Virus record (IMG/VR): IMGVR_UViG_3300047552_001097 | Span: 1-64,000 of that record | Origin: a virus | Reading direction: 5' to 3' (one strand) | Length of the DNA stretch: 64,000 nt | Program-made: the position numbers and the translations under genes | In this document: piece by piece, positions 1 through 64,000 of the stretch | Layout of the letters: every line of letters starts with the position of its first letter | Numbering within the stretch: position 1 is the stretch's first letter | The notes under the pieces: model-generated | Databases searched by the model: none | What the model was told of the DNA's origin: nothing | The model's input: only the letters and a program-made list of their open reading frames with translations

Positions 1-2
1 GG

Positions 3-146
3 TGGGTACATAAGGGGTGGGTGATAGTGAGACTAGATATAATAAATGGAATACATGAGTTAAGGAGAAATAGAAAGGTTAAAGGAGACATAAAGAATAT
101 TAAAGACATAGGTTATGTAGGGGGTGTATACCCCCTTATTTATTAG
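3..146 (+). CDS. C-terminal end of an unrecognised gene cut by the window edge
   Basis: A + strand frame is open from the left edge to a TAG at 144-146, giving about 47 codons. The codons look like the rest of the phage (AGA arginine, ATA isoleucine). No motif is recognised. It meets the - strand gene at 143-562 tail to tail with a few bases of overlap, and a hairpin lies inside its last codons. The fragment is short, so the frame could be open by chance. Confidence 0.35.
   Translation, partial: WVHKGWVIVRLDIINGIHELRRNRKVKGDIKNIKDIGYVGGVYPLIY
120..135 (+). terminator. GC-stem hairpin between convergent genes
   Basis: GGGGGT, a GTAT loop, then ACCCCC form a perfect 6-bp stem followed by TTATTTATT. 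This looks like an intrinsic terminator for + strand transcription entering from the left. It lies between two convergent gene ends. On the - strand the run after the stem is less T-rich, so termination in that direction is less certain. A near-identical hairpin occurs at 2289-2304. Confidence 0.55.
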
Positions 147-562
147 ATAACAGATAGAAGTTCTTTAGGTAGATTGTTTTTATCTACTAACCGACCAAGA
201 GAGATAGACCTACCTAGTTTGTATGAGAAGTTATCCTTTTCTCCTAGGATAGAGAAGTCATAGTAGGTTCTGCCCTTTACTTCTACTACACAGATAGTAG
301 CTATAGGTTTAGAGTGTTTAGGAGGTTTACCCTGACCATATGAAACTTTAGATATTTCTATAAGTTTATTTTTTATAGAGGTTAGTCTATCTTTATATTC
401 AAACTGAAACTCATAGAAGTTCTTTATATATTCATCTTTTGATAGTTTGTCTTTAAAGGGATAGTTTTCATATCCTCCAGATATCCTTTTATCTAGAGGT
501 AGGATTCTTAGGTGATGAAACTTAATAGTAAACAAGGAGTCTTCAATCTTTAGGTTATACAT
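143..562 (-). CDS. Hypothetical protein, 139 aa
   Basis: I do not recognise this protein. It is soluble-looking, rich in lysine and aromatic residues, and has no signal peptide or membrane segment. The start is an ATG in an AAATATG context, as for many genes in this genome. It is the last gene of the - strand cluster that begins at 3010, and it ends at the convergent hairpin at 120-135. The placement suggests an accessory or early function, but that is inference only. Confidence 0.7.
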   Translation of the reverse strand: MYNLKIEDSLFTIKFHHLRILPLDKRISGGYENYPFKDKLSKDEYIKNFYEFQFEYKDRLTSIKNKLIEISKVSYGQGKPPKHSKPIATICVVEVKGRTYYDFSILGEKDNFSYKLGRSISLGRLVDKNNLPKELLSVI

Positions 563-580
563 ATTTTCCTCTTAAAGAAT

Positions 581-805
581 CTAGTTATGTAAATCCCATC
601 CAAGGGGGAATGACTTAACGATATAGTCTAAGTGTTGTTTATGAGTTTTAGATAAAGAGTGATAGTTCGATAGATTAGTTATATGATGCTTAAGGGTTGT
701 ACGAGAGTATGGGACTAGGCGTTTATAGCTATGAGTTTTAACAGAGAATGAGATATCAATAAAGTCCTTCCAGGTAGGGTCTATTAATTCCCAAGTGTAA
801 ATCAT
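581..805 (-). CDS. Small hypothetical protein, 74 aa
   Basis: This small basic protein is rich in histidine, serine and tyrosine (many HH, SYHS and KTHK-type stretches). No known domain is recognised. It sits between the 328-aa and 139-aa genes of the same - strand cluster, with 3 bp and 18 bp spacers, so the genes are probably cotranscribed. The regular spacing and matching codon use support it being real. Confidence 0.6.
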   Translation of the reverse strand: MIYTWELIDPTWKDFIDISFSVKTHSYKRLVPYSRTTLKHHITNLSNYHSLSKTHKQHLDYIVKSFPLGWDLHN

Positions 806-808
806 AGA

Positions 809-1795
809 TTAAGCTAAAGATATAAGGTGGTTCTTCCAGATACAGGCTTCATCAATAACTTCCATAGACCTATCTATAGAACCAAGGGAGTAGTCTATGA
901 ATTCTTCTATAGAAGTTATAAGTTTAGTATTAAGGTTTATATGTAAACCTTTATTTGTTATTTTTTTTACTATCTTTAAATCTTTATCCGTCTCTTTTAT
1001 CCTATACTCTATAGTCTCTAAATCAAACTTCTTACATCCTCTAATATCCTCTTTTCTTATATTAAATATAAATATTTCCTTATGTTTAGATTCCCAATAA
1101 ATAGGGATTATGGGACTAATAATATTAATATAGAACTCATATATCTTTGCTTCTATATCTAGAATAAAAGTACATGGCTCAAATTCTATACTACCTTCTT
1201 TACCTAGATACAATTGTAATAAGGCTCTAATTTTAGGGATATCTACTTTAATAAGCTCTGGATTCTGAAGAATAAACTGACATAGAAGAACGTATATAAA
1301 GAATTCCTTATATGAGAGTATATCTAAGGATTCAATATTTCTATTTGTTAGATTAGTAATAACCTCTTTATAGTTAGGTTCATCCCATCTAAACAGATGT
1401 TTATAGATATAAAGATTAAAGGTAAGGAGATTAATCCTCCCTTTTTGATATAGAGATTGAGCTATTTGATATACAAGGTTATGTAGATTAAAGGTAAGGA
1501 ATACTTCTATATCAAAGTTTTGAAATGGGTATGAATTACTATACTGTTCTAGATTTATATCTTTAAATAGAGATATGAATAGAGGTAGATAGTCCTCGTT
1601 AATATTACCCTCTAGTTGATATTCAATCCTATCTGAGTATATAAGATAGTGGGTATCTGTATAGAACTTCTTATTCAATATAGATATTTCTACTAGATGG
1701 TTATCTATAGAATTAGATTCTAGTAGGTAATCAGAGTACATATTAGGGATAAATCTAGACTTAACTTTATTAAGTAAAGTGATATTAAGAACCAT
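809..1795 (-). CDS. Hypothetical protein, 328 aa
   Basis: This is the longest protein of the left - strand cluster and I do not recognise it. The middle is rich in leucine, isoleucine, tyrosine and phenylalanine and looks alpha-helical, with no clear transmembrane segment or catalytic motif. The C-terminus, around residues 295-320, is acidic (EEFIDYSLGS, MEVIDEACIW). The start codon has the TTAATATGG context and lies 1 bp after the stop of the upstream gene, which implies translational coupling. Confidence 0.75.
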   Translation of the reverse strand: MVLNITLLNKVKSRFIPNMYSDYLLESNSIDNHLVEISILNKKFYTDTHYLIYSDRIEYQLEGNINEDYLPLFISLFKDINLEQYSNSYPFQNFDIEVFLTFNLHNLVYQIAQSLYQKGRINLLTFNLYIYKHLFRWDEPNYKEVITNLTNRNIESLDILSYKEFFIYVLLCQFILQNPELIKVDIPKIRALLQLYLGKEGSIEFEPCTFILDIEAKIYEFYINIISPIIPIYWESKHKEIFIFNIRKEDIRGCKKFDLETIEYRIKETDKDLKIVKKITNKGLHINLNTKLITSIEEFIDYSLGSIDRSMEVIDEACIWKNHLISLA

Positions 1796-1796
1796 A

Positions 1797-2276
1797 TTAA
1801 AGAAAGAATAAATTAGGATTTATAGGGATTTGATGTAATAGATTCTTATCTATATCAAATATAGATATATATGCTGGGTTATATATTTGAAGTACCTTCC
1901 ATTCTTTTCTAGAAGGAAAGAATCCATCTATATCATCTAGGCAGAATATATATTTATATTTATCATTAGGTAGATAGGAACTATTCCACCATTCGTAATT
2001 AGAAGGTATTAGTTTATTAATACTTTTATAAGAAATAAATATACTAGGATTTCCTTCTTTATCTTTTATAATGGCAGTTACATTTCTTTCTATAACTTTA
2101 GATTCAAAACCTTTAATAGAATTTAAAGCATTACTTATAGCTCTAGCGCCTTTTTCTTTGGATAGAATAATAACAAAACAGGGTGGTTCTAAACAACTAA
2201 TACTTTTTTTAAGAGCTTTAATAGATATAAATCCAGGACATAATATTACAGTTCTAGGCTGATAGTTTATTATCAT
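1797..2276 (-). CDS. Hypothetical protein, about 159 aa (start moved downstream)
   Basis: The open frame extends to an ATG at 2306, but that start would place a terminator-like hairpin (2289-2304) inside the first codons. The next ATG, at 2276 (MIINYQPRTVILCPGF), has the CAATATG context typical here and lies just after the hairpin, so I prefer it. The protein alternates short beta-like stretches (TVILCPGFISI, CFVIILS, AIIKDKEG, YIFCLDDIDGFF), suggesting a compact alpha/beta fold. Function is unknown. Confidence 0.65.
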   Translation of the reverse strand: MIINYQPRTVILCPGFISIKALKKSISCLEPPCFVIILSKEKGARAISNALNSIKGFESKVIERNVTAIIKDKEGNPSIFISYKSINKLIPSNYEWWNSSYLPNDKYKYIFCLDDIDGFFPSRKEWKVLQIYNPAYISIFDIDKNLLHQIPINPNLFFL

Positions 2277-2288
2277 ATTGAATAAAGA

Positions 2289-2304
2289 GGGGGTATAAAC
2301 CCCC
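2289..2304 (-). terminator. Hairpin after the KilA-N gene
   Basis: On the - strand this reads GGGGGT, TTAT loop, ACCCCC, then TCTTTATT: a 6-bp GC-rich stem with a T-rich tail. It lies 9 bp past the KilA-N stop codon and before the preferred start of the next gene. It is nearly the same element as the hairpin at 120-135, so it is probably a reused terminator or attenuator design. Confidence 0.5.
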
Positions 2305-2312
2305 ATTACAAT

Positions 2313-2651
2313 TTAATAAAGTACCGTATGAATCATATCTTCTATAGACATAGGGGGGAAACTAGAGGGTCTTTTAAGTTGAATCCAGGATAGAAAGGCT
2401 ATAGCTACAATAGGATGAACCCAAGTTCCTTGTTTACTATAGTCCCCTCCTACCTTAATATCTGTAGTTTTACACCCTTTTTCTTGTAGTTTATTAACAA
2501 GAACTATAGTAGAAGGAAGATTAAGAAAAGCATTAACTCTTAGATTATGTTTTTTAGCTAAGGGAGTTATATAGACCAGGTTATCACTTTCTCTTATATC
2601 TACCTTGACCTTCTGTAGACCCAGGGAGGTATCACTATTGATTGAGACCAT
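2313..2651 (-). CDS. KilA-N domain protein
   Basis: Residues 75-90 read GTWVHPIVAIAFLSWI, the signature of the KilA-N fold, which is found in phage and large DNA virus proteins and thought to bind nucleic acid. The 112-aa length matches a stand-alone KilA-N domain with no partner domain. The start has an AATATATG context and overlaps the upstream nuclease gene by 52 bp, which is long for this genome. A later start is possible but would remove part of the domain. It probably acts in the host cytoplasm as a regulator, which is inference. Confidence 0.8.
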   Translation of the reverse strand: MVSINSDTSLGLQKVKVDIRESDNLVYITPLAKKHNLRVNAFLNLPSTIVLVNKLQEKGCKTTDIKVGGDYSKQGTWVHPIVAIAFLSWIQLKRPSSFPPMSIEDMIHTVLY

Positions 2652-3010
2652 ATATTTAGACCTTCTTTCTTTGCTTTATCTTCTAGTGAATTAAACTCAA
2701 TATCAGTACAGTATAGAGAATAAGTATGGGCTAGACCTTCTGCTACTAGTTCTTTACTTACATCTATACCGGTCTCATTAGTAATCTTACTTATGTTTCT
2801 TCCATATATATCTACTCCTAATACTTCAATGGTTAATTTTTGATTGGAGATTAATGAATTTAGTCTTTGTCTAGATTCTGGTCCATAGTTTTGACTTAGT
2901 TCTGGAGCATCTATACAATATAATCTATGTCTAACGTTATTTATCTTTAGAGTATCTCCATCTATAACGTAAGGAAGTAAAGATACTAATGCAATAACTA
3001 TGATATTCAT
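2600..3010 (-). CDS. Secreted thermonuclease (SNase-like)
   Basis: This is a staphylococcal-nuclease family enzyme that cleaves DNA or RNA phosphodiester bonds using calcium. The first 14 residues (MNIIVIALVSLLPY) are hydrophobic like a short signal or membrane-targeting peptide. The catalytic set is intact: VIDGDT (D19), R29, IDAPE (D34, E37) and the YGR arginine R71, matching D21, R35, D40, E43 and R87 of the staphylococcal enzyme. The C-terminus has the family ending (GLNIWS...PPWVYRR). It is the first gene of the - strand cluster. A secreted form could degrade extracellular or periplasmic DNA. Confidence 0.88.
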   Translation of the reverse strand: MNIIVIALVSLLPYVIDGDTLKINNVRHRLYCIDAPELSQNYGPESRQRLNSLISNQKLTIEVLGVDIYGRNISKITNETGIDVSKELVAEGLAHTYSLYCTDIEFNSLEDKAKKEGLNIWSQSIVIPPWVYRRSR

Positions 3011-3040
3011 AATAGATATATTCTATATGTATTTATTATA

Positions 3041-3358
3041 ATGGAGAGTACAAAGTGGAAAGGGGTTTATAGAGATAACGGAAAGTTAGTTTATAGAGGA
3101 TTAAAGTTTGAGGATTTCAATAAACCTAAACCAAGTAATAAAAAGGATAAGAAGTTTATGGTTCTAGCTAAATATAAAGAAGATATTAAACTTGTTCATT
3201 TTGGTGCTAAGGGATATAGTGATTACACTAAGCATAAAGACCCTAAGAGAAGGGATAATTATAGAGCTAGACATGAGGCTATACTTAATAAAGAAGGTAA
3301 GCCTGCATACAAAGACCCGTTATCCCCAGCCTATTGGGCATATAACTATTTATGGTAG
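3041..3358 (+). CDS. DUF5754-like protein
   Basis: The core HFGAKGYSDYTKHKD (residues 53-67), followed by YRARH and a C-terminal PAYWAYNYLW, matches the small basic family I know as DUF5754, found in large eukaryotic DNA viruses and phages. Its function is unknown. Length (105 aa) is normal for the family. The protein is very basic, so nucleic-acid contact is plausible but unproven. The gene starts 30 bp from the divergent nuclease gene, so a bidirectional promoter must lie in 3011-3040. The family identification is from memory of its consensus. Confidence 0.75.
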   Translation: MESTKWKGVYRDNGKLVYRGLKFEDFNKPKPSNKKDKKFMVLAKYKEDIKLVHFGAKGYSDYTKHKDPKRRDNYRARHEAILNKEGKPAYKDPLSPAYWAYNYLW

Positions 3359-3813
3359 AACTTTTAACTTTAACCCCCACTATACTTATAGAATCTATAG
3401 GTGTATTTAGTTCCATTACCTCCCATGAATCTACTATAACTTTATTAAATGGAGTTATAGAGATAAACAATCTACTTAACTCTAAACAATCGGAGTTGGA
3501 TTATATATCTAAAGAACTAGATATACCTTTATCTTTATTTTTAAATAAAAGATTTGTAGTAAAAGATAGTAATGTTCTTTATTTATGTAATAATTTATTA
3601 GAGATAAGAACTTATATTAAGCCTAAGTTAGCGGTAAGGGTTGATATAGATTTAGAGTTAAAGGGTTATATAGAGGATGAGGACTTATTTCCTTATATGA
3701 AACAATGGTTTAAGCCATCTCCTTTGGTTTATATAGATAAATATGTCTATCCTCTAGAGGTAGAAGGAGATAAAGTCTATTACTCTTATACTAAGAGGTA
3801 TAAGATAGATTAA
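3352..3813 (+). CDS. Hypothetical protein, 153 aa
   Basis: I do not recognise this protein. It overlaps the end of the DUF5754-like gene by 7 bp, so the two are probably translationally coupled. The N-terminal 40 residues are rich in T, I, S and L; the rest is acidic and aromatic. It is followed by an 18-bp palindrome that starts in its stop codon. Confidence 0.7.
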   Translation: MVELLTLTPTILIESIGVFSSITSHESTITLLNGVIEINNLLNSKQSELDYISKELDIPLSLFLNKRFVVKDSNVLYLCNNLLEIRTYIKPKLAVRVDIDLELKGYIEDEDLFPYMKQWFKPSPLVYIDKYVYPLEVEGDKVYYSYTKRYKID

Positions 3814-3830
3814 TTTCTTATATAAGAAAT
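3813..3830. promoter_or_regulatory. Perfect 18-bp palindrome, possible operator
   Basis: ATTTCTTATATAAGAAAT is a perfect inverted repeat with no loop, placed at the stop of the 153-aa gene and upstream of a small ORF. A gapless palindrome of this size is more typical of a dimeric repressor site than of a terminator, and it lacks a T-run. It may also be chance in AT-rich DNA. Confidence 0.3.
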
Positions 3831-3865
3831 ATATATAATATTAAAAGTAAACATAATAAAAAGCT

Positions 3866-4045
3866 ATGATATATTATAATTTAGGTTCATTACCCTCAGA
3901 GATTAGAAGTGTAAATGCTTCTATTTCTATGCCAAGGTTTAATGCTGCTAGAATGGAGACTCCTATTCCTATTTCTAGACCTTCTGGTACTAGTTCTTTT
4001 AGTAGAGCTAGAGGTCCTGGTATTGGGTATTTATTTCAACAATAA
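3866..4045 (+). CDS. Small basic protein, 59 aa
   Basis: This reading frame fills most of the otherwise empty 3814-4127 interval. The product starts MIYYNLGSLPSEIRSVNASI and ends in a Ser/Arg/Gly/Pro-rich tail (PSGTSSFSRARGPGIGYLFQQ-type composition). It has no recognised domain. Codon use matches neighbouring genes, and it is flanked by an upstream palindrome and a downstream hairpin terminator, which supports an independent unit. It could be a short virion or peptide-like protein. Confidence 0.5.
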   Translation: MIYYNLGSLPSEIRSVNASISMPRFNAARMETPIPISRPSGTSSFSRARGPGIGYLFQQ

Positions 4046-4061
4046 GTTCTAATAAATATAG

Positions 4062-4082
4062 GCTCTATAGATGATATAGAGC
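4062..4082 (+). terminator. Hairpin terminator after the 59-aa ORF
   Basis: GCTCTATA, loop GATGA, then TATAGAGC form a perfect 8-bp stem, followed by TTATACCTTTT. It lies 16 bp after the stop of the 59-aa ORF and before the tail-gene set that starts at 4128. It probably separates the two transcripts. Confidence 0.5.
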
Positions 4083-4127
4083 TTATACCTTTTATGTTAT
4101 ATTAATTAGATAAATATAGAGAATGAT

Positions 4128-4460
4128 ATGTATAAGTTATTAGATAAGAGTTATAGATTAGTTGGAGAGATGAATGATAAAACCCTAGTAGATGAAATAA
4201 AGGGTGTTGTGAAGTATACATTAGGGTACATAGACTTTAACTTTTTAAAGAAGAAGAGTAATAAAGTTCTAGGTAATTTAATTAATATTCCTCTTGATAT
4301 TTATATAGAGGAGCCAACAGATGAGGGTTTTAGGTTATATAAATTAGATTCTATTGATTATATGAGTACGGTTAATCAAGGAATCAATATAGGAGTAAAG
4401 GATATGGTAGTAAGTCTAAAGGAGTTTACAGATAGTAATTTAACTAGAGAAGCTCTATGA
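4128..4460 (+). CDS. Hypothetical protein, 110 aa
   Basis: This small alpha/beta protein is not recognised. It heads a tightly packed + strand set (4128-6363) in which the following genes overlap at ATGA junctions, so the set is one operon. The neighbour at 4599 is PAAR-like, which suggests a role at the tail tip or baseplate. No signal peptide or membrane segment is visible. Confidence 0.65.
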   Translation: MYKLLDKSYRLVGEMNDKTLVDEIKGVVKYTLGYIDFNFLKKKSNKVLGNLINIPLDIYIEEPTDEGFRLYKLDSIDYMSTVNQGINIGVKDMVVSLKEFTDSNLTREAL

Positions 4461-4675
4461 TTAAGAATTTATTAAGAAGATTAAGGAATCTATATAGACT
4501 CTCTAATATAGATATAGACAGACACTCTTTAGATTTAACTACTATAAGAAAGATTTATATAGAGACTTTAGATTTAACAGATAAGGATATAGATACATAT
4601 GAAATTGGTAGTTTGCATGGGTCATCGAGTATTAAGGACCACTCCTCCTATGATAGGTTTAGTCTTAGAAGGTAG
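4457..4675 (+). CDS. Hypothetical protein, 72 aa, overlapping the PAAR-like gene
   Basis: The start overlaps the previous stop by 4 bp (ATGA), a normal coupled junction. The N-terminus is very basic (MIKNLLRRLRNLYRL). The last 25 codons overlap the PAAR-like gene in another frame, so the end of this protein is constrained by that overlap. The function is not known. Confidence 0.55.
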   Translation: MIKNLLRRLRNLYRLSNIDIDRHSLDLTTIRKIYIETLDLTDKDIDTYEIGSLHGSSSIKDHSSYDRFSLRR

Positions 4676-4853
4676 TATTAACTTAATGATTAAGGGTAGA
4701 CCTGTTTCTTATATAGGGGCTAAGACGCTAGGAGGTTTAATTCTTACAGGTAGTAAAAGGTTATATATAAAAGGTAGACCAATAGCCCTTCATCTAGGTA
4801 AACTAACTAATGGTATAACTTTAGAGGGATGTTTTAATATAACAAGTGTATGA
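4599..4853 (+). CDS. PAAR-like tail spike tip protein
   Basis: At 84 aa it is the size of PAAR tip proteins such as T4 gp5.4, which cap and sharpen the central spike of contractile tails. The sequence shows repeated beta elements with the family feel: LEGSINLMIKGRPVSYIGA, LTGSKRLYIKGRPIALHLG and a final LEGCFNITSV, so the G-x-P-type loop (KGRP) occurs twice. Metal-binding histidines are not all obvious. The start at 4599 has an ATATG context, but an ATG at 4617 would shorten the overlap with the upstream gene. It is coupled to the next gene by ATGA. Confidence 0.65.
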   Translation: MKLVVCMGHRVLRTTPPMIGLVLEGSINLMIKGRPVSYIGAKTLGGLILTGSKRLYIKGRPIALHLGKLTNGITLEGCFNITSV

Positions 4854-5839
4854 ATTTAGATAATATAAGACAGTTTATTAAACAAGATGATGGTACAGAG
4901 TCTATACAAGATATAGAAAAACCAGAGTTTCCAGATATATCTAAAGGGTTTAATACTGCTTTTAAAGAGATGCACTACCCTCAAATAGATATGAAATGGG
5001 AGTATGGAAGTAATACTTTAGTAGGAGAAGAAATATGGGAAAGGTCTTTTACCACTCTTGAATTCTTACCTTCTACATCAATTAAAGAGGTTATTCAACC
5101 AGATATTGATGAGGAATATAAGACCAATTCCTTCTATTTAGTTAGATTCCCCTTTCTAGAATACGAATATAAAGCTACTAAACCCTTCTTTGAATGGGAT
5201 TTATCTGTTAATAAATACATACATGAAGAGCTGTTCTATCGTAAAAAGAGTAGTTCTATTAGATGGGATAGACCTTTTAATACTTATATAAACCCCAATT
5301 CTGATACTGAGATTAAGTATTATTTACCTTTAAGCCTCCCTTTTATTAAAGAGTTTGTACCTAATAAAGCTCTAGGATTTCAAGTAAGGTCTGATTCTAC
5401 CTTTGTAATAGAGAGTAATCAAATAGTTTATCCTTCTAATGAATTAATAACCCCAGCTATAGAGTCTCAATATAACATTACTTTCCCTTATATAAGTAAT
5501 CAAACTTATAGTAATTACATATCTATAAGACAGGATGGGGATTACCAGTATGAGGATTTATATCATTTAGTTAATGGTAATGCCTCTCCTACTTATATTG
5601 AAATAGACCTTTGGGGCCTTGATAAGATACCAAATAGTAAAAGGATCATACCCAATGGAGAAGATTATGAAAGACAAGAGATTCTTATACATCCATCTAA
5701 TACTCCATTAGAACAAAGGTTAAAGCCCCCTAATACTAATTTTGATGATAGTGGATTCTGGAATATGGAATCTCCAACTAACTATAAAGATATAGTCAAC
5801 TATTATGATAGAAAGAGTAAGGACTCTAGTTTAAGTTGA
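4850..5839 (+). CDS. Putative structural protein, 329 aa
   Basis: I do not recognise this protein. It is rich in Y, F, W, P and N, with no coiled coil, signal peptide or membrane segment, which is typical of a beta-rich virion protein. It is translationally coupled to the PAAR-like gene (ATGA overlap) and followed after 1 bp by the next gene. The context suggests a tail-tip or baseplate component; this is inference. Confidence 0.7.
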   Translation: MNLDNIRQFIKQDDGTESIQDIEKPEFPDISKGFNTAFKEMHYPQIDMKWEYGSNTLVGEEIWERSFTTLEFLPSTSIKEVIQPDIDEEYKTNSFYLVRFPFLEYEYKATKPFFEWDLSVNKYIHEELFYRKKSSSIRWDRPFNTYINPNSDTEIKYYLPLSLPFIKEFVPNKALGFQVRSDSTFVIESNQIVYPSNELITPAIESQYNITFPYISNQTYSNYISIRQDGDYQYEDLYHLVNGNASPTYIEIDLWGLDKIPNSKRIIPNGEDYERQEILIHPSNTPLEQRLKPPNTNFDDSGFWNMESPTNYKDIVNYYDRKSKDSSLS

Positions 5840-5840
5840 T

Positions 5841-6212
5841 ATGAAAGAGGATAAGATATTAAATTATTTAGTAATGGAGTTAAAAAGGACTCCTAAAGAG
5901 GTTCAAAGACTAGGGATTGAACTTCTCCTTTTAGAGGATTTAGATAGTATTAGACTACTAAGAAGGCGCTTAAATGATAGATTAAAGACCCCTATTAGTA
6001 GAAGTTATCTAAGTGAATTAAAGATAATGTATTATATGCTTGGCAATTATATTACAGAAGTAGAAGATATTGAAGATACAGCCCCTATAGATATACTAGA
6101 TTTTATTAAATCCTATGATAATCCTTTATCAATTGATGTCCAACCACCTAATGATTTACTCATGTCTAACTCAACAACCTATAGAGCTAGACTCCCTAAA
6201 AATACCAAATGA
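5841..6212 (+). CDS. Hypothetical protein, 123 aa
   Basis: The N-terminal two thirds is helical and charged (KEDKILNYLVMELKRTPKEV, LRRRLNDRLKTP). The middle is acidic (EVEDIEDTAPIDILDF). No family is recognised. The start follows the previous stop by 1 bp in a GATATG context. The last 98 bp overlap the 6115 frame, which is +1 relative to this one, so a frameshifted longer product is possible but no convincing slippery site was found. Confidence 0.65.
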   Translation: MKEDKILNYLVMELKRTPKEVQRLGIELLLLEDLDSIRLLRRRLNDRLKTPISRSYLSELKIMYYMLGNYITEVEDIEDTAPIDILDFIKSYDNPLSIDVQPPNDLLMSNSTTYRARLPKNTK

Positions 6213-6363
6213 TATTACTTATATACAACTAGTTATATCTATATTTAATAGAGAGGGGGACTTATTAGATTGTATAAGTGAGTATTTACCTAACTCTATA
6301 TCTGTAATAAGAAGTAAGGTAAAGGTGGTTTATAAGATGATAGAGAAGCTAGAACTAGACTAA
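6115..6363 (+). CDS. Hypothetical protein, up to 82 aa, start uncertain
   Basis: The part beyond the upstream gene (about residues 33-82) has normal composition (DITYIQLVISIFNREGDLLD, then a basic helical end), so this end is probably coding. The ATG at 6115 forces a 98-bp overlap with the 123-aa gene, and later ATG codons at 6136 and 6151 are alternatives. The 3' end overlaps the stop of the giant - strand gene by 9 bp. The function is unknown. Confidence 0.45.
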   Translation: MIILYQLMSNHLMIYSCLTQQPIELDSLKIPNDITYIQLVISIFNREGDLLDCISEYLPNSISVIRSKVKVVYKMIEKLELD

Positions 6364-9300
6364 ATCCTCATACTCAGAGTTATCTATAGTAAGTTCAACT
6401 ACAGAGTTGTTAGAGACCATAGCAAAGAGACCCTCTGGTACAGAGAATTCATTAGATATATAATCCCCTTCAAATATAGACTCACTAACTCTAACCATCT
6501 CCTCCCATTGAATAAACCCACCATCCTCACTATAGATATCTGGGTCATTAGTATCCTGCTCTGTACTATAAGCCTCTGATATAAGTTGCTCATCTATAGC
6601 CTCAATAGCTCTTTCTATAATAGTAAACTCTGATTGGTTATCTGTTATAGGTTGCATCATACTACCAGCTATACCTGCACCTACCATACCAAATAGTCCT
6701 GAGAGTACAGCACTAGTTATACTCTGAGCAGCTATCCTTTTACCGCCCATAGCATCATAATCTAGAGCTCCTTTATTACTATTAAATAGATATCTTAGTT
6801 TCTCATTAGAGGAAAGTTGACTAAGTTTAGCTTCTCTATACATCTGAGCTTTATATGAGCTTAGATGAGATAGAGACATCATAGAGTTAATAGCACTCTT
6901 CTCTACAAATGGAGCTACTACAGAAGCACCTAGAGTAAAACCTATTTCTCTAGCTGCTGCTAACCCTATAGCCTCACCTAAATCTCCATCTGTTTCACTA
7001 AGAGCCATATTAAGTTTAAAGGAGCCTCCTATCATAGACTTAGTTAACATAGCTTTAGGGTCTATACTAGTTCCCTTCTTACCGTAGGCTATAGAAAAGA
7101 TAGTACCCCCCACTATATTACCTATAGCGTCTGGGTTGATAGTCCCATTAATAACAGCACTACCTATAGTGGTTAGAGCTAGAGGTAATGCTAGTTCCAT
7201 AAAGTTATTAATGTTATTAAACTGTACTGCCTGGGATAGATTATTAAAATTAGGGGTAAGGGACTGGGCGTAAGCATTAGAACTACCTGTATCTACCTTG
7301 GTTCTAAGACTGGCTAGTTTATGCTGTCTATACTCTGATGTGGCTTTATTATATTGTCTCTCTATCTGTTCTATCTCTGTTATAGAGAGACCATGATTCT
7401 CTCCTAATAGAGCTTTAATAAAACTCTCTCCCTCTACATAAGAATCTATCTCCTCTTTTTTTCCATACATCTTAGTAAGGAACTCGTTAAGAGCCCTCCC
7501 TTTTGCCATAGAGGCAGTGGTCTCTAACTTATTTGATAGATACTTCTCTAGAGTGGTATTAATAGTATTACCATTTTCATCCTTATACTCCATACTAGAA
7601 CCAGACTCAATGGCATTAAATAGAGCTAGTCTAGATTGAAAGTCTTTCTTAGCTTCTTCCTCTGGCATGTTAGCTAGTTTGTATGCAAATGTATCAACTA
7701 TTTTTCCATTCTCCTTTTTAATACCAGTCATAAGGAGAGGGATATTTCCTTTAAAGTTAGTCTTTAAAAATTCATTAGAGGCAAAGGTATCCCATACAGC
7801 AGGTATAGCATGAGAGCTTAGTTTATTACTTCCAGCTAAATTAAGCATGGTATCCCATATATCAGCTCCTAGTAGTTCAGTATTAGAAGAGTTACCTCCC
7901 ATTAGGCTAATAGTTTTTTGTCTAGCTCCTTCCATATCTGTAAATCTACTTAACCCCTCTCCATATTTACCCATCATCTTATCGGTAAATTCTGTAGTAG
8001 TATTAATAATCTCTAACATACTAAGAACCTCTCTAGCTCCTCCTTTATTTGTATCTAGGTTTAAGTAATTAGATTTAATATCCTCTTCATTTTTATTAAA
8101 GATTCTAGATAGGATATGAAGGTTTCTAGAACCCTCTGCTGTATCTGAATTAAATCTTTTATTAATGAAATCTTGTATATCTTCTCCATTTACCTGGTCT
8201 CTATCCTTACCTAACTCCCTACTTATTATCCCTATATAACCAGAGAAGATGGTGTCTAAGAAGCTACTTTGTTCCCCTTTATCATATCCACTTGCTCCTG
8301 TAGTTATGTTATATCTATAGGCTATAACTAAGGATTCAAGGTCTCTCTTTACCTTTAAAGCTCCAATATCAAAGGCTGATATCTCCTCTTTATTACCAAA
8401 TGTATTAAGTTCTTGTACTAATCTTTCATATTGGGTGTTATCAATACTAAGGTCTGAGGCTAGAATCTGCTCATTCTTAGTAGAAGTAGCCCCTCCCCAG
8501 AAGGATGAAACTATTACCCCATTCATTAATTTAACTCTTCCATCCTCACTTAAGGTCTCTCTATTTCTCACTAAAGAGCCTAGTTGCATAAATACATCCA
8601 TACCAACATTAGAGCCAGAGGGACCGAACTTACCTGCTTCTCTAGTGATAAGAGCTCTTTGTTTATCTGGATTATCACTTAGGGACTCATATTCACTAGA
8701 TAGTCTCTCCATATTAGCTATGAAATCACCTCCAGCTTTAGGTTTAATTCCATCTCTTAATAGTTGGTTTATGCTTTTTATAAAGGCTAGGATTCCCTCT
8801 CCTGTATCACTATTTCTCTTAATAGAGGATACAAAGTCCTCTTCTTTTATCCCTTGAGAATTATAGAAATCATTATCTCTAAGGAACTGTTTAGTAGATT
8901 CCTCTTGAATAATAGAGGATAGAGCTAGTAAAGGACTCTCTTGATATAAAGTTCCTACAAAGGTGTTATAGGTTTTACCTAGTACATCACCCCCAGCTTT
9001 ACCCATAATCTTAACCATCATGTCATAACCAGTAAGAGACATATTAACCCCTGCCCCCTGTCCTAATATAGATTGAAGACTACTTACACTCTTTAATCTA
9101 GCTGCATATAAACCACTAGCCCTAGCTAATATCTCCTCCTCTTGTTCCTTAGATATAGAAGTAGAGTTAGGGGCAATAGATTGTATAGATTTGTACATAA
9201 GATCTAATAAATCCTTCTGAGCCTCCTCTCCCATAAGTAATATACCTAGATAAGTATTTCTATTAGCATTAGTCTCATCTTGGGCTAATACCTTTAATCT

Positions 9301-12300
9301 ATCTTGTAATAAATGAAACCCAGAATGGGCATTAGATACAGAAGCTAGATAGCTAAATAAAGACATATTAGGACCATTATTACCAGTAGTAGGTATACCT
9401 GTTTGTTGCTTAGATAAAACAGTAGTCTCTGTATTTATAAAGACATCCTTAAGGATGCTATTCACTTTCTTAATAGAAGAGCCCGTACCCCCTAATCCCC
9501 CAAATAGACCTCTACCCTGTTCTATAAAAGTAAGAGCTACATTCATACTTATATCATTCTGTTGAAAACCTTCTGGTCCTCCTAAGAAATGTTCTACTCT
9601 TATACCTAGGTAGTTAGCCACCTCTTTCTTAACAGCTTTACTAAAAGAGGAACTTTCTAATTGATTTCTCCAGGTGTATAACTTAGCCTTATTATTAGCT
9701 ATCCTTACTTTATGTTCCTCTATCTCACTCTTAAGGATATGAACCCTAGTCTTTTCTTCTTTTATACCTTCTTCTAAAGCCAATCTATCTTCATATGAGG
9801 ATAAGGGACCTAGACCCCCTACTTTATTATCAATGCTAGTATCTAGAGCCCTTATTCTAGCCTCTGTAGTCTTAATCATAATACTGTCACTCTCTATAGA
9901 CCTTTGTAGGTCCATAAACTGACTAAAGATAGTAGTATAGGGGTCCCCATCAAAGTCCCCTATATTCATAGTTAAAAGGGATATGGGGGATAGTAGAGAT
10001 AATCCTTTATTCCTTTCCTCATCGTATTGAACCATAGAATCCTGTCCTATAGCTTGATTAAGTAGAGATATATCTTGTATAACAGTAAGAGCCATTCTTT
10101 GTTGTTCACTACCTCCAATGGGGGGACTTCTAAATCCTAAGACTTCAATACTATCTCTCATGTCTAGATGGTTCATCATTTTTTCCATTAGAGCTATAGA
10201 GTTAGATAAAAGACTTTCATTAAGAGTTAGTTTATATTTATTTACTACTTGTCCTTTAACTACTCTAGACTCTGTAACAGCTAGCTTAGGGTTTATATTT
10301 AATAAAGAATATATATTTATATCTGGGTCAATAGATTTAAATATCCTTTCTAGAGCTTTAAGGGATGTGTCATTAATAGATTGGGTCTTAACTATCTTTC
10401 TAAGTATGGCTAGCCCACTAGATAAATCATCTAGTCCCTGTTTATTCTTATTAAGCATATCTATTTGAGATTCTGAGTTCTTAAAGGTATCTCTAGCCCT
10501 TCTACTAAACTCTTGACTTACTGAACTAGAGCTCTTAATATACTCTCCTAGAGCTGTCTCTATAACTATAGCCTTCTCCTTAATATCAGATATACCCCCT
10601 AGGTATTTATGCTCATCAAAGGAGAAACTTTTAGTTTTTTTATAAGTACCTTCTAAAGATTCAATAGTTTGAAGTAATCCAGGTTTATCTTTAGTACCCT
10701 CCAAATGTTGATAAATAGAACTATATTCCTCTTTAAATCTTTGATTCGATTGAGGTATAATATTCTCGAATCTATATTGAATATAAGCCAATTTCATTTT
10801 TATTGGCTCATAGGTAATATTTTCATTGGCCTCTATATATTTTTGATGTTCTTCTATAGCATTACCTTCTTTATCTTTTCCAAACCATTTAGGAACTTTA
10901 ATACTATCTATATCCTTATATAGAGTTTCTAGTTCACCCTCAGATAGAGATGGGTTCTCTAGTTTAAGTTGAGATATAACTAGTTCTTGTTTTCTCTTTT
11001 TAAGTTCATCTAATTGATTTTTAGTATCAGCTTGATAGGTAGTAAATATATTTCTTATAGCTTCTTTAAACAGCTTAATTTCTTTACCTATATTAAGAAC
11101 TTTATCCTTTAGACTTCTATGTTGAGAAATTATAGAACTCCTTTGTTCTAGTAGAGTAGTTTTTCTTACTTCTATTAGTTTATTAATAGAGAGGGTTATA
11201 GATTCTTCTAACTCTCTTAATTGATTAAGTTCAGAGTGATACTCTATAGAGTTTCCAGGATGAATTTGCTTTTTAAACTCTTGTATCTCACTTCTTATAT
11301 TGGCTCTATTAATCTCTAAAGATTCTATTAGTCTAGTAAACTCTCTTTTTTCAATAGATTTATCTATTCCTATATCTCTAAGAAATAAAGAAGCGGCTTT
11401 CTCTTCTCTTATAATTATTTCTTTATACTTGGATATAGACTTAGATAAACCCTGGATAGAGGATTTAGTATCTACTTCACCTAATCTACTTTGTATTTCT
11501 TTTATAGCTTTACCATTAATCTCATCATATTTAGATTTAAGTTCCTTTTCTCTAGACATTAGATAAGTAATAACAGGGGAGTACCTATCTAAACTAGATA
11601 ATCCTTCTATAGAATTTATCCTAGTAGATAAGTGTTCTATTTCTCCATCTAACTTTTTAATTTGAAGCTCTAATGGACTTTCATATTCACTAATCTCTTG
11701 AGTAAGAGCTAATTGCTTTCTTTCTAATTTAGCTTTATACTCTGTTAAATCAGCCCATTCACTATCGGCTATCTCTTCATAAGGAGCTATCTTTAAGAAA
11801 TAAAGTCTATTTTCTAATTCCCTCTCTTCTAATAAAAGTCTAGAAGAGTCTTGTTTATACTCTTTAACTTTGTATAAATGATTAAGTTTATTTTTTACTT
11901 CTGTATATTCTTTATCTATTTTGTTAATATATTCTGTACTATGAATTCCTAAGTGTATATTTCTCTTAATCTTAGATAAGATTTCTAATCTAGATTTATA
12001 ACTAGAAATATCTTCTTCTAGAATTCTATAGCCATTGGAACTTGGATTTAAACCCATCCAAGGAGGAGTTTCCAAAGCACTTCTATCATATATTTTTATA
12101 CTACTTTTAATTTTATTTATATATTTTAATCTACTTTCAATTTCTCTAGAGTATTGGTATATAAGTCTTTTAGTAGTACCTAGCCAAGTTTCTCCTTCTA
12201 ATTCACTTATAGTTCTATTAACATATTTATGTTCTTCTTCAAGTTCTTGTTGTATAGATTCTAGTTTCTTTATATCTCTTTCTCTAATTTCCTCGTCCCT

Positions 12301-15300
12301 TTTTTTAGCTTCTGGTGAGGATAGAAACTCTATAGTAGCATTTCTATATTTCATTTCGAGTTCACTTAATTCTAGTTGTTTACTCTCTAAGGAATTATAT
12401 CTACTACCATAATCATCTAGATAAACACTCTTAGAAGTAGAGTCTATACTCTGTTGAATACTAGTTCTAGCTCTATTTAATCTATTTAACTCATTCTCTA
12501 AATCACTTATAGAGTTATTACTATACTCATTTCTACTTTTATCTAGTTCTTTCCTTAATACTATAGAGGTAGAATCACTAGGTTTAATGTCTGGAAATAA
12601 TTCTCTACCTACTAAACTATTCTGTTCTAGAGTTATATTGGCTCTCTTTATATATAGTTCTTGTTCTACTTTTCTAATTCTATCTTCTATTTGTTGTAGA
12701 TTATTACCATGAATTAGTAAATCTTCATTATTAGGTCTAACCATTATAGTTCCACTTTTACCCTCTTCTTTAGCCTTTTGTATCTGTTCTATAAGGTTTA
12801 TTTGTTCTTCTCTTAATTTAATTAATCTATTCTTATCATCTCTAATAGAATTTAACTCCTCACTTATTCCAATTAAGGAGGAGATTCTATCTCTTTCTAG
12901 TTCTAATATCTTAACCTTACTCTTTATATAACCATCTTCTAAATCAATATCCTTAGAGTTCTTTATTAAATCTAGTTCATATTCCAATTTAGATAAGTTA
13001 TCTCTAGTGGGTCTCATCCCCTTAACCTTACTTTCTTGTAGCTTTAATCTATAGATAATACTATCTGAACTATCGATTTCTTCTATAGTTCTTTCTATAT
13101 AATGAATCTCTTTATTAACATCTGATAGGTTACTACTATATATTCCTCTAATAAAAGAGGCTATTCTCTTAACTGTTTTATTATCTGGAACTATCTTACT
13201 TAATGATTTACCTTCTTCTACTATCTTAGTTAATCTAGTTCTTTCACTATTTAATTCTTTAATCCTTTCATTAATAAGGGTTTTATCTATACCCTCACTA
13301 GCTCTTTTAAGACTTAATAGCTCTAATCTCTGTTTATTTAAACTCTCAACTTGGCTTTCTATATCAACTAAATAGCTATTTAGATAATCCAAACTACTAG
13401 ATATATCAAAGCTACCACTCTTTTCTAGAGCCTTAAAACTATTTAATATACTAGATAACTCCTCTCTTTTATTTATTAAAGAAGGGAGACTGTTTATTTG
13501 ATTAATCTTTCTAGATAATGAATCTGGGTCATTACCACTAGAATTAATTCTTTGTAATTCATTTAAATCTCTTAACTCCCTATTTATCTCTCTAAAGGTA
13601 GGAGCATATGCTTCAATATGGCTCTGAACTCTCTTATAATATTCACTGAACAATACAGATACTGGTATAGAATCCACCCCAGTAGCTACTTGTAAAACCC
13701 TTCTTATATTACCTAGTTCCAATTGATTAGCTTTACTTAATCTCTCTTTAAATATAGAACTAGCCTCATTTACTAGTTTTAATACTTCTTCTGGGAGATT
13801 ATAATAAAGGTCTTCTTGTATAGATGGAAATATGGAATAATCAACTAGATTACTTTGAAATATAGAGAAGAATATATTTAAATCCATACCTGCTGGACCA
13901 CTAACTCTATTATTAATGTCTAGAGTCATCTTATATAAGAACTCGGAAGGGATATTATATCTGTATTCATTATTTAAGAAAGGCTTAGTTGTCTTCTCAT
14001 AAACTATACCTTTATTCGTCTTAATCCTATTTATTTCATCTTCTAATACCTCTAGTTCTATAAGAAAGATTCCCTCTTTATATACTTTAGAACCCTCACT
14101 TAATCTTTTCCATTTATTGAATTTAGTCTTATCTCTTTTATATGCCTTATTTTCCTCTATATCTCCTTCCACTAATCCGCTTCTTTTTATCCTTTCAGCC
14201 TCTAGTTTAGCTAGTTCTACAGCTAAAGAATCTCCCTGATTCTTACCTATTTGTATATTAGATAGGAGTTCAAGTCTAGATAAAAGGCTATTAGCCTGTC
14301 TATTAAGGGGTTCTATAACAGCAGTATCTTCTTGGTTTATACTCCCTAACTTACCAATAAGAGAGTCCACTTCTTTCTTTATAGTTAGAACTTCATCAAT
14401 ATACGACATACCTAAAGGAGAAAGTCCCCCTCTAACTGCTAATAAAGCTGCTCTAATAACATTCTGTTCCTTATAAGAGCTACTAGAATTACCTATATTC
14501 TCTAGTAAACTAACTAATTCATAACGTTCAGGACTAGCACTAGTATATCTATTAAGAGCCTCTTTAGCTAATAGAATACTACCATTAGGTATTAACCAAG
14601 AAGCTGCTGATGAGGTTACAGCTCCACTATGTCTAGTTTTAAATCCAATAGCAGCTTGAGCTCTAGTACCAGCACTAGCCTCTGCCATAAGATTAACTAT
14701 ACCCTGGTCTCCAAAAGCATAGGAGTAGAACTTCTTAAGTAGTATAAGTTCTTCTTTATCTAGTTCAATAACACCTGTACCTTCTTCCTTAGCTCTAACA
14801 ATCTTATCTCTAACATTAGACATAGCAGTACCAGGAGCAAAGGCACTAGCTAGAAATATGGTTCTACTTACTATCTCATCAATATAAGAACCATAGGCAT
14901 CACCTAATCCTTTAAGTTCAGCTCCACTCATAAGATAACTATAATACTTCTGACTATAGTCCAGCTCTAGTCTTACCTTACCCCCTATGTCATTACTACT
15001 ATCCTCTGACATATATATCTGAGGAAGACTAAAGGCAAAGCTCTTATAGTTTAACTGGTCTAGTATAGGGGATACAGAACCAGCTCCAAAGGGTTTATCA
15101 CTATGTAATTGATAGTACCTACTTATATCTAATAACCTTCTAGAACTTATATTATCTAATAAAGTAAGAGCCCCAGTTATATCAAATCCAGACCCCATCT
15201 TATCTTTCATATCTACAATAATCCCTCTTATAGCCTCATTCTCTGATGGGTTATAGGTCATTAATTGATTAATCTTTTCTATGGTATCTATCCTACTCTC

Positions 15301-18300
15301 AGGTGTAAGGTTATTACTATCTAGCTCCTTTATTAATATATTAACTACATTATTTACTAGAGCTCCATATGACTCATAGTCCTTCTTATATTGATTTAAA
15401 TAGGCTGTAGTCCTAGCATCTACCCCAGCATATATACCTAAGAACTTACTCTTATGTAATTGAGAACCTAGTCTTATATCTGATATGTCATATACTTTTT
15501 TATCTATCCAATCTCTATCCCTTATATCCCCACTTACACTATGTAAAGTTGCACTATCTGATACAACAGATAACATATTAGCAACTATAGTTCTTAATGA
15601 GGATATAGACCCTTGTTCTTGGAAGGATGAACTTACTTGCATAAGGGGTTTAAGTAAGTGCTGATATTCCAGAGCTCCTGTAGACTTAGAACCTATAGAC
15701 TCCTTACTCTCAGAGGCTAGTAGGTCTGTGAATAATCTTATAACTGTAGATTGAGTAGTAAATCCTCTTACCATAGCTCTAACAGCATTAAGATAATCTA
15801 AAGATTCCTTCTCCTCTTTATCTAAAGATGTTAATGACCTTTTCTCTAATAGAGAACCCCTCTCTAGTTTATTAAGGTCCACATCCCCCATAATAGAAGC
15901 TATTTGTTTAATAATTTCATTGTTATTAAAATCTATTTCTGTAGGTATGGTTATGCCATCATTATCATATTTAGATAGTTGGGCTATAAGGTCTAGGGAA
16001 CCAGCTAGTATAGAAGCCTCTCTTTCAAAGGGGTTATCTATTCTAATAAACTCTCTACCCACTAGACCTTTACCTTCTCCTAGATCTGATACTAGTTTTC
16101 TCTCTAACCATGAAGTGATATAATTAATACCCTCTTGTTCCCCTTTAGCTGCTTTAAGTAACATCTGAGAATCTAGTAGAGCTAAGGAAGGTGTCTGTTG
16201 AGTATTAAACAATCCCTTTGTCTTAGATACTAGAGCATTACCAAACATAGAACCAAACTTAGTTCTTATATCTTGGTACTTGTGGTAATTAGGGTCACTA
16301 TCATTGAATATGGCATTTATAGCAGTATCAAAGTCCCCTAATCCAGTAATAGCTCCTACTAATTCAGAGGACCCGTTTAAATGACTAATAACAGTTCCTA
16401 GAGCCTGATTCCTAAAGAAGGAACCCATTTCCCCTTTAATACTAGATTCAAATAGAATCGTATTAATATCCTTCTTTACATCAGAATCCATCCACTCATT
16501 ACCAAAGGCTAGGGCTAAGGATAGTAATAGTTTATTCCCTTTCTTATTAGATATAGTATTAGGATTAAACTCACTTATAAGAGAACGTAATAGCTGTTCG
16601 TTTCTTACTATATGGGAACCATGAGAATAGAAATGACTCTTTAAGTTAGTGGGGTTAAAAAGACCAAATATAGAGCCCACATCTACTTTTGTATATCCAT
16701 CCTGAGTCTTATTGAATTGGGCAGCTAGATAGGAGAAGAAGTCCATGTTTTGATATCTACTATCTTTAATATCCAGGAAGTCAGTGGATGTGAATTTAAG
16801 TACAGCCTTAGCTAGAGTACCAATACCCTCAACTCTTCTACCCCCCTCTAGAATAAAGGAGCGGTTATATACCATTTCCCATATAAGCTGGTTATTATCA
16901 GCATTACCTGTTAATTGTTTAGAGCTTACTAGATATTCTATAGAGTTAGCTGCATTCCTATGCCAAGTCTGTCTATCTAATCTAGAGACATTAGGTAAAT
17001 CATCTATAGTTCTAAAGTTATCTATTACTCCATTAAGGAATGCCACCTGGTCCCTAGAGTCTACCATTGATTTAAGGACATAATGTCCAGACTCTCTATC
17101 TAAAGAATAATACTTATTAAACTCTGTACCTAATACTGCTTGTTTAAGAGTAGATAAAACATCCTTTGATTGATTAATAAGCTCAATAGATTGTTTAACT
17201 CCACTAGTTGTTTCACTTATTAACTCACTAGAGTTACCCCATACTAGAACTCTATTAGTATCAGTATCAAAGGTTATGATATCTCCTTTACGGGCTAGTA
17301 GTTTACCATTAGAGACCCAATCCTCTGATAGTTTAGAGGACTTCTGTTTCTTCTCTGCTTTCTCTATAAAGCCACTCATAGTTCTAATCTTAGACATAAC
17401 CTCCACTCTTTCATTTAGAGGTATGTTCTTATAGCCTTTATATTGTTTTATTAAAGAATGTAACTCTTTAATGTCATCATTACTTCCACCATATAGGGGG
17501 TTGGCATAGGCATAATCACTAAAGTCTCCAGTTAGTTGAACTAATATAACTGGATTAAGTCCTTCTGTTGTACCAGTAAACCCCTTGGTTCCAGAGGCTA
17601 AACTATCAGCACTTCTCGCTCTATATAACAACATAAAGCGAGCTAATGAAATGTCCCCTCTTCTATATTCAAAGTCTTCTTCTTTAAATCCAAAGTCTTC
17701 TTTTAACTCTTCTTTAGCTTGTTCTACTATAGATGCTAACTCACTGGTCATAACCCCTCTAAATCCACTAGCATTTATAATTCCAATACTTAAGTCCTCA
17801 CCTAAGTAACTCTCAGCTTTAAGATATAGATGATTTAGTTTATGTAATATAGTTTGTTTAGATTGATTATTTAATCCTTTTGTTCTATCTATAGCTATTT
17901 CTATTAGTCTATTAAAGGAGTAAAGTCCTATATTATCTTCTTGAACTACTATTTTCAGATTATCCAGGACCTTCTTTGTATTAGTATCTATACCAGAATT
18001 TGTAGTGTTAAGTCTATTAAATAGGGTTTCTACTACTTGAACTTTAATATTTAGACTTCTCTTTTCTATAATATTATTAACATTACCCTTTGTTAAAAGG
18101 GCATAGGATATTTCTTTATCTATTTCATACATACCCCTAGTTCCTAGTTTATTCTTCATTCTTTGGGGTACTTGACTAACTTTCTTAGCAACATTATAAG
18201 TATAAGTAACTATTTCATCACTATATTTAAAGCCACTTCCATCAATAATTCTTTCATATTTACTATCAATCTTTTGGATAAGACTAGATTCAAAGGTACT

Positions 18301-21300
18301 TTTACCCCCCTTTCTTCTATTTCTATATTCATTTAATCTATTAACCATAGCTTCTATACTATGAATCTCTTCATTATATAGAGCTACTTTATACTCATTA
18401 TAGATAGATTCAAAGATATATCTATCAAACTCATCTCTTTTAGTTACATATCCGACCCCACCATATTTAGCAAACTCTACTAAAGCTATATCTCCTATAG
18501 GAGTTTTCTTAATTCCATGTATAGATAAACCCCCTTCTTCTATACTTTCACTTATAGAACCACCTTCTGCTACACCTCTAATAGCTCCTTCTGTACCCTT
18601 ACCAGTAGTATCTGAAGGACCAAATATATAAGGTTGGGCTATAGCAAATCTAAATATATTGCTTATACCATCCCCTCTTTTCTTTAAATTACTAAGGAAA
18701 ACTCTTTGAGACCTATTAATTCCATATAAAGGAGTTTTGAATTCAGCCTGGTTATCTGTATAAGTAGATACCTGTTTCTGTGTAATAAAGGGTTCTAGTA
18801 GTCCAGCTTTAACTAACTTAATGGCATTAATAAAGCTATCATCGTACATAAATTCCCTTCTACTCTCTATAATTCCAAGAGCAATGTCTGATTGAAATGT
18901 ATGTATATCCCCTATTCCCATACTTAAATCGAACCCTTCTCTTATACTTTCTATAACAGCTTCCTTACTAAAGAGTAGTTGTCTCTTATTAGATTCAGAT
19001 AAATTACTATCTTTAAGAGCTCTATTAATAGTTCTAATAGCTTGTAATCCTTTAATAACCCTAGTTCTTATATCTAAGTCATTAGAGTTATCTACTAATT
19101 GATATGACATAAGGGAAGAACTCTTAAGCTGAGAGACTATATCCTCTCCCCCTCTAAGGTTTAAAGAGGCTTTAAATGAGCCACTAATACCTATTCCATG
19201 TCTCTGTTCAAACTTTGTTATTAAATTAGTTATCTCTATATCTGATAGGGAACTAGACCTTAAGAAGTCTCCAGCTATGCCATTATATCTAGATACTCTC
19301 CCATAAGTTAAATACTCTAGATAATCTAACCCAGCTTTACCTAACATACTATTACCCTGAACATTCTCCTTTTTACTTAGAGACCTCATATAATGCAAAG
19401 GTTGAGTTATTAAAGCTCTATAAGTCATCTCCCCAGCTAAAGAAGATATAACGTTAGAAAATGTTTCTATAGGTGTTAGTAATAAACTCTCCCTGCTCTT
19501 TAATGGTTTATATTGAAGACTATAAGAACCATCATCTCTCCTAGTAAAGGAATCTTTACCATAAGGAAGATTTATAGTCTCTTCTTGATTATTAATAAAT
19601 AGACTTTTACCTACTAGCTTATTCTGGTCTATAAGATATATAAACCCACTTTTATTATTTAATCCCCCTTTTAAAGCTGTAACTCTAAAGGAGGAATTAT
19701 TATATGTAACCCCAGCTTTATGTCCACTTATTAATGAACCTGCATTAATATCTACCTGTATACTTATTAGTTCTCCATGTTGACCATAAGATTTCTTTAT
19801 AGATATACCTTCCCCTTTACCTAGTCCCATTTCTTTATTAAGGGCTTCTAGTCTAGCTATAAGAGTGTTAAGAGAAGCTCTATCCACTTTATTAGTCCAT
19901 GAGGCTTTACTAGAGGATAGAGAACTATCTACATTACCTACTTTAGTTCTAGTTAATCTAAACCACTCTCTTTCTAGGTGTTGACCCTCTGAGGCTTTAA
20001 AGTCCTCCATCTCCTCTGACATACTATCTTTACTTCTATATAGAGTCCCCTCTCTTTCACCATATCTCCTCATATCTCTAGCTAGATTAATAATACCCAC
20101 TTCCCCACTAGTAGTATCATCCCCTACATCAAAGGCTAAGGAGGAACTACCAAAGTTAGATGAACCTTGTATAGCTCCTATATGTTTAAAGGAATCATCC
20201 TCCCCTCTATACCTTTGTATGGCAAATATATTCTTTACATGACTCATAGTCTCTGTAACCTCTATAATATTCCCACTAGTTATAGCTAGTATCTGAAGGG
20301 CTGTTCTATAACTAGACTCACTACTTACCTTATTATAGAATCTGGATAATTTATCTCTAGGGTCAATGAATTTATCTATAGATACTCCATAGTTAACTCC
20401 CCCTTTATCTAATCCTAAAAGATTAATAAGGGCTTTAGAGTCTCTATTTACTGCATTAGTAAGAGTTCTTAGAGAACTACTGTATCTATCTTCAAATACC
20501 TTAGAACCTAATCTAACAGTAGATTCATAATCTAGGGAGGTGTTCTCCATTCTACCTAGGAGATAACTAACTTTCTCTATAGTAGGTTCTAGAACTTTAT
20601 CTCTATAGTTTCTAATATCAACAGAGACATAGGCTCTTCCCTTATTAACTAGCTCAAAGAACTTATATTGAATCTCACTTCTATAGATAGAGTCTCGGTT
20701 ATTACCTTTATTCCTTATTAAGAATGTTTCTATAGGTATAGTTCTAGATTTACCAGAGGGACCAAACTCTCCACTATAATCCCCTTTCTTACCATAATAG
20801 ATATCATCATCTAGTTGAAGGAGCCATACCTGGTTAAGGTTAGCGTATAGTTCTATAGGTTTATCATATGTAGATTTACTAGAAGCATATTTAATCATAG
20901 TCCTAAGTCCCTGTCCTATATCCCCGGCATTACCTATTTGATTACCAGTAACAGCTCTTCTAGTTTTAATCTCATTAAGAGCTATCATCCTAGCTTGGAG
21001 GTATAGATGTGTATCTATATACTCCTGTTTCTTCTCCTTTGTCATAGAACTAGAGAAGGAGCTTCTTATATCTAAAGCTGTTCTTTTAACTCCATCCATA
21101 TCTGGAATATAGTAGCTAGATGAATTAGGATTTATTCTATCTAGTCTATTATGAAGAATGATTACTTCTTCATAGTTAGACCCTGCTACTGAAGGACTAT
21201 TACCTACTGGAGAAGTTAAGTTAAAGGAGCCTAACATAGCAAACTTCTCAGTAGTATATAACTTAGGGTGATAGCTGCCACTATCTATAAACTCTAGGTT

Positions 21301-22473
21301 CATATTAGGTAGATAGTTAGCTATAGTGTTATTTATATTACCTGGTGATGTAAGAGTCTCTACATCATTAACTCCTAGGGATATAAGTTTCTCTTTAACA
21401 ATATCCTTTTGAACTCTATAAATCCTTTCCATAATAATAATATTAGGGCCAAGGATTTGATGACCCACCATATTAGCATTACTTCCATTAGAGGGGGCAG
21501 CTAGTCTAATACTAAACTTAAAGTCTCCAGAGGCTATTCTACTAGATTCCCTCTGTAGTTTAGATACTAGTACATCAGATATAGTCTTATTCTGAAGTTG
21601 AAATAGGTCTATAGTTAGTTCTTTATCGGCACTTTCTATAAAAGCAATAGCCATTCTCACACCGGGTTTATATACATAATCACTCTTATCTAGTAACCTA
21701 GTGGAGAAATCTTTGACATAAGAAGTAGATGTAGTAAACCCATAATCCATCCTTTTTAATAGAATCTCTGGATCTGTTCTTATTAATTCATCATGTATCT
21801 TGTTAACTCTATTAGTAACTTGATACTCTTCTCCAGTTAATAAGTGATTTAAAACCCATCTTCCCTTAGCCATTCCATCTAAATCATTAATATTAGGATT
21901 CTCTTTTAGTATCTTAAGACCCCCATATATGTTCTTATTAACTTCATTACTAACTACTTCAGTAGTGTCATGGTCAAATAAATATCTATATGCAACACTG
22001 GAAGTATACCTTTCATACTCTATTCGGCGCTTATCCTTTTCCTTCTCAGATAGAGTTGACTCAAAGAAACCATCATTTAATCCAATATTAAACTCTCCAG
22101 TTATACGATTAATGGCCTTTATCCCACTAGTTGATAGGTTGTATAAATCACTTGAAAAGGCAGAGAATGCGTTTCTAGCTAGAGCTCTAGCTGCTTCTTC
22201 ATATACATCTACCTTATCCTGTAGAATATCCTGTTTAACAACTTGTTTTATATAATCCCTTCTTTGAACCTCTTCCTTCTCTGTGTAATAACCCCTATAG
22301 TTCTTACTAGAACTTACTCCAAAATCCTGATTATATTTATCATCATATTGTTCATTAAAAAGGAAATGGGTATTAATAGTATCTTTTAAATGGTCTCTTA
22401 TTCCTTTCTCATAGAAAGAACCACTTAATATTCTATTATCTGTAGGGTTATTACTCCAATTAGGATAGTGCAT
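6355..22473 (-). CDS. Giant 5,372-aa protein: PLD-like enzyme, coiled coil, candidate single-chain RNA polymerase
   Basis: One uninterrupted frame covers a quarter of the window. Residues about 265-800 carry two phospholipase D/nuclease half-sites: HPK at 402-404 with GSFN at 415-418 and later acidic residues, then HVK at 745-747 with GSSN at 770-773. Residues about 2960-4020 are almost continuous coiled coil rich in E, K, L, I and S. At 4173-4177 lies DFDGD in the context NIGDFDGDPY, preceded by GFRSPPIGG. This resembles the catalytic loop and upstream R-x-P element of RNA polymerase beta-prime/YonO/crAss-like enzymes. A possible beta-like basic element, GFKTRHSG, is at 2610-2617. Hydrophobic stretches occur near 5090-5130, 5170-5190 and 5250-5275. 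I infer a virion protein ejected into the host. A tape measure is the alternative, because the tail assembly chaperone gene is next door. Existence of the gene is certain; the polymerase role is moderately supported. Confidence 0.93.
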   Translation of the reverse strand: MHYPNWSNNPTDNRILSGSFYEKGIRDHLKDTINTHFLFNEQYDDKYNQDFGVSSSKNYRGYYTEKEEVQRRDYIKQVVKQDILQDKVDVYEEAARALARNAFSAFSSDLYNLSTSGIKAINRITGEFNIGLNDGFFESTLSEKEKDKRRIEYERYTSSVAYRYLFDHDTTEVVSNEVNKNIYGGLKILKENPNINDLDGMAKGRWVLNHLLTGEEYQVTNRVNKIHDELIRTDPEILLKRMDYGFTTSTSYVKDFSTRLLDKSDYVYKPGVRMAIAFIESADKELTIDLFQLQNKTISDVLVSKLQRESSRIASGDFKFSIRLAAPSNGSNANMVGHQILGPNIIIMERIYRVQKDIVKEKLISLGVNDVETLTSPGNINNTIANYLPNMNLEFIDSGSYHPKLYTTEKFAMLGSFNLTSPVGNSPSVAGSNYEEVIILHNRLDRINPNSSSYYIPDMDGVKRTALDIRSSFSSSMTKEKKQEYIDTHLYLQARMIALNEIKTRRAVTGNQIGNAGDIGQGLRTMIKYASSKSTYDKPIELYANLNQVWLLQLDDDIYYGKKGDYSGEFGPSGKSRTIPIETFLIRNKGNNRDSIYRSEIQYKFFELVNKGRAYVSVDIRNYRDKVLEPTIEKVSYLLGRMENTSLDYESTVRLGSKVFEDRYSSSLRTLTNAVNRDSKALINLLGLDKGGVNYGVSIDKFIDPRDKLSRFYNKVSSESSYRTALQILAITSGNIIEVTETMSHVKNIFAIQRYRGEDDSFKHIGAIQGSSNFGSSSLAFDVGDDTTSGEVGIINLARDMRRYGEREGTLYRSKDSMSEEMEDFKASEGQHLEREWFRLTRTKVGNVDSSLSSSKASWTNKVDRASLNTLIARLEALNKEMGLGKGEGISIKKSYGQHGELISIQVDINAGSLISGHKAGVTYNNSSFRVTALKGGLNNKSGFIYLIDQNKLVGKSLFINNQEETINLPYGKDSFTRRDDGSYSLQYKPLKSRESLLLTPIETFSNVISSLAGEMTYRALITQPLHYMRSLSKKENVQGNSMLGKAGLDYLEYLTYGRVSRYNGIAGDFLRSSSLSDIEITNLITKFEQRHGIGISGSFKASLNLRGGEDIVSQLKSSSLMSYQLVDNSNDLDIRTRVIKGLQAIRTINRALKDSNLSESNKRQLLFSKEAVIESIREGFDLSMGIGDIHTFQSDIALGIIESRREFMYDDSFINAIKLVKAGLLEPFITQKQVSTYTDNQAEFKTPLYGINRSQRVFLSNLKKRGDGISNIFRFAIAQPYIFGPSDTTGKGTEGAIRGVAEGGSISESIEEGGLSIHGIKKTPIGDIALVEFAKYGGVGYVTKRDEFDRYIFESIYNEYKVALYNEEIHSIEAMVNRLNEYRNRRKGGKSTFESSLIQKIDSKYERIIDGSGFKYSDEIVTYTYNVAKKVSQVPQRMKNKLGTRGMYEIDKEISYALLTKGNVNNIIEKRSLNIKVQVVETLFNRLNTTNSGIDTNTKKVLDNLKIVVQEDNIGLYSFNRLIEIAIDRTKGLNNQSKQTILHKLNHLYLKAESYLGEDLSIGIINASGFRGVMTSELASIVEQAKEELKEDFGFKEEDFEYRRGDISLARFMLLYRARSADSLASGTKGFTGTTEGLNPVILVQLTGDFSDYAYANPLYGGSNDDIKELHSLIKQYKGYKNIPLNERVEVMSKIRTMSGFIEKAEKKQKSSKLSEDWVSNGKLLARKGDIITFDTDTNRVLVWGNSSELISETTSGVKQSIELINQSKDVLSTLKQAVLGTEFNKYYSLDRESGHYVLKSMVDSRDQVAFLNGVIDNFRTIDDLPNVSRLDRQTWHRNAANSIEYLVSSKQLTGNADNNQLIWEMVYNRSFILEGGRRVEGIGTLAKAVLKFTSTDFLDIKDSRYQNMDFFSYLAAQFNKTQDGYTKVDVGSIFGLFNPTNLKSHFYSHGSHIVRNEQLLRSLISEFNPNTISNKKGNKLLLSLALAFGNEWMDSDVKKDINTILFESSIKGEMGSFFRNQALGTVISHLNGSSELVGAITGLGDFDTAINAIFNDSDPNYHKYQDIRTKFGSMFGNALVSKTKGLFNTQQTPSLALLDSQMLLKAAKGEQEGINYITSWLERKLVSDLGEGKGLVGREFIRIDNPFEREASILAGSLDLIAQLSKYDNDGITIPTEIDFNNNEIIKQIASIMGDVDLNKLERGSLLEKRSLTSLDKEEKESLDYLNAVRAMVRGFTTQSTVIRLFTDLLASESKESIGSKSTGALEYQHLLKPLMQVSSSFQEQGSISSLRTIVANMLSVVSDSATLHSVSGDIRDRDWIDKKVYDISDIRLGSQLHKSKFLGIYAGVDARTTAYLNQYKKDYESYGALVNNVVNILIKELDSNNLTPESRIDTIEKINQLMTYNPSENEAIRGIIVDMKDKMGSGFDITGALTLLDNISSRRLLDISRYYQLHSDKPFGAGSVSPILDQLNYKSFAFSLPQIYMSEDSSNDIGGKVRLELDYSQKYYSYLMSGAELKGLGDAYGSYIDEIVSRTIFLASAFAPGTAMSNVRDKIVRAKEEGTGVIELDKEELILLKKFYSYAFGDQGIVNLMAEASAGTRAQAAIGFKTRHSGAVTSSAASWLIPNGSILLAKEALNRYTSASPERYELVSLLENIGNSSSSYKEQNVIRAALLAVRGGLSPLGMSYIDEVLTIKKEVDSLIGKLGSINQEDTAVIEPLNRQANSLLSRLELLSNIQIGKNQGDSLAVELAKLEAERIKRSGLVEGDIEENKAYKRDKTKFNKWKRLSEGSKVYKEGIFLIELEVLEDEINRIKTNKGIVYEKTTKPFLNNEYRYNIPSEFLYKMTLDINNRVSGPAGMDLNIFFSIFQSNLVDYSIFPSIQEDLYYNLPEEVLKLVNEASSIFKERLSKANQLELGNIRRVLQVATGVDSIPVSVLFSEYYKRVQSHIEAYAPTFREINRELRDLNELQRINSSGNDPDSLSRKINQINSLPSLINKREELSSILNSFKALEKSGSFDISSSLDYLNSYLVDIESQVESLNKQRLELLSLKRASEGIDKTLINERIKELNSERTRLTKIVEEGKSLSKIVPDNKTVKRIASFIRGIYSSNLSDVNKEIHYIERTIEEIDSSDSIIYRLKLQESKVKGMRPTRDNLSKLEYELDLIKNSKDIDLEDGYIKSKVKILELERDRISSLIGISEELNSIRDDKNRLIKLREEQINLIEQIQKAKEEGKSGTIMVRPNNEDLLIHGNNLQQIEDRIRKVEQELYIKRANITLEQNSLVGRELFPDIKPSDSTSIVLRKELDKSRNEYSNNSISDLENELNRLNRARTSIQQSIDSTSKSVYLDDYGSRYNSLESKQLELSELEMKYRNATIEFLSSPEAKKRDEEIRERDIKKLESIQQELEEEHKYVNRTISELEGETWLGTTKRLIYQYSREIESRLKYINKIKSSIKIYDRSALETPPWMGLNPSSNGYRILEEDISSYKSRLEILSKIKRNIHLGIHSTEYINKIDKEYTEVKNKLNHLYKVKEYKQDSSRLLLEERELENRLYFLKIAPYEEIADSEWADLTEYKAKLERKQLALTQEISEYESPLELQIKKLDGEIEHLSTRINSIEGLSSLDRYSPVITYLMSREKELKSKYDEINGKAIKEIQSRLGEVDTKSSIQGLSKSISKYKEIIIREEKAASLFLRDIGIDKSIEKREFTRLIESLEINRANIRSEIQEFKKQIHPGNSIEYHSELNQLRELEESITLSINKLIEVRKTTLLEQRSSIISQHRSLKDKVLNIGKEIKLFKEAIRNIFTTYQADTKNQLDELKKRKQELVISQLKLENPSLSEGELETLYKDIDSIKVPKWFGKDKEGNAIEEHQKYIEANENITYEPIKMKLAYIQYRFENIIPQSNQRFKEEYSSIYQHLEGTKDKPGLLQTIESLEGTYKKTKSFSFDEHKYLGGISDIKEKAIVIETALGEYIKSSSSVSQEFSRRARDTFKNSESQIDMLNKNKQGLDDLSSGLAILRKIVKTQSINDTSLKALERIFKSIDPDINIYSLLNINPKLAVTESRVVKGQVVNKYKLTLNESLLSNSIALMEKMMNHLDMRDSIEVLGFRSPPIGGSEQQRMALTVIQDISLLNQAIGQDSMVQYDEERNKGLSLLSPISLLTMNIGDFDGDPYTTIFSQFMDLQRSIESDSIMIKTTEARIRALDTSIDNKVGGLGPLSSYEDRLALEEGIKEEKTRVHILKSEIEEHKVRIANNKAKLYTWRNQLESSSFSKAVKKEVANYLGIRVEHFLGGPEGFQQNDISMNVALTFIEQGRGLFGGLGGTGSSIKKVNSILKDVFINTETTVLSKQQTGIPTTGNNGPNMSLFSYLASVSNAHSGFHLLQDRLKVLAQDETNANRNTYLGILLMGEEAQKDLLDLMYKSIQSIAPNSTSISKEQEEEILARASGLYAARLKSVSSLQSILGQGAGVNMSLTGYDMMVKIMGKAGGDVLGKTYNTFVGTLYQESPLLALSSIIQEESTKQFLRDNDFYNSQGIKEEDFVSSIKRNSDTGEGILAFIKSINQLLRDGIKPKAGGDFIANMERLSSEYESLSDNPDKQRALITREAGKFGPSGSNVGMDVFMQLGSLVRNRETLSEDGRVKLMNGVIVSSFWGGATSTKNEQILASDLSIDNTQYERLVQELNTFGNKEEISAFDIGALKVKRDLESLVIAYRYNITTGASGYDKGEQSSFLDTIFSGYIGIISRELGKDRDQVNGEDIQDFINKRFNSDTAEGSRNLHILSRIFNKNEEDIKSNYLNLDTNKGGAREVLSMLEIINTTTEFTDKMMGKYGEGLSRFTDMEGARQKTISLMGGNSSNTELLGADIWDTMLNLAGSNKLSSHAIPAVWDTFASNEFLKTNFKGNIPLLMTGIKKENGKIVDTFAYKLANMPEEEAKKDFQSRLALFNAIESGSSMEYKDENGNTINTTLEKYLSNKLETTASMAKGRALNEFLTKMYGKKEEIDSYVEGESFIKALLGENHGLSITEIEQIERQYNKATSEYRQHKLASLRTKVDTGSSNAYAQSLTPNFNNLSQAVQFNNINNFMELALPLALTTIGSAVINGTINPDAIGNIVGGTIFSIAYGKKGTSIDPKAMLTKSMIGGSFKLNMALSETDGDLGEAIGLAAAREIGFTLGASVVAPFVEKSAINSMMSLSHLSSYKAQMYREAKLSQLSSNEKLRYLFNSNKGALDYDAMGGKRIAAQSITSAVLSGLFGMVGAGIAGSMMQPITDNQSEFTIIERAIEAIDEQLISEAYSTEQDTNDPDIYSEDGGFIQWEEMVRVSESIFEGDYISNEFSVPEGLFAMVSNNSVVELTIDNSEYEDLV

Positions 22474-22501
22474 AATATAAATACAATTAAGAATAAGATA
22501 T

Positions 22502-22684
22502 ATGAATAAAGATTTACAAGAACCTCTATATAAAGAATGTAGAGGTAAGACTTTAGATAGTCGTATTAAATCTGCCCCCTTTTCTTATAGATACTTTTCT
22601 ATAAGGTCATATAAGTCTAATTCCTTTGAGGAAATGGAGATAAAAAGACAATTAGAAGAGGAACTATATTATACGACTATTTAA
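22502..22684 (+). CDS. Small hypothetical protein, 60 aa
   Basis: This short charged protein (basic start, EEMEIKRQLEEELYY helix near the end) has no known domain. It starts 28 bp from the divergent giant gene and precedes the tail assembly chaperone gene by 41 bp. The ATATATG start context and matching codon use support it. It could be a small chaperone or regulator, but nothing proves this. Confidence 0.55.
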   Translation: MNKDLQEPLYKECRGKTLDSRIKSAPFSYRYFSIRSYKSNSFEEMEIKRQLEEELYYTTI

Positions 22685-22725
22685 TTATGTTATATTAGAA
22701 CAAGTTATATATTAGTAATATAAAT

Positions 22726-23166
22726 ATGAACACATTAAGTAATGTAGCTTTAGGTCCTTTTGAGTTACCCTCTGGAAAGGTAATTACGTTTAGAACTTTA
22801 TCTTTTAAAGAAAGAAGAGAATTGCTTTCTAAGTGGCAGAAGAATGATGGTAGAACCCAAGGTTATCTTCTAGAAGAATATTTTATGGCTGCTGCTTTAG
22901 TAACAGAGGATAATCAAGGAGTTATTGATGAGTATCAATCTTCAGATGGTTATATTGCTAGACTTGACCATTGGTCAATGAAAGATACCTCTTATTATAT
23001 GGAAGCCTTTATTATCATTAATGGTGTAGGTGAGAGAGAAAGACCTAATATTGAGGCAGAGGTAAAAAAAATACTTGGGGTTACTCCAGGTACACCCTTA
23101 CCCCCTCCCCCACCCGTTTCTCAGGAGAGTACCTCCTCTCTACCCAAAGGGCTAAAGATTATGTAA
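22726..23166 (+). CDS. Tail assembly chaperone, short form
   Basis: The N-terminus has the look of phage tail assembly chaperones: FELPSGKVITFRTLSFKERR near residues 12-32, then a helical domain that usually binds the tape measure and tube. After residue 113 the frame crosses an A AAA AAA heptamer and continues to a Pro-rich tail ending at 23166. The short form (146 aa) is the unshifted product. The gene lies between the giant - strand gene and the portal gene, not in the usual place between tube and tape measure. The start has an ATAAATATG context. Confidence 0.72.
   Translation: MNTLSNVALGPFELPSGKVITFRTLSFKERRELLSKWQKNDGRTQGYLLEEYFMAAALVTEDNQGVIDEYQSSDGYIARLDHWSMKDTSYYMEAFIIINGVGERERPNIEAEVKKILGVTPGTPLPPPPPVSQESTSSLPKGLKIM
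23064..23070 (+). promoter_or_regulatory. -1 ribosomal frameshift slippery site A AAA AAA
   Basis: The chaperone frame reads GTA AAA AAA ATA, so the heptamer A AAA AAA is correctly phased for a -1 slip. The -1 frame has a stop at 23052-23054, just before the site, and is then open to 23694. This is the classic layout of the lambda G/GT type. A stimulatory structure downstream was not worked out; the C-rich stretch at 23100-23115 may pair with later G-runs. Confidence 0.75.
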
Positions 23167-23696
23167 TTCCTCCCATCCAAGTATGGGGAGTATTAGATGT
23201 TTATTATTCATATGAACTAAATAATCTATCTACATTATTCCCCACACCTTTAATGCCTATAGCTCCACTATTATATATAGGGTTAAAAGAAAGATATCTT
23301 ATTAATATACCTATAGATACATTAAGTAGAGCTATAGATAGTCTAAGATTTATTCCTCCTTCCTATGCCGGTTCTTTATACTATGACCCTAATATCCCTT
23401 ATTACTTTAGTTTATTAGTTGATGCTATTTCCACTAATATAGTAGAGCAGACTCAACTAGATAACTGGATAAGAATATGTCAAGTATGTCCTCTACCCTT
23501 ATTTCAAGATATAGCTTATTTAGAGTTAGATATCTTTTGGAGTACAGCTATAGCTAAGGCGGTAGATAGTTATGTTAGAGAGCAGAATAAGAAACAGGAT
23601 GAAGTAATGAAGAATCTAGAGAAGAAGTTAATTAAAGAGGATATACCTACAAGTAACTTTAATCACATACCCATGCCCAAGAATTATGGAATGTAA
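23070..23696 (+). CDS. Tail assembly chaperone, -1 frameshift extension
   Basis: This segment is translated as the C-terminal part of a fusion with the 22726 gene after a -1 slip at 23064-23070. The -1 frame codes about 208 residues (PPIQVWGVLDVYYSYELN, then a helical domain and a charged tail EQNKKQDEVMKNLEKKL). An internal ATG at 23253 would give a separate 147-aa protein, but the open frame extends well upstream of it and overlaps the first gene through the Pro-rich stretch, which fits frameshifting better. The fused form would recruit tail tube subunits to the tape measure. The portal gene follows 6 bp later. Confidence 0.7.
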   Translation, partial: NTWGYSRYTLTPSPTRFSGEYLLSTQRAKDYVIPPIQVWGVLDVYYSYELNNLSTLFPTPLMPIAPLLYIGLKERYLINIPIDTLSRAIDSLRFIPPSYAGSLYYDPNIPYYFSLLVDAISTNIVEQTQLDNWIRICQVCPLPLFQDIAYLELDIFWSTAIAKAVDSYVREQNKKQDEVMKNLEKKLIKEDIPTSNFNHIPMPKNYGM

Positions 23697-23702
23697 ATAA
23701 AT

Positions 23703-25079
23703 ATGGATAGAACTCCAGTAGAGAATAAGACAACACAACTAGAGAGTAGCCCTCCTAGTATAGATTTAATCCCTTCTTATAAAAGGAAACCCCCAGTAAT
23801 AAGACAGATGGGTAGAACCACTTCTTATATCTCTACTGGAGATGACCTCTTTACCTCTTGTGTTAGACCTAGTATCCAACAACTATCCTTATGGGATTCA
23901 GCTAGAAGGAAAGAACCTATTCTATTTGATGGGTTACAAAAGATGGTAGGAGCTGTTAGAGCTAAGTATGCTGGATGTAGTCATCCAGACCCTATTATTA
24001 ATACTTTTGTTAATAGAGTTCTAGAGAATAGAATACTTGAATGGGTAGGCTCTATAACTAATACTATGCTATGGAGTGGGTTCTGTGTAGGAGAGATAGT
24101 CCATGAATATAAGACTGGTATTAATGGGGAGAAGCAGGTATGGATAAAGGACTTTTTTACTTACCACCCTATAGAGCCTAGATTTATATTAAATAAACAG
24201 GGACTTCTTACTCATGGCGAGTTAATGGAAGAAAGTTCTTTATCTACAGGTATATGGGTTCCAGCTCCGGAGTATTTATCATCTAAAAGAGCTATAAATC
24301 ATTCTTTTACAGGTAGTCATGTTAGATTACCTAAGACTAAAGTTTTTCATATAGCTTTTAATTCAGAAGGTAATAATCCTTATGGAATGTCTCAATTAGA
24401 AGCTGCTACTAAATATCATATATATAAAGAAACCTTCTTAGAGATGGAGGCAGCCGCTCTTGATAGATATGGGACTCCCCTTATTTACTGTACTGTACCC
24501 TTACAAAAGACTAAGGAATCAGTGCAAGAGCCTGATGGTTCTATAAGGGACCTTTATTACCATGAAGTAATAAGTAATCATCTAGCTGATTTGAGGTCAC
24601 AGCAGACCATAGTTTTATCTTATGCTGATAAAGATAACCCACCTAAGTTAGAGGCTCTTACTACAGGTAATAACTTTAGTGATACGTTTAATATGGGTAT
24701 AGAACTCTGTGATAGTAATATGATGATAGCTCTAGGTATACCTAATCTAATACTAAAAGATAATAATCAGGGGTTAGGGACTGGTGGTGCAGCAGAGAGA
24801 CAAATGGAGGCATTCCATTTATTTATTACAGATATATTTAATACAGTAACTAATAAGATAATAGAACAGGTTATTACTCCTTTAATTCTATGGAACTTTG
24901 ATATAGATAAGCATCCATTAGCTACTCAACCTGTTACCTTTCTATCTAAACCTATTAGATGGTCAGAGAATCAGGTTCTGGTTAATGTTATTAAAACACT
25001 AACAGAACTTAATTATATAAACCCAGAGGACCCTAAACATAAGGCTTGGGTACTAGATATGTTTAATATACCTAAATAA
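23703..25079 (+). CDS. Portal protein
   Basis: At 458 aa with the pattern of Mu gp29/DUF935-like portals: GNNPYGMSQLEAA (near 232-244) followed by a long helix YHIYKETFLEMEAAALDRYG and PLIYCTVPL, then a helical crown region with an NNQGLGTGG loop. Portals form the dodecameric ring at one capsid vertex through which DNA is packaged and ejected. The position before protease, scaffold and capsid genes supports the call. The start has the AAATATGG context. No terminase gene lies upstream in this window. Confidence 0.85.
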   Translation: MDRTPVENKTTQLESSPPSIDLIPSYKRKPPVIRQMGRTTSYISTGDDLFTSCVRPSIQQLSLWDSARRKEPILFDGLQKMVGAVRAKYAGCSHPDPIINTFVNRVLENRILEWVGSITNTMLWSGFCVGEIVHEYKTGINGEKQVWIKDFFTYHPIEPRFILNKQGLLTHGELMEESSLSTGIWVPAPEYLSSKRAINHSFTGSHVRLPKTKVFHIAFNSEGNNPYGMSQLEAATKYHIYKETFLEMEAAALDRYGTPLIYCTVPLQKTKESVQEPDGSIRDLYYHEVISNHLADLRSQQTIVLSYADKDNPPKLEALTTGNNFSDTFNMGIELCDSNMMIALGIPNLILKDNNQGLGTGGAAERQMEAFHLFITDIFNTVTNKIIEQVITPLILWNFDIDKHPLATQPVTFLSKPIRWSENQVLVNVIKTLTELNYINPEDPKHKAWVLDMFNIPK

Positions 25080-25081
25080 AG

Positions 25082-26104
25082 ATGCCACAAGTATTTCATA
25101 AAGATATAAAGCCTCAAGATGTACACCCCCCCTACTCTTTTATATTTAATACAGCAATACAAAGAGAGGCTGCTCTTGTTACTAATAATGATATTGGGAA
25201 ACTAGCTAGACAAATAGATGAGGATTCTATATATATACTTACATCTACAGCTCCTACTTGGATAAAACTATTAATGCAAGGGGATAGTACCTTTCCTTCT
25301 GGTATAGCTGGTGGGGATTTAAGTGGAGTGTATCCTAATCCTAGAGTTATAGCAGACTCTCATAGTCACACCCCAGGTTTGACTGTTCCTTTATATCCAA
25401 CTACTTTACCCCCTTCAGGTATAGCTGGAGGAGATTTAACAGGTTCTTATCCTAATCCTGAACTATCTAATACTGGAGTAATACCTGCTTTATATCACTA
25501 TCCTTCTATAGAAGTGGATAGTAAAGGAAGGGTAAGATCTATACAAAGTAATCCTAAAGGAGAAACTAATTTAGGTACTTCTTTAGGTAATGGATTACCT
25601 ATATATAAAGATAAGCAGGGATTTAATCTTTTATTTAGGTCTATTAAAGGAGAGGGGGGTATAGATATAACTAATGTACTAGATACACTAGTAGTAAGAC
25701 CTGGGAATAATCTAGCGCTTTTATCGGGTTCTACATTTACAGGTCCTATATCTACCCCTTCTCTGGCTTCTCCTCTAATAGAGACTAGTAGATTAGTCTC
25801 TAGTATTTATATGTCAGGTACTGGGGGTTCTTGGAATATAAGAGCTCAGGATGGGAATATACAGACTAGAACTATAGCTAGTTCCTGTTATATATCCTCT
25901 ATCTCTGGTTGTAGAGAAGGAGAAAGATACACTCTAGTGATTAGACAGAATAGTATAGGAGGACATAATATTACCTTTAGTCAAGAGTATAAATTTTGTA
26001 GAGGAGACACTTTATCTATATCTCCTAATAGTATATCTACTATAGATATACTAGTTACTCACTTATCTGAGTATTTATGTACTATAAAAAAAGATTATAT
26101 ATAA
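25082..26104 (+). CDS. Fibre-like virion protein with GGDLxGxYPNP repeats
   Basis: Two copies of the phage fibre repeat occur at residues 72-87 (PSGIAGGDLSGVYPNP) and 111-126 (PSGIAGGDLTGSYPNP). These repeats are known in tail and head fibres and adhesins and usually form trimeric beta shafts. The N-terminal 70 residues may be the virion-attachment domain. The rest is beta-rich and ends in a small sandwich-like region with SGTGGSWNIRAQDG and GREGERYTLVI-type strands. Its place between portal and protease genes suggests a head or neck fibre rather than a tail fibre. It starts 2 bp after the portal stop. Confidence 0.7.
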   Translation: MPQVFHKDIKPQDVHPPYSFIFNTAIQREAALVTNNDIGKLARQIDEDSIYILTSTAPTWIKLLMQGDSTFPSGIAGGDLSGVYPNPRVIADSHSHTPGLTVPLYPTTLPPSGIAGGDLTGSYPNPELSNTGVIPALYHYPSIEVDSKGRVRSIQSNPKGETNLGTSLGNGLPIYKDKQGFNLLFRSIKGEGGIDITNVLDTLVVRPGNNLALLSGSTFTGPISTPSLASPLIETSRLVSSIYMSGTGGSWNIRAQDGNIQTRTIASSCYISSISGCREGERYTLVIRQNSIGGHNITFSQEYKFCRGDTLSISPNSISTIDILVTHLSEYLCTIKKDYI

Positions 26105-26105
26105 A

Positions 26106-26525
26106 CTACAATTTACGGGACATAAGGTATTGGCTAGATAGTTGATTAAGGTGTAAATATCCTTGAGCCATAAGTATATGGATACAGGGAGCTTTACTTT
26201 TAGAGAAGGAGTAGCAGGTACAAGAGGAAAGATTAGCTGGTAATTGATATTCCTCCTTAGTGTTAACACATAACCATCCATTAGATATAGGTATAAGAAG
26301 ATACCCTTTATAAATTAGATAAGCATATGTAAATACCTTAATCATATTAGAAGGGGAGTCCCATAGTTTATTAATATTAAATTTATATTTTCTTTTAAAT
26401 AGATAAAATGATAAGGATATGTTATCCTTTTCTTCCTCTAGATTTATATTAGATATAGACTTATTAAGATAATCAAATAAAAGAAAAAAAGCAATAGGAG
26501 ATGTAGATTTAGAATCAAGTAACAT
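26106..26525 (-). CDS. SWIM zinc-finger protein
   Basis: The C-terminal half carries C102-x-C104 and C114-x-H116 (SCTCYSFSKSKAPCIHIL), the CxC...CxH pattern of SWIM zinc fingers, which bind DNA or partner proteins. The N-terminal 90 residues are hydrophobic and aromatic without a clear domain. It is the only - strand gene among the head genes. Its ATG abuts the ATG of the protease-scaffold gene at a CATATG palindrome, so both promoters would lie inside coding DNA of the partner. No + strand frame fills this stretch, which supports it being real. It may be a regulator or recent insertion. Confidence 0.65.
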   Translation of the reverse strand: MLLDSKSTSPIAFFLLFDYLNKSISNINLEEEKDNISLSFYLFKRKYKFNINKLWDSPSNMIKVFTYAYLIYKGYLLIPISNGWLCVNTKEEYQLPANLSSCTCYSFSKSKAPCIHILMAQGYLHLNQLSSQYLMSRKL

Positions 26526-27908
26526 ATGAATAAAATTCCATTAGAGATAGAGAGTAAGAATATATTAAATATACCAGTAGCCAAGGTTGGTAAATGGTAT
26601 AGGAATAATAGAGTTATATCATTTACCATGAAGGACTTAAAGTCTATGGTAGATAACTTTAAGAAGAGGGTTCTGTCTTTTAATCCTTTTTTAACCTATG
26701 GTCATTTAGTTGATACAGCTTCAATAGACTCACATAGAAAGAAGGGAGATATATTAGATTTATATATTAAAGGAAATACTCTATGGGCCAAAGCTATAAC
26801 AAAAGAAGATACTTATGAAAGTATTTTAAAAGGAGAATATGAACACTCATCAGGAGAGTTTATATTAGATTATACTAATCCTAATACTGGAATGAAGACT
26901 GGAGCTGTTTTATTAAGATTAGCTCTTACTAACTCTCCCTTTTTACCATTAGGTAAAATCGAAGCTCTGTCCTTAGATGTAAATGATAATATTGAAGTAT
27001 TTAGTATTCAAGTAGATGTACCTAAAGTTATTATGGAAAATATAGAAGAAGTTAATCCTATTAAGGAACCTTTAGAAGATTCAACTGTTATAGAAGTTCC
27101 TCTAGAACAATCTAAAGAACCTGAACCTATTACTGAAGTTCAAATAGAAGCCTCTTTAGATTCTAAAGTAGAAGAGTTTGTAGTAAAGTCTACTTCTAAA
27201 GCAGAACCTTTGGTAAAAGAAGAACTTTTAACTAAAGAGGAATTAAAGGTAGAACCCCCAGTAGAAGTTGTCCCACAATCTCCTACTTCTAAAGAAGATA
27301 ATAAAGAAAACTTATCAATATCACCAAAAGAAAAACCCAATAAAAAGAAGAATATGCCCCAAATTAGTGACCCAACCCCTAATGAAATTAATATTCAATC
27401 TCTAGTAGATTCATTAAAGACTCAATTAGAAGCTACTTATGCTGCTCAACTAGAGAGACTAAGTATTCAAAATGAGAGTCTTGTAAAGCAACTAGAGGCT
27501 AAAGAGACACAAGTTGAGGAACTTTCAGTACAAGCTAAGACTCAAAGTCTATCTTTATCTGCTACTCATCAACAGATGTTACATGTACAGGATGGAATCT
27601 TTGAAGATTATTTAATTGCTAATGGAGCTCCTCCTGTTATTATCAATAAAGCTAAAGAGTTAAGAAATGCTATTCTAGCTGGAGATAATATTATTAAATT
27701 ATCTAATGATGAAGGTCAAGAAGTAGAATATACATATTCTCAATACATCTCAGACCTAGTAGTATCAGCCCTAAAGATTTATCCAATTGAGCCCTCTCAA
27801 ACTGGAGTCTCTAGATTCTCTATTACAAATGCTCCCTTTGATTCCAATGGTTCCCATTTATTTTTAAATGAGATTATTCGTAGAAACAAAGAAAAGGTTA
27901 ATAAATAA
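26526..27908 (+). CDS. Head maturation protease fused to scaffold (Mu gpI-like)
   Basis: Residues 1-160 look like a Mu gpI-type serine protease: conserved TYGH (H60), a central beta region, and EHSSGEF around 106-112 with the probable nucleophile S108 or S109. Residues 180-275 are an acidic E, P and K-rich linker. Residues 277-460 are a coiled-coil scaffold (QLEATYAAQLERLSIQNESL and following). In Mu-like phages the protease cleaves scaffold and capsid during head maturation. An internal ATG at 27354 gives the scaffold alone. The capsid gene follows 45 bp later, as expected. Confidence 0.8.
   Translation: MNKIPLEIESKNILNIPVAKVGKWYRNNRVISFTMKDLKSMVDNFKKRVLSFNPFLTYGHLVDTASIDSHRKKGDILDLYIKGNTLWAKAITKEDTYESILKGEYEHSSGEFILDYTNPNTGMKTGAVLLRLALTNSPFLPLGKIEALSLDVNDNIEVFSIQVDVPKVIMENIEEVNPIKEPLEDSTVIEVPLEQSKEPEPITEVQIEASLDSKVEEFVVKSTSKAEPLVKEELLTKEELKVEPPVEVVPQSPTSKEDNKENLSISPKEKPNKKKNMPQISDPTPNEINIQSLVDSLKTQLEATYAAQLERLSIQNESLVKQLEAKETQVEELSVQAKTQSLSLSATHQQMLHVQDGIFEDYLIANGAPPVIINKAKELRNAILAGDNIIKLSNDEGQEVEYTYSQYISDLVVSALKIYPIEPSQTGVSRFSITNAPFDSNGSHLFLNEIIRRNKEKVNK
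27354..27908 (+). CDS. Nested scaffold protein from internal start
   Basis: An in-frame ATG at residue 277 of the protease-scaffold gene has the AGAATATGC context used by true starts here. It falls exactly at the junction between the low-complexity linker and the coiled coil. Translation from it would give a 184-aa free scaffold, as in Mu gpI/gpZ and lambda C/Nu3. This is inferred from position and context, not shown. Confidence 0.55.
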   Translation: MPQISDPTPNEINIQSLVDSLKTQLEATYAAQLERLSIQNESLVKQLEAKETQVEELSVQAKTQSLSLSATHQQMLHVQDGIFEDYLIANGAPPVIINKAKELRNAILAGDNIIKLSNDEGQEVEYTYSQYISDLVVSALKIYPIEPSQTGVSRFSITNAPFDSNGSHLFLNEIIRRNKEKVNK

Positions 27909-27953
27909 AACTACCCTTTTAATTTATATTTAAGTAACTATTAATAAATAAAT

Positions 27954-29219
27954 ATGCCAGTTCCAAATAATACAAACTTTTCACCCTGGGCCTCTCCTCT
28001 TAGTCCTATTAGACCGGACTTAATTCCTTCTGAACCTATTTATACAGAAGTAGCTAGAAGTTTTATTCCTAATGTTGGTCAATCCCCCCTAACTGAATTA
28101 TTCCCTATTGAGGAAATTCTAGAACGTACTGTTATTATCAACCAATACTTTGAAGCTGCCTATTCTATTTGGCCACTTGTTGATTGGGGTAAGCCTGATG
28201 TTGTAACAGGTTTTAATAAAGGGGCTATGCAAACAAGAAGCTATCAACCCCTTGTTATTCGTAATACTAAGGCTCTCTCATATGGAGAGATGAATATTCG
28301 TCTTCGTAGTGGTACTAATGAAAGATGGAGACCAGAAGAACAAATTGTTAGTGTTATTGAAGGTATGGTAAGAGAACATAACCTAACATGGGATGTATAT
28401 CGTACTATGATGCTTCAAGGTGGTATTGACCATAGTGATAGTCAAACAGGCTCTTCCGCTAGAGTACCTGCTGAAATCCCTCTTCATAACATCTGGAATT
28501 GGTCTGTATCATCTGGTTATAAGGGTAGAGCTGATTCCTCTGTATTTCTAGATATTACAGATAACAACTCAGTACAACCTACTTCTCAAGGTACTCCTTG
28601 GACCCACCCTAATGCTGATGTCTTAGGTACTATACAAAAGATTAGTAGTTATTTCTCTACTACTAATAAGAGTATGCCTACTGATATCTATATGTCTAGA
28701 GAACTAGCTCATATCCTAGCTGGTAATAACCAGGTTAAGATGGCTAGAGGAGCTACTGTATTTGGTTTACCAGGTGGAGCAGTTTCTAGAGATACTCCAG
28801 ACCCAGACTTATCTAGAATGTTTAGTATGGATAATATGGGTCTATCATCTATTAATGGTCTTCCTGTTAAGATTATTGATACTATCTATAGAGACCAAGC
28901 TACTGGTTTAATGCGCTCTGCATGGCCTAAGAATAAGGTAGTAATTGCATCTAGAGTAGCTCCAGATGGTTCTCCTGAAGCTCCAGGTAGAACTCAGTTC
29001 TGTATATCTGAACAAGCAGGTACTTCCTCTGGTCTATGGGTAAGAACTATTGATAACTCTGTACCCCCAGCAGCCCCTGCTATGATGATTCAAATGGGTA
29101 ATGCTGGTCTTCCATATCTTAAATACCCCTATAGAGTTGTTCATATGACAGTATCTAGTGTGGCTGATGTTAATGCTAGATTAGGTGCTGTAGGGGACCT
29201 AAGTTTTGGTGTTGTATAA
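27954..29219 (+). CDS. Major capsid protein (HK97-fold)
   Basis: This 421-aa protein follows the protease-scaffold gene and has capsid features: an N-terminal arm, ELFPIEEILERTVIINQYFEA, a long spine-like helix region (EEQIVSVIEGMVREHNLTWD), and YMSRELAHILAGN with a beta-rich C-terminal A-domain (VAPDGSPEAPGRTQF). Codon use is unlike its neighbours, with many CGT arginines and C-ending codons, which fits a very highly expressed gene. It begins in an AATAAATATG context and ends just before a long hairpin terminator. Confidence 0.85.
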   Translation: MPVPNNTNFSPWASPLSPIRPDLIPSEPIYTEVARSFIPNVGQSPLTELFPIEEILERTVIINQYFEAAYSIWPLVDWGKPDVVTGFNKGAMQTRSYQPLVIRNTKALSYGEMNIRLRSGTNERWRPEEQIVSVIEGMVREHNLTWDVYRTMMLQGGIDHSDSQTGSSARVPAEIPLHNIWNWSVSSGYKGRADSSVFLDITDNNSVQPTSQGTPWTHPNADVLGTIQKISSYFSTTNKSMPTDIYMSRELAHILAGNNQVKMARGATVFGLPGGAVSRDTPDPDLSRMFSMDNMGLSSINGLPVKIIDTIYRDQATGLMRSAWPKNKVVIASRVAPDGSPEAPGRTQFCISEQAGTSSGLWVRTIDNSVPPAAPAMMIQMGNAGLPYLKYPYRVVHMTVSSVADVNARLGAVGDLSFGVV

Positions 29220-29236
29220 CTCTAATCTCTAATAAA

Positions 29237-29273
29237 TATATATATTACTAATTACCTGTTAGTAATATATATA
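29237..29273 (+). terminator. Terminator after the major capsid gene
   Basis: A 15-bp stem (29237-29251 with 29259-29273) closes a 7-nt loop TTACCTG. The stem is AT-rich and has no strong T-run afterwards. It lies 17 bp after the capsid stop. It may act as a partial terminator or stabilise the capsid mRNA 3' end. Confidence 0.6.
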
Positions 29274-29305
29274 CTATTAATAAATAATATCTATTAATAA
29301 AGTAT

Positions 29306-30811
29306 ATGCCATCACTTTCAACTGGTTTAATCAATAATTCACAGGTTCTAGTAGGAGCAAGAACCTTAGCTGCATCAAGTCCTTATATTCCAGGTGCAGT
29401 ATTACAAGCTCCTAGAGTAGTGTTACATGACCCTATTACTCTTGCAGCAGCAATGGCCTCTGCTACTGCTTGGAATGCTTCTACTACCACTTCAGCTACC
29501 CCTAATATCATCTCCTTTGTAGGAGGTTCTATTGAGTTTGGTGGAATGGTCTTTCCATTAGATACTGGTCCTGCCACTGGTTCTAATAAAGTAGGTAATG
29601 TATCTATTGACTTAGATTATCTATATAGTCAACTATGTATTAAAAATACAGTCTGTCCAGAGTATATTATAGCTGCTGTACCTAGATATGATGAGGCTAT
29701 GACTGAGCAAGAGGCTAGAGCTAGAGGTTTATCCTTTTATCTATCCTTAGCTTCTACTGGCGAGTTTGTAGCTCGTAGAGTTATTAATGAGGCTTGTATG
29801 GGTACATATTGTGGAGCAGGGGGTATTGAAGGTCTATACATGAAATACATCAATGGGTGTGCTGATTGTGATGAGATTAGTGTATTATTTGATTGTCTTA
29901 ATGATACTTGTTCTAAGGGTATGTGTATTAAAGGAGTAGCTTTTATCCTAGCTGAATCATGCCCAGCTAGTAACTGCTGCTCCTCTAGTGCTAACTACAC
30001 TAAATGTGAACTAGAACAGATTCTAGCTACTCTACCCTCTGTACAGAGTGTAAGACTCTTTCCAAGAGTAGGGGCCTTTGGTACTGATATTGGTGTTACT
30101 ACAGCAGGTATGTACACTCTTAATGAGTTTTTTGGTACTGTAGCTACCCCCACCCCATTCCCTGACGATACTACTGGTACAGCCGGGTCTAATAGTTCAT
30201 TCTTAGGTTCACCTTCTATTGGTTCAGATTTTGGAGAAGAGAATGGTCCTGGTTCTCAGTTATATAGACTACAATCTATATCCTTTTTTAAGGATGAGGC
30301 AGCAGTAAATAGCTGTGACTCCCCTGTAGTAATTCAGAGTCCTTCCTCTATGGCTCAAGTTAATGCTACTATTGATAGATTAACCTTTGTAGACCCTAAC
30401 ACTAATCCTTGTGTAGTTAATTGTGGCTATGGATGGGATGCTAATGAAATTAGGATTGTAGCTAGAGAGTATGATTTATCCTGCTGCAACTTTGACCCCA
30501 CTAATCAAGGACACTATCCTAAGATTAGTAGGTATATTACTAAGAGAGATGCTATTGGGGCTCCTTGGTTAGGTCGAGTTAATCCAGCCTATAGTGAAGA
30601 TAGTCAAATTTCTCTTAGACTACCTAATGTCTCTAGTGGTGGGGGTGCTTTACATTACTATGCTAATCCTATTGGGATTATGAAATTCTCTATTAGATCC
30701 TTAACTGCACCAGTAGCCCCTAATACTGCTGTTACAGATCCTAATCCTAACGTCATAATTGATCCAGCTAGTGTAGTATTAATGCCTACCTTCTTTTTAG
30801 GTAATGGTTAA
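29306..30811 (+). CDS. Cysteine-rich virion protein, 501 aa
   Basis: I do not recognise a family. The N-terminus is Ala/Ser/Thr-rich (ALAAAMASATAWNASTTTSA). From about residue 110 there are many cysteines, including CMGTYCGAGG, GCADCDEISVLFDCLNDTC and CPASNCCSS, then more near 330-400. The protein has no signal peptide. Directly after the capsid gene and with its own terminator, it is probably an abundant head decoration or minor capsid protein. The clustered cysteines suggest metal sites or disulfides. Confidence 0.7.
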   Translation: MPSLSTGLINNSQVLVGARTLAASSPYIPGAVLQAPRVVLHDPITLAAAMASATAWNASTTTSATPNIISFVGGSIEFGGMVFPLDTGPATGSNKVGNVSIDLDYLYSQLCIKNTVCPEYIIAAVPRYDEAMTEQEARARGLSFYLSLASTGEFVARRVINEACMGTYCGAGGIEGLYMKYINGCADCDEISVLFDCLNDTCSKGMCIKGVAFILAESCPASNCCSSSANYTKCELEQILATLPSVQSVRLFPRVGAFGTDIGVTTAGMYTLNEFFGTVATPTPFPDDTTGTAGSNSSFLGSPSIGSDFGEENGPGSQLYRLQSISFFKDEAAVNSCDSPVVIQSPSSMAQVNATIDRLTFVDPNTNPCVVNCGYGWDANEIRIVAREYDLSCCNFDPTNQGHYPKISRYITKRDAIGAPWLGRVNPAYSEDSQISLRLPNVSSGGGALHYYANPIGIMKFSIRSLTAPVAPNTAVTDPNPNVIIDPASVVLMPTFFLGNG

Positions 30812-30846
30812 TAATCCCCTTACTTTATCTGTATAATTAGTATTAA

Positions 30847-30882
30847 GCTATGTAAGATATAAGAGTTCTTACATAGCATTTT
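30847..30882 (+). terminator. Intrinsic terminator
   Basis: GCTATGTAAGA (30847-30857) pairs perfectly with TCTTACATAGC (30867-30877) around a 9-nt loop, followed by ATTTTAAT. It lies 35 bp after the cysteine-rich gene. It is a good intrinsic terminator shape. Confidence 0.7.
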
Positions 30883-30905
30883 AATATTAAATCTTTTAAT
30901 TAATT

Positions 30906-31523
30906 ATGATAAGTATTATTAGTAAAGCTACATTTAAATATGTTTTTAATGGTGTATCCTATTGGGTACATTCTGGAGAGGTTATTAATATAGACCCTAG
31001 AATTCCAGAGAAGAGAGAATTACTTAAGTATTTTCTATCTAAGGACTTTGAATCTCTTAGGAAGTTCTTTTATATTGATTTAAATGAGGCTAAGAAGTAT
31101 TTAACTCAAGAGGAGATAGAGGATTTCTCTAAAGATAAAGATAGTTTATATTTAGAGGTTCCTTCTAGTTTCTATCAACCTATACAAGAAGCCTTACCTA
31201 ATTCCTTTATTAAAGAAGTAGAAGAGGTTAAATCTGAACCTAAGAAAGAGATTAAGGCTTCTTCTTTAGATTCTATTAAACTTGTAGAAGATAAAAAAGA
31301 GTTTGTAGAGATTCATAGTTCTATTCCAGAACTAGATTCATTACATAAAGAAGAAAAGGAAAAGGAGGATAGTAGAAGGGAGGAACTAGAGAATAGTCAT
31401 TGGAATAAGATTAAGAATATAGCTGAAGAAATGGGCTTACAGTATTCAAATAAACCTGAGACTATTAAGAAGATACTTGAAAAAGAGTTTAATAGAACAG
31501 AAGACTCTTTAGATTTTATCTAA
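30906..31523 (+). CDS. Neck or head-tail connector candidate, 205 aa
   Basis: The N-terminal 90 residues form a small domain that opens with beta strands (ATFKYVFNGVSYWVHSGEVI). The middle (95-160) is acidic-basic low complexity. The last 45 residues (WNKIKNIAEEMGLQYSNKPE, then TIKKILEKEF) resemble the short helix-turn-helix HeH/SAP-like motif found at the C-termini of some phage head-tail joining proteins. Position after the capsid and before the sheath supports a connector role. The exact function is not known. Confidence 0.6.
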   Translation: MISIISKATFKYVFNGVSYWVHSGEVINIDPRIPEKRELLKYFLSKDFESLRKFFYIDLNEAKKYLTQEEIEDFSKDKDSLYLEVPSSFYQPIQEALPNSFIKEVEEVKSEPKKEIKASSLDSIKLVEDKKEFVEIHSSIPELDSLHKEEKEKEDSRREELENSHWNKIKNIAEEMGLQYSNKPETIKKILEKEFNRTEDSLDFI

Positions 31524-31586
31524 TATTTAGACTCATTAGTTTATCTATTGGAGATATCCTTTATCTCCAATTTATTAATTATATTT

Positions 31587-33251
31587 ATGAAAGTAAATAC
31601 TAGCCCAGAGATTTTATCAATAATTGACTCTCCAATATTTTATGAAAGGGTAAGACAATACTCACTTATTATTAATGAATCAATTAGTAATATAACAATA
31701 AGAGATATAACTGTTAATGAATCAATACCAAGAATAGTATTTAGATTAGCTTTTGCTAAGGATAAACAGGGTTATCCAGTGTTTAAAGGTATAAGTTCTA
31801 ATACAGAGAATCTGGAGTTTATTATCTATTCTTTATTAACATCTTCTATATTTATAGATAACTTTATTAGATTAGCCTCTTGTTATACAGCCTCTAAATT
31901 AATAAGGTCTATACCTTTAAACGGGGACCTTAAACTATTAGATGTTGCTAATAGGATAGAACAGGAAGCAAATGAAGAGATTAATCTAGTTATAGGGGTT
32001 CTATCAGAGGATTCAGCTAAGTATATTAATGAGAGTTTACTACAGTTATCTAATAGAGAGGGTAAGCTATCTTTATCTTCTACACCAGCTTTCTATATAT
32101 CTCAAGAGATTAATTATCTAACTATTCCCTCCAATGCCTTTGATTTAGTAAAAGAGGATATAGCTAGGATTAATAATGTTAAGACTTATCCTTCTATTTC
32201 CATACCCCCTGGCTATAATGGTTATTGTTTATTTACTCTAACTTCTAATAAAGAGTCTAAGTTATATGAGGAGTTAGTGGAACTAGAGGATAAAGAGGAT
32301 ATAGATTCAATAGTATATAAACTAGGAACTTTATTTAATCAAGCCTATAAGAATCTAAACTCTAATCTTCTATGTACTACTAATATAGATAATATTAAGA
32401 GTGTTGAACTTAAGTATTTAAAACAAGAACTTTATCCTAATTCAATAACAAATAATGAGAAACAACTAGTCTTTGTTTTATCTACTAAAGTTCACTTTCT
32501 TAACTTTACAGCTAGGGAACTATCCTCTTTTATTAATAGAGAGTTTATAAGTATTCTATTCTTCCTATGTCCTATCACTATTCAAGACCCTTTATCTAAT
32601 AGGTCTAAATGGTTAAGAGGGGTTCCTGGGATTATAGCTGGTATTAATCCAGACTATAAATCCTTATCTAACAAGGGACCTCATTCTCTATTTATTGATG
32701 TAGAGAAGGGTTCGGTTATTCCCTCTGCTACAGATACAGAGGATGAAGTTAACACTTTCTATTTCTCAAATACTCAACCTATAAGTGGAACTATAACAAT
32801 TAGAGCTTCTAGTGCTCCCTTTTCTAATAACATATCCTCCTGGAATCTTACATTTAATGGGGCTAATAGTGAACAAATAGCTTATGAAATCCTTAATTCA
32901 ATCTATGAAAGAAGAGATAATAATGAGTTAATAGGTTCTTTACCTTATAGTAATGCCATATCAATTGTCCCCTTTGTATTAACAAATGAGGAGGTTCGGA
33001 TAGTAATAGATATATTTAATCCAATAGAAGAATTACTTATTGGTACAGGTAGTAGTAAGAAGATATTAACTTCATATAAGAAAGGTAATAGGTCTATAAC
33101 AGTAAAGAGTCAGTTAGATTATGTTAATTATGCAAGAAATACTAAAGAGGAGGATAAACCCTATAGTGTTGGATTATCAATAAAAGCTAATGAATCAAAT
33201 CTTATGGTTAAAGCAAATCAAAGAATTAAATATATAGAAAGAAGATGTTAG
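31587..33251 (+). CDS. Putative neck/head completion protein, about 554 aa
   Basis: The frame is open from a TTG at 31548, but the ATG at 31587 (MKVNTSPEILSIIDS) has the normal ATG and TTTATG context, so I start there. No family is recognised. It has helical N-terminal and beta-rich C-terminal parts, including SGTITIRASSAPFSNNISSW near residues 395-414. It overlaps the next gene by 7 bp. Between capsid and sheath genes it is likely a neck or tail-completion component. Confidence 0.65.
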   Translation: MKVNTSPEILSIIDSPIFYERVRQYSLIINESISNITIRDITVNESIPRIVFRLAFAKDKQGYPVFKGISSNTENLEFIIYSLLTSSIFIDNFIRLASCYTASKLIRSIPLNGDLKLLDVANRIEQEANEEINLVIGVLSEDSAKYINESLLQLSNREGKLSLSSTPAFYISQEINYLTIPSNAFDLVKEDIARINNVKTYPSISIPPGYNGYCLFTLTSNKESKLYEELVELEDKEDIDSIVYKLGTLFNQAYKNLNSNLLCTTNIDNIKSVELKYLKQELYPNSITNNEKQLVFVLSTKVHFLNFTARELSSFINREFISILFFLCPITIQDPLSNRSKWLRGVPGIIAGINPDYKSLSNKGPHSLFIDVEKGSVIPSATDTEDEVNTFYFSNTQPISGTITIRASSAPFSNNISSWNLTFNGANSEQIAYEILNSIYERRDNNELIGSLPYSNAISIVPFVLTNEEVRIVIDIFNPIEELLIGTGSSKKILTSYKKGNRSITVKSQLDYVNYARNTKEEDKPYSVGLSIKANESNLMVKANQRIKYIERRC

Positions 33252-33982
33252 ATTCTTATCCAATAACTACAGCAGTACCTTCCTTACCTTTCTTATGTAG
33301 ATATATATTCAGACTATTATCTACACATCCCCTAATAATAAATCCACCTATATATCACCCTGTAACAGGAGAAAGAGTTTATATAAAGGGATATAAGTTA
33401 TTTAATGGTATAGAGACTAATCTAGGTTTATATTGTTCTATATTTCCTCACTCTACTCCTACTGATGGTATAAGTCTACCTAAACCAGCAGATACATCTA
33501 CTTCTGTTCTATTTGAGCCCCAAGGTAATGGGTATGATTTAGCAGTATACCATATAGCTCTTAAACTTCACTATAATTTTTCTATATTAGGTAATAAGGA
33601 GACTAATAATGACCTTATAGCTGTACCCTTAGATGCTGCTATACACCCATCTCAGACTCCATATGCTAGAGAGGGGTCTAGAGAGTTAGAACTATACTAC
33701 AGTCCAAGTCTATACATTATTGGTGAGTATTTAGAGTTAATACGATTAGCTATTTTAGATAAAGAACATACATTTTCTATGCCATCTGTTTTTAGAACAT
33801 CAGATATACCAAGAAATATACAGGTTCTTTATTTTAATTTAAAGACTCCACCTTGGGAGAAGGATAAGGCTTTATATTTCCATGAAGGAGAAATACTTAT
33901 TCGTATTGATTCAATCCTATCTAAAGAATGGAAGAGTCAATTTGAAGTTCCCACTGCTTCCTTCCAAGTCTCCGTTTTATAA
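33245..33982 (+). CDS. Tail terminator/neck candidate, 245 aa
   Basis: This beta-rich protein lies immediately before the sheath gene, where contractile phages usually encode the tail terminator (gp15-like) or a neck protein. Features are YHIALKLHYNFSI (a likely strand pair near 105-117), PSLYIIGEYLELIRLAI and a C-terminal SILSKEWKSQFEVPTASFQV. No family is recognised with confidence. Coupled to the upstream gene by overlap. Confidence 0.55.
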   Translation: MLDSYPITTAVPSLPFLCRYIFRLLSTHPLIINPPIYHPVTGERVYIKGYKLFNGIETNLGLYCSIFPHSTPTDGISLPKPADTSTSVLFEPQGNGYDLAVYHIALKLHYNFSILGNKETNNDLIAVPLDAAIHPSQTPYAREGSRELELYYSPSLYIIGEYLELIRLAILDKEHTFSMPSVFRTSDIPRNIQVLYFNLKTPPWEKDKALYFHEGEILIRIDSILSKEWKSQFEVPTASFQVSVL

Positions 33983-34001
33983 TCTTTATTTAATATTATT
34001 T

Positions 34002-36983
34002 ATGTCCATTCCATATATTAAATTCCATGAAGTAAATGATAGTACCTCACCTATATCTCCTAATGCTAGAAATAGAATTCTTATAGCTGGAGAGTTCTCT
34101 AGAGGACCAGCTAATGAGGTAAGGTTTATAGCTAACTATAAGGACTTCTCTGATAGATATGGTTCTGATAATGCTATAGGTTCAACAGCCTTCCAAGCTG
34201 CATGGGACCAAGGGGCTAGAGACTTTGCTCTATTAAGAGTTCTAGGAGCAGGTTCTCCAGCTAAGGGTTATATAGACTTTAATGGTTATGCCTCTAAGTC
34301 TAATGATATGGTTCTAGCTATGAGATTTATAGGGGACCCTGTTATTAGAAGTCTTAGAAAGATACCTACCTCTATTACTACAACTGGTAACTATGTAGGC
34401 TCTGTCTCTGGTAGATACTGGTTTAGAGTTGATGAGAAAGATGATAAAGGTTATTACAATGTAAAATACGTATTTGTACCTATTGGGATAGAGGGTTATA
34501 TAAACTGGTATCCACAGAGTAGAACAGACAAGAATTGGAGTGTAGACCCAACCTTTCCCTTTTCAACTATAGGTGCAGCTTTAATTCAAGAGACATCTAA
34601 TCTATCCTCTATATCATCTTCTCTTCTACAGTTAGTAGGAGCTGAGCCTATAGTGTTCTCTAACACTTGCTTAGATTTAGTACAACCAGGAATGACTTGT
34701 GGACAGGCTCAGGTTAATGGTTGGAAAGTTGTTATTGAAGTAGGGGATATGAGGTGGATATGGCATACTGATAGTGCAGGAGCTACTAAGTTACTAGATA
34801 AGAATAACTCTGGATATACAGGTAATATCCCTGTTATAGTTCCAGGTACTAATGGTGTTGCTTCCTTTAACACTATGGATGGAGTCACCCTAACCTCTAC
34901 CCAAACAGGACAGGATATACCTGCCTCTGGTCTATTTGCTAATTCTACTACTGCTGGAGCTATTAACCCATATATCATTCCAGTTACTGAATCCTTTATA
35001 TTCCATGAAGAGGATACTGGGGCTCCTATATCTGTGGATAATGGGGTGTTTGTTAGATTTGATAATGCTTCTACACAACAGTCTATTCAATTAATGAATG
35101 GGGATATGTGGACTGTTAGAGTTAACTTTGATAAGTTTGATATTCCTATTTATGATGGAGCAACCCCATCTCAAGTTGTTACTTCCATAATGGAGGTTAC
35201 TCAAGGTAGAGAGCCTATTGGGTTAGTAGAGAGAAATGAACTAGATAATGGTCTTATATTTGGTTTAGATGAGACTTTCTTTAATGGTTCTATAGGTAAT
35301 AACTATTCATATTATGTAGAACTAGCTGAACCAGATGGAGAGGTAATCACCCAAGCCTCCTTCTATAGTGGTGAGTTATATATTCAAGTTCCTATCAGAT
35401 ATGGCATATATATCAAACCAGGGGCTGTTGTTTCTTTAGTAGAGAGTGGGGGTATCTATGGGGTAGTTAATGTCTCTAACCCTTTTGACCCTAATGCTAA
35501 TAAACCTATTAGTAGAAACATCCTTAGTCCTAATACTAGAGTTACTAAGGTAGATGCTCCTATCTATGGTGGGGGTCTAGCTACTATATGGTTAGATAAA
35601 CCCGTGATATCAGACTTTGATAGTATAGGTCTATTCCATTTTGCTAATCCTAATGGTCTATCTATCTCTACCTATACTAGCTATATGGCTAAGTTTATGC
35701 AAGGTGGACAGAATGGTCCTACTAGAGCTTCTAGAGACTTATATACAATGGAGGGACTTCCCCTTGTATCTCTATTTGCTATATCAGAGGGAGCGTGGGG
35801 TAATAACTTAAGAATCTCTTTATATCCCTTTGATAACAAGTCTTTTAGATTAATGATAGTAGACCTTAATAAGAATAACTTTGACCCTCCTTTAGCAGAT
35901 GAGATGTTTAATGTCTCATTCGATAGGATAGATGAGCAGGGTGGACTTATAGACCTTTCTACATCTAAGTTTATAAGAGGGGTATTTCTACCTAAGTATA
36001 TTAACAGAAACTTTAATGTTTCATTATTAAGAAAGAGTCCTATGAGGTTAGCTGCACCTGATGATACAGCTACTGACCCTTCAGACTTTGCACATCCTGA
36101 GATGTTTGGTCCTAGAGTTCTATCTACTATTACTCTTGAAGGAGGCTTTGATGGTCCCCCACCTACTGATGCTGACTATATAAGAGCTATAGATTTATCT
36201 AAATCTAGTCCTGTTAATATGCTAGTTCTACCAGGTATATATAGTCCTGTAGTTAAACAAAGGATGATAGCTGCTGCTAATGGTGCTGATGAGTTTGAAG
36301 GTCTACGTATAGCTATACTTAATGCTCCTCCTAGATTAACTCCAGAAGCAGCTAGAGTAGAATCTATAGGTTATGACTCTAAGAGAGCAGTTCTATTAGC
36401 TGGATGGTCTACTTATGGTGGAGCTCTTAATGCTCAGAGATATGGCCTATCTCCAGATGCTCCCTATGCTGGGAAATTAGCTTCTATACCTATTTATGTA
36501 GGACCCCATGCTCGTTCTAGTAGTGGACCTGTATTTGGATTAGCTGAGGTAGATACTCAACCATACACTTCTAAAGCTCAATTAGAGATGTACCATGATG
36601 CAAGGATGGAGGTTATTATGTTAGACCCCATATCCCTATCCTTTAACTTCCTTAATGGTAGAACTACTAGTATGCTAGCTGCATGGGAGAAGGTCTCTTT
36701 TACTAGAGTAGTAGATATGATTCGTATGGACCTAGCTAGAAGTCTTAATCAATATAAGAGTGAACCTAACACTCCTAGATTAAGACAGAGGATAGCTTCT
36801 TCTATTGATGCTTATCTAGGAACTCTATTTAGAAATGGGGTTATAGCTCTATCTACTACAGCTAGTGTTAATGCTAATCCTCAGAATCCAGCAGGTATAC
36901 AAATTAGCTTCTCTGTCGTACCTGTGTACTCAGCGGATTATATAGATGTTTATATTAGTAGAGCTGATTTAGGAGTTTCATAA
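34002..36983 (+). CDS. Tail sheath protein
   Basis: The contractile sheath subunit, unusually large at about 993 aa (T4 gp18 has 659). The open frame reaches upstream to 33882, but this would overlap the previous gene by 101 bp. The ATG at 34002 (MSIPYIKFHEVND) matches the normal sheath N-terminus. Typical elements are RILIAGEFSRGP with YKDFSDRYG, and a C-terminal domain with YKSEPNTPRLRQRIASSIDAY, YLGTLFRNGVIAL and PVYSADYIDVYISR. The insert of roughly residues 150-560 is probably surface domains decorating the sheath. Confidence 0.9.
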   Translation: MSIPYIKFHEVNDSTSPISPNARNRILIAGEFSRGPANEVRFIANYKDFSDRYGSDNAIGSTAFQAAWDQGARDFALLRVLGAGSPAKGYIDFNGYASKSNDMVLAMRFIGDPVIRSLRKIPTSITTTGNYVGSVSGRYWFRVDEKDDKGYYNVKYVFVPIGIEGYINWYPQSRTDKNWSVDPTFPFSTIGAALIQETSNLSSISSSLLQLVGAEPIVFSNTCLDLVQPGMTCGQAQVNGWKVVIEVGDMRWIWHTDSAGATKLLDKNNSGYTGNIPVIVPGTNGVASFNTMDGVTLTSTQTGQDIPASGLFANSTTAGAINPYIIPVTESFIFHEEDTGAPISVDNGVFVRFDNASTQQSIQLMNGDMWTVRVNFDKFDIPIYDGATPSQVVTSIMEVTQGREPIGLVERNELDNGLIFGLDETFFNGSIGNNYSYYVELAEPDGEVITQASFYSGELYIQVPIRYGIYIKPGAVVSLVESGGIYGVVNVSNPFDPNANKPISRNILSPNTRVTKVDAPIYGGGLATIWLDKPVISDFDSIGLFHFANPNGLSISTYTSYMAKFMQGGQNGPTRASRDLYTMEGLPLVSLFAISEGAWGNNLRISLYPFDNKSFRLMIVDLNKNNFDPPLADEMFNVSFDRIDEQGGLIDLSTSKFIRGVFLPKYINRNFNVSLLRKSPMRLAAPDDTATDPSDFAHPEMFGPRVLSTITLEGGFDGPPPTDADYIRAIDLSKSSPVNMLVLPGIYSPVVKQRMIAAANGADEFEGLRIAILNAPPRLTPEAARVESIGYDSKRAVLLAGWSTYGGALNAQRYGLSPDAPYAGKLASIPIYVGPHARSSSGPVFGLAEVDTQPYTSKAQLEMYHDARMEVIMLDPISLSFNFLNGRTTSMLAAWEKVSFTRVVDMIRMDLARSLNQYKSEPNTPRLRQRIASSIDAYLGTLFRNGVIALSTTASVNANPQNPAGIQISFSVVPVYSADYIDVYISRADLGVS

Positions 36984-37015
36984 TTGATTATACTTATTCA
37001 CATTCATAAATTTAT

Positions 37016-37831
37016 ATGGCTTGGAAAGATACTTATTCACAATATACAGATTCACTTTATTGCTCTCCAGTTAATAATACGGGTCTAGACCCATTACAGG
37101 GCTTTGACTTCTTTGTATGGGTACAGGATGTATGTACTGGTAAAGTAGCATGGTTTGGTCTATTTCAATCTCTTACATTAAGTATTAGAGATGCTACAGA
37201 GACATATCTAGAGTTGGGTCAGAGATTACCCATTCACCTTAATGGTGAAATTCAGATAGCCTGGGTATTAGAACAAGGTCTAGTAGATATGAACTTTGTA
37301 GAAAGAGCCTTTGGTACTAGTTGTCTTAGAAGAGACATGTATATTACCAGAGGTCCTAGATTTCAAATATCCTTTGATGCCAATGCTCAAGAATTAGAGA
37401 ACTTTAATACAGGAAATGTGGTTGGTAAATTAGATAGAGGAAATACAGGGGGTCAAGGAACAGGTGGTACAGGATTAATTTCTAGACAAGGCTCAGATGA
37501 ATACTTTAGTTTTCCAGAGGCTGCCTATGCTACTAGAAATGGGGGACCTGATGCTGGTAAGAAAGGTCCTACAGCGGTAGGTAGATATGATGTACTTAGA
37601 TGTAAACTAGATTCTATATCCATTGGTATTATGCCCGGAAGAAGAGTAGTAGCTGTTAGATGGGAAGGTGTAGCTGAAGGTATATGCTTTGTACCAACTA
37701 GTGTTCAGACATTTAAAACTGATAGAGCCAGATTGGGTAATGCTTCTTCTGGTAACTTTGTTAATGGTATTGACTTTGCTAATGGAGCTCCTGGGGCTCT
37801 TACTACTATGACTGCTGGAGCAAGTCAATAA
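37016..37831 (+). CDS. Tail tube protein
   Basis: At 271 aa it directly follows the sheath gene, the standard order. The middle has the tube pattern ETYLELGQRLPIHLNGEIQI followed by WVLEQGLVDMNFVERAFG, as in gp19-like tubes. A Gly-rich loop (residues about 141-153) and a C-terminal Gly/Ala-rich tail are extensions. The tube surrounds the DNA channel and is driven through the envelope when the sheath contracts. A strong terminator follows, as expected for an abundant product. Confidence 0.8.
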   Translation: MAWKDTYSQYTDSLYCSPVNNTGLDPLQGFDFFVWVQDVCTGKVAWFGLFQSLTLSIRDATETYLELGQRLPIHLNGEIQIAWVLEQGLVDMNFVERAFGTSCLRRDMYITRGPRFQISFDANAQELENFNTGNVVGKLDRGNTGGQGTGGTGLISRQGSDEYFSFPEAAYATRNGGPDAGKKGPTAVGRYDVLRCKLDSISIGIMPGRRVVAVRWEGVAEGICFVPTSVQTFKTDRARLGNASSGNFVNGIDFANGAPGALTTMTAGASQ

Positions 37832-37848
37832 CCCCAACCTATTAATTT

Positions 37849-37890
37849 AAAAAGCTATCTTATCTATTAGAATAAATAAGATAGCTTTTT
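37849..37890 (+). terminator. Strong intrinsic terminator after the tube gene
   Basis: AAAAAGCTATCTTAT (37849-37863) pairs with ATAAGATAGCTTTTT (37876-37890), a 15-bp stem with a T-run on its 3' arm. It is followed immediately by the hub gene start at 37897. The A-tail to T-tail symmetry would let it work in both directions. Confidence 0.8.
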
Positions 37891-37896
37891 ATTTAT

Positions 37897-39903
37897 ATGA
37901 AACAATATAATCCAAATTGTTCAGTACCTGCTGCTGCCATTACATATGCTGGTGGGTTAACAGGTAATCAACCTATACTCTTTACCACTCAATACGGGCA
38001 TGTAGATACAGGAGTTGGTCCTAGTGGTACAAAGGAGGATAAGTATGCAGATAGACCCCTAGAATGGGCTATTAACTATATAAAGGTTACTATAGTAAGG
38101 GACTGGAGTAGTTCTATAGCTAATATCATGTTAACTTCTAGTATCCCCTCTAACCTATGTGATTGTCCTCCATTACCTAATCTATCTAAGATAAGAGGTG
38201 GTAACTACCCTTATCTAACAGTAGAGGATGAAATACGTATATACATGGGTTTTATAGGGGCAGTAGGTCAACCTATAACGGCTGATATGTTAGATGAGAT
38301 ACCAGTAGACCTATGTCCAGAGGGAGTGGAATGTGGGATACCTAGTGGTGAATCCTTTAAGCAAGACCCTAATAAACCCTTATGTCCTGTATTCTGGGGC
38401 TTTATAGATAACATCTCAGTATCCGCTGATATTAAGTCTGGATATAGAGTTCTTATTCAATGTAGAGATAGAACCAGGGTCTTTAGTGATACTAAGATAA
38501 TCTCTATCCCAGCTCTCTCAGGTAGAAGTAGAAACCTAACAGATAAAGGGGTTAAGACAGGTTTAGCTGATGGTAGAAGAGAGGACATTCTTATACAAGT
38601 AGCTAGAGCTGCTACTGGTAGACTATTTGACTCTACTGGTAATGTTCTATATCAATCTACTAGTAAGGATGGTAAATCAGATACATGTTGGAAACCTGTA
38701 ATAGGGGGTTCTGATTTATTAGAGGAGAATAAGTATCAGCCAGGGTGGGGGGAGTCAGGAGTTCAGTACAAGCCTTCAGAGTTAGGGGTTATGAGGTATA
38801 CAGGGTTTGAGGGGGATGTAGTAAGTGGGTTAACTAGAGTATCTCCACCAGAGGACCCAGCTTTATGGATAAGAGAGGCTATGTTTAAGATTATGCTTCC
38901 TTATTCAGAGCCTAGGTTCCATATGTGGGTACAGAGACCTCCCTTAGTAGCAGTGGCAGGAGCTGCTGTATTTCAGATAAAGGAAAAAACCCCCATAGAA
39001 GTAATGACCTTTCTAGCTAATTCAGAGGAGAGACCTACTGACTTCTATGCTTCTCATGTTAATGGGGATTTTATATTTGCACCTAGGATGTTAGATACTA
39101 GTGGATTCTATGACCCTAATAGATTCTATAGAACCTATTTCTATAATAGTTACCCCAGGACTTTATCTAGTAATCCCCCCTCCCCTAATCAGATGATAAT
39201 AAGCATGAGGTCTGTAACTTCATCTCTAGCAGCCTTTAATAGATATGTTCTTATAGATGCTACTACAGAAGGAGCTTCTAATGCTTTCCTAGATAAGCTA
39301 GTTCTATCAATGGAAACTACCCCTTGGTCTTTAGATGATAGAGATGTTAAACCTCCTTGTAGAGTTCAGATTATCTATGATGGTAATTTAACAGCTTATG
39401 GTAATGAGGACTATCAACAAGCGGGTGCAGCTATTACTGTAGCTCTATCTCATGCTAGAACTTGGTCTAAGGAGTTACAGGGTATACAAATAACTATAAT
39501 GGGAGACCCCACTCTATATCCTAATGAAGCTATAAGAGTTTATAATACAGTTCTCCATGATTATGCTACTAGCTTTAATCCTGGTACAGTAGAGAGTCAA
39601 CAAGTAGCTGTAGATAATTTAGCTAGAGTAGAGAGCTTGTTTAATGATGAGGAGTTTGTTAAGAAGGTTATGACTCTTTCCTCTAATAAGAAATATAAAC
39701 TAGATAACTTTGATAGTCAACAGGCTAAGACCTTAAAGGATGAGGCTAATGCCCTTTTTAATAGTCATATGATTCAATCTAATAAAGACCCAGATAACCT
39801 TATTCTACCTGTCTATAAGATAAGGTCTGTACAACATACTCTATCAGTAACAGGTAACTCCCCAGGCTTCTTTACTAAATTAGAATGTATAGGGGATTAT
39901 TGA
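37897..39903 (+). CDS. Baseplate hub protein (gpD/gp27-like)
   Basis: This 668-aa protein has the hub fold signature: EDEIRIYMGFIGAVG around residues 110-124 and FWGFIDNISVSADIKSGYRV near 167-186, continuing LIQCRDRTRVFS, as in late-control gpD and T4 gp27-like proteins. The C-terminal part includes VQIIYDGNLTAYGNEDYQQA and GIQITIMGDPTLYPNEAIRV, which look like the second barrel. The trimeric hub joins the tube to the spike. The next gene encodes the spike, which supports the call. Confidence 0.75.
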   Translation: MKQYNPNCSVPAAAITYAGGLTGNQPILFTTQYGHVDTGVGPSGTKEDKYADRPLEWAINYIKVTIVRDWSSSIANIMLTSSIPSNLCDCPPLPNLSKIRGGNYPYLTVEDEIRIYMGFIGAVGQPITADMLDEIPVDLCPEGVECGIPSGESFKQDPNKPLCPVFWGFIDNISVSADIKSGYRVLIQCRDRTRVFSDTKIISIPALSGRSRNLTDKGVKTGLADGRREDILIQVARAATGRLFDSTGNVLYQSTSKDGKSDTCWKPVIGGSDLLEENKYQPGWGESGVQYKPSELGVMRYTGFEGDVVSGLTRVSPPEDPALWIREAMFKIMLPYSEPRFHMWVQRPPLVAVAGAAVFQIKEKTPIEVMTFLANSEERPTDFYASHVNGDFIFAPRMLDTSGFYDPNRFYRTYFYNSYPRTLSSNPPSPNQMIISMRSVTSSLAAFNRYVLIDATTEGASNAFLDKLVLSMETTPWSLDDRDVKPPCRVQIIYDGNLTAYGNEDYQQAGAAITVALSHARTWSKELQGIQITIMGDPTLYPNEAIRVYNTVLHDYATSFNPGTVESQQVAVDNLARVESLFNDEEFVKKVMTLSSNKKYKLDNFDSQQAKTLKDEANALFNSHMIQSNKDPDNLILPVYKIRSVQHTLSVTGNSPGFFTKLECIGDY

Positions 39904-39935
39904 TAGTATATAAAGGATATATATAAATAATAATT

Positions 39936-42572
39936 ATGTATAACGATGATGGAGAGTTAGGAAGAAGAAGGCAGTATAACAATAGGATGGAGAGTTCTAC
40001 TAAAGCTGTAAGGGGTAACTTTGAGATTCTATATGGGAAGATAGTGGGACTTATAGGCGCTGAGAGTTATGAACATAAAGGGTTTAACTATCAAGTAGAG
40101 CTTATAGATACAGGACAGTATATTTTATGTAGAAGGTTACTACCCTATGCTTCATATGAGGGAGTAGGAGTTTATCATCCAATGGAGGTAGGAGACCCTG
40201 TAGTAGTAGCTGTTAAGAATGGGGTTATGAGAGATGGGTTGATACTAGGCTCTTTTTTTACAGAAGGTAACTACGAAGAGTTCTATGTAGATGGATTAGG
40301 TGGAGAACCCACTCAATATAATCAGGGGACTCTAAGACAGATGGAGAATAATGCTCCTAGTGTTCATCCTAATAGAGTGGCTCAGCCAGACTCCTTCTTT
40401 CATATAGTAGGGGGAAAGAATGTATTAGAGGCATTCCATGACCCCTCTCTTACTGATGGAAGTATAGATAAAAGGGCTCTTAAAAGGAATCAACCTGTAT
40501 CCATAGAACTAAAGAATAGATTAGGAGACTGGTCTCAATGGGTTTCTGGGGATGCTATTATCTACTCAGACCAGGCTATTATTCTTGCTTCTAGTATGAG
40601 TGGAGCTTCTATTTGTAAGAAGCAAAAGGAGATGGTAGAGTATTATGAACAAATGGCTAAGGACTTAGAATCCTATCTATCCGATAGTAGGTCCTATTCC
40701 CCTATTGATTTATCTCAGGGGGTAACAGGTTTAATATCTGTTACTACAGAGGGGAATATTCCTTTAACAAGTGAGTTAGATGAGGATAAGAGGGTAAAGA
40801 TTAATAAATCAAAGGAGCATAGGTTAAGAAGATATATAAATGGGTATGAGAATCCAGACTTTCTACAATGGGCCCCTTTTATTGAATATCATTTAGTAGA
40901 GATAAAGAGGTTAGCAGAGGAGGCTAGAAAGGGGTTAACTAATTGTAAGGAGAGTGAGTATTTAGTTAATAGAGAAACAGAGGTTAGTAAAGAAATAAAT
41001 AAAGAACTACCCTCTAATGACCAATGTCAGGTTCTATCAGATAATGGTGCAATAGATGATAAGTATATAGAGTCATTAGCTGAGCATTCTATATGTAAGA
41101 AAGGGAATACTAAACACTATCCTTATGTAAAGTGGAAGGCTAATAAAGAAGACTTAGTTAAGTTAGATAGTCTAGCTATTAAGGGTAAAGAAGAAAGGTT
41201 AATTCATAAGGATATAGTTACTCCTTTAAAAGAACTCTTTGATAAAGCTAAGAAAGTTGGTATTAATCTAGCAGCTACTTCTAGTTATAGAGATGAAGAT
41301 ACTTTAGAAGATTCAAATAAAAGAACTTGTACAGACCTTGATGAGACCTCTATCAAATCAGTTGCCCCTTATACTCATAGTGAGCATATAACTGGTTATG
41401 CTCTGGATATTGTAGATAGAGATGATGCAAGTACCCATTCCTTAGATAGTAAGGTAAATAGTAAAGCCTGGGAGTGGTTAGGTAAGAACTTAAAGGATTC
41501 GGACTTTGAGTTGTCATTCCCTAAAGATAATAAACAGGGAGTAAACTATGAACCTTGGCATATTAGATATATAGGAGATAAGCTCCCTAAGTTCTTAGCA
41601 GTAATGTTTGCCTATACAAGGGGTAACACTGATTTAATTAAGGAGTTAGTAGGTAAGTTATGTAAAGATAGACCCCCAGAGTCTAACTCTAATACTAATA
41701 AAGGGAAAGATAGAAGTGATTTAGATATTGATTTACTTATAGATAAGGTCACTAAGGCTAATCCTACTCTAGTCTCTGATAAGACTGGGATTCATTCTTT
41801 TGGAGTAATAGGTAAAAAGACTTTTTTATCTAAGAAAGCTAAAGAGAGTATAGGTCCAGCATCTATTATTAAGTTGAATATAGCTCTAGCCTTTGATAGT
41901 TTGATGAAAGGAACTCCTTTAACTCAATTAAAAAGAAAGTTTGATATAAGTAAATTTCCCATTGAGGTTATAGCTGAGGGAGACTCTTTTAATGGTAGGT
42001 CTGTATTCCTTTTAGAGAATCTAGTAGAAGCTATGTTAAAAGATAGTTCTAATACTGCAACTAATATTCTTTTTCTTTTATTAGGGGAAAGAGATGATGG
42101 TAGGGGTAACTCTGTATTTAATAGAGATAAGTCTAATGAAACTCTAAAGGGAACTAGTCCTTCTACTGAGTTTAATAGGTTATTATCTTCTACTAGTGAA
42201 GCCGAAAAAGCTAAGGATACTACCAATAAATCTACAACGGAGGATGCCCTTAATGCTATGTATAAACTAGCTATATCTAATGTTCCATTAACTAAGGAGA
42301 TTAGTATTCCCGCATTAGGGGAAGCCGAGAGACCTTCTGGATTACAGAAAGTAGAGCTTAATAAGATAGGTTGGAATAGTTATGCTAGTGGTAATGTTTG
42401 TTTATATAAAGGTAAGAAAGGAAGGTTTGTTATAGGTGGATTTACTAACTATGACCCATCTAAAGAAACAGACTATGACTTAAAACTATTAACTCAGGCT
42501 TCTAATTTAGCTATTAAAGCTCTAGAAAGTGGTATTGAATATATAGAACAAATGGAGATAGAGGGATTTTAA
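39936..42572 (+). CDS. Hub spike protein with VanY carboxypeptidase and beta-lactamase-like domains
   Basis: Residues about 25-130 form a gp5/VgrG-like OB fold (FEILYGKIVGLIGAE, then VGDPVVVAVKNGVMRDGLIL). Residues about 400-560 are a VanY/M15B D,D-carboxypeptidase: SEHITGYALD gives H484 and D491, and EPWH gives H542, the usual zinc ligands. Residues about 590-870 resemble class A beta-lactamases and related D,D-peptidases: SIIK (S643, K646), SSN (704-706) and KIG (810-812) match SxxK, SDN and KTG. I did not find a clear E166 equivalent, so peptidoglycan binding or transpeptidase-like hydrolysis is more likely than antibiotic hydrolysis. The arrangement suggests a spike that clips cell-wall peptides. 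Confidence 0.82.
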   Translation: MYNDDGELGRRRQYNNRMESSTKAVRGNFEILYGKIVGLIGAESYEHKGFNYQVELIDTGQYILCRRLLPYASYEGVGVYHPMEVGDPVVVAVKNGVMRDGLILGSFFTEGNYEEFYVDGLGGEPTQYNQGTLRQMENNAPSVHPNRVAQPDSFFHIVGGKNVLEAFHDPSLTDGSIDKRALKRNQPVSIELKNRLGDWSQWVSGDAIIYSDQAIILASSMSGASICKKQKEMVEYYEQMAKDLESYLSDSRSYSPIDLSQGVTGLISVTTEGNIPLTSELDEDKRVKINKSKEHRLRRYINGYENPDFLQWAPFIEYHLVEIKRLAEEARKGLTNCKESEYLVNRETEVSKEINKELPSNDQCQVLSDNGAIDDKYIESLAEHSICKKGNTKHYPYVKWKANKEDLVKLDSLAIKGKEERLIHKDIVTPLKELFDKAKKVGINLAATSSYRDEDTLEDSNKRTCTDLDETSIKSVAPYTHSEHITGYALDIVDRDDASTHSLDSKVNSKAWEWLGKNLKDSDFELSFPKDNKQGVNYEPWHIRYIGDKLPKFLAVMFAYTRGNTDLIKELVGKLCKDRPPESNSNTNKGKDRSDLDIDLLIDKVTKANPTLVSDKTGIHSFGVIGKKTFLSKKAKESIGPASIIKLNIALAFDSLMKGTPLTQLKRKFDISKFPIEVIAEGDSFNGRSVFLLENLVEAMLKDSSNTATNILFLLLGERDDGRGNSVFNRDKSNETLKGTSPSTEFNRLLSSTSEAEKAKDTTNKSTTEDALNAMYKLAISNVPLTKEISIPALGEAERPSGLQKVELNKIGWNSYASGNVCLYKGKKGRFVIGGFTNYDPSKETDYDLKLLTQASNLAIKALESGIEYIEQMEIEGF

Positions 42573-42574
42573 TT

Positions 42575-43042
42575 ATGAAATATAAACTATTAGTTGTTAT
42601 ACATGAGTCTTTAATAACCTTTGAAGAAGTGTTAGAACTAGTGCAAAGTTCTAATATTCAGGGGACATATCATTCATTTATTAGAAGAGATGGAGAGATT
42701 ATTTATTTAGAGGAGTCTACTAAGAATGTAAATGCAGCTATGGAATCTTCTTTTAATGGAGAAGAAATACTAGGTTCAGTAGACCCCTTTGCTTATCATA
42801 TATGTCTAGAAAGTCCTATTAACTGTCCTATTAAAGCAAGAGAACATCTAGGATATACAGACCAACAGTATTACTCATTAGCCTGGTTGATAGCTAGTTT
42901 AAATCCAGAATCTAATAGGATAGTTAAACATAAGGATATAGACACTTCTGGAACTATTTATGATCCTAGGAGTTTAGATATTTTAAGGGTTAAGTCTGAT
43001 ATACCCAAGTTCCTAGCTCATGTTAAACCTATTACTATATAG
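42575..43042 (+). CDS. N-acetylmuramoyl-L-alanine amidase-like protein
   Basis: This has the layout of Amidase_2/T7-lysozyme enzymes at 155 aa: VVIHES (H10), YHSFIRRDGEIIYL, AYHICLES, QQYYSLAWLIASL and a C-terminal KHKDIDTSGTIYDPR (H119, D130). H10 and H119 are the likely zinc ligands, with D130 in place of the cysteine of T7 lysozyme. The enzyme would cut the bond between muramic acid and the stem peptide. It has no signal peptide and lies between spike and lysozyme genes, so it is probably virion-borne or tail-assembled rather than a plain endolysin. Confidence 0.75.
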   Translation: MKYKLLVVIHESLITFEEVLELVQSSNIQGTYHSFIRRDGEIIYLEESTKNVNAAMESSFNGEEILGSVDPFAYHICLESPINCPIKAREHLGYTDQQYYSLAWLIASLNPESNRIVKHKDIDTSGTIYDPRSLDILRVKSDIPKFLAHVKPITI

Positions 43043-43044
43043 AT

Positions 43045-44265
43045 ATGAATGTATTTGAAAAGTATAATGCTCTTAGAAGTAATAAATATGTAATAGCTGT
43101 ACTAAATCTAATATCTTATTATGAATCGGGAGGGTATGGTCATAAGGGATTAGAACAGTATCAAGTGTCATGGGGTGGAGTGTTAGTAGATTTAAAGGCT
43201 AATGCTCCTAAACACCCTTGGCCTGGGGGTGGATGTGCTGAGAGTACAGCTCTACCTAGAGCTGTAGGTAGATATCAATTCTGTGGATATGTATGGGATG
43301 AGATATTAACTTATCAGGGATTAGAGAATCTAGATTTTAGTAATCCAGTACACCAGGATGTAGCTGCTATAGCAAGAATGGATGTGTTTAGAAAGAAACT
43401 AGACTTAGTTCTAGAAGGTAAAATGCTAGAGGCTATTATAGGTACTGATGTAGAAGCAGATGGTCTATCTTGGGAATGGGCAGGTCTACCTCCTGGTAGG
43501 TATAGGGAGAATAGAAATGTACCAATAGAACCTGCTGAGAGAATGCTAGCTGAGTTCTTAACATCTAAGTTACCCTCTGATGGGGGTGATGGCACTTATA
43601 AAGGGGGAGGTTCCTCTAGTAATGGAACTAATACAAGTATTAGTTCGGATGGTTTATCTATTTCTACAGGTCCCTCTTCTATCCTAGGATTTAATATAGA
43701 AACAATAAGGAGTGAGCTATGTTATTCTATGAGATTCTGTAAGGTACTAGGAGGATTTGTTCCTACTAAAGCAGAAAGGATTCTAGGAGGCAATCCCTCT
43801 TTGAATGGTTCTTTAACAGTTTTTTCTCCAGGTTCTAATACTGGTTCTACTCCAGGGAAAATGGGTAAGTTTACTCCCAAAGAAGGTTTTATTAATCCTT
43901 GTCCTTCTATAGCTATGAATAGTCCTTTTGGTTGGAGATGGGGAAGAATGCACTGGGGTCTAGACTTTGCAGGGCCTATAGGTACAGATATAATGGCTTC
44001 TGCTGATGGTGTGGTGGATGAAGCTGGATGGAATGATGGGGGTTATGGTAATTGGGTTATTATTGTTCATCAAGATAGTCCTAGAACTGAGACTCTGTAT
44101 GGTCATATGGACACTACGCCTTTTGTTAAAAAGGGAGACAAGGTTAAACAAGGTCAGGTTATAGGACCTATGGGTACTACTGGGTTTAGTACAGGACCTC
44201 ATCTTCATTTTGAAATAAAACTAAATGGTGAGAAAGTAGACCCAGCCCCTCTTATTGGTTTATAG
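43045..44265 (+). CDS. Lysozyme-M23 endopeptidase fusion
   Basis: Residues 1-180 look like a lysozyme: LISYYESGG with the likely catalytic E27, and AVGRYQF (73-79). A Ser/Gly linker follows. Residues about 280-406 are a complete M23 (lysostaphin-type) peptidase: H303-x3-D307, a central GYGNWVIIVH, YGHMD with H354, and GPHLHFE with H386 and H388. The enzyme would cut both glycan chains and cross-links. Within the tail gene set and without a signal peptide it is probably a tail lysin. Starts 2 bp after the amidase stop. Confidence 0.88.
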   Translation: MNVFEKYNALRSNKYVIAVLNLISYYESGGYGHKGLEQYQVSWGGVLVDLKANAPKHPWPGGGCAESTALPRAVGRYQFCGYVWDEILTYQGLENLDFSNPVHQDVAAIARMDVFRKKLDLVLEGKMLEAIIGTDVEADGLSWEWAGLPPGRYRENRNVPIEPAERMLAEFLTSKLPSDGGDGTYKGGGSSSNGTNTSISSDGLSISTGPSSILGFNIETIRSELCYSMRFCKVLGGFVPTKAERILGGNPSLNGSLTVFSPGSNTGSTPGKMGKFTPKEGFINPCPSIAMNSPFGWRWGRMHWGLDFAGPIGTDIMASADGVVDEAGWNDGGYGNWVIIVHQDSPRTETLYGHMDTTPFVKKGDKVKQGQVIGPMGTTGFSTGPHLHFEIKLNGEKVDPAPLIGL

Positions 44266-44267
44266 AT

Positions 44268-44837
44268 ATGAAAGAACTTATATTTAAAGAACTTAATTCA
44301 TCTAGACATTTCTCTACTAGACATATAGATTTCTTATCTCTTCTCCTAGATTCTTCCTATACAAAGGAAGATAAAGAGTTACAAGATGCAAGGTCCTATA
44401 TCTATATCCTTCTAAATTTAAAACCAATAGAAGTTCTTATAGTCTCATATCTAATAGAGAAACAGGATATATTCTACTCTAAATCTAACTCTCTAAACTC
44501 TAAATCTATATCTAATCCTATATCTAGTATTAGTATTCTTAATGCTATCTTCCTAATTCATAATCAGAAGTTATCTAGTGAGTATATAAGATTAGTTATG
44601 TTAGAGGGTTTAACTCTCTCTAAAGAGTTAGAGATATATGGATATAGAGTTAAGATTCCTTCTATATCTAATTGGAATGGAGGGACTTTCTATAGAGTTA
44701 TGAGTGATTTAGGTATAGATTATGAAGGTAAGAGTAAGATAGATAGTCTAGATTTTATATTAAGAAGGCTAGAATATGAAGAGAAGATTATAAATAATGC
44801 TTTAGTTATATATGAAAGATTTAGAAAATATAGATAA
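44268..44837 (+). CDS. Hypothetical protein, 189 aa
   Basis: Mostly helical protein with long Leu/Ile/Ser-rich stretches (SISNPISSISILNAIFLIHN) and no known domain. The gene contains no CG dinucleotide in 570 bp. Its end overlaps the next gene by 26 bp. The context is tail assembly, perhaps as a baseplate or chaperone component, but nothing in the sequence shows the role. Confidence 0.65.
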   Translation: MKELIFKELNSSRHFSTRHIDFLSLLLDSSYTKEDKELQDARSYIYILLNLKPIEVLIVSYLIEKQDIFYSKSNSLNSKSISNPISSISILNAIFLIHNQKLSSEYIRLVMLEGLTLSKELEIYGYRVKIPSISNWNGGTFYRVMSDLGIDYEGKSKIDSLDFILRRLEYEEKIINNALVIYERFRKYR

Positions 44838-45912
44838 TAATCTATTAGATAAAGAGCTTTTATCTAGAAGAAAGATTAGTTTTTTATATAAAAGATTAGA
44901 GGATATTAACAGAATTCATATAAAGGATACTAATTATCTAGCTACTTCAGATAGATATATATCTATAATTGAGTCATTAGCCATTAGTTTATTAACTATT
45001 CCCTGGGATAGAGATGCTAAATCTAGAGAGATAACTAGAGCTTCCTCTATTATTCATATGGATTATTTTATTAATAATGACTATTTAGATTTTATTCATA
45101 GTAGAAAGATAAACCCTTGGATAGGTAAACCTGGAACTTTATTAGGAGAACTACTACTAATGGATAATCTAAATAGCTATCTTAGTATTCACCAAATGTT
45201 AGATAAGTGTGTTACCCAGGCTCTTATTCGTAATAATCTTCAATGGTTTATTAATAGAAAGCTAGATGAAGCTATAGAGGATGAATTATATACAAACATA
45301 GAGATTAGATTACAAGTCTTAACTAACCAATCCAGATTTATTAAAAGGCTTTCTCAATGGACTCAATCTATTAATTCACTAGATACAAGTAATAAATCCA
45401 GTGAGTTAGATGTCATATTACAGGATATAAAACTCATTCTTTATAGAAATGGATACCAGTATATAGAGGAAGTAGAGAGTGAATCTATATTATTTCTAGA
45501 CCATTCTTATAATCTTGGACAACTTATTAGTGAATTAATAGATAAAAGAAGGAGTATTTCCCTAGGTTTTAATCAACCTTCTAATACTAAAGAGGAGGCT
45601 ATTATGTTCTTTTTAGAGATAGTATCTCCATCAATGGATAGATTAATAGTTCAAAAGATAGTAGATGAAGTTAAATCCTTCTTTCTACCAGGAGGTATTG
45701 ATTATTACTTAGTAGTAATGTCTGCTCTATATCTGTCTAGAGCTCTAAGTCTATCTATATATACCTCTGATATAAAGAATATTAAGTTTAATTTATATCT
45801 AGCTGGCTATCTATTAAGAAAAAGTAATATAAGAAGTTTAAATATTCTAGGTAATAACTGTTGTTATAGCTCTAGTTTAAAAGATAAAGAACCTATTAGA
45901 ATACCTCTATGA
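44812..45912 (+). CDS. Hypothetical tail-region protein, 366 aa
   Basis: Helical protein without recognised motifs. It includes WDRDAKSREITRASSIIHMD (near residues 65-85) and a hydrophobic C-terminal part (YYLVVMSALYLSRALSLSIY). It overlaps both neighbours, by 26 bp upstream and by an ATGA at the downstream end, so it belongs to the same operon. A baseplate or tape-measure-associated role is possible. Confidence 0.65.
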   Translation: MKDLENIDNNLLDKELLSRRKISFLYKRLEDINRIHIKDTNYLATSDRYISIIESLAISLLTIPWDRDAKSREITRASSIIHMDYFINNDYLDFIHSRKINPWIGKPGTLLGELLLMDNLNSYLSIHQMLDKCVTQALIRNNLQWFINRKLDEAIEDELYTNIEIRLQVLTNQSRFIKRLSQWTQSINSLDTSNKSSELDVILQDIKLILYRNGYQYIEEVESESILFLDHSYNLGQLISELIDKRRSISLGFNQPSNTKEEAIMFFLEIVSPSMDRLIVQKIVDEVKSFFLPGGIDYYLVVMSALYLSRALSLSIYTSDIKNIKFNLYLAGYLLRKSNIRSLNILGNNCCYSSSLKDKEPIRIPL

Positions 45913-48900
45913 CCACTCCAAAACCCACAGAGACTAATAAAGAAGTAGCTCCTAAAGAAGTAGCTAAAGATACAGATAAGACTTTAAAAGAAGAGAAGGC
46001 TAATACTGATAAGGAAACAGATAAAGCAGAGGAGACAGTAGAAAGTAGTAATACTAAGAAGAGAAAACTATTACCAGCTAATATCCTTACAGAGCCTAGG
46101 TTATTAATGAATGGGGGTACTCCTCAGACAGAGACTCTTAATGTAGTAGAGGAGGTTACTGTTAAGGTACAACAAACAGCAGAGGCTAAGGCTAAGGCTG
46201 CTAGTAAAGTGTCAAAGGAGAAGAGTTTTCCATCCCAATTAGGTACAACTCTAATTGAGATGACTAAGAGTTTATTTAACTATCAAAGGTTATTTACTTA
46301 TGAACCTAATATAGAGAAACTTAATCAGGCTGCCCTTAATACTAATGAGGGTAATACCACATCTATAGTCTCTAATAAGGGTATACAGATATCATCAGCC
46401 TCGTCCTTGGATTTGTCTAGTCTTACAGCTAGTTCTGTCCATGCTCCAATGGTTATAACCAATAGCTCTACTACCTATAATAAAAGTGAGGCTTTCTACT
46501 CTCTAGGTAATACTAATCAGAGTAGATATGAGCTGTCATATAACCAGAGTAATAAGTTTATTAATACAGGTAAACATAATCTAGATATATTCTCTCTATC
46601 AGAAGATAAGAGTCGAAACAAGATTCTAGAAGCTACTATTGATTATAGTGAGACCTCCCCCTCTATATCTAGATATTCATCTACTGATAACACCCTAACA
46701 GATAATCATAAGTTACAGGTAGCAGAGGACTCTTTATATCAAACTCAGACAGGCTCTATAGTTATAGCTAATGGAAGACCTATAGCTGATAACATTCCCT
46801 CCCTTTTATCTTTTCCTATTACTGGTATTAACCCTAATCAAAGTCTTATGGTTATAGGAGAGGGTACTATAACTACTAACTCCTCTAAACAAATAAAGAA
46901 TACTGTACCTAGAATGACCTCTGTAGGTAAGTTTATAGAGAATATAGCTAAGGATAAGGCTGTGACTCTTACAGACCTACATAATGTATATTCTGACACC
47001 TCTGTTATTCTAGGGAATAAGGGATTTATATCTGGTACTACTCTTAAATCAGCTACCACTCTTATAGGTAAATTCACCTTCTTGGGAGGATTTCTAAGTG
47101 CTGTCTATACAGGTAAATCTCTTATATCTATTGCTAAGAACGTTTTATCTAAAGTAGAAATACCTATTAAACTCCCTATTCCCCCTTTACCATCTAAGCC
47201 TAAAGGATATGACTCTAAGGATATAGATGATTGTATTCCTAAAAGTCAGAAAGAAGAGGATGAGATTGTAGAGGATTATCATAATCAACCTATAGACCCT
47301 ACTCTATACTATGTTCCTTATTTAGGGGATTTAGAGGAGTATGAAAGTCTAGGAGATACTGTCCCTAAACTCTTTATCCTTAGAAGGAATCTTAGAAGAG
47401 TTGATAGAGAAGTAAATAAGGTAAGTAAAGAGATATTAAAGTATAAGGCTTATAGTTCTCAGTTTAATGAACTAATACAAATAAAGGTAGATTTAGACCT
47501 TAGATTTGTAGGGATAATTAATAAAATAAGAGCTTTAGAAGCTAAGTTAAGAGCTTTGGGTATAGATACAGAACAGTTTGAGTTTAGTGAGCCTACCCTA
47601 GATTCTGTAATTCTCTATGATAATAATGATGCTCCTATAGATGCTGGTATAGATACAGAAAGAAGGGTTTCTATACCTCCTAGTAATAGAGAGGATTCTA
47701 CTACTCCTCTAGAGGAACAACCTTCTAGGAGTTCTACTACAGGAGATAATTCTAATGAAGAGAGCGAGGACTATCAACAGTATAGAAAGAATAGAGATAC
47801 TCTTCCTTCCTTGGAACAGGATGCTTATAAAAAAGAGAAGGAGTTATCTTCTAATAAATCTACAGGTAATACTGTTCAAGCTAGTGAGGAGAGTGGTTCC
47901 TTAAGTAGTTCAGCCTTTACTACTAGAACTACTTCTCTAAGATATGAACTTAGTTCTAAGAGGGAGATAAAGGGTATAGAGAGTAGTAAGAAACCATCAC
48001 TAGCCCCAGGCTCTTATTTAAATCTTTTTAGTCAGGATGTAGAAGATACTGATGAAGAGAAGCAAGAAACAGAGAATAACTCTATATCTACTCTAGGGGC
48101 CTTTGAGAAACTATCTTTATCTATATTTACAAAGGCTGTGGATGAGTTAGATAGCTTAACAGACCTTGATAAACAATTACTAAAAGAGAAAGGAGATGCC
48201 ATTATTAAAGAGATACAAAGGAGTAAATCCTTTAAAGGTATAGCTACTGCATTAGGTCTAGATAAGAAATATGATGAGGTTATAGAAGGTCTAGATAAAC
48301 AATTAACTAATCATATAGGAGCGGGCTTCCTTTGTTTATTAGATAAAGGTATATCTAAGGCTAAAGGGGCTAGTAATAGATATATTAATAATCTAGAGAG
48401 GATACAAGATATTGTAGTAAATATACCTAATAGAGGCGTAGAGTCAGGAGAGGACTTTGGTAGAGACCTATTATTTACTCTTAATAAATCTCAAGACCCT
48501 ATAGGAGATATTAAGAAAGTGTTTACTCGTTCTCTTATAAGGAAGTATGGTTTAACCCCTGGTATTAACCCTTCTATTCCAGACCCCTATAGTGGTTTAT
48601 ATAAGACTCAGAAGGCTATAGATGGGGATTTAAGGAATATAGAAAGTCTTGTATCTAGTCTAGTAGAGGACATTATTAAGGATAAAGAGGTTGTTATAGA
48701 GGCTTATGATGAACATGTTAGACCTCTAGTTAAAGATGTAGTAGATACTTATAAAGAAAAAGGGTTTAGTGGTTTAGTCTCTAGAGTTACTCAGGATACA
48801 GAAACTAAAGAGTTTATAAAGAATAAAGTAGAGGATTTTATAGATAGTAAAACTAAGGCTATTGGTGGGATTAATACTATTAAGAAGATACCTAAACTTA

Positions 48901-49034
48901 TAAAACTATTAACTAAGTATGATATCCCTATCCTAGAAAGAGTTAACACTATTATGGATTGTTTAGATATATTGGAGGAAGCTCGTAATATATTTAATCC
49001 TGATATATTAGAGGATGTAATTATTAATAACTAA
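45909..49034 (+). CDS. Large tail/baseplate protein, 1,041 aa
   Basis: The first 60 residues are low complexity K, E, T. Around residues 380-412 is a hydrophobic stretch (TTLIGKFTFLGGFLSAVYTG) and at about 485-555 a coiled coil (LRRNLRRVDREVNKVSKEIL, LEAKLRALG). The region 560-720 is Ser/Thr/Glu-rich. The C-terminal 300 residues are helical. These are loose tape-measure traits, and the length fits a tail of ordinary size, but it lies after the hub rather than between tube and hub. It could equally be an internal baseplate protein. Confidence 0.7.
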   Translation: MTTPKPTETNKEVAPKEVAKDTDKTLKEEKANTDKETDKAEETVESSNTKKRKLLPANILTEPRLLMNGGTPQTETLNVVEEVTVKVQQTAEAKAKAASKVSKEKSFPSQLGTTLIEMTKSLFNYQRLFTYEPNIEKLNQAALNTNEGNTTSIVSNKGIQISSASSLDLSSLTASSVHAPMVITNSSTTYNKSEAFYSLGNTNQSRYELSYNQSNKFINTGKHNLDIFSLSEDKSRNKILEATIDYSETSPSISRYSSTDNTLTDNHKLQVAEDSLYQTQTGSIVIANGRPIADNIPSLLSFPITGINPNQSLMVIGEGTITTNSSKQIKNTVPRMTSVGKFIENIAKDKAVTLTDLHNVYSDTSVILGNKGFISGTTLKSATTLIGKFTFLGGFLSAVYTGKSLISIAKNVLSKVEIPIKLPIPPLPSKPKGYDSKDIDDCIPKSQKEEDEIVEDYHNQPIDPTLYYVPYLGDLEEYESLGDTVPKLFILRRNLRRVDREVNKVSKEILKYKAYSSQFNELIQIKVDLDLRFVGIINKIRALEAKLRALGIDTEQFEFSEPTLDSVILYDNNDAPIDAGIDTERRVSIPPSNREDSTTPLEEQPSRSSTTGDNSNEESEDYQQYRKNRDTLPSLEQDAYKKEKELSSNKSTGNTVQASEESGSLSSSAFTTRTTSLRYELSSKREIKGIESSKKPSLAPGSYLNLFSQDVEDTDEEKQETENNSISTLGAFEKLSLSIFTKAVDELDSLTDLDKQLLKEKGDAIIKEIQRSKSFKGIATALGLDKKYDEVIEGLDKQLTNHIGAGFLCLLDKGISKAKGASNRYINNLERIQDIVVNIPNRGVESGEDFGRDLLFTLNKSQDPIGDIKKVFTRSLIRKYGLTPGINPSIPDPYSGLYKTQKAIDGDLRNIESLVSSLVEDIIKDKEVVIEAYDEHVRPLVKDVVDTYKEKGFSGLVSRVTQDTETKEFIKNKVEDFIDSKTKAIGGINTIKKIPKLIKLLTKYDIPILERVNTIMDCLDILEEARNIFNPDILEDVIINN

Positions 49035-49035
49035 T

Positions 49036-49530
49036 ATGGACTCTTTATCTCTACTTTATCTACTAGAAGACCTTCCTAGATATATTCAATACATCAATCT
49101 TTATAATGATTTAAACCCAGAAGAGCCTATTATTCTACCAAAGAACTGTCAATTACCTAGAGAAACCTCTATAGCTTCTACTTGTTTACTTAATGGAATA
49201 ACTAATAATCAGGTCTCCTTTAGTTATATAGAGAGACCTAAGTACCCTCCTACTATTAATAAAAGTAAGTTAGTTATTAAACCAAAGAGCTATATAAGAC
49301 TCCTAGATAACTCTTATCATTATCCTTATATATCAAACCAGGAGTTTATACCCCTTTGTTTAGTTAGTGTAATAACCCAATACGACACTCAATCTAACCA
49401 AGGAATTGCTTATATGAGTCCTAGAGATGTGTATGTTATAGATGCTTTCTCTGTACTAAGGAAGATAAATACTATTCAATTAGGCTCTTTATACTCTATT
49501 AATCTAGAAGATTGTTATATTGATTATTGA
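49036..49530 (+). CDS. Hypothetical protein, 164 aa
   Basis: Small beta-rich protein, not recognised. It starts 1 bp after the previous stop in a TAATATG context. The C-terminus (RDVYVIDAFSVLRKINTIQL, then GSLYSINLEDCYIDY) suggests a LysM-like or tube-hub adaptor size, but no motif proves it. The next gene starts 1 bp after it. Confidence 0.65.
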   Translation: MDSLSLLYLLEDLPRYIQYINLYNDLNPEEPIILPKNCQLPRETSIASTCLLNGITNNQVSFSYIERPKYPPTINKSKLVIKPKSYIRLLDNSYHYPYISNQEFIPLCLVSVITQYDTQSNQGIAYMSPRDVYVIDAFSVLRKINTIQLGSLYSINLEDCYIDY

Positions 49531-49531
49531 T

Positions 49532-49861
49532 ATGTTAAGTATAAGTAAACCCCCTTTCTATGACTATAAAGGCTTAGTTCTTTTAATAAAGAATGTAGAT
49601 AAGATAGGTAAAAGAGTTAATATAAGCCTTTATGAAGAGGATTTAAGTTGTATTAATTCTCTATTTACTCTTATAAATGAATATATAAATGTACCTAAAG
49701 GAGAGAGTTTATTCCAAAAGGAGATAGATATTACCCCCTTTCGTATCTATAAGATAGAACTTATATATGAAGATAATAGAACTTCATTAGTGTTAACTCC
49801 TAATAAAGGACAATTAATAGTCGGAGTTCCCTATTCTTCTTACTCTTATCTAGAGATATAG
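49532..49861 (+). CDS. Hypothetical protein, 109 aa
   Basis: The frame is open from a TTG at 49520 that overlaps the upstream gene, but the ATG at 49532 (MLSISKPPFYDYKGLVLLIK) has the usual GATATG context, so I choose that. Small alpha/beta protein, not recognised. Lies upstream of the gp25-like wedge gene. Confidence 0.6.
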   Translation: MLSISKPPFYDYKGLVLLIKNVDKIGKRVNISLYEEDLSCINSLFTLINEYINVPKGESLFQKEIDITPFRIYKIELIYEDNRTSLVLTPNKGQLIVGVPYSSYSYLEI

Positions 49862-49905
49862 AGCTATATTTTATATAGATTAATAGAAGATAAATAGGAG
49901 ACTAT

Positions 49906-50358
49906 ATGAAAGATTTAGCTTTAAAAGATGGAGATATAAGTCTAGGTGTAAGTGAGTTAGTTCAACAAGAGTATGGAACTAGGAGAGTAAAAGACCTTTT
50001 AGTTATAGATAAAGAGACAACTCTTAAGAGATTATTAAAAAGAGCTCTAATAACTCCTATTACTTATATAGGTAGAGAGGTAATTAATTATGATGAGGGT
50101 TCTGATAGGTTAGATTTATATTATGGTAATGGATTATATCTAGAGTTATCTGAACCATTAACTCCTGAGTGGTTAGAAAGAGCCAATAGTCATATAAGAA
50201 AAGCTCTTGCATTTTTACCTCCCGATATTCAAGTAAATAATACTAAGGTAGATATTGTATCAGAGTCCTCTGTATCTATAGTAATAACATACACTTTTAA
50301 TAATCAATTAATGACTATACAAGAACTTATAGATATAAATAATCTATCTATATCTTAA
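49906..50358 (+). CDS. Baseplate wedge protein, gp25/GpW-like
   Basis: The 150-aa size, and placement immediately before the gpJ-like gene, match the gp25/GpW wedge subunit. The sequence KALAFLPPDIQVNNTKVDIV near residues 104-123 resembles the family region where a strand pair follows a helix, and LEYGN-type elements (LYYGNGLYLELSEPL) precede it. Unusually, it has an AGGAG sequence 9 bp upstream of its ATG, a rare Shine-Dalgarno here. Confidence 0.6.
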   Translation: MKDLALKDGDISLGVSELVQQEYGTRRVKDLLVIDKETTLKRLLKRALITPITYIGREVINYDEGSDRLDLYYGNGLYLELSEPLTPEWLERANSHIRKALAFLPPDIQVNNTKVDIVSESSVSIVITYTFNNQLMTIQELIDINNLSIS

Positions 50359-50364
50359 ATAAAT

Positions 50365-51420
50365 ATGATACCTAAGACTACAGAACAGATTATTCAATTA
50401 TTTAGAAAGGAGTTATCTACCTCTGGCTCTGAACTAGCTAACTTCTATAGATATAGTAATCTTCATTTAATATATAGGTCTATAGCCTCTATACTCTCAG
50501 AACAGGATACAGATATAAAGATAACAAAGGATACAGGGTTTATATCTACTAGTACCGGAGAGGATTTAGATTATATAGGTAGAGACTTTAGTGTTTATAG
50601 AGATGAAGGTAATAAGGCTAGAGGATATGTACTAGCATCCAACTCTTCTCTAATAGAGATACCTCCTGGCACTATATTAAACATTGCTTCTCAGGCTCTT
50701 CAATATGAGACCTTAGAAAGAAGGGTTCTATCAAATAACATACCTCAGAGTATACCTATAGTTTCTCTATCTAGTTCCTCTCTATATAACATTAGTGCTG
50801 GTACTGTTTTATATAACTCTATATTCCCCTCTACTTCCTTTATAGTAGGTAGATATTCCACTAATGGTAGATATTATCCAGACTTAGTAGGAGGCTCTGA
50901 TTTAGAAGAGGATGACTCCTTTAGAGATAGGATTCTAAGAAAGATTGTAGGTACAGAGTTTGGTACTTATGGAGCTATATATGATGCTGTTAAATCCCTA
51001 CCATTTATTAGCCAGGTAATAATAAAGGATTCCCTTCCTGTACCTGGCTATTTTACAGTATATATAGATACAGCAGATACTGTAAATATAAATACAGTTA
51101 GAAGACTTGTTAATAATATTAAACCTATAGGAGTGGGATTTGTTATTAGACCTATTCTCTATACAAGTTTCTCTATAGTAGCTAGAGTAAGGGTTAATAG
51201 AATAGAGGAGGGGGTTCTTAATAATATAAAGACTAGAATAAGGGATTTAACTACAAATCTAAGGGTAGATGAACATTTATCTAGGGATTCTATTCTTGCA
51301 TCTATTATGAGAGTTAATGGAGTTATATCTGTATCTTTAACCTCCCCTTCTGGAGATTTAATACCAGCCTCTCAACAGGTGGTATCTATAGATAATATCC
51401 AAATAGATTTATATGAATAA
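50365..51420 (+). CDS. Baseplate J-like protein (gp6-like wedge)
   Basis: This has the baseplate J pattern at 351 aa: EIPPGTILNIASQALQYETL, GGSDLEEDDSFRDRIL (around 178-193), GTYGAIYDAVKSLPFISQVI and a repeat-like beta C-terminus. J/gp6 proteins form the baseplate ring that holds the wedge together. Starts 6 bp after the gp25-like gene in an AAATATG context, with the gpI-position gene following. Confidence 0.85.
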   Translation: MIPKTTEQIIQLFRKELSTSGSELANFYRYSNLHLIYRSIASILSEQDTDIKITKDTGFISTSTGEDLDYIGRDFSVYRDEGNKARGYVLASNSSLIEIPPGTILNIASQALQYETLERRVLSNNIPQSIPIVSLSSSSLYNISAGTVLYNSIFPSTSFIVGRYSTNGRYYPDLVGGSDLEEDDSFRDRILRKIVGTEFGTYGAIYDAVKSLPFISQVIIKDSLPVPGYFTVYIDTADTVNINTVRRLVNNIKPIGVGFVIRPILYTSFSIVARVRVNRIEEGVLNNIKTRIRDLTTNLRVDEHLSRDSILASIMRVNGVISVSLTSPSGDLIPASQQVVSIDNIQIDLYE

Positions 51421-51425
51421 AATAT

Positions 51426-54400
51426 ATGCTTACTTGTATTGAAGCACTAGAGAAAATAAGTTCCCTATCTGGATTAGATTTAGATGAATCTATAGATATT
51501 TCAATAGAGTCTGGGAATCAGTATAGTTCTATTAATTATATATCTGGTTATATCAAGGGATTAGATAATGGAACTTCCTTTTCTAATTATGAGAGTGGGG
51601 TATATGAGAAAGAATGTTCTATATCTACTGGTATGTGGGTATATAAAGATAAGGTAGTTACAGATAACTCCTGGTGTTTGAAAGACTGTTATGAGCCTTA
51701 TACCCCTATATGTAAGACTAAGGAACCCATCTATATAGACTATATATATGAACCAGATGTCTTTGAATCCAACACTTATGAACAGAGGTTAATATATAAA
51801 GAATCTTTTAAACCCTGTGGATGGGTAGATACTCCAGAACCATATATCCCTACTTATGAAATCTATAACTCTATATATGAACAAGGTAACTCTATCCTTA
51901 ATCAATATTCAATCTCTAAAGGTTTAATCCCTATAGAGATATATGATAACTGCTATGAAACTTGTTATCAAACAGAGACTATAGAGTTAGATAGAGAGTA
52001 TTCATTTGTTATAAATAAGTCCACTTGCTATGAAGAGGGGGTCTATGAGAATTGTTATACAGAGGGTTATTTTGTATATTGGCAGACTTCTTTTATATAT
52101 GAAGAATCCTGCTATGACTCTTGTACAGTTAATAGTTTATTTCCTTTATTCTTCTTTACTAGAAGACAGGATACATGGTTATTAGAAGATGTCTTTTGTA
52201 AGGATATAAATACACCTACTAGATATATAGATAATGATGGTCATCTTATTAATATTGAAGTATCTAGTTGTATAGATAAAGAACCATTACTCTGGAATGA
52301 TGATTTATTAATAGACCAAGACTGGTTAGAGTCTGATGGTAGTAGCTGCTTTGATAACTGCTATGAAAAGAGATATTACTATTATGATGAGGATAGGTAT
52401 GTATACCAAGAAGGAGTTTATGAAAGTGGTGTATATACTAAAAGAGCTCTTCTAATGTCTCTTCCCTTTATGGATGTCCAATGTCCAACCTGTAATATAT
52501 CTTCTAATTGTTTAGTATCTTTCTTAGGGAATATTATTCTAGAGCATCATTATAATTTAGAGGTAAGGGGAATGACAAGAGTACAGGATTACTTATATAG
52601 TAAATCTAGACCTCTAGAGATATTAGATTCTTGTTGTACTAGACCCTATGTAGTTAATGACCAGCTCGTAAGGATTAATGGAGATGTTATAGAGATATTC
52701 CAAGAGGGTTTATTAAAAGATGATTATCTTTATTCATTAGATATTGGATACACTATAGAGAGTACCAATGAGTTTATCCCTATTCAATCTAATGTTCCTA
52801 TATCCCTTAATGGTTTCTACTCTTTATCTAGCTATATACCAGAGGGGATTAAGACTTTAATTCTATATAAATCTAATTATTACTTTAAGAAGGAAGTAGT
52901 AAGATTCTATGGAGCTTCATCTTCTAATCAATTTCTTATTCAGGATTCTTTATCTTTATTTAATAGTGTAACTAATACAACTACTATTGAGGATATAAGT
53001 ATATCTCTTATATTGTTACTATTATCTTCTTATAAAGAGTCTAAACCTTGTTCTACAGTTATATCTTTTAAGTCTTTACATCCATATATAAAGTCAGTTA
53101 TAGATAATAATCTAGACATTCTATCTACATTAATTGATAACTCTAATGATAAAAGAAGGGGTTCTATACCTAAGCAAGTAAGGTCTAATACTAAGCCAGA
53201 ACATATATATGATGATAGTTATTATCTAGAAAAGAGGGTTATTACTTGTTATGAAGAGGGGGTTTATAGTAATAAATGCGACTTCTTATGGGATGAATCC
53301 TTGATTATTGGGGATGAAATGTACTGTTTATCTAGTTGTTTTAAGGAATCTATACTGGATTTCTCTATTAATAGAGAGGTGGATAATAGGTCTATAGCCT
53401 GGTTATTACTTGCCTATCTAACATATACAGAGGTTATTAATACAAATAAATATCAGTCTTCTATTGATTTATTATATGAATATCTCATTTCAGAAATAGA
53501 TTATACTAATAAATTTATATATAAAGGTTACTCTCATTCTGATATATATAGTAATTCCACTAGGTTAGAACTGATAGATACTTCCACTAACATAGCTGTT
53601 TGTATAGCCCTACTAAAGCATTATTCAGTAACATCTAACTCAATATCCCTACTTTATGCCTCTAAACTAAAGAGATATATCTATCAATACCTTTATTCTA
53701 GAGATGATAACTTATTCATGGATGAAGGTTACTTTACTTTAGATAGTAATTTATATGGTCTATGGCTATCTTTAGAAGTTAATGAAGCCCCTGCTGTAGA
53801 GACTATATTAGACTTCTTTACAACTAGTCTTAATGAAGTATCTACTAATGTATCTATAAAGATAGATACTATAGATAATGAAGATATTCTTTTATTAGAT
53901 AACTCCTATATCTATACAAATATAGAATCTATATCCTTAAGAAATAATATAAAGGTTAATAATCTTTTATACTATCTGTTTAACTACTCTTTACAACAAG
54001 GCTATACCCACTCCTTCTTTATATTTAAAGATACAAGTCTAGATAGTAATATAGGTATTGCTAGTTGTTTATCTGATAGTTTATTTGAACATGAGTTGTT
54101 TAGAACTTATGGATATGAAGATATAGAAGTTTTAGAGACTAGTGAAGCTCTAATAGAAAATAGATTAAGGGATATGATGCCTATAGGATTTGACTGGTTT
54201 AGTAGAGAATCTTTAACTAGACAAGGAAATATAGGTAATCTCTTAGGCTCTGTAAGTGGAAGTTTAGCTCTTAATAATGTTTCTATAAAGAGAATAAAGG
54301 ATTCTATATCTTTAACTAATAGTAGGACTTATTCTATTAAGAGATGGGAACAGGATTTGAAAATGGTTAGATGGGAGTCTGAGACCTATACAGAATACAA

Positions 54401-54950
54401 GGATAGAGTGAGAAAGTTTATAAATAAGCCGTATATTATAAATCAAGCTATTCCTTATTTATTAAGTTTATATAAAATTGATGTAAAAAAACAATGGGAT
54501 TGGAGTAGTAATATTACAAATAAATATAATTCTTTGTTCTTCTCTACTTCTAATGCTTATATTCAAGAAACAGATACAGTTATTAACACTCATATACTAG
54601 TAGTTAATTTCCCTATAACTCCCTCTCTTTATAGGTCTATAGAAGAGGTTAAACCTATAGGAACAAAGGTTATATTTGATTGGCAGTTAGATATAGAAAC
54701 TTGTTTAATAGAACAAGAGTTAGAACCCTCTATAGTAGACCTTTCTACTGTTCAGAGAATACCTTCTTATTTCATAAATGAAGTATGTTGTAGTAGTAAT
54801 AGTTGTAGAGTCTTAATGAAGATAGAACTAGAGTTTGCTGTTCCCTACCCTCTTTATTTAAATAAGGATTCTATTCTAGGTCTAGAACAAGAAAGTGATA
54901 ATCTAACTATTATAAGGGCTAATAATCTTTATAGTTATTTTTATAAGTAA
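51426..54950 (+). CDS. Large Cys-rich baseplate protein (gpI position), 1,174 aa
   Basis: It follows the gpJ-like gene, where gpI/tail-fibre connector proteins normally lie, but is far longer. A module recurs near residues 68-90, 288-320 and 620-640: W-x2-D-x-L/V-x2-D-x-W followed by CY or CF and E. There are many CYE/GVY units. Residues about 650-800 are helical repeats (TSTNIAVCIALLKHYSVTSN, LYSRDDNLFMDEGYF) resembling an alpha/alpha toroid, as in some glycoside-acting enzymes, though no catalytic motif is evident. The C-terminal region includes PIGFDWFSRESLTRQGNIGN. Possible receptor-binding arms; uncertain. Confidence 0.75.
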   Translation: MLTCIEALEKISSLSGLDLDESIDISIESGNQYSSINYISGYIKGLDNGTSFSNYESGVYEKECSISTGMWVYKDKVVTDNSWCLKDCYEPYTPICKTKEPIYIDYIYEPDVFESNTYEQRLIYKESFKPCGWVDTPEPYIPTYEIYNSIYEQGNSILNQYSISKGLIPIEIYDNCYETCYQTETIELDREYSFVINKSTCYEEGVYENCYTEGYFVYWQTSFIYEESCYDSCTVNSLFPLFFFTRRQDTWLLEDVFCKDINTPTRYIDNDGHLINIEVSSCIDKEPLLWNDDLLIDQDWLESDGSSCFDNCYEKRYYYYDEDRYVYQEGVYESGVYTKRALLMSLPFMDVQCPTCNISSNCLVSFLGNIILEHHYNLEVRGMTRVQDYLYSKSRPLEILDSCCTRPYVVNDQLVRINGDVIEIFQEGLLKDDYLYSLDIGYTIESTNEFIPIQSNVPISLNGFYSLSSYIPEGIKTLILYKSNYYFKKEVVRFYGASSSNQFLIQDSLSLFNSVTNTTTIEDISISLILLLLSSYKESKPCSTVISFKSLHPYIKSVIDNNLDILSTLIDNSNDKRRGSIPKQVRSNTKPEHIYDDSYYLEKRVITCYEEGVYSNKCDFLWDESLIIGDEMYCLSSCFKESILDFSINREVDNRSIAWLLLAYLTYTEVINTNKYQSSIDLLYEYLISEIDYTNKFIYKGYSHSDIYSNSTRLELIDTSTNIAVCIALLKHYSVTSNSISLLYASKLKRYIYQYLYSRDDNLFMDEGYFTLDSNLYGLWLSLEVNEAPAVETILDFFTTSLNEVSTNVSIKIDTIDNEDILLLDNSYIYTNIESISLRNNIKVNNLLYYLFNYSLQQGYTHSFFIFKDTSLDSNIGIASCLSDSLFEHELFRTYGYEDIEVLETSEALIENRLRDMMPIGFDWFSRESLTRQGNIGNLLGSVSGSLALNNVSIKRIKDSISLTNSRTYSIKRWEQDLKMVRWESETYTEYKDRVRKFINKPYIINQAIPYLLSLYKIDVKKQWDWSSNITNKYNSLFFSTSNAYIQETDTVINTHILVVNFPITPSLYRSIEEVKPIGTKVIFDWQLDIETCLIEQELEPSIVDLSTVQRIPSYFINEVCCSSNSCRVLMKIELEFAVPYPLYLNKDSILGLEQESDNLTIIRANNLYSYFYK

Positions 54951-54988
54951 TATTTATTTATAATATTATTAACCTATAAAAAGTTAAT

Positions 54989-56095
54989 ATGTTTGATTTA
55001 ATAATTGTAGGGGCTGGACCTAGGGGTATAGGTTTAGCCCTTCAAGCTATAGAGAGAAGTTTATCTGTACTAATAATAGACCCAGAACCTTTATCTACTT
55101 GGAGGAATATCCCAATAGATATAAATATGAGAAGTCCTATAGGATTTGATTTAGTATCCTTTATGCCAGAGTATAGACAATATAGTTTATCAACTTATCT
55201 AGGTTCTTATCAAGAGTTTAATAATCAAGAGGATATAGAAAGGTCTACGAGTGTAGTAACTAGACAGCACTTTATTAACTATATGGAGTTTATGTGGAGT
55301 AGAGTTTTATCTATATGTAGTTATAAACAGGACAAGGTTATTAACATATGGCCTAATAAAGTTATGACTACTAAGGAAGTATATAGAGGTAAGAATGTGG
55401 TTATAGCCTATTCCCCTATTAAGGCTAAGAACCCTAATTGGTTGAATCTAGAGTTAAAGAGAAAGCTAGTTACTGCTAAGGATATAGATTCTATAAATAA
55501 CTCTCTTATCTGGGTTATAGGTAGTGGACAAAGTGCCGCAGAGTATGTTTATTCTTTATGTTCTAAAGGTAATACAGTCTATTGGTTTAATAAGAAAACT
55601 CCTAGAGTAGACCAGTACCCTGCGCCTAGTTATAATCATTGGGGTTATAAGAGTGCTCTAGGCCCTTACTATAGGAGTATTAAAGAGAATAAGGAGGCAG
55701 CTATGAGATATATGAAGGATATAAAGAGATGGCAACCATCTATTACTCCAGATATAGATACTAAGTTATCTACAGTTAAAGATAGATATAAGGTTATACT
55801 AGATAACCCCTCTTCTATAGAGGTAAATATGGATTATATTTTTCTATGTAATGGAGTTAACTCTAGTGTTGATTTAGTACCATTAGCCTTACCAGTAGAT
55901 AGACATATTTATAACAATGATTTACCTCTTTTACATACAGGATTTAGAAGCTCCTTATCTAACGAAAGGAGTGGAGGGAAGGGGGGTTATATCTTTACAG
56001 GGTTACTGGCTTCTTTATATGATGGACCTAGGCAAGGAAGTTTAATCTCTATAGGGTTAACATCTAAAGAGATATTAGATAATATTAATTTATAA
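54989..56095 (+). CDS. FAD/NAD(P)-dependent oxidoreductase
   Basis: Two dinucleotide-binding motifs are clear: GAGPRG at 8-13 for FAD, followed by an acidic strand end (VLIIDPEP), and GSGQSAAEY from G178 for NAD(P)H. The pattern DINMRSPIGFDL and TRQHFINYMEFMW is like flavin monooxygenases and the SidA/IucD/PvdA group. Near the end is LLHTGFRSSLSNERSGGKGG. The 368-aa length fits a stand-alone enzyme. It lies between two baseplate genes in the same operon, with no obvious horizontal-transfer signature. It could modify a host metabolite, a tail component, or be incorporated in the virion. Confidence 0.8.
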   Translation: MFDLIIVGAGPRGIGLALQAIERSLSVLIIDPEPLSTWRNIPIDINMRSPIGFDLVSFMPEYRQYSLSTYLGSYQEFNNQEDIERSTSVVTRQHFINYMEFMWSRVLSICSYKQDKVINIWPNKVMTTKEVYRGKNVVIAYSPIKAKNPNWLNLELKRKLVTAKDIDSINNSLIWVIGSGQSAAEYVYSLCSKGNTVYWFNKKTPRVDQYPAPSYNHWGYKSALGPYYRSIKENKEAAMRYMKDIKRWQPSITPDIDTKLSTVKDRYKVILDNPSSIEVNMDYIFLCNGVNSSVDLVPLALPVDRHIYNNDLPLLHTGFRSSLSNERSGGKGGYIFTGLLASLYDGPRQGSLISIGLTSKEILDNINL

Positions 56096-56099
56096 ATCT

Positions 56100-56603
56100 A
56101 TGGATAAGTATGAGTTTAACTTAAGAGATACTACCACTTATATATCTAGATATAAGAGGTTATTAGTTTATTTAGAGGGTTCCCCTAGTTTTTATATAGG
56201 AATAGGTTATTCTTCTGAGGCTAATAGTATTAACCCTTCTGAGAGTTTAGAGGATATAAAGGGGTTAATAGGTATAAGAAAGATTAATAAATTAATTCTA
56301 GTAAAAGAATCTTCCTGTGGTTCATATAAGATAAATAATAGATTATGGGAAGAGGATAATACTAAACCTACACATCTTTATATCAATGCTTTTATTAATA
56401 GAGATGACTTTAACTTCTCTTTCTTTAATATTATTGGTATTATAAGTAATCCTATTTTTAATGTAGAAAATAATAAGGATATCTATACTTCTTTAGAAGT
56501 TGTTAATCCAGGTATACTTCATTGGGTGGCTTATATGACTACTATTTCTAGATTAGAAATAACTTATAAATTACCAGAACTTAATCTTTTAATTAAAATA
56601 TAA
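56100..56603 (+). CDS. Hypothetical baseplate/fibre-region protein, 167 aa
   Basis: Beta-rich protein, not recognised. It begins FNLRDTTTYISRYKRLLVYL and ends HWVAYMTTISRLEITYKLPE, which has the look of a virion protein. It lies 4 bp after the oxidoreductase stop and 2 bp before the DUF4815-like gene. Tail peripheral structure is the likely place, by context only. Confidence 0.65.
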   Translation: MDKYEFNLRDTTTYISRYKRLLVYLEGSPSFYIGIGYSSEANSINPSESLEDIKGLIGIRKINKLILVKESSCGSYKINNRLWEEDNTKPTHLYINAFINRDDFNFSFFNIIGIISNPIFNVENNKDIYTSLEVVNPGILHWVAYMTTISRLEITYKLPELNLLIKI

Positions 56604-56605
56604 TT

Positions 56606-59600
56606 ATGAACTTATATAAGTATAAAGAGAACTCTTTATATAAAGATAGATTTACTCCTGATTCTAATTGGTTAAAGGTTCTATTTACTCCTGGAAGACC
56701 TGTTCAAAGTGCTGAACTTATAGAGCTTCAATCTATTATTAGACATAGTTATAAGCTAGGGATGGATAAGGTTCTAGGAGCTTTATCTATAGTTCAAGGT
56801 CTGAACTATACTCTTTCTATAGAGGAAGACACCACTTTTATATCTATATCAGAAGGAATAATATATACAGAAGGCTCTTTTATACCAGTTAAATCTAAGG
56901 ATTTAGAGTTTAGTCTTAATGAAGAGGTCTCTATTGGAGTTTTATTAAATGAAGTTATTATTACAGAGAATGAAGATAACTCTCTTAAATCTAACCATCC
57001 TTATGGTTTACCAGGAGCCCATAGACTAGTTTGGGAAGGAGATATCACTCTTAATAATCCCTTATCCTTTGAGATATATAGATATGAGAAGGGAGAAATA
57101 ATTCAATCTAATAATTATCCCTTTAAAGAATTACTATCTGAGATATCTACTTTTATAGATTCTATATATGGTTCCTTCCTTTTATATGGATTAAAAACCT
57201 CTTTTATCTCTACACAAGAACCCTTATCTGAATCTATTACTGTAGATAACTCTAGCCTTATATCTGATATAAACTCGATTGAATCTCAAATATCCTCTTT
57301 GAAGATAAGGAAGAGAGACCTGGAATCCTCTATTAATCAACTAATATCAAGTAACTTATCTAGTAATTTAATCCTAGCTGAGACCTATATTCAACAACTA
57401 AGAGAGGCTAATCAAGAAGAAACTACCCTTTCTAACTCTCTATTAGAAAAGAGAATAGCTTTATCTAGATTAATAGAGCGTAATCCTATTAACTCTAGGA
57501 GTATAGTTAATTTATCTATTAGTCCAGGTTCAGCTTTTGTAAAAGGATATAAAACTATTAAACCATACCCATCCCTTATTCAATATCCTTATTCTATAGA
57601 GACTAAAGAGGTTAAAGGAGCTAGGTTTATTAATAGCTCAACCTATATTCCATCTAAGTTATCTCTTATACCTTCTATAGATTATGCAACTATAAAGGCA
57701 GCTTCTATTAATATATCTATTAAGTTTAATCAAATTATATTTAATAATCAGCTTGTAGATGTTGTTATACAAGCAAATACATCTTCTTTTTTATCTATAG
57801 AAGATATTATTAATAGCATAAGTGCTTTTGAATTAAGCTCTTTAACCCTTACTTCTACAGTATTGAATCAGGCTAATATTTCCTTATCTCCTATAGAAAT
57901 AAAACAATTATTATCTCTTAACTTTAATATTACAAAGACTAACTCTAATTCTATAACTATTCAAATAAAGGATTCAAGCTCTAGAACTTCTATTAGATTA
58001 GATACTTATTCTAGTTCTCAGTATTTATCTTGGAGTCAATCTACTAGTTTTAGTTCTATTAGTAATATAAATAGATATCTATTACCTAGTGTAAATGTTA
58101 GTAAGATAACTAGAATAGTAGGAGAGTTAAAAGCTGATGGCTATAGATTAACTAGAGGGGAGTCTAATAGAGATTTTCTAGGAGAGGATTCTATATTCTC
58201 TTTACTATTAGTTTATCAGGATAATACTATTTATATTCCAGGAGTGGATTATCGATTAGATACTCAACAATATATTAATTGGATAGGTAATAAACCTCAA
58301 CCCGGAGATTCTTATTATGTAAATTATATGTATACAGAAGAATTATCAAAAGATGAGTATTCTATATCTAATAATGAAATATTAATTAATATCCCTATTC
58401 CCCCCGGTTATGGGTTTGAAGTAGATTATCTCTATTCCATAGATAAGAAACTAACTGTAACTATAGATACTAATTCAGATATAGAAATCTATGAGACTTC
58501 TATACCGGAAGGGGTTCTCTCTCTATCTAATGTCTATATAAAAGGGAAGGAAGTAGAAGTAGTTGAACTAGATAATAAAATTCCTTCTCTATCAGATATA
58601 TATTTATTATCTCAACAAGTAGACCAACATACTAATCTTCTTAATACTCTTTTATCTAATCAAGAACAATATCTTGATAATCAAGAGAATAACCTATTGG
58701 CAACTTGGAATATAGATTTATCTACTTTTAATGATATTGATATAGATTTAACTACAGGGGCTATAGATGTATTTATTAAATCTTTTAATCCTTCATTTAG
58801 AACAAAAGAGATATCTATATTAGCTAATGACTGTTACAAGGATAAATTAAATCTATGTAAGTTCTACACTTTACCTTTTATATCTATACCTTTTATATCT
58901 AATAATAGAGCTACTAGGTATATATCTAGTTATGGCTATAGTAATATATCTACTTATATTTATCCAGCTTTTCTATGGGCTAATAATGATAGTTCTTATC
59001 CTTATCTTGCTAATAATGAAAATGTAGAGGGGGAAATAACCTGTTCTATATATAAGGAAATGAATGAAATATTAGATTCTATAGATAGTAAATACTCTGT
59101 AGATACTTATAATCCTTTAGGTAATATAGTTCCAATAGAGTATACCTTTTACCTTTTAGTAGAAGGCTTATTAACATATGAAGATGGAATAACTATTCTT
59201 TTTGATTCTAAATCTATACCTTCTATTAATCTTATTAAAGGTTCTGTAATTAATAATATATTAAGAGCTGATGTTAATGGCGTTATATACCTATCTTTAC
59301 TTATATCTATACCCCAGCCTGGTAATTATTTAATATCTATATTTAACTCTAGATTTAATAAATCTATTAATTTACCTATATACAATAGTTATGAGTTACC
59401 TATATATAACAATTTAAGTAAGTATGATTATAGAAGTAGAAAGAGAGAGATAGAAATTAATAATGAGGGAGTTACTACTTCTTTTAGTGCTATAAATCAA
59501 TACTTTAATACAACTAGGGACTTCTTTATAACTAAACTAGAACTTAGATTAAGAGAAATTGGTAACAATAATTTAATAGTTGGTATAGATAAACTAGGTC

Positions 59601-60511
59601 TAAATAGTATTCCAGAATTAAGGTTAGTGGAATCTAAACCTAATGATTATTATTACTCAAACGACTCTTCTGCTATTACAACTACAGAATTTCTATATCC
59701 TACTTTGATAAATAAAGGAGATTATTCTATTGGAATAGATGGAGAAGAATATAAATTATACGCTTCTTTTAATCAAGAGAAGGATTATCTTACTGGTTCT
59801 TTATTTAACTCCTATAGTTTATTATCTCAAGATAGGTTATTTATTAGTAAAGATGGTAAATCTACTAGTGAATTATTATATACTAATCTCTCTTATCAAA
59901 TATATAGAGCCGAGTTTATAGTAGGTTCTAGTGTATATATTCCTTTAGGGGTCTACGGTTTATCTAATGGATTTACTAATATAAGTCATTTTTCTTATAA
60001 TACTAAGGATATAGTACCCCCAGGAACCCTTATTCAATATGAATATAAAACAAGTTCAGATTGGATTCCCTTTAAATCTAATACTATAACTAGACTTATT
60101 TCCATAGCTCCTTCTATAGAGTTAAGAGTTTTAATTAATTCATCTTCTTCCTTTGTATCTCCAATAGTAAATATAGAAGGTTCTACTATAGCTTTATACT
60201 CCGATAATTCTACTTATAAGTTATATACAGAGAGCAAATCCTTTCCCTTTACCTTTAATAAAGTTGTAGTTAAAGTAGATATATATAACAAGAAGGATGA
60301 AGATACTTTATCTTTATATAACTTAAAGACATTAAATAATGAGATTCAGTCTCTTCAATTTGTATCTTCTATTAATAGAAATACCTATATAACCAGTGAG
60401 TATAAGCTGGAACAAGGTTCTTTAGATACTCTAAATCTAGTTTTTGATTGTTATTCCCCTGGTATTGATAAGTTAATCCTAAGAAATATAAGAGTATATA
60501 TATATGGATAA
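56606..60511 (+). CDS. DUF4815-like large tail protein, 1,301 aa
   Basis: The N-terminus shows the DUF4815 pattern: a Tyr/Phe-rich start, LKVLFTPGRPVQSAELIEL near 23-41, then IIRHSYKLGMDKVLGAL and a repeating ISISEGIIYTEGSFIPV. This domain occurs at the N-terminus of large phage baseplate/fibre connector proteins. A coiled coil lies near 220-290 (IESQISSLKIRKRDLESSI, LREANQEETTL). The rest is beta-rich. The gene overlaps the next by 8 bp. Likely a peripheral baseplate or long-fibre base. Confidence 0.75.
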   Translation: MNLYKYKENSLYKDRFTPDSNWLKVLFTPGRPVQSAELIELQSIIRHSYKLGMDKVLGALSIVQGLNYTLSIEEDTTFISISEGIIYTEGSFIPVKSKDLEFSLNEEVSIGVLLNEVIITENEDNSLKSNHPYGLPGAHRLVWEGDITLNNPLSFEIYRYEKGEIIQSNNYPFKELLSEISTFIDSIYGSFLLYGLKTSFISTQEPLSESITVDNSSLISDINSIESQISSLKIRKRDLESSINQLISSNLSSNLILAETYIQQLREANQEETTLSNSLLEKRIALSRLIERNPINSRSIVNLSISPGSAFVKGYKTIKPYPSLIQYPYSIETKEVKGARFINSSTYIPSKLSLIPSIDYATIKAASINISIKFNQIIFNNQLVDVVIQANTSSFLSIEDIINSISAFELSSLTLTSTVLNQANISLSPIEIKQLLSLNFNITKTNSNSITIQIKDSSSRTSIRLDTYSSSQYLSWSQSTSFSSISNINRYLLPSVNVSKITRIVGELKADGYRLTRGESNRDFLGEDSIFSLLLVYQDNTIYIPGVDYRLDTQQYINWIGNKPQPGDSYYVNYMYTEELSKDEYSISNNEILINIPIPPGYGFEVDYLYSIDKKLTVTIDTNSDIEIYETSIPEGVLSLSNVYIKGKEVEVVELDNKIPSLSDIYLLSQQVDQHTNLLNTLLSNQEQYLDNQENNLLATWNIDLSTFNDIDIDLTTGAIDVFIKSFNPSFRTKEISILANDCYKDKLNLCKFYTLPFISIPFISNNRATRYISSYGYSNISTYIYPAFLWANNDSSYPYLANNENVEGEITCSIYKEMNEILDSIDSKYSVDTYNPLGNIVPIEYTFYLLVEGLLTYEDGITILFDSKSIPSINLIKGSVINNILRADVNGVIYLSLLISIPQPGNYLISIFNSRFNKSINLPIYNSYELPIYNNLSKYDYRSRKREIEINNEGVTTSFSAINQYFNTTRDFFITKLELRLREIGNNNLIVGIDKLGLNSIPELRLVESKPNDYYYSNDSSAITTTEFLYPTLINKGDYSIGIDGEEYKLYASFNQEKDYLTGSLFNSYSLLSQDRLFISKDGKSTSELLYTNLSYQIYRAEFIVGSSVYIPLGVYGLSNGFTNISHFSYNTKDIVPPGTLIQYEYKTSSDWIPFKSNTITRLISIAPSIELRVLINSSSSFVSPIVNIEGSTIALYSDNSTYKLYTESKSFPFTFNKVVVKVDIYNKKDEDTLSLYNLKTLNNEIQSLQFVSSINRNTYITSEYKLEQGSLDTLNLVFDCYSPGIDKLILRNIRVYIYG

Positions 60512-62750
60512 TAAAATATTGTTCCAAGAAGGTACTAGTTTAACTTTTCTAAATAGGGTTCAAGATACTTTGAATCAAGACCTTTATACTCTTTTTAATA
60601 CTCTATACTCTGTTTTCTTATATATAAATAAACCTTTAGTTGTTATAGAAGAAGATAAAGGAAGAGTCTTTGTATCCTCTGGTTCTATTTATATCTATCT
60701 AGATAAGGGTTATTTTATTAACTTCCCCTCTTCTTATATACCTATAAGATCTAATAACTTTATTATTGGGTTATCTATTAGAACTATAGAAGAACCTAGT
60801 GGGGACCCTCAATTAGAAGATATACCCCTTTCCTCTGTTCTAGGTTCATCTAAATTAGTTATTGAATCCACCGTTTCATCCTTTCAATCTTCTAATGATG
60901 TTATTCCAATAGCCTTTATAGAAGATAATAAAGTTGTTTATATTCCTAATAGATACTCTAATATTCAATCTACTATTTATGAATATTGGAGTTCTATTTT
61001 TGGATTATATATATCTAAGGGATTCTATTACTCAATTATTGATAATAAAATAAAGATTTCTCCTGGGTTGGCATATATAAATCAATTAGTTATAGTAAGA
61101 GTTCCCACTATATTAGAGTTAAAACCTGGGAATATTATGTTAAACTCTCTAGGTGATATTTATTATGAAGAGCCTGTTACTATACCTTTATCGGATATCT
61201 CTTATATATATTCAGACTTAGATGAGGTTATAGATAATGATTATAATTCTTTAATAGAAGTAGATGTATCTTCCTTTAGTTATATAAGTGAACCATTATC
61301 TATACCTTTATTTAATATAGATACTAATTTAAATATAATTCCCACTTCTAATAGAGTTATAGACATTAAAACTCTTAAGGAGAATATAAATATTAATACT
61401 CAATTAATAAGTAAATATCTAAATCTTTTATCTATAACTAGACAAATAAGTATTAAAAAAAGTAATTTAATAGTAGAGAGTTCTATTAAGGATACTAATA
61501 GTGACCCTTTCCATCCAGAATCTAAGTTTGAAATATCTAATAACCAGGCTATTCCTACTATAGATTATGAGAGTTTTAGTCTAACTTCCTTTGTTTCTAT
61601 TAATACCTTTAGGTCTAATGGTTGGATAATACCTCTGCATAGTAAGGATGATTCTATATCTAAACCTAAACAAGAGGAGTTAATTCTTCCACCTTTATCT
61701 AGATTTCTACTTGTATATATAAGAGGATTAGATATAAATCTTGGTTTATATCAATTAGAAATTGTATCTACTCATAGTATTCAACTAGATAGAACTCTTG
61801 TTCAATCTCTTAATATAGGTCTTTATACCTCAATAAATACTTATAGTCCAGATGAGAGAGGTAGATTATCTATAACTATAAAGACTCAACTAGCTTATAT
61901 AAAGATTAATTCTTACATATTAGAGTTAGATACAGAGCATCATCTATTAGAAAAGCAGGGTGAGGTTATATTAAAACAGATACAAGGTATAGTTTCTAGT
62001 ACAGAGGATTACTGCTGGATTACTAATAATAAAGACACTTTAGTTCCATTATCTATTAATCTAATAGGTTTTTTAAGTAAGGTTATAGATAGTAATAGTA
62101 GTTTATTTATAGTTAAATACACTTTATTTAACCAAATAGCTATAGATAAGTTCACCTCTATAAGTGATAACTATTATATTCATGGTTCTAGATTAACTCT
62201 TTATGCTAATAAAGGAATTAATATAGATTACTCAACAGTTAGATTACCAATATCTAATACTAAGTTATATATAGATATTAATAGAGAATATGAAGTTAAC
62301 TATACTAATTGGAATATAAATAAAGAGGGTTCTCTTATTTATAGGTACTTAATTGATGGCAAAGAAGTCCTTTCTATAGATAATAAGAGAAGGTTTAGAG
62401 CTGAAATAGAGATAAAACCCTTTGCTATTGTTAAGGAAAATTCTACTTTTAATATAGGTCAGACTAATGGAATTGGTATTTATATATCCAGAACTTATAG
62501 TGTAGAGATATATAAACAAGTAGAAGTTATATTAGAAGGTCTTGTATCTAATGCTTATATAAGTAGTAATGAGGGTCAAACCTGGGATGAGATGTTAACT
62601 ATAGATAATAAAACCTTTAGTATTGATAATCTCCCCCCTTTAGTTAATATAGAAAGAGGGGATGGAACTATAGAAGTCCTAGAGAGAAATACCATTAAGT
62701 TAAAGATAGAGATGACTAATCTTAAAGGTTTCTCTATATATCTATATTAG
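60504..62750 (+). CDS. Large tail fibre-region protein, 748 aa
   Basis: Beta-rich, Ser/Ile-rich protein starting ILFQEGTSLTFLNRVQDTLN. It follows the DUF4815-like gene with an 8-bp overlap and may be a partner or fibre shaft. A region around residues 60-115 (GRVFVSSGSIYIYLDKGYFI) resembles the DUF4815-type repeat, so distant relatedness to the upstream protein is possible but not shown. Confidence 0.65.
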   Translation: MDNKILFQEGTSLTFLNRVQDTLNQDLYTLFNTLYSVFLYINKPLVVIEEDKGRVFVSSGSIYIYLDKGYFINFPSSYIPIRSNNFIIGLSIRTIEEPSGDPQLEDIPLSSVLGSSKLVIESTVSSFQSSNDVIPIAFIEDNKVVYIPNRYSNIQSTIYEYWSSIFGLYISKGFYYSIIDNKIKISPGLAYINQLVIVRVPTILELKPGNIMLNSLGDIYYEEPVTIPLSDISYIYSDLDEVIDNDYNSLIEVDVSSFSYISEPLSIPLFNIDTNLNIIPTSNRVIDIKTLKENININTQLISKYLNLLSITRQISIKKSNLIVESSIKDTNSDPFHPESKFEISNNQAIPTIDYESFSLTSFVSINTFRSNGWIIPLHSKDDSISKPKQEELILPPLSRFLLVYIRGLDINLGLYQLEIVSTHSIQLDRTLVQSLNIGLYTSINTYSPDERGRLSITIKTQLAYIKINSYILELDTEHHLLEKQGEVILKQIQGIVSSTEDYCWITNNKDTLVPLSINLIGFLSKVIDSNSSLFIVKYTLFNQIAIDKFTSISDNYYIHGSRLTLYANKGINIDYSTVRLPISNTKLYIDINREYEVNYTNWNINKEGSLIYRYLIDGKEVLSIDNKRRFRAEIEIKPFAIVKENSTFNIGQTNGIGIYISRTYSVEIYKQVEVILEGLVSNAYISSNEGQTWDEMLTIDNKTFSIDNLPPLVNIERGDGTIEVLERNTIKLKIEMTNLKGFSIYLY

Positions 62751-62788
62751 TTTTAATCATAATAGAGTAATAAATAGTAGAAAGTCCT

Positions 62789-62914
62789 ATGAGAATTATA
62801 AAGAGTAATAAATCAAGTCCTAGTAATGTAGTCATATATAAGAGTAATTTATATATAGAAGAATTAAAGAAAGAGATAGAAAGATTAAGGCATGATAAAT
62901 CTAGTCTAGATTAG
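62789..62914 (+). CDS. Small helical protein, 41 aa
   Basis: ATG at 62789 gives MRIIKSNKSSPSNVVIYKSN, then a charged helix LYIEELKKEIERLRHDKSSL and a TAG at 62912. The heptad-like LYIEELKKEI... helix suggests a small coiled-coil or adaptor protein. The end overlaps the stop of the convergent endonuclease gene by 9 bp. Short, so only moderately supported. Confidence 0.45.
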   Translation: MRIIKSNKSSPSNVVIYKSNLYIEELKKEIERLRHDKSSLD

Positions 62915-63478
62915 GTCTTTACTCGGTCTAAGGATGTATTCTATAACACTTTTTATTCTATTCTTTAGTTTCTTATTTTGTAAAGGTAGATCAGAGACCT
63001 TTTTTAAGTTTATAATCTTATGAACTCTTAAATATTTTTTAGGACTATCTCTATATACATGAGTTTCTATATTGAAGGGTTTAATATAAGATTGAAGAAT
63101 AAAAAGATTTTCTACATTTTTATTCTCAATTTCCATATAATGCTCTTTCTTATTATTTTTATTTTTTATATGTATAATTTGAGATTTACTATCAAAGATT
63201 CCACATATAAACCCTATGTTTCTAATCTTTTCATCTTTAAATTTATAAGTTAAATCACTTAATAAATCTATCTTATAATTAGTCTTTTTTGCAGTAGAAA
63301 TAACTAACTCAAATTCTTGGTCTAAATCTTTTAGAAAGTTTACAAATATGTCTAGAATATCCTTATCTTTTATATTAATAAGATTTTTTACTCTAGTAGC
63401 TATAAAGAAAGCTCCCTCTAACCAACCCATTTTATAATCTAAATGGTTTTCTTCAGTAAGAATAAACTTCTTTCTCAT
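62906..63478 (-). CDS. LAGLIDADG-like homing endonuclease
   Basis: Two degenerate LAGLIDADG motifs are seen in a 190-aa protein: MGWLEGAFFIATR at residues 17-29 with the acidic residue E21, and IGFICGIFDSKSQI at 87-100 with D95. The spacing (about 70 residues) and basic, lysine-rich C-terminus fit the family. It is a free-standing gene on the - strand between two tail-fibre genes, which is a typical home for phage homing endonucleases. No intron or intein was recognised next to it. Confidence 0.6.
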   Translation of the reverse strand: MRKKFILTEENHLDYKMGWLEGAFFIATRVKNLINIKDKDILDIFVNFLKDLDQEFELVISTAKKTNYKIDLLSDLTYKFKDEKIRNIGFICGIFDSKSQIIHIKNKNNKKEHYMEIENKNVENLFILQSYIKPFNIETHVYRDSPKKYLRVHKIINLKKVSDLPLQNKKLKNRIKSVIEYILRPSKDLI

Positions 63479-63570
63479 TATAGTTTTTAATATGTTTCTT
63501 ATTTATTATAACTACCTCTTATTACCTCTATTAATTTATAAAGGTAATATTAATACTAATATTTATTTAT

Positions 63571-64000
63571 ATGAATAAAATAAAGGTAACTGTTCTTAAA
63601 CCTTTCTCCTATATATTTGCTGGAACTACTAAATATATGAGAGAGGGTCAGATAGTGTATTTTGATCTTAATAATAGTTCAGAGTCACAGGAGGCTTCTT
63701 ATGTTACTAGTTCCTCTTTCCCCTATAGAGCTTTTATATCTGTAGAGTTTGTTAACTCTAGTGAGAATTGTGGAGACTCCTCTTCTGGGAGTGGAGGTTC
63801 CACTGGAGGGGGTTCTGGTACAGGTGGAACCGGAGGTAGTGGCTCTGGAGGAACTAATCCTCTAGGTAGATGGTTAGGTGCCTATCCTACTGCTCCTAGT
63901 AATCCTAGTCTTAATGATTTCTATTACAACACTTCTACTGGACAACTTCTATATTGGAATGGTTCTAGTTGGTCTCTCTTTAATTCAGGTACAGTGGGTA
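63571..64000 (+). CDS. Tail fibre protein, N-terminal part (cut by window edge)
   Basis: ATG at 63571 in a TTTATATG context opens a frame that continues past the window end (143 residues seen). Residues 1-70 form a beta-rich attachment domain, then a long Gly/Ser linker, then LGRWLGAYPTAPSNPSLNDF followed by YYNTSTGQLLYWNGSSW. The last is the collagen-like/WNG repeat module common in fibres that bind host surfaces. The missing C-terminus should carry receptor binding. Confidence 0.75.
   Translation, partial: MNKIKVTVLKPFSYIFAGTTKYMREGQIVYFDLNNSSESQEASYVTSSSFPYRAFISVEFVNSSENCGDSSSGSGGSTGGGSGTGGTGGSGSGGTNPLGRWLGAYPTAPSNPSLNDFYYNTSTGQLLYWNGSSWSLFNSGTVG

Follow-up and report, generated by a model that had tools for sequence, protein, structure and literature searches.

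A giant cysteine-free protein encoded beside the structural operon of a myovirus: a candidate virion-ejected RNA polymerase with a PLD domain

The window analysed here comprises bases 1-64000 of a 171,917-base virus record. One quarter of it (16,119 of 64,000 bases, 25%) is taken up by a single minus strand frame at 6355-22473, which runs from an ATG to a stop codon without any internal stop and shows a structured codon-position GC content (42/35/22%). The uninterrupted frame of 5,372 codons described in an earlier sequence-only reading is thus confirmed. To its right the genome continues with an operon of myovirus structural genes, namely those for the portal, the head maturation protease, the major head protein, the tail sheath and the baseplate wedge. 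The same reading had called the gene opposite to all its neighbours. This is true only locally, because both immediate flanks (3041-6363 and 22726-26104) are plus strand, whereas a smaller minus strand ORF lies at 26106-26525 and minus strand genes start again left of 3010. The landmarks of the locus are:

6355-22473, minus strand: giant ORF (ATG start, 5372 aa plus stop), candidate virion-ejected polymerase with PLD domain
22726-23166, plus strand: 146-aa gene, a conserved neighbour of the giant and portal genes (synteny; PHROG 32670, unknown function)
23703-25079, plus strand: portal protein (PHROG 113), marker of the structural operon beside the giant gene

The product of the 146-aa gene, which is conserved in most relatives, could be a loading or connector protein. 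In the tail region an 878-aa protein (39936-42572) has, by eye, the look of a serine beta-lactamase or peptidase, and a Microcoleus phage gene from the corresponding part of the operon carries a beta-lactamase family annotation. Between the baseplate and fibre genes the ORF at 54989-56095 resembles, again by eye, an FAD/NAD-dependent oxidoreductase (GAGPRGIGLA start).

Of 50,697 phage records searched with tblastn, only those of Microcystis phages (Ma-LMM01 and the MaMV group) and of Microcoleus phage My-WqHQDG contained relatives of the giant protein; the matched genes there are annotated as “hypothetical protein”. The window phage is related to the cyanobacterial phage Ma-LMM01, in which the counterpart of the giant protein is gp080 (3562 aa; PHROG 31006, a hypothetical protein with no assigned function), which is colinear with the window protein save for an insert of about 1.3 kaa, in whose place gp080 has about 150 aa. 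Alignment-based scans of IMG/VR yielded further relatives of 3.4-4.8 kaa, and across these an N-terminal block, block 1 and the C block recur in that order. A pattern scan of genome contigs returned 92 pattern stretches with no relative among them, and a single-protein query against viral contigs returned no match. Since colinear relatives of 3.5-4.8 kaa share the block order, the giant ORF is no fusion artefact, and the sequencing error that the earlier reading had itself considered can be ruled out. Sequence searches of Pfam, PHROGs and PDB gave no named function beyond PHROG 31006 (function unknown) and weak PLD matches. The parts of the protein are arranged as follows:

20101-21270, minus strand: N-terminal PLD-type active site with two HKD motifs (nine residues unchanged in all 14 relatives aligned)
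14512-16218, minus strand: conserved block 1 (aa 2086-2654; profile matches), candidate place of a second, lysine-bearing barrel
10393-14361, minus strand: charged, leucine-rich, helix-type insert of ~1.3 kaa (aa about 2705-4027; comparison with gp080)
8401-10392, minus strand: conserved C block (aa 4028-4691; profile matches in 16 of the 16 sequences given), candidate polymerase catalytic block
7138-7206, minus strand: hydrophobic segment 1 near the C-terminus (aa 5090-5112; hydropathy scan)
6655-6735, minus strand: hydrophobic Gly/Ala-rich segment 2 near the C-terminus (aa 5247-5273; hydropathy scan)

The block 1 profile matches 15 of the 16 sequences given (L055 did not score), and its conserved lysines K2257 (13/13) and K2460 (12/13) might be the two basic residues that the second barrel contributes in two-barrel RNA polymerases. 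Family length is variable (about 3.1-5.4 kaa), and an outer ring of relatives with the catalytic motifs is formed by L033/L073, L038/L072, L039/L071, L055 and L084. In L051 two ORFs take the place of the giant gene, one with the PLD part (L051:2333-6745, 1471 aa, 0 Cys) and one that is polymerase-like (L051:6749-13441, 2231 aa), which suggests that the two parts are separable modules. The giant gene adjoins the portal gene in most relatives. Among 15 loci examined, ten had the 146-aa neighbour; relative to it the giant gene is opposite in seven and on the same strand in three. Opposite orientation is therefore not a family trait, and antisense orientation was rejected as a functional clue.

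The N-terminal domain carries HKD1 (H402-x-K404..N418..E435) and HKD2 (H745-x-K747..S771,N773..E791). Two HxK..(G)SxN motifs in one chain, by which the PLD superfamily is recognised, are thus present, and H, K and N of both are invariant in all 14 relatives. Pfam PLDc_2 matches nine of 14 members (best 7.6e-8); the window protein scored 0.019, under the curated cut-off. The nearest PDB profile matches to the PLD part, all of them weak, include the PLD-type nucleases virion nicking-joining enzyme (E 0.032) and PLD4 (0.26), and our guess would be that this domain, too, is a nuclease.

Not a single cysteine is found in the 5372 aa of the giant protein. The 21 other window ORFs of at least 200 aa contain 9.39 Cys per 1000 residues, from which 50.5 would be expected (P about 1e-22 if residues are independent); two very Cys-rich neighbours inflate this expectation, and without them some 30 Cys would still be expected. 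The opposite extreme within the window is a 1174-aa protein at 51426-54950 with 32 Cys. TGT and TGC are missing from the reading frame of the giant gene, whereas each of the five remaining frames contains 35 to 136 of them; avoidance of Cys codons is therefore a property of the protein and not of the DNA. The whole family (19 members) has one Cys in 71,648 aa, located at residue 21 of the Ma-LMM01 protein before its second Met. For this count L010 and L013 (near-identical to LMM01) were left out, L071-L073 replaced the shorter L039, L038 and L033, and L002, L048 and L051 (partial or split) were among the rows dropped beforehand; ORFs were trimmed to the first Met where this was found within 100 aa.

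Known ejected proteins free of Cys include the N4 vRNAP gp50 (0/3500), P23-45 gp96 (0/5002), and T7 gp15 (0/747) and gp16 (0/1318), the latter two being ejected proteins but not polymerases. Cys is present in T7 gp14 (1/196) and in phi14:2 gp65-gp67 (1-2 each), and a lack of Cys is also seen outside the ejected proteins (N4 MCP, 0/401). The earlier suggestion of a virion-packaged ejected protein gains support from the family-wide Cys absence and the portal-adjacent position in most relatives, and we consider it most likely that the giant gene encodes an ejected virion enzyme. The lack of Cys would fit a passage through the tail in the unfolded state. A zero-cysteine rule is also a cheap way to find ejected giant proteins.

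Within the C block the following polymerase-type motifs were identified:

10114-10131, minus strand: R4115-S-P-P-I-G4120, counterpart of YRxPxxG (crAss RNAP) and FRNPVMG (P23-45 gp96)
9943-9957, minus strand: D4173-F-D-G-D4177, candidate metal-binding DxDxD triad (D, D, G, D invariant 17/17)
8932-9024, minus strand: G/A/N-rich helix (aa 4484-4514), candidate bridge helix (conserved G/A/G/N columns)
8737-8766, minus strand: Q4570-L-L-R4573-D-G-I-K4577-P-K4579, candidate trigger-loop helix (Q, R, D, K, K invariant 17/17)

In an alignment of 17 very diverged relatives (A5; 13-32% identity to the first row), R..P.G, D-x-D-G-D, two helix Gly and Q-x-x-R-D-x-[IL]-K-x-K are all that stays invariant or nearly so. 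The R column is not listed among the invariants of alignment A6, and the strict R.P..G pattern fails in family members with RSAP or RAGP. The second position of DxDGD is F, or Y (L050) or W (L052), with all three Asp unchanged, as would be expected of a DxDxD site. The bridge-like helix, which is one long predicted helix (aa 4484-4514) in a low-confidence AlphaFold2 model, and R-D-x-I-K follow DxDxD in two-barrel RNAP order, as matched by eye. The order RxPxxG, DxDxD, R-x-x-x-K/H of the family is also that of P23-45 gp96 (741, 779 and 1101) and phi14:2 gp66 (1322, 1361 and 1634), and the trigger-like R-x-x-x-K/H spacing is shared (QSATRSLVK at 1101 in gp96, MLIRAGVH at 1634 in gp66). Truncation results reported for gp96, in which 1-1050 was inactive and 1-1200 active (PMC10770324), are consistent with a needed element near 1101. 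RxP together with DxDxD is found in eight of nine crAss RNAP sequences examined. The distance between RxPxxG and DxDxD is 58 aa in the window protein versus 38-39 in gp96 and gp66. Among 1038 ORFs drawn from 69 sources, only the family, gp66 and gp96 contain the pattern R.P..G.{20,90}D.D.D (shuffle mean 0.6). This test is partly circular for the family loci, most of which were fetched through DFDGD; the circularity does not extend to gp66, to gp96 or to the RxPxxG half.

Using hhalign, the family profile matched the gp96 group with a score of 35.1 (E 0.0014), in register across both motifs. As a yardstick, crAss versus gp96 scored 33.4 (E 0.0024) and 36.8 in the two directions; controls reached at most 18.7 (40 column shuffles) and 17.3 (four decoy profiles from other conserved blocks). 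Similarity of the family to the crAss profile (eight of nine sequences; L077, a piece without DxDxD, was left out) is weak (21.9, E 0.1; shuffles up to 18.0). The test is less powerful when single sequences serve as templates: gp96 scored 27.8, with 0 of 217 real decoys as high (best 27.5), but aligned outside the motif, and TSP4 (24.8) and gp66 (18.0) were equalled by three and 23 decoys, respectively; the other DFDGD proteins L044 and L085 scored 38.9 and 36.2. Block 1 showed no similarity to the gp96 region upstream of the RxP motif (13.7, shuffles up to 21.3), so the second barrel stays a candidate and a homology of block 1 to that of gp96 is not supported by our data. PDB profile searches gave no RNAP match, and Pfam revealed no RNAP domain in the giant protein and no PF00623 in its own record. 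AlphaFold2 models of a compact relative (L008, aa 1840-3039) and of the window C block (aa 4007-4634), built from 20 and 19 sequences, contain no barrel in either case; pTM was 0.33 and 0.29, confidence was low in the part that spans RxPxxG and DxDGD, and Foldseek with the first model found no match at E<=0.001.

Our analysis makes it moderately probable that the giant ORF encodes a packaged and ejected single-chain two-barrel virion RNA polymerase with a PLD domain. The polymerase assignment draws on the motifs and one profile comparison, and the two-barrel fold has the standing of a candidate. A two-HKD PLD phosphodiesterase (aa ~260-900) would precede the RNA polymerase part (aa ~2086-4691), with the Gly-rich hydrophobic segments at the C-terminal end. 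The protein would be loaded into the procapsid, pass portal and tail unfolded together with the DNA, and refold in the cell; we propose that Cys is excluded because of this unfolded passage and subsequent refolding. The polymerase might then transcribe the first phage genes before or beside the host RNAP, and the PLD domain might cut a phosphodiester, in host nucleic acid or lipid, during takeover.

A possible, though clearly less probable, scenario is a giant internal virion protein that is likewise ejected and aids DNA entry or takeover by means of its PLD and helical, membrane-active parts, with DxDGD as some other metal site or as the relic of a decayed polymerase without RNA synthesis. 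Neither the Cys absence nor the PLD residues require a polymerase, T7 gp15 and gp16 are Cys-free and ejected without being one, and both AlphaFold2 models are without a barrel. This scenario is, however, at odds with the way in which RxPxxG, DxDGD and the bridge-like and trigger-like residues are conserved together over long distances and follow one another as in validated RNAPs, the acidic ones staying invariant at 13-32% identity, and with a similarity to the gp96 profile that equals the one between validated RNAP families.

An intracellular polymerase or nuclease, made during infection and never packaged, would suit a giant gene that is often transcribed apart from the structural operon. 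We nevertheless judge it improbable given the conserved position beside the portal gene and the total Cys exclusion over tens of kilo-residues, unlike in a second DFDGD protein with many Cys that was detected in two of eight records tested (G001 and G002; 18 Cys in 1880 aa and 29 in 2669 aa examined). Both records also carry a Cys-free giant of the family (2/2). In G002, first fetched for its other DFDGD protein, this is a relative of ~3.05 kaa with QQIIRDSLKPK and no Cys after the first Met. This find bore out a prediction of family membership and speaks for the virion polymerase reading; the search for it was begun only once the pattern search had turned up a second site in G002. Large Cys-bearing DFDGD proteins of the second type are located at L085:1341-6980 and L044:1-8007 (VRAPMTR..SPFxQYFNxGDFDGDG). 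No Pfam or PHROG match was obtained for the L085-type protein, and its naming as a candidate non-virion polymerase is therefore a conjecture; the window's own record holds no homologue of the L044-type protein.

A tape measure, also proposed in the sequence-only reading, would account for great length and predicted helices, and P23-45 gp96 is reported as a tape measure fused to a vRNAP (PMC10770324). The length of relatives varies widely (about 3.1-5.4 kaa), transcription of the gene often leads away from the structural genes next to it, and its orientation beside head genes is variable. Catalytic residues of the PLD and polymerase types are present in the family, and the expected tape measure place is occupied by a 1041-aa ORF at 45909-49034 (position only; no family match). 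A tape measure is thus very unlikely. The chance that DxDGD is a calcium-binding loop in a structural protein is slighter still: EF-hand, dockerin and FG-GAP loops do begin with DxDGD, and one unrelated pattern match, L018, resembles such a loop (NLGDFDGDGDVDIEDI), but these loops need G after the third D, where the family has P, T, N, Q, S, V, A or M and never G, and the EF-hand/dockerin reading was rejected. A HAD reading of DxDGD was rejected on motif context only.

If true, the virion polymerase reading would add a branch to the two-barrel polymerases with a new domain partner (PLD). Chances are about even that a widespread, unrecognised class exists of single-chain two-barrel virion RNAPs (~3-5.4 kaa, Cys-free, mostly PLD-fused) whose carriers are cyanophages of the Ma-LMM01 kind as well as other large phages; in part of these phages it would be accompanied by a Cys-bearing DFDGD protein that might be a non-virion polymerase. 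The candidate matters as phages of the Ma-LMM01 group were previously described without an RNA polymerase of their own. MaMV-DH01 is stated to lack an RNA polymerase and to rely on host transcription (PMC9927357). For Ma-LMM01, promoter predictions led to host SigA-type/sigma70 being inferred for all expression classes, while the account given there leaves the origin of the three classes open (PMC5780444); these predictions point to host RNAP and count against a virion polymerase. In the open-licence papers that our literature searches listed, no title or opening of an abstract describes such an enzyme for Ma-LMM01-like phages. The window's own record contains, outside the window, a 329-aa frame with a sigma70 region-2 match (E 6e-20; G000:C1:142697-142906, minus strand). 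The phage thus seems to have a sigma factor of its own, in contrast to the published account of Ma-LMM01, and host RNAP is therefore probably used at some stage of infection. A candidate virion polymerase in phages of the Ma-LMM01/MaMV-DH01 type makes the question of the expression classes directly testable.

Among known systems, gp080 of Ma-LMM01 belongs to the same family, being colinear and of the same synteny, and is ~1.8 kaa shorter, mostly by the helix-type insert. The crAss-like phi14:2 gp66 and its relatives share with the giant protein the order RxPxxG..DxDxD, large size and a minus strand gene beside structural genes; gp66 differs in having DFDID instead of DFDGD, two Cys and a weak profile similarity (E 0.1), and we know of no PLD domain in gp66 and its relatives. 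Escherichia phage N4 gp50 (3500 aa), which is ejected, is likewise giant, Cys-free and encoded on the strand opposite to the preceding genes. Its catalytic domain, in contrast, is of the T7/N4 (RRM palm) type, a class treated as separate from the two-barrel enzymes (PMC7824862). Thermus phage P23-45 gp96, described as a tail tape measure fused to a virion RNAP and with membrane segments reported (PMC10770324), resembles the giant protein in its size (5002 aa), its freedom from Cys and its succession of RxPxxG, DFDGD and R-x-x-x-K. In gp96 the RNAP is N-terminal, with the tape measure and a metallopeptidase behind, whereas in the window protein the PLD domain is N-terminal and the RNAP-like block C-terminal, with no tape measure part evident; the contractile tail of the window phage (sheath in the operon) is a further difference from P23-45. 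The co-occurrence of a giant with a second DFDGD protein, finally, resembles the pair of virion and non-virion RNAPs reported for P23-45 (PMC10770324).

Follow-up and report, generated by a model that had tools for sequence, protein, structure and literature searches.

In cellular beta-prime, an active-site arginine precedes the DFDGD motif. The same order of residues is found in the single-chain phage enzymes P23-45 gp96 and phi14:2 gp66; a third single-chain enzyme, YonO, is also relevant here. The precedent for a giant virion protein with a hidden two-barrel polymerase is gp96 of Thermus phage P23-45, a 5,002-aa virion protein that was recognised via its conserved DFDGD alone and is otherwise without detectable RNA polymerase similarity (PMC10770324). 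In this giant single chain, FRNPVMG is followed by DFDGD (at 779); the polymerase, which has been solved, is N-terminal, has a short inter-barrel connector and is joined in one chain to a tape measure protein that includes a peptidase. The virion RNA polymerase gp66 of the crAss-like phage phi14:2, likewise a solved enzyme, is also single-chain, with YRIPxxG followed by D-x-D-x-D. Eleven crAss-like relatives of gp66 carry YR[IV]P and, about 40 residues on, D[FL]D[IV]D, and the spacing between arginine and aspartate motif in gp96 and gp66 is about 40-45 residues. YonO of phage SPbeta, a single-chain DNA-dependent RNA polymerase of about 100 kDa and thus not giant, is a distant relative of multisubunit RNA polymerase (PMC5467207); it is likened to the protein described below by description, not by sequence.

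The window, the whole stretch of 64,000 nucleotides analysed here, comes from a virus record of 171,917 bp. Its source is a contractile-tailed virus related to Microcystis phage Ma-LMM01. A giant gene in the window encodes a protein which, judging from its pattern of conserved residues, is predicted to contain a divergent single-chain two-barrel (DPBB) RNA polymerase (rough probability 0.75). The gene and its features are as follows:

6355..22473, minus strand: giant gene, 5,372 aa, homologue of Ma-LMM01 gp80 (ORF and blastp)
20044..21792, minus strand: PLD-like domain, residues about 228-810, with two HxK...GSxN motifs, H402 and H745 (family profile and sequence)
14278..16197, minus strand: conserved block upstream of the insert (residues about 2093-2732), a candidate for the N-terminal part and for the second (beta-like) barrel (iterated profile)
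10234..14226, minus strand: coiled-coil-like insert between the blocks, residues about 2750-4080 (composition)
10111..10137, minus strand: GFRSPPIGG, residues 4113-4121, with R4115 as candidate active-site arginine (Arg invariant in 18/18)
9943..9957, minus strand: DFDGD, residues 4173-4177, candidate catalytic metal motif (D-x-DGD invariant in 18/18)
8932..9051, minus strand: downstream block AGGDVLGKTYN, residues 4475-4514, possibly a bridge-helix region (conservation)
8737..8766, minus strand: QLLRDGIKPK, residues 4570-4579, possibly a trigger-loop region (conservation)
6664..7206, minus strand: C-terminal hydrophobic Gly/Ala-rich segments, residues about 5090-5130 and 5252-5270 (hydropathy)

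In blastp comparisons the giant protein aligns with Ma-LMM01 gp80 in three long collinear pieces (E 5e-35, 6e-29 and 5e-27), with 21-23% identity to gp80 and to the proteins of MaMV phages (E 5e-27 to 5e-35) and 28% identity to a Microcoleus phage protein (E 2e-44 and 1e-70). Ma-LMM01 gp80 (YP_851094.1), which is annotated as a hypothetical protein, and its MaMV homologues share with the window protein the PLD-like domain, both polymerase-candidate blocks and the C-terminal part. However, gp80 is 3,562 aa long, against 5,372 aa in the window, and its inter-block stretch is much shorter. Scans of IMG/VR with growing alignments brought the relatives to about 18 distinct contigs (viral genomes); none was confirmed in GTDB genomes. 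When members were compared with named phages by tblastn, L046 and L048 gave no match, and the sole match of L047 was Microcoleus phage My-WqHQDG (2e-6). The start of the GenBank record of My-WqHQDG (L002:1-165) cuts the homologous giant gene, and the first ~55 residues of the gene product are a short tandem repeat (STDVSGSGSTVLPIV), so the point at which the record begins may reflect an assembly error.

The giant gene adjoins the head and tail genes and is divergent from them, an arrangement shared with the gp80 gene of Ma-LMM01. The following neighbours give the context:

23703..25079, plus strand: portal protein (phrog_113, E 1e-18)
27954..29219, plus strand: major head protein (phrog_30785, E 4e-92)
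33882..36983, plus strand: contractile tail sheath (phrog_30392, E 9e-151)
50365..51420, plus strand: baseplate wedge subunit (phrog_6, E 2e-34)

The sheath and baseplate matches bear out the contractile tail that the first-pass annotation had assigned to this phage. In the tail region, the protein encoded at 43045-44265 (plus strand) has a C-terminal domain of metallopeptidase/endolysin type (residues about 290-403) and also matches phrog_23188, the P23-45 tape measure profile. A clear tape measure protein is absent among the three long tail-region proteins of the window (39936-42572, 45909-49034 and 51426-54950, plus strand), one of which has weak baseplate/tape measure matches and two of which have no PHROG match. 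Outside the window, the same virus encodes a sigma70-family protein of 329 aa (Sigma70_r2, E 6e-20; L075, G000:C1:142697-142906, minus strand). The presence of a phage sigma factor in this virus deserves mention because Ma-LMM01 reportedly lacks the T4-type sigma factor gp55.

The N-terminal domain supports the proposed fusion with a PLD-like enzyme, both by family profile and by motifs. All members with a complete N-terminus match the PLD-like family profile except L046, L047 and L048, and the domain is kept in all Ma-LMM01-type members. The first HxK...GSxN motif is found by pattern in the window protein, LMM01, L005, L006, L007, L009, L013, L016, L017, L043 and L044, and the second, at H745 in the window protein, is also present in LMM01. 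Pfam PLDc_2 reaches only E 0.16 against the giant protein.

Within the 5,372-aa ORF, DFDGD is located at residues 4173-4177 inside NIGDFDGDPY, exactly as first reported, and GFRSPPIGG is present upstream, although the spacing given for it has to be corrected: R4115 lies 58 residues before D4173, not about 55. The motif occurs once in the giant protein, where 0.002 occurrences are expected from composition. At the DNA level, the GDFDGD pattern occurs once in the window (0 matches in 100 shuffles), and the DFDGD pattern has a single match in all 171,917 bp of the record. By itself, DFDGD is weak evidence, since antibody light chains in the PDB contain it too; the sequence argument draws its weight from conservation and not from the bare motif. 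Across a block of 108 residues in 18 aligned sequences, whose identity to the window protein is 17-55%, the only invariant columns are R4115, D4173, D4175, G4176 and D4177. The second position of the motif is F, W or Y in all 18 (D-[FWY]-DGD), and the invariant arginine is found 50-65 residues before DxDGD in 18/18, with P at +2 or +3 in most. Variants that keep the three aspartates and the glycine include DYDGD in L043 (residue 2785) and DWDGD in L016 (residue 3393). The first-pass annotation had staked its polymerase proposal on conservation of the motif in relatives, and both DxDGD and the upstream arginine are indeed invariant. Taken as sequence, the invariant R and DxDGD are the active-site signature of two-barrel RNA polymerases. 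The RNA polymerase reading is preferred because the sole strictly conserved residues near the motif are those which make RNA in known polymerases.

Less likely readings are a metal site without catalysis and a different nucleic-acid-copying enzyme of the same fold. Giant phage ejection and tail proteins often carry several enzymes and metal sites, a point in favour of an ejected virion or scaffold protein without polymerase, in which DxDGD would be a structural Ca/Mg loop, EF-hand-like or other. In an EF-hand loop, position 6 calls for Gly and position 12 for an acidic residue. Among 18 members, however, position 6 is P, S, N, T, M or A, never G, and position 12 is acidic only once, which rules out an EF-hand. 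Moreover, a Ca loop explains neither the always-aromatic second position nor the invariant arginine 50-65 residues upstream. Clustered aspartates in a D-x-D loop are also a property of TOPRIM, and a TOPRIM-like nuclease or primase domain could in principle hold the motif. TOPRIM requires a conserved Glu upstream, whereas no invariant Glu is present in the aligned block of 18, the invariant upstream residue being Arg, and there is no Pfam match. The missing Glu rules out TOPRIM proper and makes a TOPRIM-like domain highly improbable.

The first-pass annotation had also named a structure prediction without a double-psi beta barrel around D4173 as a refutation. AlphaFold models were obtained for an LMM01-like core (L009 residues 1700-2893, 17 alignment rows) and for the compact L046 core (24 rows). 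In both, the motif region is low-confidence and unfolded: pLDDT is 53 and 63, respectively, and mostly 25-50 in the motif region. With alignments this shallow, both models are too poor at the motif to weigh for or against two double-psi barrels. The L046 model is well predicted over a stretch upstream of the motif, but this stretch stops before the putative beta-like barrel. A Foldseek search with this low-confidence model returned no polymerase from the PDB; in BFVD its best match was the LMM01 homologue itself (E 0.0018), again with no polymerase. The absence of fold evidence for a polymerase in the two models and in Foldseek leaves room for a structural loop, which, weighed against the residues at positions 2, 6 and 12 and the upstream arginine, is unlikely.

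Like gp96, the window protein is a giant single chain, but its candidate polymerase occupies the C-terminal half, follows a PLD-like domain and contains a long insert, and its gene is outside the tail run. With phi14:2 gp66 it shares the single chain and the order of arginine and aspartate motif at similar spacing; gp66 has DFDID/DFDVD rather than DFDGD, and likeness outside the motif is not significant. The first-pass annotation had ascribed DxDGD to the crAss-like and YonO polymerases; the crAss-like enzymes compared here have D-[FL]-D-[IV]-D instead, and P23-45 gp96 does carry DFDGD. The family profile gave one local alignment with whole gp66 (2,180 residues), on the catalytic site (E 0.26), pairing Arg with Arg and DFDGD with DFDID, and its best alignment with gp96 is the catalytic DFDGD. 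Against the crAss-like profile, the top alignment of the family spans the Asp motif; none of 200 full shuffles scores as high, as against 15 of 200 shuffles that keep DFDGD, so that little similarity is shown beyond the motif. The shuffle results thus define the likeness as a catalytic signature in the right order and not as significant overall similarity. Significant profile similarity to a known two-barrel RNA polymerase beyond the Asp motif was found neither with profiles nor in Pfam or the PDB: Pfam searches with the family gave no polymerase above cut-off, and PDB sequence profile searches likewise gave none, with coiled-coil and antibody noise. This lowers the claim without excluding it, since P23-45 gp96 also lacked any detectable similarity beyond DFDGD (PMC10770324).

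The two-barrel fold might also serve in another role, in an enzyme that copies RNA or DNA or makes primers, or in a structural relic that has degenerated. The same fold is present in the eukaryotic RNAi polymerase QDE-1 and in archaeal PolD (PMC10770324), and member L013 touches PF05183 RdRP (E 0.023) across DFDGD. However, those two-barrel enzymes of phages that have been characterised to date are DNA-dependent RNA polymerases (PMC10770324; PMC5467207 for YonO). The strict retention of the catalytic residues makes a dead remnant unlikely; overall, a different role for the fold is distinctly unlikely.

For an RNA polymerase, a second barrel would be expected upstream in the chain, and the block at residues 2093-2732 is a candidate that may contain it. 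This block is found in the same order in every relative; P2484 and G2617 are invariant in the iterated profile, and a basic KTRHSG lies within it at residues 2612-2617. The insert that follows, of about 1,350 residues in the window protein, is rich in Glu, Lys and Arg and poor in Gly and Pro. It is short or absent in relatives: the two blocks are about 110-200 residues apart in the compact members L046 and L047. The linker of about 100 residues in L046, compared with an extra inter-block insert of about 300 residues in its relative L071, marks the insert as modular. A tape-measure-fused virion polymerase of the P23-45 gp96 type was also considered; a tape measure role was rejected on two grounds: the gene runs divergently from the head and tail genes, and the long coiled coil is missing from Ma-LMM01.

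Conservation extends downstream of the motif. G4475, G4494, G4499, Y4502 and N4503 are invariant, and Q4570, R4573, D4574, K4577 and K4579 are kept in all or nearly all members. By hhalign, these downstream blocks have no significant alignment to the bridge/trigger region of the crAss-like enzymes; for this reason no claim is made for the match, seen by eye, between LGKxYN and GVGITAN or between RDxxK and VDNAKDP. The C-terminal hydrophobic segments have comparable counterparts in LMM01, Mcol, L013 and L044.

Taken with the motif, its conservation, the domain order, the relatives and the gene neighbourhood described above, the analogy with P23-45 and the crAss-like phages suggests a fold, an activity, a presence in the virion and a timing for the candidate polymerase. 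The C-terminal part and the block about 1,500 residues upstream would together form one two-barrel DNA-dependent RNA polymerase. D4173, D4175 and D4177 would bind the Mg ions needed for catalysis, and R4115 would be the active-site arginine, as in cellular beta-prime and, by position, as in gp96 and gp66. The other barrel, including basic residues around K2612, would come from block 2093-2732, and the coiled-coil-like stretch would be an insertion that leaves the polymerase core intact. By the same analogy, the polymerase is on balance probably carried in the virion; no proteomic evidence of gp80 in virions was found in open-access papers. The whole chain would be packaged or attached and would exit with the DNA via the contractile tail. 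The PLD-like domain could have membrane lipid or nucleic acid as its target during entry, the hydrophobic C-terminus could sit in the membrane, and the polymerase core would transcribe the first phage genes while the genome enters. Later genes may use the host polymerase, given that the same virus encodes a sigma70-family protein. In P23-45, late genes are transcribed by the host RNA polymerase (PMC10770324).

A broader proposal is evenly balanced on the evidence: contractile-tailed cyanophages, Ma-LMM01 among them, would deliver single-chain RNA polymerases of a new virion-borne lineage, in which an insert of as many as about 1,350 residues splits the barrels and a PLD-like enzyme precedes them, and early transcription in these phages would not depend on the host RNA polymerase only. 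Few viruses of toxic Microcystis blooms have been studied as well as Ma-LMM01 and its relatives. A transcriptomic study of Ma-LMM01 describes host sigma70-like promoters for all gene classes, inferred by promoter prediction (PMC5780444), and MaMV-DH01 is reported to be without an RNA polymerase (PMC9927357). Neither statement puts gp80 to the test, and an annotation of gp80 as a polymerase was not found in open-access full text.

If true, the present reading would contradict the published view of full reliance on host transcription (PMC5780444, PMC9927357). It would change the idea of how Ma-LMM01-type phages start infection and would explain the largest unannotated gene of this group. Cultured phages would become available for studying the delivery of a virion RNA polymerase via a contractile tail. 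Moreover, a deep lineage would be added to the two-barrel polymerases, one in which compact (L046) and split (window) layouts could be compared.

What the first reader, a model, noticed from the sequence alone, without database searches (positions are those of the whole stretch)
20120..21700. Complete two-half PLD/HKD enzyme at the N-terminus of the giant protein
HPK 402-404 with GSFN 415-418, and HVK 745-747 with GSSN 770-773, each with following acidic residues, form both halves of a phospholipase D/nuclease active site. An ejected PLD enzyme could act on host DNA or membrane phospholipids at the moment of entry.
Basis: seen in the sequence. Interest (0 to 1): 0.8.

Follow-up and report, generated by a model that had tools for sequence, protein, structure and literature searches.

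The report
Phospholipase-D-type enzyme on giant phage protein
A very large protein of a cyanophage-like virus carries near its front end a complete enzyme domain of the phospholipase D type, kept intact in all of its distant relatives, but what it cuts and whether it is injected into the host are not yet known.

Summary
Observation confirmed. The minus-strand giant ORF (6355-22473, 5372 aa) has HPK402-404/GSFN415-418 and HVK745-747/GSSN770-773 exactly as stated, with invariant downstream acids E435 and E791. It is a distant homologue of Microcystis phage Ma-LMM01 gp080 (phrog_31006). In 14 aligned homologues both HxK pairs, both Asn and both Glu are invariant. AlphaFold2 on a compact homologue (L032) gives pLDDT 84.6 and pTM 0.86. 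That model superposes along its whole length on two-HKD PLD enzymes (Z 13-18.5, about 250-297 residues, 3.5-4.9 Å), so both halves form one PLD fold.

No virion or ejection evidence exists here; adjacency to the portal/capsid module is only supportive. Substrate is undetermined: GSxN-T motifs favour a nuclease, but lipases, PssA, PLD3/4 exonucleases and PPK1 fit almost equally well. Massive host-DNA destruction sits badly with the published Ma-LMM01 transcriptome (0.17% of host genes changed).

UniProt already labels the Ma-LMM01 homologue PLD-containing. Also seen: an RNA-polymerase-like RxPxxG...DFDGD signature in the same protein, and a second, unrelated giant PLD-bearing protein in the same genome.

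The parts
6355..22473 (-). Giant ORF, 5372 aa, homologue of Ma-LMM01 gp080 / phrog_31006
20029..21690 (-). Complete two-HKD PLD-superfamily domain, aa about 262-815
21220..21270 (-). HKD half 1: H402-P-K404-x4-E409-x5-G415-S-F-N418
21169..21171 (-). E435, invariant acidic residue after HKD half 1
20155..20241 (-). HKD half 2: H745-V-K747 ... G770-S-S-N773
20101..20103 (-). E791, invariant acidic residue after HKD half 2
21442..21456 (-). Family-specific I340-L-G-P-N344 motif before HKD half 1 (I, L, G, N invariant in 14)
10366..14376 (-). aa about 2700-4036: Glu/Lys/Arg/Gln-rich, Gly/Pro-poor, probably coiled-coil insertion, nearly absent from the Ma-LMM01 homologue
10114..10131 (-). R4115-S-P-P-I-G4120, first part of an RNA-polymerase-like signature
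9943..9957 (-). D4173-F-D-G-D4177, invariant in 7 homologues, RNA-polymerase-like metal-binding motif (hypothesis)
7138..7194 (-). Hydrophobic segment aa 5094-5112 near the C-terminus
6655..6723 (-). Hydrophobic segment aa 5251-5273 near the C-terminus
23703..25079 (+). Portal protein (context), divergent neighbour of the giant gene
27954..29219 (+). Major head protein (context)
33882..36983 (+). Contractile tail sheath (context)

Best explanation
Residues about 262-815 of the giant protein form one complete, catalytically competent PLD-superfamily phosphodiesterase. Two HxK...GSxN halves fold into a bilobed pseudo-dimer with a single active site. One histidine forms the covalent phosphohistidine intermediate, the other acts as general acid, and the lysines, asparagines and acidic residues hold the phosphate and orient the histidines. 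The domain is the N-terminal enzymatic module of a giant, probably virion-carried protein encoded next to the capsid/portal module and delivered into the host with the DNA. There it most likely hydrolyses nucleic-acid phosphodiesters (a limited or specific nuclease or end-processing activity rather than wholesale host-DNA destruction). Shown: motifs, invariance, homology, predicted fold of a homologue (PLD enzyme domain alone: about 0.9). Inferred: activity (from invariance), virion delivery (from gene position and protein size), nucleic-acid substrate (from the GSxN-T motif type; about 55:30 over phospholipid). The confidence given is for the PLD enzyme on a virion-delivered protein, substrate left open.
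For: Motifs exact. All catalytic-type residues invariant in 14 homologues at 27-53% identity to the window. Pfam PLDc_2 in 9 of 14 members, best 4.3e-8. AF2 of homologue L032 with 14 sequences: pLDDT 84.6, pTM 0.86. Foldseek PDB: the 50 matches listed (E <= 0.001) are all PLD-superfamily entries, counting PPK1 and PssA. VIA: residues about 3-445 align in one piece to F13, PssA, PLD1, bacterial PLD, PLD3/4 and PPK1, Z 13-18.5. Even the weak model of the window's own domain has PLD3, Zucchini and NucT among its best matches. Gene lies beside the portal/head module in the window, Ma-LMM01, L012 and L019, and co-directional with it in L019 and the Microcoleus phage. GSxN followed by T is the Nuc/NucT-like form of the motif (own knowledge); weak sequence hits are to nuclease-type PLDs.
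Against: The window's own domain scores only E 0.01-0.03 to PLDc_2, below Pfam's cut-off, and its own AF2 model is poor (pLDDT 56), so the fold is transferred from a homologue at about 31% identity. The second half has a long, variable loop between HxK and GSxN. Nothing shows the protein in virions. Ma-LMM01 hardly changes host gene expression (PMC5780444), which speaks against gross nuclease action. Fold matches do not separate nuclease from lipase.
Confidence: 0.6

Rival explanations
1. Same PLD fold and chemistry, but the substrate is membrane phospholipid: the domain modifies or breaches the cytoplasmic or thylakoid membrane so that the genome or the rest of the giant protein can cross.
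For: The best fold matches include membrane-acting members: vaccinia F13, phosphatidylserine synthase, PLD1/2, Streptomyces PLD. The giant protein has C-terminal hydrophobic segments.
Against: GSxN-T motifs rather than the lipase-type GG (own knowledge). PLD3/PLD4 exonucleases and PPK1 fit almost equally well. No membrane-binding insertion was recognised in the PLD domain.
Confidence: 0.25
2. PLD fold kept for a structural or binding role, catalytically dead (as in FAM83-type proteins, own knowledge).
For: The second-half GSSN is shifted by a long loop, and one homologue (L041) has S in place of G in both GSxN motifs.
Against: Both H, both K, both N and both E are invariant in 14 diverged homologues; dead enzymes normally lose these.
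Confidence: 0.07
3. The giant protein is primarily a virion RNA polymerase of the two-barrel type, and the PLD domain is an accessory module for entry or for processing nucleic acid ends.
For: R..P.G...DFDGD signature at aa 4115-4177, invariant in 7 homologues, resembling the DPBB-A signature of phi14:2 gp66 (YRIPNQG...SDFDID) and P23-45 gp96 (FRNPVMG...VDFDGD) read. P23-45 gp96 was first spotted by DFDGD alone (PMC10770324).
Against: No match to RNA polymerases in Pfam, PHROGs, PDB sequences or hhalign. No conserved lysine pair found in the candidate upstream block. Ma-LMM01 early genes carry host sigma-70-like promoters (PMC5780444).
Confidence: 0.3
4. Chance occurrence of HxK and GSxN strings in a long protein.
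For: Such strings are short; 10% of shuffles have at least one.
Against: Two in 0.6% of whole-protein shuffles and 0 of 2000 for the first 900 aa; invariance and fold exclude it.
Confidence: 0.01

Closest known systems
Microcystis phage Ma-LMM01 gp080 (YP_851094.1; BFVD/UniProt A0A7J4, 'PLD phosphodiesterase domain-containing protein'; phrog_31006)
   Same: Homologous along N-terminal PLD, middle and DFDGD regions; same gene neighbourhood; both HxK/G[ST]xN halves present
   Different: 3562 instead of 5372 aa; lacks most of the aa 2700-4036 charged insertion; about 27-30% identity in the PLD region; annotated hypothetical in GenBank
Two-HKD PLD enzymes (bacterial PLD 7e0m, PLD1/2, PssA, PLD3/PLD4, vaccinia F13)
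   Same: Bilobed two-HKD fold in one chain, Z 13-18.5 over most of the domain; HxK, GSxN and acidic residues
   Different: 8-15% identity; family-specific QxQN, ILGPN and LNQVxLL motifs; part of a giant phage protein
Thermus phage P23-45 gp96 (tail-tape-fused virion RNA polymerase)
   Same: Giant (5002 aa) phage protein with a DFDGD motif
   Different: gp96 is a tape measure protein inside the tail cluster with RNA polymerase at the N-terminus; the paper mentions no phospholipase; here the RNA polymerase role is unproven

Membership tests
PLD superfamily (two-HKD class) | Two HxK(x)4D...GSxN motifs in one chain | tested here: met
   the D of half 1 is E409 in the window (D/E in all 14); half 2 has a longer, variable HxK-GSxN spacing
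PLD superfamily (two-HKD class) | Bilobed fold with both HKD halves in one site | tested here: met
   homologue L032 model pLDDT 84.6, whole-length superposition on two-HKD enzymes; the window's own model is too weak alone; histidine-histidine distance not measured directly
PLD superfamily (two-HKD class) | Profile match to PLDc_2 (PF13091) | tested here: inconclusive
   window 0.01-0.03, under the cut-off; 9 of 14 homologues match at E <= 0.01, best 4.3e-8
PLD superfamily (two-HKD class) | Phosphodiesterase/transferase activity through phosphohistidine | not testable with these tools
   needs purified protein
Ma-LMM01 gp080 family (phrog_31006) | Homology at N-terminal, middle and C-terminal blocks and location beside portal/head genes | tested here: met
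Two-barrel RNA polymerases (QDE-1 / crAss gp66 / P23-45 gp96) | DxDxD metal motif with upstream RxP-type motif in DPBB-A | tested here: met
   R4115...DFDGD4173-4177 invariant, compared by eye with gp66 and gp96
Two-barrel RNA polymerases (QDE-1 / crAss gp66 / P23-45 gp96) | Detectable homology or fold, second barrel with catalytic lysines | tested here: inconclusive
   no profile match; no conserved Lys pair recognised; fold not predicted
Virion-ejected proteins | Presence in the particle and transfer to the host | not testable with these tools
   no proteomics found; MaMV-DH01 authors state mass spectrometry is still needed (PMC9927357)

The most novel reading that the evidence does not exclude
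A family of giant (3.5-5.4 thousand residue) proteins of Ma-LMM01-like phages is a single-chain entry machine that combines a PLD phosphodiesterase, a divergent two-barrel virion RNA polymerase and a C-terminal membrane-active segment, delivered into (cyano)bacterial hosts. Phages described as lacking their own RNA polymerase would then in fact carry one in the particle.
Probability: 0.2. Interest if true: 0.85.

Novelty: new variant of a known kind. Interest (0 to 1): 0.52.

Why it matters
The domain gives a concrete, testable enzymatic activity to a giant protein that is conserved across Ma-LMM01-like phages yet annotated as hypothetical. If the protein is packaged, it would be a phage example of a PLD enzyme delivered at entry, and it points to a possible unrecognised RNA polymerase in phages reported to lack one.

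Tried and rejected
Single-sequence searches with the N-terminus: no PDB sequence match, Pfam only 0.032, one viral-contig scan empty. A profile of 7 homologues against PDB sequences gave only E >= 0.26. Foldseek with the low-confidence model of the window's own domain gave meaningless top hits. No relatives found in bacterial genome contigs. RNA polymerase homology of the DFDGD block by Pfam, PHROGs, PDB hmmsearch and hhalign: none. T7-type RNA polymerase in the own genome: no match, but the control genomes did not ring either, so uninformative. No held paper on gp080 or on an injected phage PLD. Chance explanation rejected.

Full report
What was checked. The window is the first 64 kb of a 171,917-base virus record. 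The giant ORF is on the minus strand at 6355-22473, 5372 aa. A pattern for an HKD half (H.K, 5-40 residues, G[ST].N) occurs only at these two places in the protein. At least two occurrences appear in 0.6% of whole-protein shuffles and in none of 2000 shuffles of the first 900 residues.

What it is. The nearest annotated relatives are gp080 of Microcystis phage Ma-LMM01 and the same gene in the MaMV phages (9 records). Ma-LMM01 gp080 is 3562 aa, annotated hypothetical, and lies beside the head and tail gene module. It is PHROG 31006. The homology runs in blocks through the giant protein: aa 260-1451, 1616-2704, 4036-4191 and 4466-4608. The Ma-LMM01 protein has little counterpart to a charged, Gly/Pro-poor stretch at about 2700-4036. 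Scans of viral contigs gave further relatives, among them L012, L013, L019, L020, L026, L029, L031, L032, L041, L042 and L044. A truncated relative in Microcoleus phage My-WqHQDG is nearly identical to L019 in the compared blocks; L019 has the PLD domain.

Conservation. In 14 aligned N-terminal domains the two histidines, two lysines, two asparagines and two downstream glutamates (E435, E791) are invariant, together with T420, N433, S771, S772 and S778; the HxKx4D position is D or E throughout. Two of the 14 rows (L009, L035) are near-identical Ma-LMM01-like sequences and two (L019, L042) are close to each other, so the effective number is smaller, about 11-12. Pfam PLDc_2 matches 9 of the 14 on their own, best 4.3e-8, although the window's own copy stays at 0.01-0.03.

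Fold. AlphaFold2 on the window domain with 7 sequences was weak (pLDDT 56), yet its best structural matches were PLD3, Zucchini and NucT (Z up to 6.5, low). With 14 sequences and the compact homologue L032 as target (31% identical to the window) the model is good: pLDDT 84.6, pTM 0.86. Foldseek lists PLD-superfamily chains (counting PssA and PPK1) for all 50 PDB matches with E <= 0.001. VIA-align superposes residues about 3-445 on vaccinia F13 (Z 18.5, 3.8 angstroms, 261 residues), E. coli PssA (18.3), PLD1 (17.8), a bacterial PLD (17.6), PLD4/PLD3 (16.4) and PPK1 (16.0). A whole-length match to bilobed enzymes at 3.5-4.9 angstroms over 251-297 residues means that the two halves sit in the PLD pseudo-dimer arrangement. 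The exact distance between the histidines was not measured, because coordinates are not exposed. In the viral library the best hit is the Ma-LMM01 protein, whose record is already named PLD phosphodiesterase domain-containing.

How it most likely works. By established PLD chemistry, one histidine attacks the phosphate to form phosphohistidine and the other protonates the leaving group; which is which is not known here. The substrate is inferred only. GSFN-LT and GSSN resemble nuclease-type HKD motifs (own knowledge), and the weak profile hits to solved structures are nuclease-type. Structural matches include lipases, a lipid synthase, exonucleases and a kinase with similar scores. The idea that it destroys host DNA on entry is weakened by the Ma-LMM01 transcriptome paper: almost no host genes (0.17%) change during infection (PMC5780444). 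A specific or limited nuclease, or end processing, is more compatible.

Delivery. No direct evidence. The gene sits next to portal and head genes in the window, Ma-LMM01, L012 and L019, divergent in some and co-directional in the L019/Microcoleus type. The protein has two hydrophobic segments near its C-terminus. This fits a virion-carried giant protein but does not prove it.

A second possible enzyme in the same protein. R4115-SPPIG and DFDGD4173-4177 are conserved in the family and resemble the DPBB-A signature of crAss-like phi14:2 gp66 and Thermus phage P23-45 gp96, whose sequences were read for comparison. P23-45 gp96 was itself recognised as a virion RNA polymerase from DFDGD in a giant protein without other detectable similarity (PMC10770324). 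Here no profile search supports it, no catalytic lysine pair was recognised, and Ma-LMM01 early genes have host-like promoters. It remains a lead.

Novelty. The fold and chemistry are known, and the Ma-LMM01 homologue is already tagged as PLD in a public record. What is new is the demonstration that this divergent subfamily is complete and invariant across diverse giant phage proteins, together with its architecture. I rate it a new variant of a known kind, of medium interest.

Noticed in passing
phage record G000:C1:82793-95962 (+), outside the window (L048/L049): A second giant ORF (4390 aa) with its own PLDc_2 match (86399-86794, 45.3 bits, over cut-off) and HxK motifs HIHSK (1115) and THAK (1290) followed by STGN and TSHN. 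No blastp similarity to the first giant protein's family; many hydrophobic Gly-rich stretches. The PLD part is shared with Microcoleus phage My-WqHQDG (42.5% identity); later parts match phrog_29513.
   Followed up: partly
window 9943-9957 and 10114-10131 (-): RNA-polymerase-like R..P.G...DFDGD signature, invariant in the gp080 family; a possible unrecognised virion RNA polymerase.
   Followed up: partly
window 10366-14376 (-): Long charged, Gly/Pro-poor (probably coiled-coil) insertion between two conserved blocks, largely absent from Ma-LMM01 gp080.
   Followed up: no
L004:1-150 (OR578706.1 start): The Microcoleus phage record begins inside its giant gene with imperfect 15-residue repeats (STDVSGSGSTVLPIV), perhaps an assembly artefact that hides its PLD half.
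   Followed up: no
window 43045-44265 (+): Tail-region gene with a C-terminal metallo-endopeptidase/endolysin domain.
   Followed up: no

Follow-up and report, generated by a model that had tools for sequence, protein, structure and literature searches.

Phage lambda makes a short protein, gpG, and a longer -1 product, gpGT. The slip occurs at the heptamer G GGA AAG near the end of the first ORF, and the second ORF lies in the -1 frame. Gene pairs of the G/GT type are usually, though not universally, located directly 5' of the tape measure gene, and chaperones of this type are absent from virions. In lambda, the tape measure is the binding partner of gpG and the tube protein that of the gpGT T domain, and the ratio of the two products matters (PMC5009743). 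In Bacillus phage G, gp181 and gp182 are annotated as the unshifted and joined forms of a tail assembly chaperone and directly precede the tape measure gene of that phage.

The ORF1/ORF2 pair described here shares with both systems a layout of two products, one short and one longer and predicted to arise by a -1 shift; as in lambda, the slip site is close to the ORF1 stop and the second ORF lies in the -1 frame. It differs from lambda in its heptamer (A AAA AAA or A AAA AAG) and from both lambda and phage G in position, as no identified tape measure gene follows it. Sequence similarity to lambda gpG/gpGT was not detectable (hhalign probability 0.3%), and none was found between the pair and gp181/gp182 of phage G.

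Gene neighbourhood and layout of the pair

The window, a stretch of 64,000 nucleotides, is part of a 171,917-base IMG/VR virus record (IMGVR_UViG_3300047552_001097, positions 1 to 64,000). Its major capsid protein shared 38-43% identity with the major capsid proteins of the Fukuivirus phages (Ma-LMM01, MaMV-DC, and others) and of Microcoleus phage My-WqHQDG. The window phage, a virus of cyanobacteria, is distantly related to Microcystis phage Ma-LMM01 (Fukuivirus). Along the window, a giant minus-strand ORF is followed by the ORF1/ORF2 pair, a Mu-type portal gene (PF06074), and the genes for a protease/scaffold-like protein and the capsid protein, with sheath and baseplate genes farther along.

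The pair adjoined the giant gene in every lineage examined, and the portal gene came after the pair in all of them. The sequence-only reading had assigned the pair to the lambda G/GT type; the mechanism fits this type, but the gene position does not, as the gene directly after the pair is the portal gene and not an identified tape measure gene. A crude composition search for a tape measure among the other genes of the window gave no useful signal.

The giant ORF had no Pfam match. At about residue 4173 it carries a conserved N(I/L)GDFDGD motif that is similar to the aspartate-bearing catalytic loop found in two-barrel RNA polymerases. Its orientation relative to the pair varied: the two were co-oriented in the Microcoleus-phage lineage (L002, L008, and L009), whereas they were divergent in the window, L003, and L019-L022.

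Features of the locus and its surroundings (window coordinates unless a contig is named)
Feature	Position	Strand	Description	Basis
Giant ORF, 5372 aa	6355-22473	-	Homologues: gp080 of Ma-LMM01 (3562 aa) and an ORF in a Microcoleus phage, at least 2622 aa long	
ORF1, 146 aa	22726-23166	+	Tail-assembly-chaperone-like (gpG-like) domain and proline-rich C-terminal tail of the unshifted product	Homologues, model comparison
TGA	23052-23054	+	Shuts the -1 frame just 5' of the slip site	Sequence
Slippery heptamer	23064-23070	+	A AAA AAA, then one further A	A AAA AAG at the homologous site of six other lineages
-1 continuation	23070-23696	+	208 codons and stop; C-terminal, T-like part of the predicted 323-aa fusion	
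Post-slip portion of ORF1	23071-23166	+	Overlaps the -1 frame	Sequence, relatives' overlap, substitutions
147-aa ORF	23253-23696	+	Separate gene to a standard gene caller; starts 61 codons into the -1 part	
A_AAG slip site	L002:6336-6342; L009:3390-3396		Within GCA AAG GAG	

In frame 0, the codons at the slip site are GTA (23062), AAA (23065), and AAA (23068), followed by ATA, and the run of A's is eight bases long (23064-23071). An in-frame A AAA AAA at this position, reached through GTA AAA AAA, had been read from the sequence beforehand together with a -1 stop at 23052 and about 208 open codons after it. The coordinates of the heptamer were right, and so was the open frame: after the TGA, the next -1 stop is the TAA at 23694-23696, leaving 208 codons after the slip (23070-23693). 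The predicted fusion is 323 aa long, with 115 residues from ORF1 and 208 residues from the -1 frame. The earliest ATG, GTG, or TTG in the -1 frame is the ATG at 23253, about 61-63 codons beyond the slip and 29 codons beyond the ORF1 stop.

Five consecutive proline codons (23101-23115) are present in the unshifted tail of ORF1 and might pause ribosomes 3' of the slip site. This five-proline stretch was absent from the relatives in the ORF1 alignment.

Heptamers of the form X XXY YYZ occurred in frame 93 times in the 36 genes of the window. A long -1 frame lay behind only one of these 93 (23064; 208 codons), and the runner-up had a -1 run of 20 codons. Among 3302 -1-frame open runs within genes, the longest was 41 codons. 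In dinucleotide shuffles, a 213-codon opening appeared in 0 of 2000, and openness from the slip to the first ATG appeared in 1.9%. Runs of A7 were not enriched in the window (13 seen, 22 expected). A chance heptamer was dropped as an explanation, as both the heptamer and -1-run survey and the shuffles of the window speak against it. One other in-frame A AAA AAA was seen at 26086-26092, near the end of the gene at 25082-26104; this heptamer probably has no role because its -1 frame is only 17 codons long.

Conservation of the slip site and selection on the -1 frame

The pair was compared with its counterparts in Ma-LMM01, in four further Fukuivirus records (MaMV-DC, DH01, DL02, and CH01) and in IMG/VR contigs. 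Single-sequence searches of IMG/VR with the ORF1 or capsid protein as query gave no matches; portal and capsid alignments retrieved L008, L009, L019, L020, L021, L022, and several members of the Ma-LMM01 clade.

ORF1 and ORF2 join in the identical -1 register in Ma-LMM01, the four other Fukuivirus records and the IMG/VR contigs. The overlap, whose absence from related phages was to have counted against the frameshift, is conserved in them. The overlap was the same in Ma-LMM01 gp081/gp082, MaMV-DC, DH01, DL02, and CH01, and the codons homologous to the slip site of the window read A AAA AAG in all five. The Ma-LMM01 proteins differ from those of the window in a shorter unshifted tail and were 23-29% identical to them. 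An assembly error was also dropped as an explanation, as the same layout is found in isolates and contigs that are independent of one another.

In seven lineages (the window, L019, L020, L021, L022, L008, and the Ma-LMM01 clade), the aligned (A/V)-K-K residues were encoded as xxA AAA AAR. Given the residues and the codon usage of each locus, the joint chance of this was about 2e-7 with lineages taken as independent, a rough figure because the lineages are related. The exception was the Microcoleus-phage lineage (L002 and L009), with GCA AAG GAG and hence an A_AAG tetramer in the same register. In Escherichia coli, the most shift-prone heptamers include A_AAA_AAG, and the most shift-prone tetramer is A_AAG, so this lineage also fits shifting (PMC4066793).

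Pairwise counts of synonymous and non-synonymous changes were clear for L002, L009, and L008. The Ma-LMM01 clade had too few changes and was uninformative on selection because its members are too similar. Between L002 and L009, the overlap contained three synonymous and no non-synonymous changes when read in the -1 frame, compared with one and three, respectively, in frame 0. Past the ORF1 stop, as far as the first usable start, the same two contigs differed by 11 synonymous and no non-synonymous changes in the -1 frame. Between L008 and L009, dN/dS of the -1 frame past the ORF1 stop was about 0.11. After the slip, constraint is stronger on the -1 frame than on frame 0, and the -1 protein is under selection, including in the stretch without a usable start codon.

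With the overlap, register and heptamer conserved and the -1 frame selected, the programmed -1 frameshift of the sequence-only reading was strongly supported. On the conserved register and slip codons and the selection on the -1 frame, the pair is almost certainly decoded by programmed -1 ribosomal frameshifting at A AAA AAA. That ribosomes shift here, and how often, we infer. At GTA AAA AAA, a minority of ribosomes would move back by one base, and both lysyl-tRNAs would re-pair in tandem on AAA AAA. Reading would resume from AAT (23070) in the -1 frame and continue to 23696, yielding a 323-aa protein composed of the common N-terminal domain and a helical C-terminal domain. The ratio of short to long form would be set by shift efficiency.

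The same fusion would be real, and read in the same -1 frame, if RNA polymerase slipped on the A8 run and added an extra A to the mRNA. Runs of A or T can cause transcriptional slippage (PMC4066793, PMC5009743), and the window offers eight consecutive A's. In relatives, however, the run is only A6 (in GCAAAAAAG) and, for the Microcoleus-phage lineage, A3, and the in-frame phasing of A AAA AAR is conserved. Because the runs in relatives are A6 or shorter, tRNA slippage better explains the conserved mechanism. Transcriptional slippage could contribute in the window genome because of its A8 run; it is unlikely as a general mechanism, and as the source of the fusion we consider it improbable. A reading without any fusion, in which ORF2 is a separate gene that starts alone at the ATG at 23253 or at a non-standard start, agrees with the presence of that ATG and with public records that annotate two genes or only the first. 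Against this reading, amino-acid selection acts on the -1 frame already 5' of the first start, conservation extends to the slip codons, and the first starts are scattered, with the earliest ATG, GTG, or TTG lying 24-137 codons past the site across lineages. Since this start comes 110 codons beyond the slip in L019 and 137 codons beyond it in L008, independent initiation cannot yield the full domain, and two separate genes are highly improbable.

Programmed ribosomal frameshifting at this pair is an unannotated case of a well-known phage device, in an unusual gene position and with one lineage carrying a tetramer slip site only. Public Fukuivirus records list either two separate hypothetical proteins (e.g., Ma-LMM01 gp081/gp082) or only the first (MaMV-DC), which bears out in relatives the expectation that standard gene calling would miss the frameshift. 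Literature searches on Ma-LMM01-like phages brought up no published frameshift. Recognizing it would put right how a structural gene pair is annotated in Fukuivirus phages (Ma-LMM01, MaMV-DC, and relatives), whose hosts are bloom-forming cyanobacteria. Depending on the lineage, this one gene has the A AAA AAG heptamer, the A AAA AAA heptamer or the A AAG tetramer as its slip site, a natural series useful for studying how phages keep the product ratio while the slip site changes.

The search for a stimulatory element comprised RNA folding 3' of the slip site and, for a Shine-Dalgarno-like sequence, inspection by eye of the sequences 5' of it; no stimulator was identified. Folding z-scores 3' of the site were mostly near 0 (lowest about -2), with no significant or conserved stem. 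In the Microcoleus-phage lineage (L002 and L009), a TGGCC-TCGAT-GGCCA hairpin was seen 7 nt after A_AAG; it was not significant.

Candidate functions of the two products

Sequence searches against Pfam, PHROGs, and the PDB gave no name for either part of the pair. ORF1 had no Pfam match and only the unnamed phrog_32670 in PHROGs, and nothing matched when its profile was compared with single chaperone sequences. An AlphaFold2 model of ORF1 (of average quality, pLDDT 70) was compared with solved structures, where it matched YqbN (3klu, Z 6.6), PICI ORF19 (5ir0, Z 5.1), and the HK97 tail assembly chaperone (2ob9, Z 4.5). These fold matches were modest, with Foldseek E never below 0.001. Among the predicted viral structures of BFVD, the model matched phage G gp181 and gp182 (both with a Foldseek probability of about 0.97), several named tail assembly chaperones, T4-like baseplate hub assembly proteins, and an SP-15 protein named 'baseplate hub subunit'. 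The C-terminal (-1) part was helical and poorly modeled (pLDDT 56.5), and its fold search was without a credible match.

The fold resemblances of the ORF1 model are individually weak yet point one way. From these resemblances and the two-part layout, ORF1 is likely a tail assembly chaperone. The tail assembly chaperone claimed by the sequence-only reading had support from the fold resemblance and the two-part layout, with no match to a named sequence family. Taken as a whole, a short tail assembly chaperone accompanied by a -1 frameshifted 323-aa form is the probable account of the pair. On the model of lambda gpG/gpGT, the tape measure would be coated by the short form, and tail-tube subunits would be brought in by the long one.

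A frameshifted chaperone could instead serve another part of the particle, either a baseplate hub of the T4 gp26/gp51 type or the adjacent giant protein as its partner. The T4-like baseplate hub assembly proteins (gp26/gp51 type) were the best BFVD fold matches of ORF1: the two best matches were named baseplate hub (assembly) proteins, with probability 1.00, and E for proteins so named was 0.005-0.015. The pair also always adjoins the giant gene. However, the SP-15 'baseplate hub' protein sits in the usual chaperone position (SP15_045, with 246 aa the length of the SP-15 BFVD match, lies between the tube and tape measure genes). It is a larger single ORF in which the frameshift layout was not seen. 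The solved-structure matches include a named tail chaperone, both names may describe one superfamily, and sequence profiles gave no support for ORF1 as a gp26/gp51-type protein. Service to another part is thus rather unlikely. Its more specific form, in which the pair serves the adjacent giant protein (3562-5372 aa) and this protein is itself the tape measure or internal tail cargo as well as an injected RNA polymerase, is quite improbable. The tail assembly chaperone remains the preferred function of ORF1.

Among the other genes of the window, an 878-aa protein was encoded at 39936-42572. It had a sub-threshold match to phage baseplate V, together with VanY D-Ala-D-Ala carboxypeptidase and beta-lactamase-like domains, and is possibly a tail hub with predicted lysin activity.

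Follow-up and report, generated by a model that had tools for sequence, protein, structure and literature searches.

Why would a phage tail protein carry what looks like a penicillin-binding domain, and beside it a peptidase of the VanY type? The question is posed by an 878-amino-acid ORF in the 64,000-nt stretch analysed here (the window), which is part of the 171,917-base (171.9-kb) virus record IMGVR_UViG_3300047552_001097. A sequence-only reading of the locus had proposed a tail spike, with no described counterpart known, that joins class A beta-lactamase or D,D-peptidase motifs to a VanY zinc site and may recognise or cut D-Ala-D-Ala stems during penetration. The ORF itself is real, being uninterrupted on the + strand from an ATG start with no internal stops. 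A second contig (IMG/VR 3300049844_000054, 9.2-kb) is identical and has the same ORF with zero differences, though the two may share a dataset of origin.

The virus and its host

The virus is a cyanophage related to Microcystis phage LMM01. Of the annotated phages, Microcoleus phage My-WqHQDG and the Microcystis phages LMM01/MaMV stand nearest to it, and among 50,697 phage records there was no close DNA relative. A cyanobacterium is the very probable host, since the record encodes a homologue of NblA (30.7 bits, cutoff 25) and, besides, a chlorophyll-binding peptide that is Hli-like.

A baseplate protein and its neighbours

What kind of tail protein is involved? The N-terminal region matches the Microcystis phages (tblastn, E 2e-24), and both its PHROG 30576 profile match and a conserved position after the sheath genes place it with LMM01-type baseplate proteins (Table 1). 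The earlier term 'spike' was thus loose while the tail-tip context that it implied stands: a gp5/VgrG-like OB match (Phage_base_V) at residues 65-108 is weak (20.1 bits, below the cutoff of 23.8), as is that of the N-terminus to 9gtr (E 0.13). An AlphaFold model of residues 1-585 built on 7 sequences is of low confidence (mean pLDDT 41). The tail sheath gene upstream fixes the context as that of a contractile tail. Gene order is common to LMM01, My-WqHQDG and this virus, the sheath being succeeded by the next gene, a large gene, the baseplate protein and then an amidase and/or an M23 peptidase.

Table 1. Features of the baseplate ORF and of its surroundings (window coordinates)
Feature	Position	Strand	Basis or remark
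Tail sheath, contractile-tail context	33882..36983	+	PHROG 30392, E 9e-151
Complete baseplate-protein ORF, 878 aa, including the VanY and Beta-lactamase2 domains	39936..42572	+	
LMM01-type baseplate region, residues 1-282	39936..40781	+	PHROG 30576, E 1.5e-29, residues 73-282
VanY (M15) zinc peptidase domain, residues 422-548	41199..41579	+	PF02557
Beta-lactamase2 domain, residues about 604-867	41745..42536	+	PF13354
SIIK (S643-K646)	41862..41873	+	aligned with catalytic SxxK of cellular members
SSN (704-706)	42045..42053	+	aligned with SDN
S744, position of class A Glu166	42165..42167	+	alignment to 3lez
KIG (810-812)	42363..42371	+	aligned with K[T/E/I/S]G
Amidase_2 ORF, 155 aa, directly downstream of the baseplate ORF	42575..43042	+	
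M23 peptidase ORF, 406 aa	43045..44265	+	Pfam E 7.5e-34

Two further observations concern this neighbourhood. By eye the N-terminal part of the M23 ORF (43045-43614, +) resembles a lytic transglycosylase of the lambda type; searched against PDB sequences, that part gave no match. Within the tail/baseplate region there is also a 368-aa ORF (54989-56095, +) that matches models for lysine/ornithine monooxygenase and for FAD/NAD(P) oxidoreductase (E 4.5e-14), as well as PHROG 29209 (function unknown), an odd location for such an enzyme.

The zinc peptidase domain

The VanY assignment is firm. The PF02557 match is nearly full length (profile 3-132 of 132; E 6.8e-26, 91 bits against a cutoff of 25), and the zinc ligands H484, D491 and H542, which the sequence-only reading had correctly placed upstream of the serine domain, are intact and are joined by the base E539 (motifs HSEH at 481 and EPWH at 539). 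The module is accordingly a predicted zinc peptidase, of a type for which sequence does not separate D,D- from L,D-carboxypeptidase or endopeptidase. It was absent from all 5 of the relatives searched, of which two are fragments much shorter than 100 kb, and this counts against the role that we favour below.

An exchangeable C-terminal half

Across these phages the same baseplate N-terminus carries four different C-termini. In the window protein it is the VanY and Beta-lactamase2 pair; in My-WqHQDG (WOL31302, OR578706) and in IMG/VR 3300007517_000005 (L005) it is Beta-lactamase2 alone; in a further relative, L006, it is an Amidase_2 domain with 41% identity to the Amidase_2 ORF that stands by itself in the window; and in the Microcystis phages it has a weak, below-cutoff match to Amidase_3. 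My-WqHQDG and L005 thus resemble the window in baseplate N-terminus, in Beta-lactamase2 and in the amidase and M23 genes downstream, and differ in having no VanY. Ma-LMM01 gp094 and MaMV-DC gp095 share the N-terminal family, the gene order and the adjoining M23 gene; however, their weakly Amidase_3-like C-termini have neither a VanY nor a beta-lactamase domain. The C-terminal half of the baseplate protein is therefore an interchangeable module, predicted to attack the wall.

Is the serine domain homology real?

The motifs SIIK, SSN and KIG were found exactly where the sequence-only reading had put them (residues 643, 704 and 810). As proof of a serine domain the three by themselves had to be rejected: shuffling the same residues yields the SxxK..SxN..KxG triple, in order and with similar spacing, in 1286 of 10000 trials (12.9%), and a signature that 13% of shuffles contain is weak. 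Nor is the Pfam match of the window protein more than partial, covering residues 631-780 and profile positions 13-148 of 214 (PF13354, E 2.1e-6, 27.7 bits against a cutoff of 22); that of L005 is stronger (56.4 bits, profile 10-211).

What takes the domain beyond chance is profile-profile homology to PF13354. Genome scans for close cellular relatives yielded only one distant Staphylococcus protein, and the phylum of Staphylococcus pseudoxylosus, as source of this sole cellular match, was chosen to supply the genomes for a comparison set of 31 PF13354 and 20 DacA-type proteins. Against the 31, a profile of the three phage domains scored 82.7 (probability 97%, E 2.8e-11), the best of 20 column-shuffled controls reaching 21.6, and the window sequence by itself scored 44 across 184 columns. 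S643-IIK, SSN704-706 and K810-I-G sit on the catalytic columns in the joint alignment, with which pairwise hhalign is concordant. DacA-type D,D-carboxypeptidases were rejected as nearest kin (profile score 53.8 versus 82.7, separate clade): in a tree with long branches, window row included, the three phage domains cluster together (99/95), with PF13354 and apart from DacA. These comparisons support homology of the serine domain to PF13354. Three points weigh against the role proposed below, namely the weak PF13354 match of the window domain taken alone, its long branch and the low confidence of the structure models, the one for the serine domain (2 sequences) having a mean pLDDT of 32.

What might the serine domain do?

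Class A enzymes require Glu166 to deacylate fast; D,D-peptidases are independent of it, and a second motif of the SSN/SNN type is found in many penicillin-binding proteins. In the window domain the omega-loop ExxLN with its Glu166 is missing, the position being serine there and N or D in the relatives (joint alignment). The second motif of the phage domains is SSN or SNN, not SDN, and the window domain, with 14.3 bits, does not come near the NCBIfam class A beta-lactamase cutoff of 200. These three grounds make lactam hydrolysis less likely than a role of the D,D-peptidase-like or penicillin-binding kind, so that of the family resemblance proposed earlier, which PF13354 homology upholds, the D,D-peptidase branch fits the better.

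The reading that we favour, and judge moderately probable, is that in a contractile-tail cyanophage this baseplate protein forms the hub or tail tip, its C-terminal half being an exchangeable peptidoglycan-attack unit that would act at entry. Sequence shows the baseplate membership, the two domains, the aligned catalytic residues, the exchange of modules and the host genes of cyanobacterial type; we infer the protein's location in the virion, the timing of its action, its catalysis and its substrate to be as follows. Contraction of the sheath would push the baseplate protein into the periplasm, where the VanY zinc peptidase may shorten stem peptides or cut them, and where the serine domain, as a D,D-carboxypeptidase or endopeptidase, may attack D-Ala-containing peptides by way of an acyl-enzyme at S643; with the amidase and the M23 peptidase encoded next door, the two would loosen the wall. 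The earlier suggestion that the protein recognises or cuts D-Ala-D-Ala stems during penetration is on this footing plausible.

Might the serine domain grip rather than cut? It could be a binder of D-Ala-D-Ala stems, slow or non-catalytic, that anchors the tail tip through a lasting complex, or by mere grip, with the cutting left to VanY, amidase and M23. Absence of Glu166 favours this, although most of the sampled cellular PF13354 proteins are in the same position (ExxLN in 3 of 31) and D,D-peptidases manage without that residue. My-WqHQDG, alone of the three phages, is without KxG and has a short gap there relative to L005 (L001:9003-9869), so catalysis may not be general. Between these two relatives the domain is nevertheless under purifying selection, with a dN/dS of 0.19 (simple Nei-Gojobori, dS about 1.2) beside 0.13 for the baseplate N-terminus by the same simple method, which would be compatible with a binding role. 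Retention of SxxK, SxN and KxG in both the window and L005 tells against it, and we regard such a binder as unlikely, if worth keeping in mind. A variant in which tight or covalent holding of the stems by the penicillin-binding-type domain would turn the wall unit into a docking signal by which the adjacent zinc peptidase is brought into position is a long shot.

The two domains might instead be late recombination passengers unimportant for entry, or a decaying remnant. Their patchy distribution and the lost KxG of one relative would suit this; the intact catalytic sets in the window, the dN/dS value just given and the conserved position beside other wall enzymes do not, and we rate it very unlikely. 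A true beta-lactamase that protects or helps the host against lactams is hardly credible, PF13354 membership and the class A enzymes among the profile matches notwithstanding, given the class A features that are missing and fusion to a baseplate protein at the site where relatives have wall amidases.

Precedents and meaning

How new is such a protein? Beyond the window protein and its identical contig the VanY and Beta-lactamase2 fusion was not found, and a literature search that had most subscription journals outside its reach gave no description of a baseplate protein that joins VanY to a serine domain of class A type. The pair thus seems new, as had been supposed, although each kind separately was already on phage tails. 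Mycobacteriophage tail proteins with a beta-lactamase-fold domain have been described, among them Omega gp39, which is present in virions (PMC3706429), and Tweety gp19 (PMC2884959), to which a match occurs in 1120 phage records; one cyanophage relative even carries the annotation 'beta-lactamase enzyme family protein'. The novelty is therefore smaller than first supposed. These minor tail proteins share with the window protein a serine domain of beta-lactamase fold on a tail protein. Tweety gp19, however, matches PF00144 (class C-type), preceded by a weak fibronectin match, and has no VanY, whereas the window protein matches PF13354 only. For a Propionibacterium phage with such a tail domain, cleavage or remodelling of the wall at entry has been proposed (PMC5831693). 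Vibrio phage 'beta-lactamase domain' ORFs were set aside as precedent, not being baseplate fusions of the window type, and the very paper that describes them concludes that a functional lactamase is unsupported (PMC5107563).

On the peptidase side, carboxypeptidases are rare phage products according to a review (PMC6116005). TagX of the Acinetobacter T6SS is a VanY-superfamily peptidase needed by a contractile machine and proposed to serve in crossing peptidoglycan (PMC5061870). It resembles the window protein in superfamily and in this proposed service; unlike it, TagX is membrane-bound, targets the producer's own wall and has no serine domain.

The baseplate of these contractile-tail cyanophages is thus seen to be a slot for exchange of unrelated wall enzymes, a penicillin-binding-type serine domain included. 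If active, that domain would mean that phage tails have recruited the beta-lactamase fold twice and separately, from PF13354 here and from PF00144 in mycobacteriophages. Would a beta-lactam that blocks the tail enzyme slow phages of this type?

Other features of the record

At the end of the record (L077, G000 near 171030) the NblA homologue and the Hli-like peptide are clustered with an ORF that by eye is macro-domain-like, and an ORF resembling the latter lies within the tail module of L005 (L005:4378-4875, -). A single minus-strand frame at 6355-22473 (-) encodes 5372 aa, and its 16 kb make up about 9% of the 172-kb record.
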